From: Verrucomicrobiota bacterium
GTDB lineage: Bacteria; Verrucomicrobiota; Verrucomicrobiia; Verrucomicrobiales; Verrucomicrobiaceae
Length of the DNA: 35,386 nt
Assembly: GCA_026397605.1 (NCBI GenBank)
Contig: JAPLUM010000660.1
Location: 1-35,386, forward strand
Direction: 5' to 3'
Shown: in pieces, positions 1 to 35,386 of the stretch
Layout of the letters: every line of letters starts with the position of its first letter
Numbering within the stretch: position 1 is the stretch's first letter
Translations under genes and position numbers: made by a program
Notes under the pieces: model-generated
Database searches by the model: none
What the model was told of the DNA's origin: nothing
The model's input: the letters and a program-made list of their open reading frames with translations, nothing else

Positions 1-2
1 CC

Positions 3-1826
3 TCACTGCTGGGCAGCTTTTGGATCGGACTCTGGTTTGACATCTTAGCCGCCTGCTATGCGGTAGTGCCGTGGTTTCTACTGACCCTACTTTTACCCGT
101 GGCACTCTGGCAGAGCAAAGCCAGCCGCTGGGTGGTCTCTGCGCTGCTGCTCATCTATGCCGTGGCCTTCATCTTTATCGGTGTCTCTGAGTGGCTCTTC
201 TGGGATGAGTTCCAGGTGCGGTTTAATTTCATCGCGGTGGATTACCTCGTCTTTACCCAGGAAGTGATGGATAACATCCGGCAGTCCTACCCGATGCCTC
301 TGATCTATGCGGGGCTAGCCGCTGTAGGCTCAGGCATCGTCTGGGCAGCCTGGAAGATCGGAGCCGTGAGCTGGGTCTGCGCGGGGGATAGCCGCTGGAA
401 AATGCGCCTGCTTCCCACCCTCGGTATTGCTGTCACCGTGGTGGGCATTTCCTATGGCTTCTCGCAGTCGCAGCTCCCGCGTTTCACCAACGAGTTCAAT
501 CGAGAGCTGGCCAAAGATGGGCCTTATGCCTTCTGCGCTGCTTTTTGGGAGAGTGAGATCGACTACGAGCGCTTCTATCTCAAACAAGACATCAAGGTCG
601 CTTTAGCACGTGCCAAAGAACTGCTCACCCTGAGCGATACACCGCCTGCTAGCGATGATCCGACTGATCTACGCCGTCTGATCAAACACGAAGGCCCTGA
701 AAAGAAGCATAACGTGGTTTTCATCTCCGTGGAGAGCCTCAGCGCTGCCTTTATGAGTCACTTCAAGGTGAACTTTAAAATGCGCTCTTACCTCACGCCA
801 AACCTCGACCGTCTGGCTGATGAGGGAATCCTCTTCACCCATCTCTACGCCACCGGCACACGCACTGTCCGTGGTTTAGAGGCTCTCACCCTCAGCGTGC
901 CACCCACACCGGGTCAATCCATCGTCTGGCGACCGAAGAACACGAATCTCTTCACCGCTGGCTCCGTCTTCCGCGCGCATGGTTACGATACCAGCTACCT
1001 GTATGGTGGAGATGCCATGTTTGATAACATGAACACCTACTTCAGCCGCAACAACTACCGCGTCATCGACCGTGGCACCAAGCCGAAGAGTGAGATCACC
1101 TTCCAAAATGCCTTGGGTGTGGCGGATGAAGATCTCTTCCGCTGGGCAGAGCAGGAGGCCGATGCCAATCATGCGGCTAACAAACCTTTCTTCATGCATG
1201 TCATGACCGTCTCCAATCACCGGCCCTTCACCTTTCCCGCCAACCGGATCGACCTACCGCAAGGCAGCCGTGATGCCGCCGTGAAGTACACCGACTGGTG
1301 CATCGGCGACTTTTTAGAAAAGGCCAAATCCAAGCCCTGGTTTGCTAATACGATCTTTGTCGTCGTGGCCGATCACTGCCATGGCAGCGCTGGCAAAGTG
1401 GAGCTAGACGTCACCAAGTATCACATCCCCTGCATCATCTGGAATCCCCAGCTCATCCAGCCGCGCTCCTATGACCGCCTCTGCAGCCAGATCGATATGG
1501 TGCCCACCCTGCTCGGCATGATGAACTGGAGCTACACCACGCGGAACTTTGGCCAAGACGTCTTCTCCCCCGGCTACACCCCGGACAAAGAGCGCATCTA
1601 CGTGTCGAACTACCAAAAGATCGCCTACATCACCCAGGGAAACTTTGCCATGCTGAAGCCCAAGCAAGAATCCACGCTCGGCAAAGTCGAACTCAAGGTC
1701 GGCAACATCACGCTTGATAAAACCGGCACCCTCAAGCACCAGCTCGATGACACCATCTCCCTCTACCAGTCCGCCTCCTGGCTCTTCCGCAATGAACATC
1801 TGGGTGCAGCAACTAACATGCCTTAG
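3..1826 (+). CDS. LTA synthase family / sulfatase-fold phosphoglycerol transferase-like membrane protein (5' truncated by window edge)
   Basis: The ORF is open upstream of the GTG at 66 to the window edge (…SLLGSFWIGLWFDILAACYAVVPWFLL…), so the true start lies outside. N-terminal TM segments are followed by a sulfatase fold: NVVFISVESLSA, TPNLDRLADEG, ATGTRTVRGLEA (nucleophile Thr region), VVADHCHG. Confidence 0.88.
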   Translation, partial: SLLGSFWIGLWFDILAACYAVVPWFLLTLLLPVALWQSKASRWVVSALLLIYAVAFIFIGVSEWLFWDEFQVRFNFIAVDYLVFTQEVMDNIRQSYPMPLIYAGLAAVGSGIVWAAWKIGAVSWVCAGDSRWKMRLLPTLGIAVTVVGISYGFSQSQLPRFTNEFNRELAKDGPYAFCAAFWESEIDYERFYLKQDIKVALARAKELLTLSDTPPASDDPTDLRRLIKHEGPEKKHNVVFISVESLSAAFMSHFKVNFKMRSYLTPNLDRLADEGILFTHLYATGTRTVRGLEALTLSVPPTPGQSIVWRPKNTNLFTAGSVFRAHGYDTSYLYGGDAMFDNMNTYFSRNNYRVIDRGTKPKSEITFQNALGVADEDLFRWAEQEADANHAANKPFFMHVMTVSNHRPFTFPANRIDLPQGSRDAAVKYTDWCIGDFLEKAKSKPWFANTIFVVVADHCHGSAGKVELDVTKYHIPCIIWNPQLIQPRSYDRLCSQIDMVPTLLGMMNWSYTTRNFGQDVFSPGYTPDKERIYVSNYQKIAYITQGNFAMLKPKQESTLGKVELKVGNITLDKTGTLKHQLDDTISLYQSASWLFRNEHLGAATNMP

Positions 1827-1841
1827 AAAGGTTAGCCAACA

Positions 1842-3146
1842 TCAAGCTGTCTGCATTCGCGCTGGCACGACGGCCTCAATAAACACGCCGTGGGGCTGGG
1901 CAGTCGTTACGCTGAGTTCACCGCCGCATTGACGGGCGCGGGCGCGCATGCCGACCATTCCGAGACTCGGAGGGGAGACAGACTCATCCAGCGGCAGGCC
2001 TTTGCCGTCATCGATGATACTCAGGCGGATGTTATTCTCCTCAAGAGCCAGCTTGATACTCACGCAGCTCGCCTCGGCATGGCGTGCGATGTTTGTCAGT
2101 GCCTCCTGAGCGATGCGGAAGAGGTGCGTTTCAGTTTCATCTGCAAAGCGGCCTGGACAAGTGCAATCGCAGTCCACCTTGATTCGCGTGCGTTGAGCAA
2201 ATTTTTCAGCCAACCAGCGCAGACCAGCTTCGAGGCCAAAATCATCAAGAATGACCGGACGGAGTAGCTGTGAGAGCTCGCGCACGTTGGCGATAGATTC
2301 ATCGACGAGGTGCAGGCAATCGGTGCGGAGTGAATCGAGATCGTGGGTACTGCCTCGCGTCAGATTGGAGCGCACTGCTGCGAGTGATTGGCCCAGCTCG
2401 TCATGCAGCTCATGGGAAAAGCGCCGCGCGGCCTCTTCCTGCGTTTGCAGCATGTGCCAGGAGACGCGGTTCAGCTCATCCGATTGCCAGCGGATTCGCT
2501 GGAGGCTTTTGCGAGTGAAGCCGACTGTCAGCAGCGCACAAATCAACGCGAGGATGAAACTGGAGCCTAGGAGCAACGCGGCGTCATCACCCAAATCCTG
2601 CGATTGCTGCTCGATCTGGCGCTCCGCAGCGGCAAGCCGGTCAGAGCTGGCCTTGATGAGTTTGGTCACTAGATCGACGACATGATCATGATGCTTGAAC
2701 AAAGATTCCAAATTCTCGCGAGAAACGGCGGCCCGCTTTTCTAAGACGCGATGAGCTTCATCTGTGAAGGCTCTTACGCTGGATTCCAAATCGAGCCACA
2801 GTTCCTGGCCAACAGCTTCCTGGGCCTCGCTGGAGAGACGCGCGAGCTGCTTGTCGCTCCTATCAAGATCCCGCAGCAGCAAGGCATGGTCCGGCGGCTG
2901 CGGATGAAACTGCGCTAGTTGATGCAGCACCTCCGTCATCGTATTTTCCTCCATTTGCACGTCATGCACGAGGCGGGCGATGAGGAGCTGGTCACGCGCC
3001 AGCGCCGCCACGCTACTGCGGATGCGCTGGCTCTGCCGCACGGCGATGAGTCCCGCCGCGCCAAGTAGCATCATGACCAATAGGAAACCCAGTGCCAGCA
3101 CACGCAGCACATTGCTCTCGGTGATGCGGAGGAAGGAGAAGCGCAT
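1842..3146 (-). CDS. Sensor histidine kinase, NarL/NreB-type (HisKA_3 + HATPase_c)
   Basis: N-terminal TM, ~150-aa periplasmic helical region, second TM, then FSHELHDELGQSLAAVRSNL (HisKA_3 H-box) and ETHLFRIAQEALTNIARHAEA / DDGKGLP / LGMVGMRARA (ATPase). Confidence 0.92.
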   Translation of the reverse strand: MRFSFLRITESNVLRVLALGFLLVMMLLGAAGLIAVRQSQRIRSSVAALARDQLLIARLVHDVQMEENTMTEVLHQLAQFHPQPPDHALLLRDLDRSDKQLARLSSEAQEAVGQELWLDLESSVRAFTDEAHRVLEKRAAVSRENLESLFKHHDHVVDLVTKLIKASSDRLAAAERQIEQQSQDLGDDAALLLGSSFILALICALLTVGFTRKSLQRIRWQSDELNRVSWHMLQTQEEAARRFSHELHDELGQSLAAVRSNLTRGSTHDLDSLRTDCLHLVDESIANVRELSQLLRPVILDDFGLEAGLRWLAEKFAQRTRIKVDCDCTCPGRFADETETHLFRIAQEALTNIARHAEASCVSIKLALEENNIRLSIIDDGKGLPLDESVSPPSLGMVGMRARARQCGGELSVTTAQPHGVFIEAVVPARMQTA

Positions 3147-3155
3147 AACGAAAGG

Positions 3156-3797
3156 TCAGTCGATGAGGCCATTGCGAATGGCAAAGCGCACCAGCTCGCC
3201 GATGGAGTGCAGGTTCAGCTTTTCCATGATGCGTCCGCGGTGCGCCTCGACGGTGTAAACGCTCAAATTGAGCGAGGTGGCGATCTCTTTGTTCGTCCTG
3301 CTCTCGGCAATCATTTGCAGCACCTCACGCTCACGCGGTGAAAGCAGATCTATGGGATTGGTGACGTGTTTTCGGTAGTCATCGAGCACGGCGTCGCTGA
3401 CTTCGGGACTGAGCCAGCCTTTTCCGACGGCCACGGCACGCACCGCGGCGAGGAAGTCCTTTTCATCGCAATCCTTGAGCAGGTAACCCTTTGCTCCAGC
3501 ACGCAGCATCTCACGCACATAGACGCCATCTTTCTGCATGCTAAGGGCGAGGATACGCGTCTTTGGCAGCATCTTCGTGATCTGCCGAGCGGCCTCAATG
3601 CCATTGAGCTCCGGCATCGTTACATCCATCACTACCAAATCTGGCGTAAGTTTTTCTGCCATCTCGACGGCTTCACGGCCATTCGACGCCTCACCAACGA
3701 CTTCCATGTCCCACTGCGCAGCGAGTAGTGCCCGAAAGCCGCTGCGCACAATGCTGTGATCATCAGCGAGAAGGATACGAGTTTGTTTGGCGGCCAT
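3156..3797 (-). CDS. Response regulator, NarL/FixJ family (REC + LuxR HTH)
   Basis: MAAKQTRILLADDHSIVRSGFRALL…DLVVMDVTMPELNG…LSPREREVLQMIAESRTNKEIATSLNLSVYTVEAHRGRIMEKL. Start placed at ATG 3797. Lies 9 bp upstream of the histidine kinase on the same strand. Confidence 0.93.
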   Translation of the reverse strand: MAAKQTRILLADDHSIVRSGFRALLAAQWDMEVVGEASNGREAVEMAEKLTPDLVVMDVTMPELNGIEAARQITKMLPKTRILALSMQKDGVYVREMLRAGAKGYLLKDCDEKDFLAAVRAVAVGKGWLSPEVSDAVLDDYRKHVTNPIDLLSPREREVLQMIAESRTNKEIATSLNLSVYTVEAHRGRIMEKLNLHSIGELVRFAIRNGLID

Positions 3798-3930
3798 GTA
3801 ACCGAAACGTAGGTCGCATGGCGCAAAGCGCAAAAGATCAAAGGAAAAATCCCCGCTGGAGATCGGCCAGACATTTTGAGAACCGGATGGATTCAAGCAT
3901 GAGTTGTCATTCACCTGCGCCACTCGATTT

Positions 3931-3949
3931 TATCATCACCGTGACGATA
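3931..3949. promoter_or_regulatory. Operator-like inverted repeat TATCATCAC-c-GTGACGATA in a divergent intergenic region
   Basis: 9-bp arms, one mismatched pair, 1-bp centre, between the divergent starts at 3797 (-) and 4158 (+). Confidence 0.45.
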
Positions 3950-4157
3950 GGCCCCTCCCTTTCCTTTATCCTCGTCTTTGTAATTGTGTGGAATATTTCG
4001 GTCGCGACGCTTTGGGCTTCAAGGCCTGAAACCGCTTCTCAGCAGCCGTCCGTTGCCTGCCAAAAGAAACTCACAGGACGAAGAATATCAGGATTATCCA
4101 AAGCCTATGCCTGTACCTTGCATGTTCAGCGGCGTTTCTTTCTGTATGCTTCGTCAG

Positions 4158-7085
4158 ATGTTGAAAATTTTGCTACCACTCTTCATAGCTACCGCTGCTC
4201 AGGCAGAGGCGGTCAGCTTTAGCCGTGAGGTGTTGCCGCTGCTTTCGGACAACTGCCTTGCCTGCCACGGTCAGGATGAAGGGCATCGCAAAGCCGATCT
4301 GCGGCTCGATACGCAGGAAGGCGCGCGTGAGGCCATCCAATCGGGCGATCTCATTGCTCGCATTATTTCCGATGATCCTGAGGAGATCATGCCGCCGCCA
4401 AAGTCGCATAAACCCAAGCTAAGCAGCGAGCAGATCACCACGCTGAAGCGCTGGATCGCGGAAGGTGCCAAGTGGGGCAAGCATTGGTCTTTTGAAAAGC
4501 CTGTCAAACTGCCCACGCAGGGAAATGCAGTGGATTTCTTCGTGAAAGCCAAGCTCGCTTCCAAAGGCCTGACGCTTTCCAAACCTGCAGCCCCGCATAC
4601 GCTGAAACGGCGACTGTCGTTTGATCTCACGGGGTTGCCACCCTCACCCGATCAAACGGTTGATAGCCTTTTGGCCTCGCCGCACTTTGGCGAGCGCATG
4701 GCCATGTGGTGGCTGGATGCAGCGCGTTATTCGGACACGGATGGCTTCCAATCCGATGCCACGCGCACCAATTGGGCCTGGCGGGATTACGTGGTCGAGT
4801 CCTTCAATGCGAACAAACCTTTCGATCAGTTCACGCTGGAGCAGTTCGCGGGTGATTTGCTGCCGAATGCCACGCCCGAGCAAAGAATCGCGACGTGCTT
4901 TCATCGCAATCACATGACCAATGGCGAAGGGGGTCGCGACAAGGAGGAGTCGCGAATCGATTACGTCATCGACCGCGTGAACACGATGGGCACCGTCTGG
5001 CTTGGACTCACACTCGGCTGCACACAGTGCCACTCCCATAAGTTCGATCCCATCACGCACTCGGACTACTACAGCCTGAATGCGTTCTTTAACAGCATCG
5101 ACGAAGACGGTGCCGCTGGCACGGCTGCGAAGCCCTATCTGAGCTATCAATCACCGCATGCCAAGCGCGCTGTCACGGAGGCGCAGCAGCTCGTCGATCA
5201 GCGCAAGCCCATCGAGGTCAAGGCACGTCAGGAAGCAGAGAAACCTTTCGCGAAATGGCTCAGTGATCGTCAAAACGACGTGAAGGCTGATTTCCAAGCA
5301 TGGCATGTTGTGCGTGGCCTTCTGGAGTCTCAGGAAGGAACTAAGCTGGCTCAAGATAAACACGCCGTCGTCAGCGCCAGTGGCCCGAATCCAAAGCAAG
5401 ACGACTATCGGCTCATAGCGCCGATCAAACTGCCGCGCATCACTGGTTTGAAGCTCGAAGTGCTGCCGCAAGGCGGCGTGCTCTCTCGCGGTAAGACGGG
5501 CGAATTCATCCTCACCGACATCAAGGTGCAAGTGCGGAGTCAGGGCAGCTCGCAGATCCGCGACATCCTCGTGAAAGGTGCTGTGGCGGATACAAAGGTC
5601 GAAGGCAAAGCGCGAGAGTATGGCGACGTGAAAGGCACGCTCGACGATGATCCGCGCAATGGCTGGACCACCAAAGGCTTCCCCAAAGATCAGCCACACA
5701 CGGCGCATTATGCTTTGGCCGAGCCACTGGTCCTGGAGAGCGATGAGCAGCTCATCTTCGAGCTGCGCCAGCGCTCCACCGATGGCGATGCCAACATCGC
5801 CAAGTTCCGACTTTCCGCATCCGATCAACCTGGGCCAGCCGTGCGTGAGCTTGCTTCTTCACCTCTCGAACAACTCGCCAAAGGTCAAATCGAGCGAGAT
5901 CGGCTTATGGCGCAGTTTCTCGAAGACCACGCGCCGTATCAAGTGGCCAAGGCATCGCTCGACCGCGCCACGGCGCAGCTCAAAGAAGTCACCACTGCCG
6001 CAGGCAAACTGAACGTCATGGTCCTCGCCGAGCGCAAAGAGCCACGCGATACGCATGTGCTGGTTCGTGGCGTTTGGGATAAAAAAGGCGATGTCGTGAA
6101 GCGTGACGTGCCTGCCGCCATTGCGCCCTGGCCTGCGGAACTCACAAGGGATCGCTTGGGTCTCGCAAGGTGGCTGACCTCAAAGGACAACCCGCTCACG
6201 GCCCGTGTGTTCGTCAACAATCTCTGGCAGATGTTCTTCGGCGCAGGGCTCGTGCGCACGCCGGATGATTTTGGTCTTCAAGGCCAGCGTCCGACGCATC
6301 CTGAGTTGCTTGATTGGCTCGCCGTGGATTTTATGGAGAGCGGCTGGGATGTGAAGCAGCTGATTAAGACCATCGTGACGAGTGAGACTTACCAGCAGAG
6401 TTCTGAGTTCGTCGTTCGGGGTTCATCGCTTTCTGGAAGCGCTCCTGACGGGCTAAAGCCCGAACTACAAACGGATGCCTCGAATCTCCTGCTCTCACGC
6501 GGCCCGCGTTTCCGTTTACCTGCCTGGATGCTGCGTGATGCGGCGCTCGCAGCGTCTGGTTTGCTGAATCCAGCGCTCGGTGGACCGCCTGTGCGTCCAC
6601 ATCAACCCGAAGGCGTGTGGGAAGAGATCTTCATGGGGCGGCTCACCTATGCACCCAGCCAGGGAGCCGCTCAGCATCGACGCACCCTGTATGCTTTTTG
6701 GCGCCGCAGCATCGCGCCGACGTTCTTGTTCGACAGCGCCCAGCGTCGCGTGTGTGAAGTGTCGATGACACGCACCAACACACCGCTGCAAGCACTCACG
6801 CTCTTGAACGACGAAACCATGATGGAAGCCGCACAAGCACTGGCCAAGCGCATGTTGGCCACCAAAAGTGAGGGCCGGCTTCAACAGCTCTATGAGGCCG
6901 TCTTAGACCGTCAAGCCAGCCCGCAGGAGCTTGCCGTGCTTCAGCGTGAACTCGACCGCGCTTTGAGTTATTACCAGACTCATCCGAGCGACGCGGCGAA
7001 ACTCCAATCCACGCCCGAACTCGCTGCACACACCCTGATCGCCAGTTTAGTGCTCAACCTCGACGAAGCCATCACCCATGAGTGA
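4158..7085 (+). CDS. PSCyt1 (cytochrome c-like) / DUF1549 / DUF1553 (PSD1) domain protein, secreted
   Basis: Likely start MLKILLPLFIATAAQAEA (signal peptide). CLACH and CTQCH heme-type CxxCH motifs; RLSFDLTGLPPSP, WWLDAARYSDTDGFQ (DUF1549); NPLTARVFVNNLWQMFFG…RGPRFRLPAWMLRDAALAASGLL (DUF1553). Confidence 0.92.
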   Translation: MLKILLPLFIATAAQAEAVSFSREVLPLLSDNCLACHGQDEGHRKADLRLDTQEGAREAIQSGDLIARIISDDPEEIMPPPKSHKPKLSSEQITTLKRWIAEGAKWGKHWSFEKPVKLPTQGNAVDFFVKAKLASKGLTLSKPAAPHTLKRRLSFDLTGLPPSPDQTVDSLLASPHFGERMAMWWLDAARYSDTDGFQSDATRTNWAWRDYVVESFNANKPFDQFTLEQFAGDLLPNATPEQRIATCFHRNHMTNGEGGRDKEESRIDYVIDRVNTMGTVWLGLTLGCTQCHSHKFDPITHSDYYSLNAFFNSIDEDGAAGTAAKPYLSYQSPHAKRAVTEAQQLVDQRKPIEVKARQEAEKPFAKWLSDRQNDVKADFQAWHVVRGLLESQEGTKLAQDKHAVVSASGPNPKQDDYRLIAPIKLPRITGLKLEVLPQGGVLSRGKTGEFILTDIKVQVRSQGSSQIRDILVKGAVADTKVEGKAREYGDVKGTLDDDPRNGWTTKGFPKDQPHTAHYALAEPLVLESDEQLIFELRQRSTDGDANIAKFRLSASDQPGPAVRELASSPLEQLAKGQIERDRLMAQFLEDHAPYQVAKASLDRATAQLKEVTTAAGKLNVMVLAERKEPRDTHVLVRGVWDKKGDVVKRDVPAAIAPWPAELTRDRLGLARWLTSKDNPLTARVFVNNLWQMFFGAGLVRTPDDFGLQGQRPTHPELLDWLAVDFMESGWDVKQLIKTIVTSETYQQSSEFVVRGSSLSGSAPDGLKPELQTDASNLLLSRGPRFRLPAWMLRDAALAASGLLNPALGGPPVRPHQPEGVWEEIFMGRLTYAPSQGAAQHRRTLYAFWRRSIAPTFLFDSAQRRVCEVSMTRTNTPLQALTLLNDETMMEAAQALAKRMLATKSEGRLQQLYEAVLDRQASPQELAVLQRELDRALSYYQTHPSDAAKLQSTPELAAHTLIASLVLNLDEAITHE
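6414..6465. repeat. REP/MITE-like structured element inside the DUF1553-domain CDS
   Basis: Terminal inverted repeats GTTCGGG (6414-6420) / CCCGAAC (6459-6465). Internal hairpins CGCTT-tctgg-AAGCG (6427-6441) and CGGGCT-aa-AGCCCG (6449-6462). Confidence 0.55.
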
Positions 7086-8499
7086 ATCATCCCTCCGCAC
7101 CACACGCCGCTACTTCCTCGGCCAATGCACTGGCGTTTCTGTAGGTGCGATGGCGCTGCATGCAATGGGTCAGCAGGAGTCTGTTGGGCTGCCGCAGTTA
7201 CCACATTTTGCAGCCAAGGCAAAACGGGTGATCTTCCTCACGCAGTCCGGTGGGCCATCGCAGTTGGAGTTGTTTGATCACAAACCAGGGCTCATGCAGT
7301 GGGCAGGTAAAGAGTTGCCCGAGTCGGTGCGCCAGGGTCAGCGACTCACGACGATGACCTCCGGCCAAAAGCAGCTCATCCTACCAGGCATCACGAAATT
7401 TTCCCGCCATGGACAGAGCGGCGCGACCGTCAGCGAGTGGCTTCCGCATACTGGTGAGGTGGCGGATGACCTGTGCTTCATCAAGTCGATGACAACCGAT
7501 CAAATCAATCACGCGCCAGCGATGACGCAGTTTTTGACCGGACACCAACTTCCCGGCAGACCGAGCATGGGCGCATGGATCAGTTACGGCCTGGGCAGCA
7601 TGAATCGTAACCTGCCGGACTACCTCGTGCTCATCTCCAAGATGCAGCGTCCGAGCGATCAACCGCTCTACGATCACTATTGGGGCAGCGGTTTTTTACC
7701 TTCGCGTTATCAAGGAGTGAAGCTGCGCAATTCAAAGGACCCTGTGCTCTATCTAACCGATCCCGAGGGCCTCCCGCGTCATCTGCGCCGAGGCATGCTG
7801 GATGGGCTGGCGGAGCTGAATCAAATGCGCTTTGAACAAACGCATGATCCTGAGATCACCACGCGCATCCGCCAGTATGAGATGGCTTATCGCATGCAGG
7901 CGAGTGTGCCTGAGCTAACAGACCTGAGCGACGAACCGGATCATGTTTTCGACATGTATGGTCCAGATTCACGGCGTGCGGGAAGTTACGCGGCGAACTG
8001 CATCCTTGCACGGCGGCTGGCCGAGCGTGGCGTGCGTTTCATCCAGCTTTTTCATCCTGATTGGGATCATCACAGTCGTCTACCGAGCTGGTGCAGTGCG
8101 CGTTGTCGCGATACCGATCAACCCAGTGCGGCCTTGATCAAAGACTTGAAGCAACGCGGCATGTTGGATGAAACCCTCATCATCTGGGGTGGTGAATTCG
8201 GTCGTGGTGTCGCTGGCCAAGGCAAATGGGACAGCCCCGAAGCTGGACGCGATCATCACCCTCGCTGCTTCACGATGTGGATGGCCGGTGGCGGTGTGAA
8301 ACACGGCACGACGTATGGCGCAACGGACGACTTCAGCTACAACGTTGCCGAAAAGCCAGTCCATGTGCGCGACCTACACGCCACGGTCATGCATCAACTC
8401 GGCATCGACCACGAACGCTTCACCTTCCGATCCCAGGGCCTCGACTTCCGCCTCACCGGCGTGGAGCCGAGTCAGGTGGTGAAAGACGTTCTCGCATGA
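7078..8499 (+). CDS. DUF1501 domain-containing protein, Tat-exported
   Basis: Start overlaps the stop of the upstream gene by 8 nt. TTRRYFLGQ twin-arginine motif; VIFLTQSGGPSQLELFDHKP; IIWGGEFGRGVAGQ…GRDHHPRCFTMWMAGGGVKHG. Confidence 0.93.
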   Translation: MSESSLRTTRRYFLGQCTGVSVGAMALHAMGQQESVGLPQLPHFAAKAKRVIFLTQSGGPSQLELFDHKPGLMQWAGKELPESVRQGQRLTTMTSGQKQLILPGITKFSRHGQSGATVSEWLPHTGEVADDLCFIKSMTTDQINHAPAMTQFLTGHQLPGRPSMGAWISYGLGSMNRNLPDYLVLISKMQRPSDQPLYDHYWGSGFLPSRYQGVKLRNSKDPVLYLTDPEGLPRHLRRGMLDGLAELNQMRFEQTHDPEITTRIRQYEMAYRMQASVPELTDLSDEPDHVFDMYGPDSRRAGSYAANCILARRLAERGVRFIQLFHPDWDHHSRLPSWCSARCRDTDQPSAALIKDLKQRGMLDETLIIWGGEFGRGVAGQGKWDSPEAGRDHHPRCFTMWMAGGGVKHGTTYGATDDFSYNVAEKPVHVRDLHATVMHQLGIDHERFTFRSQGLDFRLTGVEPSQVVKDVLA

Positions 8500-8514
8500 T
8501 GCAGACGGTCACGC

Positions 8515-9429
8515 CTACAAGCCAAACGCTGTATCCATCTCTGCGGAGACACCTTTGAGGTATTCCAAATCACCGCTGCTGACTTCGGCAGCCAGCCAGC
8601 CGTGAAAGTTGATCTCCAGGAGAGCCTTTCGCACGTCAGCGTAATCGATATCACCCTGGCCGATGGGAGTGAATTTGTTTTCGGCGCGTGAGAAGCCTTT
8701 CACGTCCAGCTTCAGCACGCGATGACCGAGCTGGCGGATCCAGTCGCCCATGCTGCCGTACTTCCAGTGATTGCCGATATCGAACTGCATTCCCACCCAA
8801 GGCGAGCGGAACTCATCTACATACTTCACAAACTTGTCCGCTTTTTGATCGCTGCCGCCGCTGTGGTCATAGCAAAACTGGTTCCACACATTTTCGATCA
8901 CGATCTGCACACCCAGCTCTGCCGCTAAAGGCACAGCCTTGGCGATGTTTTCCACGCTGCGCGACCAGATCTCATTCTCGGGACCGTCCTCCCCCTTGCC
9001 CACAACGAGTAGCACGCTGTGCCCACCTACCTCGCGGGTATCACGCAGAGCTTGCTGGAGGTTTTGCAGCGCCTTTGCCCGCGTCGCGGCATCTGGGCTG
9101 GTGTGGCGGATGCCCCAATGCTCACCGCACACACTGCCATCCACAGGCAGGCCAGATTCAGCGATGGCTTTTTTCGTCTCTGCCACATTATTTCCAGGAA
9201 AGCCCATCTCCACTCCTTTGAAGCCCGCTTCCTTTGCGATCTTGAATTTCTCCGTGAGATCTGCCCCACTTTTGATCATGCCTACTTTAAGCGTTTTATA
9301 AAGTCGGCCCGCAAGCGCATCGGATACATTAGGAGCCGCGAAGGCCTGACGAAGTGGAAGCGCAGCTCCTGTGGCGAGGATCGAAGCATGACGAAGAAAC
9401 TGACGACGATTGGAGAAAGAGGATGGCAT
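8515..9429 (-). CDS. Sugar phosphate isomerase/epimerase-like TIM-barrel protein, Tat-exported
   Basis: MPSSFSNRRQFLRHASILATGAALPLRQAFA (Tat signal), AGFKGVEMGFPG, IVIENVWNQF, GMQFDIGNHW, GDIDYADVRKALLEINFHGWLAAEVSSGD. The longer ORF start (9633) is unlikely because it overlaps the 3' end of the neighbouring gene; starts at 9459/9465 also possible. Confidence 0.85.
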   Translation of the reverse strand: MPSSFSNRRQFLRHASILATGAALPLRQAFAAPNVSDALAGRLYKTLKVGMIKSGADLTEKFKIAKEAGFKGVEMGFPGNNVAETKKAIAESGLPVDGSVCGEHWGIRHTSPDAATRAKALQNLQQALRDTREVGGHSVLLVVGKGEDGPENEIWSRSVENIAKAVPLAAELGVQIVIENVWNQFCYDHSGGSDQKADKFVKYVDEFRSPWVGMQFDIGNHWKYGSMGDWIRQLGHRVLKLDVKGFSRAENKFTPIGQGDIDYADVRKALLEINFHGWLAAEVSSGDLEYLKGVSAEMDTAFGL

Positions 9430-9523
9430 GGCAGCACTACTACGTGAACAACCTTTCATCTTCATCAGCCATTTACCGCCAACTCTTAAAAAGTCCGGCA
9501 TTGCAGGCTCTTTGTCGGCATCC

Positions 9524-11911
9524 TCACTCCGCGGGAAGCACCTGCACGGCGTCGAGGTGCACGTTGCCTTGGGCTCCCTTGGTTCGGAAGATGACGGCAG
9601 CTTCCTCTCCAGCATTGAAGGTGAAGGTGCCAAGACTGTGCGCTCCTTTAGCTCCCTGCGCCTTCACGGTCTGGTTCAGGGTGAAGGTCTTTTCGCCGTC
9701 AACACTGAGCACGCTCACCGGCGCTGCCTTGGCGCGGTTGGCATGGGGCTGCCAGTAAACCCGCACTTCGTATTTGCCCGTCTGTTTCACGGCGAAGGCG
9801 AATCGTGCACTTGCTGCTGGGTCCTGCGAGAAACGGGTTTGCAGGCCCACGTAGGGCCTTAGCGAGGCACTGGTATTCCATTTGCCAGTGAGTTCCGCAT
9901 CCGCTTCGTCAATGACCAAACCTTCGAGAGAGGCGGGGTCGATGCTATCGCTAAAGACCTCTGGCAGTTCTTTGGCATTGGCTGGGCGATAGAGGTTTGC
10001 CTCCAGTGAATCACGACGCATGACTCCAGGCTGCTTCATCAGATCCTTCAAAATGTCCAAGTATTGCTCATACACGCCCCGAGGACTGGTTTGATGACGA
10101 ACACAGATCCAGGCAGCTTTTCCCACCACCTCGCCCATCATCCCGCAGGTCCGCATCACGCGGGTGCTGCCCAGCGCGAAACGGTCCACGCTGATCGTGC
10201 GTCCAGCCATGAAGAGGTTGCTGATGTCTTTGCTGTAGAAACAGCGGTAGGGCACAGGATAACCTTCTTTACGACCCGGATGATCCCCGTGTTTGGCGAT
10301 GCTGATGAAAGGATTGTCCGGGTAGTTCACCGCATACTGTTCCTTCGGATAATGCAGGTCCTGTGACCAGGTGGTAGGCACGCAGCCATCGGGATGCACG
10401 GCGCCTTTGATCATGTCTTCGCCATTGAAGACGAGGTCGCCCACGATGCGGCGGCTCTCACGCGGTCCACCGATGTAGGCCAGCCAGACGAGGTCATGAT
10501 TCGCATAGCTCTCCGCCTTCAGCGTCTTCAGGGCGGTAACTGCTCCATAAACCGCACGGAAGTTGTGATCCCGAATCAGCTCCAGATCTTTGATCGGATG
10601 CTTGTCAAAACCGCTTTCCCAGAACCATTCGCCACTCACGTAATCCTCTGGATTCTTCACCGGAGTGTAACCAAGGTCGTAACCAGTGGTGTTACGATCA
10701 TTCTTCTCGCCTGCCGGGGCAGTCGGATGCGGCTCTGGAAAGTCTGACAAGGTCAACGGCAGCGCCCAGGGGGTGGCTGGCCAGGTGACCGGTTGATGCA
10801 GGTTTTTCATCACCCACATGTTGCTCATGCCCATGCGGCCTTTTTCCTCCATCATGATCTCGGCACCAGCCAGTGAGCCCACAGTGCCATGTCCCGTGCA
10901 ATCCACGAACAGCTTGCCCACGTAGCGGGTTTCCGTGCCTTTCTTGGTATCCACGCCGGTGACACTGCGGATTGTTTTGCCATCCGTTGTCATGGTCACA
11001 CCGTAAACGAAGGTATTGAGGAACAGATCCAGGTTGGCTTCTGCCCGCACCACCTTTTCTTTCAGACTGTCATTGTACTCCGCTGGATCGGCTGCTGGAC
11101 TGTTGCTGGCACGATCTGCAAACTCCTCGATGATCTCGCCCAGATGCGGATAAAGGCCGCGACGCGTGCCGCCCTGTGCCCAGACTTGCACCTCACTGGA
11201 CCCGTTGCCTCCCAACACCGGGCGATCCTGAACCAGCGCCACCTTGAGCCCCTGCCGAGCGCCGGAAATCGCTGCTCCCAAGCCCGAGTAACCTCCACCG
11301 ACGACGACGAGATCGTATTCTTTCGTCTCCGGCGCTACCTCAGGTAATCCGCAAATAGTGCGACGCAATTGGTTGGTTTTCTCAAAGTCATTGGGCGGTG
11401 TGAAAGCCAAATCCTGAGACAGCAAAACGGCATCGACGCGGCCATCAAATCCAGTCAGATCCTTCAAAGCGATGGTTGCCTCTTTACCGCTGATTTCCAC
11501 ATCCCCTCCACTTTCCCACTGCCAGTCGGAACCCGTGGCTCCAAATTCATGGTCCAGCATCTTGCCGCCAACACGAACCTGAAAACGCCCTGGAGCACCC
11601 GTAGCCTTCCAAGGGCCTACCCAGTTCTTCGTCCGCACCCAGACACGATAAGTGCCTGCCGCTGGAACAGCCACGGTCGTGCTGGCATCTGTCACCGGCT
11701 TACCCATGCCATGGGCTAGCAGGTAGGGCGATCCCATGATGTTGATAAACTGTGTGTCGATGACCCAACCGCCTGCTTTATCAAAAGATTCTGCCTCGAC
11801 CCAAACAGGCTGAGCGGCGCTAAGAGCCGTTGAGAAGGCAAGAGTGGCGAGGATTGAATATCCCGCGGCGCGATTTCGCAGAGCACCGTAAAGTAAGGAG
11901 GCTGTTGTCAT
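9524..11911 (-). CDS. FAD-dependent oxidoreductase (FAD_oxidored family) flanked by N- and C-terminal beta/carbohydrate-binding-like domains
   Basis: Signal peptide; N-terminal PVWVEAESFDKAGGWVIDTQF… module; Rossmann motif YDLVVVGGGYSGLGAAISGARQGLKVALVQDRPVLGGNGSSE; C-terminal golvesin-C-like module (GLVIDEADAELTGKWNTSASLRPYVGLQTRFS). Confidence 0.88.
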   Translation of the reverse strand: MTTASLLYGALRNRAAGYSILATLAFSTALSAAQPVWVEAESFDKAGGWVIDTQFINIMGSPYLLAHGMGKPVTDASTTVAVPAAGTYRVWVRTKNWVGPWKATGAPGRFQVRVGGKMLDHEFGATGSDWQWESGGDVEISGKEATIALKDLTGFDGRVDAVLLSQDLAFTPPNDFEKTNQLRRTICGLPEVAPETKEYDLVVVGGGYSGLGAAISGARQGLKVALVQDRPVLGGNGSSEVQVWAQGGTRRGLYPHLGEIIEEFADRASNSPAADPAEYNDSLKEKVVRAEANLDLFLNTFVYGVTMTTDGKTIRSVTGVDTKKGTETRYVGKLFVDCTGHGTVGSLAGAEIMMEEKGRMGMSNMWVMKNLHQPVTWPATPWALPLTLSDFPEPHPTAPAGEKNDRNTTGYDLGYTPVKNPEDYVSGEWFWESGFDKHPIKDLELIRDHNFRAVYGAVTALKTLKAESYANHDLVWLAYIGGPRESRRIVGDLVFNGEDMIKGAVHPDGCVPTTWSQDLHYPKEQYAVNYPDNPFISIAKHGDHPGRKEGYPVPYRCFYSKDISNLFMAGRTISVDRFALGSTRVMRTCGMMGEVVGKAAWICVRHQTSPRGVYEQYLDILKDLMKQPGVMRRDSLEANLYRPANAKELPEVFSDSIDPASLEGLVIDEADAELTGKWNTSASLRPYVGLQTRFSQDPAASARFAFAVKQTGKYEVRVYWQPHANRAKAAPVSVLSVDGEKTFTLNQTVKAQGAKGAHSLGTFTFNAGEEAAVIFRTKGAQGNVHLDAVQVLPAE

Positions 11912-12098
11912 GATTCGTGAGGTTTGGCGATGAGTGGATCAGGGTAAATCAATTGCCGCTATAGGTTTTGATTGCTCGCAGCTTTTGATTCAAGATCTTT
12001 CTCGATGCGTTTTGCGGCAGACAAAACTTTGACTCATGGGATTAGGATTCCAGGTTATTCTGGAGATGCCGGCCTTGGCTTTTCAAACTCTCAGTCCT

Positions 12099-12125
12099 CT
12101 GTGAAATCTGTGTCATCTGTGGATG
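12099..12125 (+). repeat. Three tandem 9-mers CTGTG-NN-AT-type (CTGTGAAAT CTGTGTCAT CTGTGGATG)
   Basis: Direct reading of the intergenic region between the divergent genes at 11911(-) and 12211(+). Confidence 0.6.
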
Positions 12126-12210
12126 AAAGTTCAGAGGAACTTAATTTTCGCAAAATACTTCGTCACAACTGACGGGAAGGGATTATTCTAAAGGAGTACC
12201 TCTTCTTTAT

Positions 12211-15200
12211 ATGTCCCCTTCTCCAGGTTCGTGGTTCGCGCGGGTGATCCGTGTGGTTTTTGGCGAGTTTCAATACCGGCCACCGGACTGGATGCCGCGT
12301 TTTACGCGGGCGGCTGACGCGGAGGTGTGCTCTCGGCCGGGGCGGTATGCGCTGCTCATAGTCCTCTCTGGCGTGGTGGCTGTGGCGGTGCCGCCGATCT
12401 TGGAGTGGCAGAGGGCACATCAGCCGCGTGAGCGACAACTCACGGAGGTCCGCAAACTGAGTGGCACTCTGACGATGCCGAGCTTGACGGCGATGGTGAA
12501 GGACAAGCCGGTGTTTCAAGCGCTGACGCTTAGCTTCAGTGGCTCGGTCGCAAAGCTGGATGCGGTGGGTAAAGCTGCCTCAGGTGTCTCCCTGACCCCG
12601 GCTCATGAAGGGGCGTGGAATTGGACCTCAGAAAAACAGCTGACTTTCACGCCTACGAAAGACTGGCCTGCTGATCAGGAGTATGTCGTCACACTGGACG
12701 CGGCTACGCTGCCAGCGGAGGTGGCCTTAGCGCAGACAAGCTGGAAAGGCCGCACAAAAGCGCTGGAGATCACGGTCACGGAGGCAGAGTTCCAGATTGA
12801 TCCGCGGGACCCGAGTCTGCAAAACATCGTGGTGGGCTACATGTCCAGTCATCCGCTTAGTAAGCTTGAGGTGCAGAACTCCCTGCAAATGGAGGTCGTT
12901 GGTGGTGCCAAGGTCTTTGATTGGAAAGGCCAGAAGCCAGATCAGCTTTTCACGGTCGTGGAAGGCAAGCATGAGCGGAAGTTTTGGCTGCGCAGCACTC
13001 GCGTTCAGGTACCGGAAAAGGAGGACTTTGTGAAAGTCACCTTACGCGGCAGCCTGACGACTACGGTCGGTGGGGCAAAGCTGGGCCAGGACATCCTGCG
13101 CAAGGTGCGTGTGCCAGACATCGAAAGCGGATTCCGCATCACGAGTGCTGAAACGGAGATCGTGAAGACGCAGGAAGGTGAGCCCGAGCAGTTTCTCTTC
13201 ATCAACACCGAAGGCTACGTGACCACGGAGTCGCTCATGAAAAAACTGGGTGTCTGGTTGGAGCCACCGAACTTCACCATCGTCGATCCACTCGGGAAAC
13301 GAGTCAGCCCTAGTGGGAATGATGTGACGGAGGATATGCTGCGTCAGTTCTCTGCTGTGTCGCTGAAGCCAGTGGAGCTGGAGCTCAGTGATGACTCACC
13401 GGCGACGAAGCGTCATGGCTACAAGTTTCTAACCGAAAAACAGGGCAGGCTTTTCATCCGCATCGGCAAAGGGGTGGAGGCACTCGGCGGCTTCCGATTG
13501 GGCAAAGAGTTCCGCGCTTTTCAAAGCGTGCCTGACTTCCCCAAAGAGGTGCAGCTCCTCGGCAAAGGCGGTGTGTTAGCGCTCCAGGGCGAGCGTAAAC
13601 TGTCGGTAAAATCTCGCGGTGTGCCGCATCTGCGTGTGACCATGGCGCGTGTGCCAGCTCGGCAGGTAAATCATCTCGTGGTCATGACAGAGGGCGACTT
13701 TGCCAGTCCTTACTTTGTCATGGGAGACAGCTTTGATGAGTCAAACATCGCCCACTTTCTGCGCCGCGTGCAGCCGGTGGCGATGAAGAATGAATACGAG
13801 GCCTGTTACAGTGTGCTGGACTTTGCCGGCGCGCTACAAACACCGGACAACAGTGACCCGGATGCCTCACGCGGGCTCTTCTTTGTGACCACGGAGGGCG
13901 TGGTGCCATCCTCAGCCAGCTCGCAGAAACGTCTGGAAGGTGATGACGTGGAGGACGACTGGTCTGAGATCGGCGCTGAGGCCAGGGAGAAGCGTTTCGT
14001 GCTGGTGACGGATCTCGGCCTCATGGTGAAACGCAATGCGAATGGCAGTCGAGATGTCTTTGTGCAGAGCATCCAGAAGGGTGAGCCTGTGAATGCGGTC
14101 ACCATCACCGTGCTGGCCAAGAATGGTGAATACCTGCTGCAACAAACCACCGCAGATGGTCACGCGCTGCTGCCGAGTTTAGAGAACTTCCAGCGTGAGA
14201 AGCGACCTGTGGCCATCGTGGCTTCTCTGGGCAATGACCTTGCTTTTTTACCCTTTGAGCGGCCAGATCGTTTGCTGGACTTTTCCCGGTTTGACATCGG
14301 TGGTGTGCTGGCTTCTGAAGGTGAGGCCTTGGAGGCCTTTGTCTTCACGGAGCGCGGCATTTACCGGCCTGGAGATGACATCCACATCGGTGCAGTGGTG
14401 AAGCGGCGTGATTGGTTGGCGGGTCTCACGGGCCTGCCGCTGGAGGTGCAAGTGATGAACTCCAAAGATGAAATCATCGATACTCAAAAGCTCTCTCTTA
14501 CTGCTGACGGCCTCATCGAAGCCAAAACCAAAACCGATGAAGCCGACCCAACAGGGCGCTATGTCGTGCGGCTCTACCTTGTGCGTGATGATGAGCGTAT
14601 CCGCTTGGGGCAGACGGTCATTCGAGTGGAGGACTTCCAGCCAGACCGCATGAAGTTAGACGTCACACTCGCTGGAGATAACGGTGGCGGTTGGCTCCAA
14701 CCCAAGGGCATCTCGGCCAAAGCCACGCTTCAAACTTTGTTCGGCTTTGCCGCAGCTGATCGCACACTGAAAGCCCGCCTGGAACTGACTCCAGGCGATT
14801 TTGCCTTCGAAGCCTATCCTGACTACACCTTTCATAATCGCCTGCCCATGACCTCACTCATGGACGAACAGACGCTGGAGCCTGGACAAAAAGTGGAGCT
14901 AGGTGAAGTGAAGACGGATGCTGCTGGCAGCGCTGAATTTAACCTTGGCATGGAGCGCTTTGCTCAGAGCTGCTTTCAGGCAAATCTGTTGATTGAAGCA
15001 TTCGAGGCTGATGGGGGACGCAGCGTTCGTTTTGGTAAAAGTTTCCTCGTAGCAGAGTTGCCGTATGTCATCGGCTACAAGGCAGATGCCAAGCTGGACT
15101 ACCTGGGCAAAGACATGCAGGCGAGCGTGCGTTTCATGGCGCTGGGACCCACTGTTAAACCTGTGGCAGCGCCTGCACTCACGGCGCGCATCGTGCAGAT

Positions 15201-18078
15201 ACGCCATGTGTCTGTGCTGACTAAGCAGGAAAACGACAGCTACGCCTACATCTCCACCCGCCGTGAAAGTACGCTGAGTGAGACGCCCTTTCGTTTGCCT
15301 GTAGAAGGCAGCTCCTTCAGCCTGCCGACCAGTGCTGCTGGTGAGTATCGTCTAGAGCTGCGTGATCTGGAGAACCATGTCGTGTGCAGCACCGTCTTTA
15401 ACATCGTCGGTCAAGGGGATGCAGGTCGCAGTCTGGAGCGTGATGCTGAACTCGGCATCAAACTCGCCAAGACAACCTGGAACAGTGGCGACTCCCTGGA
15501 GGCCAGTCTCAGCGCTGCCTATACGGGCGCGGGCCTGCTCACCCTGGAGCGTGAGCGGGTGCTCGGCTGGCAGTGGTTCAAAGCAGGCACACCCGCAAGT
15601 GTGCAGCACATGACTCTACCTGAAAGCATCGAAGGCTCCACCTATATGAACGCATCCTTTGTTCGGGCATTGGACTCACCTGAAATCTTTACCACACCGC
15701 TCAGCTATGCTGTGGCGCATTTTACGGCGAACCCAGACAAGCACCGTATCTCCCTCACGCTGGATGCGCCAGCAATCGTGAAGCCTGGAGAGCAGCTCAC
15801 CATTGGCTTCCAAGCAGCCAAGCCATGCCGCATCGTTGTCTATGCAGTGGATGCAGGCATTCATCAAATCAGTGACTACTCGCTGCCAGATCCACTGGCG
15901 CATCTGGATCGCCAACGCGCTTTGGAAGTGCAGACCGAGCAGATGATGGACCTGCTCATTCCCGAGTTTAGTCTGATCTCCAAAGCGAAAGCCTATGGTG
16001 GCGATGCTGATAAGCCACTGCGCCTCGGTTTGAACCCTTTCAAGCGCCGTCGTGAGCCGCCGGTGGTGTATTGGAGCGGACTCATCGAAGCTGGCCCGGA
16101 GCGGAAAGAAGTGAGCTACAGCGTGCCGGATTACTTTGCTGGAAAGCTTAATCTCATGGCCGTCGCAGTCGCCGCAGAGGGTGTTGGCCGAGCAGAGACG
16201 AGTTGCCTTGTGCGGGGGCCCTTGGTGCTGACGCCGAATGTGCCCTTCTTTGCTGCGCCTGGAGATGAATTCACGGCATCGCTCACCGTCGCCAATAATC
16301 TGGAAGGTGCCGAAGCACAGCAGCCTATTTCCCTGGTGGCTCAGGTCACGCCACATTTGGAACTCATCGAGTCACCGCAGGTGCCGCTGAACATCGCCGC
16401 AGGCACAGAGGACACCGTGCGCTTCCGCGTGAAGGTGAAAGATGAACTAGGCAGCGCAGAGATCACCTTTAAAGCCGAGGTCGCTGGCCAAACTGTGCTA
16501 CGCCGCGCCACGCTGAGTGTGCGACCTGCCGCGCCGTTCATCACGAATGTGCAAAGCGGTTGGTTCAGGGAACCGACGAAAGACGTGAATGTGAAGCGCC
16601 AAATGTTCCCGCAGTTTCGCAAGCTAGAAGCCAGCATCTCGGCACTGCCACTGGGACTGGCCCGTGGGCTGGAAGCTTACCTGCACGAGTATCCCTACGG
16701 CTGCTCGGAGCAGATCACTAGCCGGGCCATTGCGCGACTACTATTGAGCAAAGAAGTGGACTTTGGTCTAGATGCCGCTGAATCCGCTCGGCAATTGGAT
16801 ACCTCCTTTCAACTGCTGCGCAGCCGACAAAATAGCGATGGCGGTTTTGGCTACTGGGGCTCTGATGCCAATGGCGGGATTGATTACCTCTCTGTCTATG
16901 TCACCCGATTTCTGACTGAGGCACGGGACGCAGGCCACGCTGTGCCATCCGCCTTGCTAGACAGTGCCCGCTCACGCATGCAGCAGATGGCCCGTGCGGA
17001 GCCGCATGGCCTGGATGATGCCAGCATCCAAGCCGCCGCCATCTACCTGCTGACACGTCAGGGCATCAACACCTCTAGCCAAGTTTTGAATCTGCGTGAT
17101 CATCTGCGCACCCATTTTAAAGAAGAAGTCTGGCGCACCCATCTCGTCTCTGCCTATTTGGCCAGCACCTATGCCCTGCTGAAGCAGCAGAAAGAAGCCG
17201 AAACACTCATCACGGGCTATTGGCAAAGTGTGCGTAAAGCACGCAGCGCTGCCAGCTGGAGAGGCGACTACTATCTCGATCCGCAAGTCAGCCAGGCAGA
17301 AGGCTTCGCGCTCGTTTGCAGGCACTTCCCTGAGATCGGCAGTGAGTTCCGTTATGAAGACCTCGCCATCATCACCGAACCACTTTCACAGCGCTTTAAC
17401 ACGCTAAGTGCTGCGACCAGTATCCTTGCTCTCAAAGCCTACTCCGACCTTGCCAAACAAGCGCAGGTGAAGCTTTCCATCAGCGAGCTCAGTCGTACTC
17501 AGGCCGCCGTCAGTGCGCTTGTCACCGAACAAAGCGGCCTCGTGAAAAGCACCTTCACTGCGCAAGCCGCAAGTCTGCGCTTTGGCCTGAAACAAGAAGG
17601 CAGTGATCTGGGTGCTTTTTATCAAGTCACTGAGTCCGGCTACGATCTCGGCCTGCCAAGCGAGCGCATTCGCAACGGTCTTGAAGTCTATCGCGAGATC
17701 ATCGATGCCGAAGGTAAGGCCGTCACCACTCTCAAAGTTGGTGAAGGTACCACCGTGCGTCTGCGACTGCGAAACATCTCACCCGATGATCTGAGTAACA
17801 TCGCCCTGCTCGACCTGCTGCCAGGCAGCTTTGAGATCGAGCCGAACAACCTCCGTCCAGGTCGTAATGCAGTGCCAGGAGCTGATTTTGTCGATGTCCG
17901 AGAAGATCGGAACCTCTTCTTCTGCTCGCTCGATAAAGGTGAATCCAAGACCTTTACCTATCGCATCAAACCCATCGCCGCCGGCACCTACATCATCCCT
18001 CCCCTCTTCGCCGAAGCAATGTACGACCGAGCCATTCATGGCCGCGAGGGCGATGGCAAGGTGGTGGTGGAACCGTGA
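12211..18078 (+). CDS. Bacterial alpha-2-macroglobulin family protein with thioester motif
   Basis: 1955 aa. N-terminal TM anchor (YALLIVLSGVVAVAVPPILEW); MG-domain features (FVFTERGIYRPGDDIHIGAVVKR); thioester region YPYGCSEQITSR (CSEQ at nt 16702-16713); helical TED region; C-terminal MG/receptor-like domain. Confidence 0.94.
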   Translation: MSPSPGSWFARVIRVVFGEFQYRPPDWMPRFTRAADAEVCSRPGRYALLIVLSGVVAVAVPPILEWQRAHQPRERQLTEVRKLSGTLTMPSLTAMVKDKPVFQALTLSFSGSVAKLDAVGKAASGVSLTPAHEGAWNWTSEKQLTFTPTKDWPADQEYVVTLDAATLPAEVALAQTSWKGRTKALEITVTEAEFQIDPRDPSLQNIVVGYMSSHPLSKLEVQNSLQMEVVGGAKVFDWKGQKPDQLFTVVEGKHERKFWLRSTRVQVPEKEDFVKVTLRGSLTTTVGGAKLGQDILRKVRVPDIESGFRITSAETEIVKTQEGEPEQFLFINTEGYVTTESLMKKLGVWLEPPNFTIVDPLGKRVSPSGNDVTEDMLRQFSAVSLKPVELELSDDSPATKRHGYKFLTEKQGRLFIRIGKGVEALGGFRLGKEFRAFQSVPDFPKEVQLLGKGGVLALQGERKLSVKSRGVPHLRVTMARVPARQVNHLVVMTEGDFASPYFVMGDSFDESNIAHFLRRVQPVAMKNEYEACYSVLDFAGALQTPDNSDPDASRGLFFVTTEGVVPSSASSQKRLEGDDVEDDWSEIGAEAREKRFVLVTDLGLMVKRNANGSRDVFVQSIQKGEPVNAVTITVLAKNGEYLLQQTTADGHALLPSLENFQREKRPVAIVASLGNDLAFLPFERPDRLLDFSRFDIGGVLASEGEALEAFVFTERGIYRPGDDIHIGAVVKRRDWLAGLTGLPLEVQVMNSKDEIIDTQKLSLTADGLIEAKTKTDEADPTGRYVVRLYLVRDDERIRLGQTVIRVEDFQPDRMKLDVTLAGDNGGGWLQPKGISAKATLQTLFGFAAADRTLKARLELTPGDFAFEAYPDYTFHNRLPMTSLMDEQTLEPGQKVELGEVKTDAAGSAEFNLGMERFAQSCFQANLLIEAFEADGGRSVRFGKSFLVAELPYVIGYKADAKLDYLGKDMQASVRFMALGPTVKPVAAPALTARIVQIRHVSVLTKQENDSYAYISTRRESTLSETPFRLPVEGSSFSLPTSAAGEYRLELRDLENHVVCSTVFNIVGQGDAGRSLERDAELGIKLAKTTWNSGDSLEASLSAAYTGAGLLTLERERVLGWQWFKAGTPASVQHMTLPESIEGSTYMNASFVRALDSPEIFTTPLSYAVAHFTANPDKHRISLTLDAPAIVKPGEQLTIGFQAAKPCRIVVYAVDAGIHQISDYSLPDPLAHLDRQRALEVQTEQMMDLLIPEFSLISKAKAYGGDADKPLRLGLNPFKRRREPPVVYWSGLIEAGPERKEVSYSVPDYFAGKLNLMAVAVAAEGVGRAETSCLVRGPLVLTPNVPFFAAPGDEFTASLTVANNLEGAEAQQPISLVAQVTPHLELIESPQVPLNIAAGTEDTVRFRVKVKDELGSAEITFKAEVAGQTVLRRATLSVRPAAPFITNVQSGWFREPTKDVNVKRQMFPQFRKLEASISALPLGLARGLEAYLHEYPYGCSEQITSRAIARLLLSKEVDFGLDAAESARQLDTSFQLLRSRQNSDGGFGYWGSDANGGIDYLSVYVTRFLTEARDAGHAVPSALLDSARSRMQQMARAEPHGLDDASIQAAAIYLLTRQGINTSSQVLNLRDHLRTHFKEEVWRTHLVSAYLASTYALLKQQKEAETLITGYWQSVRKARSAASWRGDYYLDPQVSQAEGFALVCRHFPEIGSEFRYEDLAIITEPLSQRFNTLSAATSILALKAYSDLAKQAQVKLSISELSRTQAAVSALVTEQSGLVKSTFTAQAASLRFGLKQEGSDLGAFYQVTESGYDLGLPSERIRNGLEVYREIIDAEGKAVTTLKVGEGTTVRLRLRNISPDDLSNIALLDLLPGSFEIEPNNLRPGRNAVPGADFVDVREDRNLFFCSLDKGESKTFTYRIKPIAAGTYIIPPLFAEAMYDRAIHGREGDGKVVVEP

Positions 18079-18087
18079 GGTTTTTTC

Positions 18088-20400
18088 ATGTTCCGCCGTT
18101 TCATCCAACACCGCATCTGCCGCTACACGCTGGCTCTCATCGCGGCTTTAACGTTAGTGTATGGCTTGCTGCCAGATGCCGGGCTTTATCCGACGGACTT
18201 CCGTTTCTCTCGGACCTTGTTGGATCGTGATGGGCGGCTGTTGCATCTGGCTTTAACAACCGATGGCAAATACCGTCGCCATGTGCCGCTGGCAGACATC
18301 AACCCGCTCCTGATCGAGGCCACGCTCGAACTCGAAGATCGGCATTTCTATGAGCATCCGGGAGTGAATCCGCTCTCGCTTCTGCGCGCGACTTGGGGTG
18401 CCATCACGGGCTCCGCTCGCGGGGGTGGATCCACGATCACGATGCAGTTGGCCCGACTACGTCACGGTCTGCGAACGCGTTCTGCTTATGGCAAGCTGGT
18501 GCAGATTTTCCGGGCCATCCAAATGGAGAGACATCATGACAAAGCCGCCATTCTCGAGGCTTATCTGAACCAGGCACCGTATGGCGGAAACGTCGAAGGC
18601 ATTGGCTCAGCAAGCCTGCTCTGGTGCGGGAAGACAGCCACGGATCTGACCTTGCGTGAGTCGGTGGCTTTGGCCGTGCTACCTCAAAGCCCAACACGTC
18701 GGCGGCCACGGGCGGAAGGCGTGAACCTCAGCCTCACGCAGGCTCAGCATCGCCTCTGGGAAAGGCTGCGTGCTTTGAAAAAGCTCGAGAGTGACCCTCT
18801 GGATGCCAGCTTCACGCTGAAACAACTCATGCCAGCACCGCGTGACGTACCGCACTTGGCACGCCGATTATTTACGGAGCAACCAGCGACCACACGCGAA
18901 GCCTCAGCGCTAGCTTTGAAGACCAGCGTGAGTCTGCCACAGCAGCAAGGGGTGGAGTCTGTGCTAGCCGATTACATCGGACGAAAGAGTGAGCTGGGCA
19001 TCACGAATGCCTGTGCACTTCTCGTGAGAGCATCCACCCGCGAGGTGCTAGCTTATGTGGGATCCAGCGGCTTTCTGGATGCCCGAATCCAGGGGCAGGT
19101 CGATGGCGTGCTCGCACGTCGTTCGCCTGGATCAGCGTTAAAACCGTTCATTTATGCTTTAGCAATGCAGCAAGGTCTCATCCACCCGCATACCTTGCTG
19201 CGTGATGGGCAGACTTCGTTTGGAGGTTACAATCCAGAAAATTTTGATCGTCAATTTTCAGGCCCCATCGCTGCAAAGGATGCGCTGTATCATAGCCGCA
19301 ATATCCCTGCGGTCTCGTTAGCCCAAAAGCTCGCAGCCCCCGGTTTGTATGGCTTTCTCAAATCGGCCGGAGTCGCGCTACCGCACCCCGCCGAGCATTA
19401 CGGCCTAGCCTTGCCACTCGGTGGCGCGGAGGTGAGCATGGAGGAACTGGCCGCACTCTACTGCCTGCTGGCAGATGATGGTCTAGCTCGGCCCATTCAG
19501 ATGCAAACGGCCACCAAAGAGCTTTCACGTCCGCCGCTGCTGACGGAAGAGGCACGCTATTTGACTCGTGAAATGATGCGCACCCGTGAAGGCGAAGCCG
19601 CACTGGATGACTCTGCCGTGCTTTGGAAGACCGGCACGTCTCATGGCTTCAGAGATGCCTGGGCGGCGGGTATTCGCGGAGATCATGTGCTTGTCGTCTG
19701 GATCGGCAATTTCAATGGCCGTGGCAACCCTGCTTTCATCGCCCGTGAATGCGCAGCCCCCTTGCTCTTTGAGGTCTTCCGCCATTTGCATCTGCCTTTG
19801 AAGCGTGAGTTCAAACCAACAAACATCCGCGATGTCGAACTCTGCGCGGTATCCGGTCAGTTGCCGACACCCCTCTGCCAGCATCACGTGCAGGGCGGAT
19901 TCATCCCCGGCGTATCTCCCATCACCGCCTGTGAGATCCACCGCGAGGTTTGGATCGACCAAACGAGTCAGCTGCGTGTCTCAACTGATGATGGTACACG
20001 ATCCTTACGCCGAGACGTCTATGAATTCTGGCCCCCTGACATGCTGGAAATGTTTCGCCGCGCCGGAGTCCCACGTCGTGAACCACCGCCCCTGGAGCCA
20101 AGCGCCAGCTCCTTGCAGGCCACAGATCACGCAGCAGCACCGCAGATCCGTTCACCCCAACCCTCCCTAGTTTACACCTTGCAGGCATCGTCCAAGGACC
20201 GCCGCAGCGTGCCACTCAGAGCCGATGCAGCCCCCGGAGTCAGCCGCCTCTTTTGGTTTGCCGACAGCCGTTTTCTTGGCTCCACCCCACCCACCACCCC
20301 ACTCCTCTGGCAAGCCGAAGCAGGCCACTGGCGCATCCACGTCCTCGACGATCAAGGCCGCAGCAGCGCCGTGAAAGTACGTGTGGAGGTGGTGCCGTGA
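18088..20400 (+). CDS. pbpC: Penicillin-binding protein 1C
   Basis: GT51: LELEDRHFYEHPGVNPLSLLRA…GGSTITMQLARL; transpeptidase SPGSALKPF (SxxK), HSRN, WKTGTSHGFRDAW (KTG); C-terminal BiPBP_C-like domain. Directly downstream of the A2M gene. Confidence 0.94.
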   Translation: MFRRFIQHRICRYTLALIAALTLVYGLLPDAGLYPTDFRFSRTLLDRDGRLLHLALTTDGKYRRHVPLADINPLLIEATLELEDRHFYEHPGVNPLSLLRATWGAITGSARGGGSTITMQLARLRHGLRTRSAYGKLVQIFRAIQMERHHDKAAILEAYLNQAPYGGNVEGIGSASLLWCGKTATDLTLRESVALAVLPQSPTRRRPRAEGVNLSLTQAQHRLWERLRALKKLESDPLDASFTLKQLMPAPRDVPHLARRLFTEQPATTREASALALKTSVSLPQQQGVESVLADYIGRKSELGITNACALLVRASTREVLAYVGSSGFLDARIQGQVDGVLARRSPGSALKPFIYALAMQQGLIHPHTLLRDGQTSFGGYNPENFDRQFSGPIAAKDALYHSRNIPAVSLAQKLAAPGLYGFLKSAGVALPHPAEHYGLALPLGGAEVSMEELAALYCLLADDGLARPIQMQTATKELSRPPLLTEEARYLTREMMRTREGEAALDDSAVLWKTGTSHGFRDAWAAGIRGDHVLVVWIGNFNGRGNPAFIARECAAPLLFEVFRHLHLPLKREFKPTNIRDVELCAVSGQLPTPLCQHHVQGGFIPGVSPITACEIHREVWIDQTSQLRVSTDDGTRSLRRDVYEFWPPDMLEMFRRAGVPRREPPPLEPSASSLQATDHAAAPQIRSPQPSLVYTLQASSKDRRSVPLRADAAPGVSRLFWFADSRFLGSTPPTTPLLWQAEAGHWRIHVLDDQGRSSAVKVRVEVVP

Positions 20401-20465
20401 GGGGTGAGGTGTGCGGTCAGAATAGAATCTTCCAAGCTATGCAAAAAGACTTGATGAATACGACG

Positions 20466-20484
20466 TGCTGTAACACGTTACCAC
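20466..20484. promoter_or_regulatory. Operator-like palindrome (core GTAAC-ac-GTTAC, 20470-20481) immediately upstream of antitoxin ATG
   Basis: 5-bp perfect arms with a 2-bp spacer, extended imperfectly (TGctGTAACacGTTACcaCA); ends 4 nt before the predicted start at 20485. Confidence 0.45.
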
Positions 20485-20766
20485 ATGGCATACACACTCA
20501 CCCGAACCAGCATGGCTTTGGATCAGTTCACACTCGGCGCACTGGATCTGCTCGCGCAGAAATGGAGTGTCCCAAAGGCTGAGGTCATGCGCAGGGCGGT
20601 GCGTCGTATCAAGGAAGAAGAAGACATGAAAGACCAATGCCCTAAACCACTGAACGCCCTTGATTGGCTGCAAAACGGCGGCGGTCTCACTGTGCAGGAG
20701 GCCGAGGCCTTCCGTGAAGAGGTGCAGGCTGAGCGTGAGGCCAAACGCTACTGGTGGGAAGTATGA
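20485..20766 (+). CDS. Ribbon-helix-helix (CopG-like) antitoxin of a PIN-toxin pair
   Basis: TRTSMALDQFTLGALDLLAQKWSVPKAEVMRRAVRRIKEEED fits an RHH pattern; C-terminal toxin-neutralising-type tail; stop overlaps the PIN-protein ATG. Confidence 0.72.
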   Translation: MAYTLTRTSMALDQFTLGALDLLAQKWSVPKAEVMRRAVRRIKEEEDMKDQCPKPLNALDWLQNGGGLTVQEAEAFREEVQAEREAKRYWWEV

Positions 20767-21155
20767 TCCACCTGGACACCAATCTCCTCATCGACCTCGT
20801 CACCATCGGGTCGCCGCACATCGCGGTGATCCGTCAGTGGCTTGAGGCTGGCGAGGAGCTGGCGGTGAGTGCTATCGTCTGGTCGGAGTTTTTGAATGGC
20901 CCGCACACGAAGCAGCAGAAGGATGCCGTGCAAGCCATCGTCGAAGGGCGCATCCTCGACTTCACGGTGAAAGAGGCCGAGCAAGCCTCACGCCTATTTC
21001 ACTACACGGGTCGCAAGCGTGGCTCGCACGCCGATTGCATGATCGCTGCCTGTGCGATGACGAAGGACACCCAACTGGCGACGCGCAATATCGGCGACTT
21101 TGAAAAGTTCGTTCCGCACGGGCTGAAAATGCTGGCAGTGGCGACGGTAGCGTAA
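20763..21155 (+). CDS. PIN-domain ribonuclease toxin (VapC-like)
   Basis: MIHLDTNLLIDLV, VWSEFLNG, HADCMIAACAM, TRNIGDFEKF: all conserved PIN acidic positions present. ATG at 20763 overlaps the antitoxin stop. Confidence 0.9.
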   Translation: MIHLDTNLLIDLVTIGSPHIAVIRQWLEAGEELAVSAIVWSEFLNGPHTKQQKDAVQAIVEGRILDFTVKEAEQASRLFHYTGRKRGSHADCMIAACAMTKDTQLATRNIGDFEKFVPHGLKMLAVATVA

Positions 21156-21167
21156 AACTCGTTTTAC
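21152..21167. other. Palindrome GTAAAAC-tc-GTTTTAC spanning both convergent stop codons
   Basis: Perfect 7-bp arms with 2-nt centre; includes the TAA of the PIN gene (+) and the TAA of the response regulator (-). Confidence 0.5.
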
Positions 21168-21778
21168 ACCTTCACCAGCCCGCGCCGGATCGCCTCTGCG
21201 GTGGCTTGGGCGCGGTCGTTGACTTTGAGTTTCATCAGAATGCGGCTGACGTGCTGCTTCACAGTGTCTTCACTGATGCCGAGGGTGGCGGCGATTTCTT
21301 TGTTGGCATTGCCACGGGTGACGAGGGTCAGGATCTCACGTTCACGCGGAGTGATTTCAGGTTCAGCCAGGTGGTCTTTGAGTCGTTGGGCGATTTCGTC
21401 AGGCAGGCTGCGTTCACCTTTGGCCACGGCGCGAATAGCCTTCAGCAGGGCCTCGCGAGAGGCGGACTTTTGCAAGTAACCGAGTGCGCCAGCTTTGAGT
21501 GCGGAGCGGATTTCTTCATCTCGGGCAAAGGTGGAAAAAATGAGCACGTGCGCTTCAGGATGTTCACGCAAGAGAGCGGTCGTAGCCTCAATGCCGCTAA
21601 TGCCGGGGAGTTGGAGATCCATGAGCACGACATGAGGCTTCTTTTGATCAAAAAGAGCCGCCGCGTCTTCTCCACGATCTGTTTCACCGACGACTTTCAG
21701 ATCATCCTCCAACTCGAGTGAGGCAACTAAGCCGCTGCGGACGACGAAGTGATCGTCAATGATGAGGAGGGTGATCAT
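21164..21778 (-). CDS. Response regulator, NarL/FixJ family
   Basis: MITLLIIDDHFVVRSGLVASL…VVLMDLQLPGISG…ITPREREILTLVTRGNANKEIAATLGISEDTVKQHVSRILMKL. Confidence 0.93.
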   Translation of the reverse strand: MITLLIIDDHFVVRSGLVASLELEDDLKVVGETDRGEDAAALFDQKKPHVVLMDLQLPGISGIEATTALLREHPEAHVLIFSTFARDEEIRSALKAGALGYLQKSASREALLKAIRAVAKGERSLPDEIAQRLKDHLAEPEITPREREILTLVTRGNANKEIAATLGISEDTVKQHVSRILMKLKVNDRAQATAEAIRRGLVKV

Positions 21779-21793
21779 GGGAGAAGAAAAGAA

Positions 21794-21814
21794 GTAATCA
21801 GTAATCAGTAATCA
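21794..21814 (+). repeat. Heptanucleotide tandem repeat (GTAATCA)x3
   Basis: gtaatca gtaatca gtaatca, directly upstream of the response regulator start and overlapping the stop codon of the next minus-strand ORF. Confidence 0.85.
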
Positions 21815-22167
21815 GTTAAGCCTGCCGGTCGAACTTCCATGGGCTGGGGCTCGGTGTTTCGAGTTGGCATCGCGTAGTAAACCGCTGAGGCGGCCAAAAG
21901 CATCATTGAGGTGGGAAAGGCAAAAGCGACGATCAAAGCTCCAAGAGTGGAGCGAGAGTTTCGCAGGGACCAAATCAATGGGATTAGAGCTAAGGCACCG
22001 ATCCAGCCCCACTTTCCACTGAGAACAAACAACGCCACTAACAGCCAGCCAATGGCTGTTCCACCCTCAGCAGCTAGGGGGAGCTCAAAAGCGAATCCAG
22101 CATCGAAGCCTATTGTTTCCCCAGTCGTGAGGCAATACTTGACTGAGGTGAAAGTCAGGTTGGACAT
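21805..22167 (-). CDS. Small hypothetical membrane protein
   Basis: 120 aa with two hydrophobic stretches (GWLLVALFVLSGKWGWIGALALIPLIW; TLGALIVAFAFPTSMMLLAASAVYYA); same strand as the response regulator. Confidence 0.6.
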   Translation of the reverse strand: MSNLTFTSVKYCLTTGETIGFDAGFAFELPLAAEGGTAIGWLLVALFVLSGKWGWIGALALIPLIWSLRNSRSTLGALIVAFAFPTSMMLLAASAVYYAMPTRNTEPQPMEVRPAGLTDY

Positions 22168-22316
22168 GAAGTCAATTTAGGTTCTCAGGTTGGATTCGTA
22201 AAGGCCACAATGGATTTGGCAGCGCTGCGTCCTGACCGGTGATCTTTAACCGCTGAAAGGACGCTAACCGATACCTCCGATATGTGTAGTCTGCTGGGCT
22301 CGGATAACTTGCTTTG

Positions 22317-22622
22317 CTAGAGCGTGCCCTGGCCCCCGAGATGCTGGGTGATGAATGCCTCTGGCGTGATGGGCTGGGGTTTGTAGCCTGCGCCTGCAAG
22401 GGAGCGGAAATGCCGGTCCTCGGTGATGACGTAGTCAGCATGGGCGGCAATGGCGCAGTCGGCGAATTTGTCGTCATCAGCATCAGCGGGGATGGTGAGG
22501 AAGCGGTAGGCGGGGGAGAGGTAGCGGATGACGCCGCGTGTCTCGTCCACCAGCTCAATGAACTCCGGCGCACGGCGACCGAACATCCCGACGAGGACAT
22601 TGGTATCGATGCAGACGATCAT
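22317..22622 (-). CDS. PIN-domain protein (COG1569-like), apparently missing its central segment
   Basis: MIVCIDTNVLVGMFGRR and AYRFLTIPADADDDKFADCAIAAHADYVITEDRHFRSLAGAGYKPQPITPEAFI are typical N- and C-terminal PIN segments, but the usual central stretch between them is absent. Confidence 0.72.
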   Translation of the reverse strand: MIVCIDTNVLVGMFGRRAPEFIELVDETRGVIRYLSPAYRFLTIPADADDDKFADCAIAAHADYVITEDRHFRSLAGAGYKPQPITPEAFITQHLGGQGTL

Positions 22623-22874
22623 GCGCGGCGGTATGGATGCGCGGCACGGTGCTCCGCCACGGCAGCGGCGATGCTCTCGGGCGTGAATCTCCCCTGGGCG
22701 CGGGCATCATCAGCGGCGTCATCCAGCTCGGCGGTGATTTCTTGCAACCTGATCTCTAGTAAGAAACGTCGAGCCAACTCCAGAGCAGCATCCGGCAAAG
22801 AATCCACCTGCGAGTGCAGTAGCGGACGCAGGACTTTGGGGTCTTTTGGAGTCGGTGCGTTTAAAGTGATCATG
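22619..22874 (-). CDS. Small helical putative antitoxin partner of the PIN protein
   Basis: MITLNAPTPKDPKVLRPLLHSQVDSLPDAALELARRFLLEIRLQEITAELDDAADDARAQGRFTPESIAAAVAEHRAAHPYRRA; stop overlaps the ATG of the PIN ORF. Confidence 0.6.
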
Positions 22875-22918
22875 CTGGGGATTTTGTCACAAGCGAGGCA
22901 TGCTTGCAAGGTAGCGTT

Positions 22919-22937
22919 GGGCTTCAGCCCGCGCGGG
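22919..22937. repeat. REP-like palindromes GGGCT-tc-AGCCC overlapping CCCGCGCGGG
   Basis: Direct reading; intergenic, upstream of the minus-strand TA-like pair. Confidence 0.5.
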
Positions 22938-23041
22938 TTTCGAAATCGGCTCCTCTGACATCAGCGTCTGGTTAGCGTCAAATCAGCGGTTTTATCCGTC
23001 AGTCTCTCACCGCAAAATTCACCGCACGTCATGCCTCTCCT

Positions 23042-23124
23042 CCAAATGCCCGCCGCCTCGACTGCCCGCCGCAGCCAAGGCTTGACCTCTCACGGCTTTA
23101 TCGCTTCCTTCGGCACATGGATTC
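23042..23124 (+). repeat. 83-bp imperfect direct repeat, copy 1
   Basis: ccaaatgcccgccgcctcgactgcccgccgcagccaaggcttgacctctcacggctttatcgcttccttcggcacatggatt… aligns without gaps to 23851-23933 (constant 809-bp offset). Confidence 0.9.
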
Positions 23125-23779
23125 AAAAACCATTCCTCCTGACATGATCAGCTACTACGGAAGAAGGGCTAGCGAGTATGAGCAGATCTATGCCAAGGTA
23201 GAACGTCAGGAAGATCTTCGGCGAATACGCGGAATCGTGGGTGCGGGATTTTGCGGTCACGACGTGCTGGAAGTTGCGTGTGGCACTGCCTACTGGACGG
23301 AAGCCTTCGCTGCGGAGGCAAGATCGGTCTTGGCATGCGATCTCAGTTCAGAGGTGTTGGAGATTGCGCGCGCCAAAGAATGGGGAACCGGTTCCATCGA
23401 GTTTTGCCAAGCCGACGCTTATGCGCTGCCAGCGTTTAAGCGCCAGTTTTCAGCTGCTTTCTCTGGGTTTTGGTGGTCGCATATTCCGCGAAGCAGGCTC
23501 GCAGGCTTCCTCGACAACTTTCACCAGAAGCTTCAACGAGGCTCCAAGGTCATGTTCATCGATAATCGATTCGTTGAAGGAAGCAGCACCCCAATTTTCC
23601 GGACCGATGAACATGGAGATTCGTTTCAACAACGCCATTTGGCGGATGGCAGTGTCCACGAAGTCCTCAAGAATTTCCCTTCGGAAAGTGAGTTATTAAG
23701 CGCGGTCTCAGACTCAGCTTCAACGGCAGGGGTTCTGCTAACCGACTACTTTTGGATTCTGAGCTACCAGATCAAATAA
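23117..23779 (+). CDS. Class I SAM-dependent methyltransferase
   Basis: ISYYGRRASEYEQIY, DVLEVACGTAYWTEAFAAEA, SVLACDLSSEVLEIARAK, FCQADAYALP. Confidence 0.85.
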   Translation: MDSKTIPPDMISYYGRRASEYEQIYAKVERQEDLRRIRGIVGAGFCGHDVLEVACGTAYWTEAFAAEARSVLACDLSSEVLEIARAKEWGTGSIEFCQADAYALPAFKRQFSAAFSGFWWSHIPRSRLAGFLDNFHQKLQRGSKVMFIDNRFVEGSSTPIFRTDEHGDSFQQRHLADGSVHEVLKNFPSESELLSAVSDSASTAGVLLTDYFWILSYQIK

Positions 23780-23850
23780 AGAAACATCCCAACATGAAAG
23801 ACGGAGCATGAACAACGTGTCTGACCCTGTAAACCTCAGAGGCATCCCAT

Positions 23851-23933
23851 CCAAACGCCCGCCGCCTAGACGACCCGCCGCAGCCAAGGCTTGACCTCTC
23901 GCGGCTTTATCGCTTCCATCGGTGCATGGATTA
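23851..23933 (+). repeat. 83-bp imperfect direct repeat, copy 2
   Basis: ccaaacgcccgccgcctagacgacccgccgcagccaaggcttgacctctcgcggctttatcgcttccatcggtgcatggatt…; same orientation as copy 1, roughly nine substitutions, no indels. Confidence 0.9.
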
Positions 23934-24058
23934 AAGAGTCTTTTCGTTGGGGAACTCCTGCCCTCTTTCCCAATTCAACCGCGTTTTCCCAGAAAAAACT
24001 GTGCATAAAACTGATTCACCCACAATTAAGTGCGGCTAAACAAGGTCGGCCAAAAAAC

Positions 24059-24724
24059 ATGAATGTAGAGTTCCATCACTACGATGCTAGTCAGAAGCGC
24101 TGGTTCACTAAGGTGGCGAAGAGAGCCGCTGAGCGTGTGTCTACCATAGTTTCTGAATTTGATTATCAAATGCCAGACACTTGGTCCGCTGAATTCGCGT
24201 TGAAAGAAATGACCCGAACCAGAGTTCATCGCATTAGAGTCCAGCATCAGACGATTATATCTGTTACCTTTGCCGCTGCTAGTTGGCAAAGCCTAGATTC
24301 ATCCGCCGACGATGCTATCGCTCAGCTTGCTTCAGCGGTTCTATGCGTTGTTCCTCAGGACTTGGCAGACCAGTTGCGTGGCGCGTTTATCGAAAATGGA
24401 GTCAGCCAGTTGCGCCCGATTTCGATGACTAGTGAGGACGCTCCTCCAGACTCTAACCATCATGTTGAGTTGTGTATCAGGAGCCAGGGCATTGGCCTTG
24501 ATGAGTTCTACAGTCTCTATGACCGATTAGATGTTCACCTTCGAGATCAGAGACTAGGGTTTGTCGATGGCTCAAGCTGGAGCGGGGACAGCTACTGCAT
24601 CGACTTTTCACTACCTATTCGGGAGGCTGGGATACGATGTGTAATGAGCTTTATCACTGAGCAAGGGCACCGTGATCGCGTCACCCTTTCAGATATTTCA
24701 ACAGGAGAGAGTCTGGAGAGCTAG
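24059..24724 (+). CDS. Hypothetical protein (221 aa), no recognised family
   Basis: Likely start MNVEFHHYDASQKRWFTKVAKRAAERVST…; the ORF track's upstream extension begins inside repeat copy 2 and is probably untranslated. Codon usage looks more AT-rich than neighbours. Confidence 0.65.
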   Translation: MNVEFHHYDASQKRWFTKVAKRAAERVSTIVSEFDYQMPDTWSAEFALKEMTRTRVHRIRVQHQTIISVTFAAASWQSLDSSADDAIAQLASAVLCVVPQDLADQLRGAFIENGVSQLRPISMTSEDAPPDSNHHVELCIRSQGIGLDEFYSLYDRLDVHLRDQRLGFVDGSSWSGDSYCIDFSLPIREAGIRCVMSFITEQGHRDRVTLSDISTGESLES

Positions 24725-24768
24725 AAACAGGGCAAACATAAGAACGAATTGAGCAGCGCTTACCTTCG

Positions 24769-26811
24769 TCATTTCCCCAGCGGCAGCTCGACACACACCG
24801 TCGTGCCTTTTCCCGACACGCTTTCCCATTTCACCTCGGCACCGACTTTCCTCGCTCGTTCGCGGATGCCGATGCAGCCGAAGTGACCGGGTTGGCCGTG
24901 GGTTTGGGCGGTGGGGTCAAAGCCTTGGCCGTTGTCGATGATGCGGAGAGACAGGAGTGAGGGAGTGGTGGAGAGGTGAAGCTGGATTTGGGTGGGCTGG
25001 GCGTGTTTGAGGGCGTTGGTTATGGCCTCTTGGGCGATCATGCGGAGGTGGTGAGTGACGGGCGGCGGGATGGGGCCGATGGGGTGGAGGTCGAGCGTGA
25101 TGGCGATGCCTTCGGGAGCTTTGTTGGCGAGGAGTTGCAGGGCCTCGGGCAGGTTGGTGGCGTGCGCGGTGTCGTCGCGGAGGTCGGAGACGAGGTTGCG
25201 GGCTTCGCTTTGGATGCGGGAGACGAGGTTGCGTGAGGTTCCGAGGAGGCTGCGGGCTTTGTCTTCAAGCGGACGCGTTAGGGCTGCATCGAGCCGGAGT
25301 GAAAGGCCGGTGAGTTCTTGCTCCAAGGTGTCGTGGAATTCGCGGGCGATGCGCTGGCGTTCTTCGAGCGTGGCTTGTTCGACGATCCTGCGTTCGAGTC
25401 GGGTGATTTGGCGGCGTTGCTGAGTGATCCAGAACAAGCTGAGCGAAACGATGGCACCGAGGATGCTGATGGTCATGATGAGGCGTTGGGCATCCCAAAA
25501 CGGTGCTTTGCTGAGGATGCGAATATCCGAGATCGAACGCAAGAGCAGCGAGGCGCGATCTGGCTCGGAACGGAAGCCTTTGTCAGTGCTGGCAGATTCG
25601 ACAAGGCAAATGCCGGTGAGTGCGCAGGAAGAGCCGAGTTCAAAGTCCGGCGTGTTTGATTGAAGTAGGAAAGCACGGATAGGGGTGCCGCCAGAGGTGA
25701 AGCGTAGCTCGAAGCCATCGGCAGTGCGTAAAACATCCTGAAGCACGGCAGGTGACCTGAGATGCACGAGATCGGCATCGTGTGAGCCATCTAGGAAATC
25801 TTGGAGTGAAATATTGACCGCCTCAGGTGCGTCCGCAGGCTCGGTATTGAGTAAGAGCGCATCCGCCAATGAGGCGCTGAATCCAGCCATGATGGGAAAA
25901 CCGATGATCTCGGCTGAATGACCCGACGTGAGATCCATCGGCGTATTGAGTCGGATGGCGATGGAAGGCGATAGCTGTGGTGTTTCGGGTTTATCTTTCG
26001 GGGCTTCGCGTGGTGGCGGAGGTGGTGTGGAATCACGCAGAAAAACACGACCATCAGGGAAAGCCGCGAGCACCGTTCCACGAATGCGGGCACGGTGTTG
26101 GGGCTCATCCGCAGAGCCAAAAGGCAAGAGTGCGGCGACAGAGGTGATGGGCAGCGAATCGGCAGCAGACGGGACATGGATCACGACGACATCACTCCAA
26201 TCGGTGACACGTAAATAGGGGAACACGAGTTGCCGCCGATCATTGATGCCGCCAGCGGCGAGGGCGGTGATGCGCAGGCGGGCATCGATCAGATTGGGCG
26301 CAGATGCCAGGGCTGCATCGACACGGACCTCGATCACACGACTGCCGATGGCCAGTCGGAGTAGGCTGCGATTTTCATCCAAGGGCGTGAGTGTGCGCCC
26401 GAGGCCTTCGATGCTGACTCTTTGGTAATGAAAGCGCCCGGTGGTGAGGTCCTCGTAACCTGCTTTTACCGGCTCTGGCGCTGGCCCATGCCCTAGAATA
26501 TGCAACTCAATCACATCAACCCCGGGCAGATAAAGCCCAGCCATTGTGAAGCCTTTGACCCGCACTTGATCACCCACAATCAGGTCATGGCGGGCAGGTT
26601 TAAAATGCAGGTGAGTACCCGCACTGTTGTCCTGGACAAAAGCCGTGCCGCCACTCTCCACAAAGCCAATGGTGGCCGTGAGATCGACAGGCAGTTTCTC
26701 CAAAGACCGCTCATACGGCAGTGTGCGGATGTCGATGGCGCGAGTCAGCACGTTTTGACCCGCAGCCTGGGAAAGCAGCAGAAGAGAAAGGAGTGCAGTG
26801 CGCGGAATCAC
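24769..26811 (-). CDS. Sensor histidine kinase with long N-terminal tandem beta-domain (OB-like) sensor
   Basis: Signal peptide; ~430-aa beta-rich region; TM (RLIMTISILGAIVSLSLFWI); EERQRIAREFHDTLEQELTGLSLRL (HisKA_3); MIAQEAITNALKHAQPT, IIDNGQGFDP, GCIGIRERARKVGAE (HATPase). GTG start at 26811. Confidence 0.9.
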   Translation of the reverse strand: MIPRTALLSLLLLSQAAGQNVLTRAIDIRTLPYERSLEKLPVDLTATIGFVESGGTAFVQDNSAGTHLHFKPARHDLIVGDQVRVKGFTMAGLYLPGVDVIELHILGHGPAPEPVKAGYEDLTTGRFHYQRVSIEGLGRTLTPLDENRSLLRLAIGSRVIEVRVDAALASAPNLIDARLRITALAAGGINDRRQLVFPYLRVTDWSDVVVIHVPSAADSLPITSVAALLPFGSADEPQHRARIRGTVLAAFPDGRVFLRDSTPPPPPREAPKDKPETPQLSPSIAIRLNTPMDLTSGHSAEIIGFPIMAGFSASLADALLLNTEPADAPEAVNISLQDFLDGSHDADLVHLRSPAVLQDVLRTADGFELRFTSGGTPIRAFLLQSNTPDFELGSSCALTGICLVESASTDKGFRSEPDRASLLLRSISDIRILSKAPFWDAQRLIMTISILGAIVSLSLFWITQQRRQITRLERRIVEQATLEERQRIAREFHDTLEQELTGLSLRLDAALTRPLEDKARSLLGTSRNLVSRIQSEARNLVSDLRDDTAHATNLPEALQLLANKAPEGIAITLDLHPIGPIPPPVTHHLRMIAQEAITNALKHAQPTQIQLHLSTTPSLLSLRIIDNGQGFDPTAQTHGQPGHFGCIGIRERARKVGAEVKWESVSGKGTTVCVELPLGK

Positions 26812-26814
26812 AGG

Positions 26815-28317
26815 TCAGAAACTATCCGGCAGCTTACCCCAGTCGCCAGTGTCTTCACCATCACTTTCGGGGAGGCTAGCGATGGGACGGCCATCATGAT
26901 CACTGACGGTAACGACGCCGCCTTTAGGCGTGGCCACGGCCTGGATGCCCGTACTGCCAGTATTATTGAGATGCAGTCCACCGGCTTCTTCATAGACCCC
27001 CATGGCCACGCGCTGGAAGCCGAGGTCATTATTGATGAGCATGCGACCACCATGATCCGTAGCATCCAAGGTGAGCTGAGCAGTACCATCGACAGTCGCA
27101 AGCACCACCGAGCCCGCGACGGGACCGCCGGAAAGTGAGGCAATGCCTGCGCTCTCGGCGGAGGGACCGTAGGCACAGACGATGCCGCCTTGATCCCCTT
27201 CGCCCAGCATGACGATGGGACGATGATGCTTTTGCACAATGGTCACGGCTTTTTCAGCCGTGACAGCCGTGAGCACTTTCGTCTCTGGATCGACGGGCGA
27301 GATGACCTCGATGGAGGAGACATCTGCACTGGCGATGGCGCGCACGCCTTCTTCATCGGTCAGGCTTTGCAAAGTCAGCGCTGAGTGACTGCCGAAGTGA
27401 TGAGCCAGCATCACCCGCACGTCGCCTTGGGCATCATGCATGGTCAGGCTGCTGGCCACATCTAGCGCCGAGATGTCCACCGACTTTTGCCCACCGATTC
27501 CACGTAGGCAGAGGCTACTGCCAAACTCACCTGCCGTGAGGCTTGCCTGGGTGCCAGTACCAGGGATTTTGTTTTCGTGCACACAGATTTCAGCCGCACC
27601 GGTCATGGCTAAGATGGAAACGCTATGATCTTCTTCTGGGCTGTGCATGAGCAGTGCAGGACCATCTTCCCTCGCCACTAGCGCGATGGCGTCAGATTGT
27701 CCGGCAATGCCCGCAGTCAACATGCCGCCTGTTTCATCAGCACGCAGTTTTAGCATGGTGTGACCGTTGCCATCAGCAAAGATGAGATTGGTGCTAGGCG
27801 TGGCTTTTTCTCCATCCGGGCTGGGCATCTCCGTAATACCATGGATCAGCACCGCCCGCGCCTGACCATCTTCCTGGAGCACAGCGATGGAGCCACCATC
27901 CTCCTGAGCACGCATCAGGGCACCAGGCTGGCCGTCGTCTGAAAGCACAGCGACGCAGCCACAATTGTCCCGAATGAAGAGGTCCGTCCGAGGTTTAAAA
28001 TCTCGGCCTTTGAGCTGTAAATGAGGATCTCCAGACGACTCGAAGCCCATGTTTACGGCAGGAGCAGACGACTCGGGATAATGCAGGTGGATGTAGCCGC
28101 CATCTGTATCTGCACCCATGTGAACTGCGATGTAGCGCTGATCTTCCGCAGGCCTGACCACGAAATCGGTGCATTCTAAATACACACGGCGGATGCCTTC
28201 AGGGTCGTTTTCGATACTGACCACCTTTTCAAGTTCATCCAGCCGCCCCTGGACCCGCTTGAGTTCTTCTTGCACAACGATGAGAGCTGTTTGGAGATCC
28301 TGTAGTGTCATACTCAT
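26815..28317 (-). CDS. Hypothetical coiled-coil + beta-repeat protein
   Basis: 500 aa, no signal peptide; N-terminal coiled coil (LQDLQTALIVVQEELKRVQGRLDELEKVV), then many short Gly/Asp-turn beta repeats (e.g. GCVAVLSDDGQPGALMRAQEDGGSIAVLQEDGQARAVLIHG). Stop is 3 bp from the HK start. Confidence 0.82.
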   Translation of the reverse strand: MSMTLQDLQTALIVVQEELKRVQGRLDELEKVVSIENDPEGIRRVYLECTDFVVRPAEDQRYIAVHMGADTDGGYIHLHYPESSAPAVNMGFESSGDPHLQLKGRDFKPRTDLFIRDNCGCVAVLSDDGQPGALMRAQEDGGSIAVLQEDGQARAVLIHGITEMPSPDGEKATPSTNLIFADGNGHTMLKLRADETGGMLTAGIAGQSDAIALVAREDGPALLMHSPEEDHSVSILAMTGAAEICVHENKIPGTGTQASLTAGEFGSSLCLRGIGGQKSVDISALDVASSLTMHDAQGDVRVMLAHHFGSHSALTLQSLTDEEGVRAIASADVSSIEVISPVDPETKVLTAVTAEKAVTIVQKHHRPIVMLGEGDQGGIVCAYGPSAESAGIASLSGGPVAGSVVLATVDGTAQLTLDATDHGGRMLINNDLGFQRVAMGVYEEAGGLHLNNTGSTGIQAVATPKGGVVTVSDHDGRPIASLPESDGEDTGDWGKLPDSF

Positions 28318-28410
28318 GGCAGTTTAAAGGTAAGAGTTCCGTCAAAGATAAGCGAGTGCATCCTGAAGGAGCAAGTCTGCATCCATAATCCATGTAACTA
28401 ACGTTTTCAG

Positions 28411-28442
28411 AATGAATCATGGCACATGGCCAATGATGCATT
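28411..28442. promoter_or_regulatory. Interrupted inverted repeat AATGAATCAT-N12-ATGATGCATT upstream of the efflux gene
   Basis: 10-bp arms (9/10 complementary) in the intergenic region between the divergent genes at 28317(-) and 28453(+). Confidence 0.45.
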
Positions 28443-28452
28443 TTACTAGCCC

Positions 28453-29862
28453 ATGCTTATTCGCCACGATTTTTTACGCTCTGCTTGTCTTATCAGTTTG
28501 GTCTGCAGCTCCTGCACTGTAGGGCCTGACTTCAAACTTCCTGAGATGAAGCTCACTTCCCGCTGGAAACAGCAGGCAGATGTTTCAGACCTGGCACTGC
28601 CGGATCAATGGTGGACGCTGTTTAAAAATAGTACGCTCAATGGACTGGTGGAGCGTGCGCTTTTATACAATCAGGATCTAGCAAGTGCCGAGGCACGTGT
28701 CGCCACGGCAAAAGCCATGCTGGGCGTGGAACGCGCGGCCTGGTTTCCTCAGCTCAGCATGGATAACAGAGCTGCCTATGAGCAACTCTCTGCAAACAGT
28801 ATCGGCGCTAACTTGCCACCTGGTGTGCCGCTGCCATCACTGGAGAGAGATCGTCATCAGGCTTTCCTCAATTTGAACTACGAGGTCGACCTCTGGGGAA
28901 AAGTGCGCCGCAGTGTGGAGGCCTCAAAAGCACGTGAAACTGCGTCCGTGGACAATCTGGCGGCTCAGAGACTGGTGGTCGCAGCGGAAGTTTCACGCAG
29001 CTTTTTTCAGATCGCCTCGCTGGATACTCAGGAGCATGTTTTGCAAGAAACCATCGCCCTACGGCAGGAGTCGCTATCACTTCAGCAATCCCGTTTTCAG
29101 GGTGGTCTAGCGAATGAGATGGACGTAGCCCGCTCACGCACCGAGTTGGAATTGGCTAAAAACGACAAGATCAATATCGAGCGTCAACGTGGCAACGCGG
29201 AGAATGCTTTGGCCGTGCTTTGTGGCGAGCTTCCGTCTTCGTTTCGCTTGGCTAAAAGCCACCATTTGCCGAGTCCGCCGAGAATCTCTACTGGCGTGCC
29301 GAGCACTTTGCTTCAGCGTCGTCCAGACATCCGTGCGGCTGAGCAGGCCATGCGCGAGGCCAATGCCAATGTCGGTGTGGCCAAAGCCAACTTTTATCCA
29401 GCTTTCAGCCTCGTCGGCAATGGCGGCTTAGAAAGCGTCGGAGCGGAAGATTTCATCGAGTGGAAAAGCCGCACCGCCAACATTGGTCCACAACTCAGCA
29501 TTCCGATCTTCCAAGGCGGACGTCTGCGGGGAAACATGCGCAGTGCCCAGGCTAAACACCAGGAAAGCGTGGCAGCCTATCGTCAATCGATCCTGACGGC
29601 TCTGGGAGAAGTGGAAAACGCCATGCTAGACGTGAACGCTTACGGTCGCCAACGTGCTGCTGTGAGTGCTGCTGTGGCGGCTTCTCAAGAGACCAGCAAG
29701 CTAGCCCGACTGCGCTATGAAAAAGGCCTAGCTAGCTACTTCGAAGTCGTCGATGCCGACCGCACCGTGCTCACCACACGTCTTCTTCAGGCTCAGCTTG
29801 ATGGCCAGCGCCTCACCGCAACTGTGCAGATGATCCGCGCTTTGGGTGGTGGGTGGAAATGA
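28453..29862 (+). CDS. Efflux transporter outer membrane factor lipoprotein, NodT/OprM family
   Basis: Signal + lipobox-like SLVCSSC|TVGPDFKLPE; DQWWTLF; NLNYEVDLWGKVRRSVEASKA; LLQRRPDIRAAEQAMREANANVGVAKANFYPAFSL; IFQGGRLRGNM. Confidence 0.95.
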   Translation: MLIRHDFLRSACLISLVCSSCTVGPDFKLPEMKLTSRWKQQADVSDLALPDQWWTLFKNSTLNGLVERALLYNQDLASAEARVATAKAMLGVERAAWFPQLSMDNRAAYEQLSANSIGANLPPGVPLPSLERDRHQAFLNLNYEVDLWGKVRRSVEASKARETASVDNLAAQRLVVAAEVSRSFFQIASLDTQEHVLQETIALRQESLSLQQSRFQGGLANEMDVARSRTELELAKNDKINIERQRGNAENALAVLCGELPSSFRLAKSHHLPSPPRISTGVPSTLLQRRPDIRAAEQAMREANANVGVAKANFYPAFSLVGNGGLESVGAEDFIEWKSRTANIGPQLSIPIFQGGRLRGNMRSAQAKHQESVAAYRQSILTALGEVENAMLDVNAYGRQRAAVSAAVAASQETSKLARLRYEKGLASYFEVVDADRTVLTTRLLQAQLDGQRLTATVQMIRALGGGWK

Positions 29863-29889
29863 ACCCGCCCTTCTCACTTAAATCATCAA

Positions 29890-32800
29890 TTAAGGGGTGC
29901 TGATCAGACGAAATTGCCAAGGGAGATCAATGGCGGTGGGAATCAGTAGCCGGACAGTTTCTCGCTTGGTTTCTTGATCTCGTTGAATCTCTTGCACCGA
30001 GTAGTCGATGCCGAAAGTCAGGCTGGACCAGGTTTGGCCATCAAGGCTGGCTTGAAGTGTGACGGCGCTGTCCTGGATGCCAATGTTCCGAGTGTAGCTA
30101 AAGCGGTGCTGTGCCAATGAACTGCTTTGAGTGCTTGATTCAGACCCGATAATCCATACGTCGGCTTGACCATCAGAATCTAGATCTAAAGAGGCTTCAT
30201 TGGATACGAATAATGAGGCGTTAGTAGCGCTGGCGCCGACCCCTCTTTCAAAGACCAGATTATCCATCGCATAAACATCCACCGTGACCTCAGCAGACAC
30301 AAGATCTCTGAAGCTACTTGGGAAAGTGAATGTTTGAAAATCGGCCAGAGGCCCCGTGCTATCTGTGATACCATCTAAAACAAAGCTGGTTGTCACTGTG
30401 GAACCAGTGCTCTTCACCCCATTGAAGGTGATCGTCTTCGGCGCAGCAGAAAGATAACTGTGCTCCGCTAGATCGACGTAATAGAGATGAAAGGTCCCAT
30501 TGTCTGAGCGCTTGATTCTTAAAGGCCGCTGGCTGGCAAGAGGCGCAATGTGCGGGGTGCCATTATTCGGACGATTGATGTGATTGGCTCCGATGCGTAA
30601 AATTTGATTCGGTGTGGTGAAGATGAGGCCATCCTCTGAATAATTGGCGGAGCTACTTTGACTGTTGTCTGCTGGTGCTCCGGTGCTGAAATCAACGGTG
30701 ACAGGATTAATGGCAATCACTTGGGCAGCAACGCTGGTCGTGCGATTGAACTGCGTCTGACCCACGACATTGAAATTTACGACACCCGAAAAGTTGCCAA
30801 CAGAATGAAAGGTGGCGCTGATAGGAACCTGGGCAAATTGGCCTGCATTAATCGTCACTGGCGTGCTCGGAACTTTAAACAGGGCTTGTGTAGAACTGAG
30901 GTTGAGGGTTAGGTCTTGACTGGTGAGATTGCTAACCGTCACATTGATCGACTGAGTACTACCCAGAGGAACGGTTCCAAAATTCACAGCAGTTGGAGCC
31001 AGAGAGACTGCCCCCGGGTCAATGGACGAAAACCGGCGAGTTGTCGGAGAGAAGAGAACCAGGCGCGAGTGATCAGCGGTAGCAGCCATCAGCTCTGTTG
31101 TGAATGGAAGAGATGCTAACAGCTCGGCCTGAGCTGTAGTCGACAAGCTTGAAGTATTAGAAAAAGCCATCTGCCCATTCCAGGAGGAGGCAACAATCGG
31201 CATCTGAAAGTTCGGGATTTGCGCAATGCTACCGCTGCCTGAGTAAGCACCTGCATTGTAAAAAGCACGCTCGCCATTTCCTGATACCACAAAGCGTGAA
31301 CCCAAAGTGCCATTCCAATAATTGGCGGTGCTATAGCTGATGCCTGACGAGCTAAGCGTGTAGCGTTGAATGCCAGTGGTAGAGAGAGATTGCTGCACCG
31401 CTGCAAAAAGCAGCGTGCCATTTCCAGTCGTGCGAGTGAGACTGTCAGGCAAACTGATAGCGCCGCCTACAGCTGCCCCGTTACTAGAATTACGCATCTG
31501 CAAGACATTGGTTGAACTGCGCACGATCACTCGACCGGAAGGTGCATTGTGCAAAGCCTCAGCGGATGACGGAAGCACAAGAGTTCTGACAATCTGATGT
31601 GGCTCCTGACGATGAACAGTCACCATGCGTGTACCATTTTGAGCCAGCACATAGACACGATCATCCCCTGCATGCACGGCAAAGTCCGAGGCCTCGTAGC
31701 CCAAGGGTAGGAGGTGATCGATTTGAGCGTTTAAAGGATTAATCCAGAGCAGCCAAGCCTCTGATGGACTTGCAGGATCTACGTGAAGTGCATAAACCCG
31801 CATCAAGACAGGATCAGCTTCCATTTTGATGATGTTCAGTGAACCCAGCAATCGGAAGTTGACTGTGATGTTGACGGTATCGGCACCTGACGAAAGTGCT
31901 ATCGTCGCTACATTGGATGCAGCCACCAACCCTCTAGGGTCAAGGGTCAATGATAAGGTCACAGGCCCAGCGCCAGAGGTGGATTCAAGACTGAGCCAAG
32001 GACTATTTTCTGAGAGCGTCCATCGGGTATCACTCGCTGCGGTAGCGATGGAGACAGAAGTTTCCACCTTAATCGTGCTGCCCTTTAAAGCTGCTGCAGA
32101 AATAGTCTGTGAAGTGGATACAGCCGTGGGAAGTCGAAAACTCCAGACGCTGCCTTTGATGGTAGTATCATCCAAGTTTCGAATATCGACCCGCCAATAA
32201 TAAGTTAGACCCAGCTGTAAAGTGGAGGGATCGATGGAAAAGCTCCCTGCGGGTGTATTGCCCAGATAAGCCGTGCCCGAAAACTGATTGTTTGCAGCTG
32301 CCACCGCTACTGGATCAGTGCCTAGATACACATCATAACTAGCAGCTGTAGGAGTGCCATTCCAGATCAAAGAGGGAGGAGTGGAAGGTAAGAGGCCACC
32401 ATCTGTCAGAAGTGGCGTTAATTGCGTGGAATTTAGATTGGGCACCTCTAATCGAGCAAGCCGATTCAACGTGCGATGAAGATAAATGAGCGCTTTCTGA
32501 TCTCCATCGAATGCCATGACCCCAGGTGTAGCCGTATAAGTTTTGAGTGTAGCTCCTGTTTCTGAGTCGATCAGTACATCCGTGCCAGCCAAGGCATTCC
32601 CATAGGCTGAGGCAGCGTAAAATGCTAACGGGGAATGCTGCCTTGCAGTACTAAGATCGGCGGCAAACTGATGGTTCTTCGCGATGACCGCCGCACGACC
32701 TGCAGTGAAGAAAACAGGGGTATCAAGTGGCGCCTGAAACAGCGTTGCTGAACTTTGTCCTGTCATGGTTAAGGTGTCTGTACCAGCACTGAGACGCACC

Positions 32801-35386
32801 AATTCGGAGGTGCCTGCGCCAGTCCAGCCTGTTTGAGACCATGCATAGATCGTGCTACCATTTGGCGTGACCACGAAGTCACCAATCCCCGCACCACTGC
32901 TCAAGGTGAAGGTTGAGAGATCTGTTCCTGCATTAAAATCAAAGACGTGTAATTGCGGGTTCGTGGCTGCATCTGTGTAGTAAACAATCCCCGGGCGACC
33001 TGCTTCAATATGATAATGATAAGGTGCCGTGGTGCCAGCATCAGCAGGAGTGGGGATACTGCGCGTGCTACGTAGCATAAAGGTTTCAAGGTCCACTTCT
33101 GAAATGGTGCGCCCAGAAAAACTGATGGCATAAAGCAGTTTACCATCCGTGGTGATATCTGAGTCTGTGATGTCCGGGGGTAGGCTCAAGAGATTCTGAA
33201 CTTTCAACGTGCTAGCATGCATGCCTACTAACAGGGAAGACGCGGCATTTACGCCGCGGATCACTCCTAGCATGCGCGGGCTCTGATAATCCGTGAGTAG
33301 TTGAGTGTAATCTGCCGCATGCTCGTTTAAAGTCACAGGCACGACGACGGTAGAACCGGGATACGAAATGGCAATCGTTGAACGGTAGTTACCCTCCGTC
33401 AAGAAAGGATCATAGATGACCAGAATACTGTCATTACCTGTGCCACTGGTTTTAGATAAAGTCATCCACTGGGCGTTGGATCTAGCTGTCCAAGCAGGCT
33501 GCGTGCCTGGCAGAGCTGTGAGGGTGATCGTCTGTGGCGGGGCACCTTGATTTGGAATCTGAATTGTATCAATGGCTGTAGGGCTTACTTCCAGTAGTCG
33601 CGGAGTTACCTCTAAACTCACGGGAACATCCAGGATGTTAGCGTTGGCGGCGTTGCTGGTGAAGCGTAAGACGGCAGAATGAGTCCCGACATCAACCTGG
33701 CTAGCATCGAGTTTCAAAGTAACTGCAGAACTGGCTCCACTAGCGGTAACACCAGACATCGGTGTGGCTGACACCCAAGGTAGGCGGTTCGGTAGCGCTA
33801 CTTGACTCAAGAATAGCTCCATCATGCTTTGGGCAAGGCTTGAAGAGACCGCAGCTCCGTTAGCACGGGCAAAGAGAAGATAGTACAATCGAGTCGAACC
33901 AGAAAGTCCTCTGACAGAGTGATCATCCAGATTGGTGTTTGAGCTGTAGCTGTGGCTGATAGTCGGCTTGTCCTCGAGAATGATGAGATGGTTGACCGAT
34001 GGATCAGAGGTCCCACGCACAGACTTAAAAAAGCCTTTGTAAGTGACGCCATCAACCCTGTGAGTCAGCACTGCCGCATCCGTCGTTCCGTAGCCATCGG
34101 CACCCAGATCTCCAGAGATGGAAAAGCTCGTCACTCCGTCCAAATCAGCGGCAAAGATAAACAAACCATCGTTTTTGCTCGTAAAGTAGCGACCACCTAA
34201 GCCGAGCGAAGCATTGGCTGTGACTTGATTGTTGGAATACGCGATCGAATTGCCAATATTGGTCCCCAGGATGTTTCCTGTATCGTACATGTCGTTCCCA
34301 CCATCGGAAATCGATGAGCCGCTATCTCCTTCCAGGAAGGGGTAAAAATCAGGAAGCAGGGCGGTAATCTCTGCATGGTGATCATTCACGTTTTGCAGAA
34401 TGTCATGCAAAGTTCCGGTCACCAGAGTCGTCGAGCTTAGCTCGTTCTGCCAATTGAGTCTCGAACCTCCTTGATTTTGGACTGTTAAAAATTCATCCAC
34501 CGACGCTCCTTTTGGAAGGGTCACAACCAGCTCTGCTGGTTCAACACGAATTTTAGGAGGTGTCACGCAACGACCCAACACCGAAAGAGTGACTTCACCG
34601 ACAGGTGACTGGTTTGTCGTAAATCTGATCTCACTGTTATAAGAGCCCAACTGTGCAGGAGTGAACTGCAACGTCATGGTTTGACTCTGTCCACGACTTA
34701 ACTGCAAAGGTGTATTGATGGGCAGCCAGCTAAACTGCGGATCGGCACTCTGAATGTTCGAGATCACTAGGTTAGCATTGCCTGTATTGCTCAGAGTTAA
34801 TTTTTGAGTGGATGTATTCTCAAGATAGGTATCGGCAAAGGTCGCTACAGATGGAGATAAAGTCAGTCTCGGAATGGGTCGTACCGTGATACTCACAGGG
34901 ATGATGACGCTTGGCCGGCGTGGATCGTCACTGGTAATCGTTATACTTCCAGAGGTGGTAGCTGCTGTGGCGTTTGAGCTGGTCAGCACACTCAAAACGA
35001 TTGCACTGCTGGCCTGTGGTGCCGTGCTTCCAGATGAACGATTGAGCGAGGTTAAATTCATTAAAGAGTTGGAGGTGCGGGCAGTCCACTGCATCGCCGC
35101 TCCGCCTTTATTGGCAATGTGGATCGTCTCCGTAACAGAGCTACCAGGATCGACGGTCAGATTGATCGAAGTCGGAGTTGCCTCAATGATCGGCCCCATT
35201 GTGGCGCGGCCTGACACAGGGAAACTGAGCGCGGGCTCAGAGGTGCCGGCACTACTTACGGTGATGGTGGCCGAGTAATCTCTAACCTCTTTGGGATCAA
35301 AAAGCAGGTTGACCGTGGTCATCTCACGCGGTTGCAAAGTCTTGGGTAAACTGATTCCAGAACTTTTGATCGCTGACTCACTGCTG
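29890..35386 (-). CDS. Giant multidomain secreted/surface protein (ASH/choice-of-anchor-D-like, BACON-like, beta-propeller, FN3-like, unknown GGNDMYD module); 5' end beyond the window
   Basis: The ORF is open upstream of the called TTG at 35337 to the window edge (…SSESAIKSSGISLPKTLQPREMTTVNLLFDP). Repeated modules such as WTARSNAQWMTLSKTSGTGND, WTLSENSPWLSLESTSGAG, SVAPTAVNFGTVPLGSTQSINVTVSN, and ASYDVYLGTDPVAV…GLTYYWRVDI. Confidence 0.88.
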   Translation of the reverse strand, partial: SSESAIKSSGISLPKTLQPREMTTVNLLFDPKEVRDYSATITVSSAGTSEPALSFPVSGRATMGPIIEATPTSINLTVDPGSSVTETIHIANKGGAAMQWTARTSNSLMNLTSLNRSSGSTAPQASSAIVLSVLTSSNATAATTSGSITITSDDPRRPSVIIPVSITVRPIPRLTLSPSVATFADTYLENTSTQKLTLSNTGNANLVISNIQSADPQFSWLPINTPLQLSRGQSQTMTLQFTPAQLGSYNSEIRFTTNQSPVGEVTLSVLGRCVTPPKIRVEPAELVVTLPKGASVDEFLTVQNQGGSRLNWQNELSSTTLVTGTLHDILQNVNDHHAEITALLPDFYPFLEGDSGSSISDGGNDMYDTGNILGTNIGNSIAYSNNQVTANASLGLGGRYFTSKNDGLFIFAADLDGVTSFSISGDLGADGYGTTDAAVLTHRVDGVTYKGFFKSVRGTSDPSVNHLIILEDKPTISHSYSSNTNLDDHSVRGLSGSTRLYYLLFARANGAAVSSSLAQSMMELFLSQVALPNRLPWVSATPMSGVTASGASSAVTLKLDASQVDVGTHSAVLRFTSNAANANILDVPVSLEVTPRLLEVSPTAIDTIQIPNQGAPPQTITLTALPGTQPAWTARSNAQWMTLSKTSGTGNDSILVIYDPFLTEGNYRSTIAISYPGSTVVVPVTLNEHAADYTQLLTDYQSPRMLGVIRGVNAASSLLVGMHASTLKVQNLLSLPPDITDSDITTDGKLLYAISFSGRTISEVDLETFMLRSTRSIPTPADAGTTAPYHYHIEAGRPGIVYYTDAATNPQLHVFDFNAGTDLSTFTLSSGAGIGDFVVTPNGSTIYAWSQTGWTGAGTSELVRLSAGTDTLTMTGQSSATLFQAPLDTPVFFTAGRAAVIAKNHQFAADLSTARQHSPLAFYAASAYGNALAGTDVLIDSETGATLKTYTATPGVMAFDGDQKALIYLHRTLNRLARLEVPNLNSTQLTPLLTDGGLLPSTPPSLIWNGTPTAASYDVYLGTDPVAVAAANNQFSGTAYLGNTPAGSFSIDPSTLQLGLTYYWRVDIRNLDDTTIKGSVWSFRLPTAVSTSQTISAAALKGSTIKVETSVSIATAASDTRWTLSENSPWLSLESTSGAGPVTLSLTLDPRGLVAASNVATIALSSGADTVNITVNFRLLGSLNIIKMEADPVLMRVYALHVDPASPSEAWLLWINPLNAQIDHLLPLGYEASDFAVHAGDDRVYVLAQNGTRMVTVHRQEPHQIVRTLVLPSSAEALHNAPSGRVIVRSSTNVLQMRNSSNGAAVGGAISLPDSLTRTTGNGTLLFAAVQQSLSTTGIQRYTLSSSGISYSTANYWNGTLGSRFVVSGNGERAFYNAGAYSGSGSIAQIPNFQMPIVASSWNGQMAFSNTSSLSTTAQAELLASLPFTTELMAATADHSRLVLFSPTTRRFSSIDPGAVSLAPTAVNFGTVPLGSTQSINVTVSNLTSQDLTLNLSSTQALFKVPSTPVTINAGQFAQVPISATFHSVGNFSGVVNFNVVGQTQFNRTTSVAAQVIAINPVTVDFSTGAPADNSQSSSANYSEDGLIFTTPNQILRIGANHINRPNNGTPHIAPLASQRPLRIKRSDNGTFHLYYVDLAEHSYLSAAPKTITFNGVKSTGSTVTTSFVLDGITDSTGPLADFQTFTFPSSFRDLVSAEVTVDVYAMDNLVFERGVGASATNASLFVSNEASLDLDSDGQADVWIIGSESSTQSSSLAQHRFSYTRNIGIQDSAVTLQASLDGQTWSSLTFGIDYSVQEIQRDQETKRETVRLLIPTAIDLPWQFRLISTP

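Follow-up and report, generated by a model that had tools for sequence, protein, structure and literature searches.

The gene that we call p500 belongs to a real and conserved gene family which lacks a database model, and it is located in a real operon together with a sensor histidine kinase (HK) and, in relatives, with the response regulator (RR) of this kinase. The architecture is that of an unusual accessory added to an ordinary signalling pair, whose function and fold we infer as described below. The window, meaning the whole stretch of 35,386 nucleotides that was analysed, is one contig of a 6.2-Mb assembly, and the named relatives of the locus are Prosthecobacter and Verrucomicrobiaceae MAGs. 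The features considered are the following:

21164-21778, minus strand: cognate NarL/LuxR-type RR (REC and GerE by Pfam), 84-91% identical to the RR of loci L016, L018 and L019
21779-24768, no strand: about 3 kb inserted between HK and RR (methyltransferase at 23117-23779, plus strand, and unknown ORFs), absent in L018 and L019
24769-26811, minus strand: sensor histidine kinase of 680 aa with a GTG start (HisKA_3 and HATPase_c, DesK/LiaS/NarX-type core; Pfam, NCBIfam and PDB profile)
24775-25053, minus strand: HATPase_c domain of HK (Pfam PF02518, E=3.2e-12)
25171-25362, minus strand: HisKA_3 dimerisation and phospho-acceptor domain of HK, with H493 (Pfam PF07730, E=5.3e-13)
25423-25485, minus strand: predicted single transmembrane (TM) segment of HK (about residues 443-463), from the sequence
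25492-26754, minus strand: putative extracytoplasmic beta-rich sensor of HK (residues 20-440) with OB-like modules, from Foldseek of a low-confidence model
26755-26811, minus strand: signal peptide-like N-terminus of HK (residues 1-19), MIPRTALLSLLLLSQAAGQ, predicted from the sequence
26812-26814, minus strand: 3-nt spacer from the p500 stop (TGA) to the HK start (GTG); TGA-NNN-GTG in six of nine linked loci
26815-28317, minus strand: p500, a 500-aa cytosolic coiled-coil plus beta-repeat protein (ORF with an ATG start; 16 homologues including the window)
26869-28197, minus strand: 11/22-residue beta-strand repeat region of p500 (about residues 41-483), from periodicity and an all-beta low-confidence model
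26956-27069, minus strand: most conserved stretch of the p500 family, LDATDHGGRxLINNDLGFQR...LNNTG (residues 417-454, near the C-terminus), where the most invariant alignment columns cluster
28219-28305, minus strand: N-terminal heptad coiled coil of p500 (residues 5-33), with RLDELE = RhxxhE at residues 25-30 (heptad analysis; model helix 5-29)
28345-28374, minus strand: promoter-like element upstream of p500, TTGCTC-N18-TATCTT, from upstream alignment
28453-29862, plus strand: divergent NodT-type outer-membrane efflux gene (TIGR01845, E=2e-112)

The reading frames of p500 and HK lie at the coordinates given by the original prediction. A genome search found p500 in 16 Verrucomicrobiaceae genomes, the window included. 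These are 13 of the 48 genomes of the genus (Prosthecobacter) and three genomes from two other Verrucomicrobiaceae genera, and a phylum-wide sample of 388 genomes added only distant repeat proteins to the family. Pfam gave no match to p500 at E<=1, NCBIfam and PHROGs gave none, and the profile search against PDB sequences returned only noise, the sole match being a very faint one to OspA (E=0.028). The gene is under purifying selection, with a dN/dS of roughly 0.03-0.13 against the four nearest relatives analysed, more distant comparisons being saturated in dS; HK is also under purifying selection. Description of the p500 family thus fills a gap in the annotation of Verrucomicrobiota, as there is no database model for it.

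The p500 gene ends 3 bp before the GTG of HK, as had been claimed, and the two genes adjoin each other in nine of the 13 genus genomes that carry p500 (the window, G037, G039, G003, G010, G035, G005, G024 and G045). In all nine the distance from stop to start is 3-14 nt, with stop-NNN-GTG in six loci and 5-14 nt in the three others. This coupling persists despite saturated synonymous divergence in several lineages, and identity among the p500 proteins of the nine species goes down to 54%. In addition, the deepest split of the HK tree has p500-linked kinases on either side, so that the pairing is either old or arose more than once. The proposed operon with close translational coupling is supported by this conservation. 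The order p500-HK-RR was found in L018 and L019, where RR lies directly behind HK after a gap of 96-234 bp. Since RR stands behind HK in relatives and is displaced in the window by an insertion, the unit is p500-HK-RR, a three-gene operon in Prosthecobacter. The insertion of about 3 kb is missing from most relatives, and the gap of L016 contains a different stretch of about 4 kb. Unrelated insertions of 3 and 4 kb are seen in this gap in two near relatives (21779-24768 and L020:13140-17074), which suggests an insertion hotspot.

Alignment of the upstream regions revealed a promoter-like element, CTTG-N20/22-TATnnT or, with one more letter in the first box, CTTGC-N17/18-TATnnT, which a scan for the sigma-70 consensus had missed. 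It is placed 50-63 nt upstream of p500 in nine of 15 loci with the strict pattern, expected in 0.3% of shuffles, and in 12 of 15 when relaxed to TAnnnT, at HK-linked and unlinked p500 genes alike. Inspection of the same alignment did not reveal a conserved operator of the RR type. Because of this conserved element, the operon promoter is most likely at 28345-28374.

The kinase gave Pfam matches above the cut-off for both HisKA_3 and HATPase_c, and its H-box (ERQRIAREFHDTLEQEL) and its N, G1 and G2 boxes are intact and conserved in 26 orthologues. Its HisKA_3-HATPase core can be aligned with DesK structures along the entire catalytic part (7ssj, E=1.7e-19). Unlike DesK, which senses through multiple TM helices, HK has one TM segment and a large beta-rich ectodomain, for which no Pfam or PDB-sequence match was obtained. 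The original prediction had divided this ectodomain into about four OB-like modules. Foldseek of its low-confidence model (pLDDT 39) retrieved almost only OB folds, including those of the tandem-OB HIN-200 proteins; however, no periodic repeat was found in the ectodomain, and profile comparison of the four proposed modules showed little similarity among them (at most 37% probability, for M1 and M3). OB-like modules are therefore plausible, and the division into four has partial support.

The p500 protein itself carries no export signal or signal peptide, and it starts with the heptad-like helix that had been noticed. An a/d heptad spans residues 4-35 in each of the 15 homologues tested (shuffle p < 0.0005 for 14, 0.0015 for the remaining one), and the 10 closest of these also carry the trimerisation motif RhxxhE. 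In the p500 model the N-terminal coiled coil is the sole region with pLDDT > 60 over 20 residues, as helix 5-29. Judged from these sequence features, p500 is probably trimeric. The short-strand repeat predicted for the rest of the protein proved to be far above chance by periodicity and by profile autocorrelation. The hydrophobicity period is 11.25 residues; its power is 25.0, whereas the 99% maximum of shuffled sequences is 10.6. The family profile is autocorrelated with z = 7.1 (lag 11) and z = 5.6 (lag 22), and no period appeared in two other ORFs of the window that served as controls. The protein would be composed of around forty short, evenly spaced beta-strands following a trimer-type coiled coil. 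The original prediction had named a structure prediction lacking a regular repeat fold as contrary to it; the AlphaFold model of p500, of low confidence (pLDDT 37), shows a helix and then an all-beta chain, in which strands recur at 11-residue intervals from 414 to 451, and Foldseek with this model gave no match at E<=0.001. The low pLDDT of the p500 and ectodomain models (37 and 39) is due to the use of only 4-5 close sequences as inputs, the more divergent homologues being left out.

The best reading of these data, to which we give somewhat less than an even chance, is a two-component system equipped with a lineage-specific cytosolic trimeric beta-repeat scaffold or modulator encoded by the same operon. 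HK would sense an envelope signal through its beta-rich, probably OB-like periplasmic domain and would pass phosphate to the NarL-type regulator at 21164-21778. Made from the HK transcript, p500 would stay in the cytosol, trimerise via its N-terminal coiled coil and form an elongated beta-repeat body that would act as a sub-membrane scaffold or modulator of HK. We infer in this way the trimerisation of p500, its fold, its position at HK and whatever influence it may have on HK. The role would be the one proposed for the Toastrack proteins (LiaF/VraT) with LiaSR/VraSR, through an unrelated fold; the beta-repeat partner of those systems is thought to be intracellular and has been proposed as a sub-membrane assembly platform (PMC11237479). 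The scaffold reading relies on this precedent, on the coupling kept in nine species with RR directly behind HK in relatives, on the linked kinases at both sides of the deepest HK split, on the family promoter and the strong purifying selection of p500, and on its 11-residue repeat and its coiled coil, in which the 10 closest homologues have RhxxhE.

The LiaFSR/VraTSR systems resemble the locus in that the gene of an all-beta repeat partner adjoins those of a HisKA_3-type kinase and a REC-HTH regulator. The p500 gene is likewise found beside a LiaS-type HK and an RR, and in NCBIfam the HK core scores best against LiaS, far below the cut-off (84 vs 450 bits). In contrast, no Toastrack domain (DUF2154/DUF4097/DUF2807) was detected in p500 among Pfam or PDB profile matches at E<=1. 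Nor does p500 have an N-terminal TM (LiaI-LiaF-TM) domain or any other TM region, since it begins with a soluble heptad helix, and it has a coiled coil plus an 11-residue repeat. HK also differs from LiaS in its 420-residue periplasmic domain. Because p500 lacks the Toastrack features tested (domain match and TM segment), it can be an analogue at most, and we regard it as loosely analogous to LiaF/VraT and not as a member of the group.

The linkage between p500 and HK admits another explanation, a serious possibility which also falls somewhat short of an even chance, in which p500 has a cytosolic role of its own (structural filament, storage or chaperone-like) and HK-RR is a mobile module merely co-transcribed from the p500 promoter. 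A whole-protein search identified an HK orthologue in 39 of the 48 genus genomes, and in 30 of the 39 it has no adjoining p500: 22 of these kinases are behind a bPH_2 protein and eight have neither partner. Conversely, p500 is without an adjoining HK in four of its 13 genus genomes, among them G009, where no orthologous HK was found, and in the other genera none of three p500 genes is beside an HK. The original prediction had taken homologues usually found without a kinase as contrary to its proposal; this is what is observed outside the genus, whereas within it most p500 genes are linked. The pairing is thus lineage-specific and not exclusive. That HK-RR is found behind p500, behind the bPH_2 gene or behind neither depending on the lineage favours an independent role for p500, as does the retention of promoter and sequence by unlinked p500 genes. 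The dS values of the window against near relatives point in the same direction, being 0.51 and 0.88 for p500 and 0.29 and 0.29 for HK; such separate histories suggest recombination between the two genes. The close coupling that outlasts saturated synonymous divergence in several lineages argues against such an independent role, as does the finding that the p500-linked kinases straddle the deepest split among the HK sequences.

The same gene counts (p500 without an adjoining HK in four of 13 genus genomes and in three genomes of other genera, HK without an adjoining p500 in 30) weigh against the scaffold reading, together with the pLDDT of 37 of the p500 model and with the NodT gene, which is beside p500 or within the gene cluster upstream of it in eight of 13 genus loci, a linkage nearly as strong as that with HK. 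For the unlinked p500 genes no consistent common neighbour was found. In G016 an FHA-LuxR regulator lies 114 bp upstream (L029:7841-8704, plus strand), and in G009 the gene is near a run with a PAS kinase and a NarL-type RR (L030:443-9362, minus strand), cases too few to judge.

In HK loci without p500 (L034-L046, L050 and L051), a membrane protein with a bacterial PH domain (bPH_2) is translationally coupled to HK. The genes downstream (RR, PIN, PSCyt/PSD1, DUF1501) are unchanged in several bPH_2 loci. The p500 genomes that were checked have the bPH_2 gene and its small neighbour (cluster C8) at another locus, which indicates that the upstream partner of one kinase was exchanged. As bPH_2 fills the slot before HK in a derived clade, this slot may encode a kinase-side partner, which is a further argument for p500 as a scaffold or modulator. 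A wider proposal, which we consider doubtful, is that p500 founds a new class of cytosolic trimeric 11-residue beta-repeat kinase-side scaffolds for HisKA_3 sensors, for which a membrane PH-domain partner could be substituted in evolution at this place of the operon. Histidine kinases have few accessory proteins that tune them, most of these being membrane-bound, and a soluble trimeric beta-repeat partner, if true, would be a different mechanical solution for tuning kinases. That one kinase is found with p500 in some genomes, with a PH-domain protein in others and by itself in the rest amounts to a natural experiment in which the effect of the partner on the kinase is directly testable.

We consider it unlikely that p500 acts in output or feedback, in the manner of LiaH of the Lia system, and not as a partner on the input side. 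Its first position in the operon would permit bulk production under an autoregulated promoter, and coiled-coil or repeat architectures are common among cytosolic stress effectors; however, the conserved promoter is a simple two-box element that is also present at unlinked p500 genes, and the upstream alignment is devoid of a recognised conserved RR-type operator. A remnant of a phage tail fibre, spike or adhesin is very improbable, even though trimeric fibres do combine a coiled coil with a beta-repeat (PMC4576200). PHROGs (best E=0.23), tblastn against phages and plasmids, and viral contigs yielded no relative, p500 has no phage genes around it and no signal peptide, and it is under strong purifying selection. 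A phage-fibre origin is consequently largely refuted by the lack of a phage homologue or context. Triple-stranded beta-helix fibres such as the C-terminus of T4 gp5 do share regular short beta-repeats with p500, for which a trimer is expected, but p500 is a cytosolic bacterial protein with an 11-residue period and without phage context, and neither the PDB profile search nor Foldseek gave a sequence or fold match to these fibres. The single-layer beta-sheet of OspA has a hairpin repeat of similar length, about 22-23 residues; its faint PDB profile match (E=0.028) is not significant, and OspA is a surface lipoprotein.

Very regular 22-residue repeats (DxNGxxRAxhxVxxDGPxLxh) were observed in proteins of other Verrucomicrobiota families (L058:8608-9510, minus strand; L059:7785-8618, plus strand; L057:2226-3239, plus strand) that have no curated Pfam family. 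Like p500, these coiled-coil/repeat proteins have an N-terminal helix followed by 11/22-residue repeats, with a period of 10.9-11.15 and weak profile matches to p500 (E=5e-13 to 2e-4). Unlike p500, they are shorter (277-339 aa) and have simpler repeats, and no two-component system was seen adjoining them.

Finally, the window contains a second DesK-like HK/RR pair (1842-3923, minus strand) divergent to a PSCyt1-PSCyt2-PSD1 / DUF1501 gene pair (3984-8499, plus strand). The HK-RR studied here has a gene pair of this kind downstream in about half of the loci of its relatives, so that these kinases may control this poorly understood gene pair. An alpha-2-macroglobulin gene followed by that of a penicillin-binding protein (transglycosylase, transpeptidase and BiPBP_C; PBP1C-like) was also identified at 12211-20400 on the plus strand.
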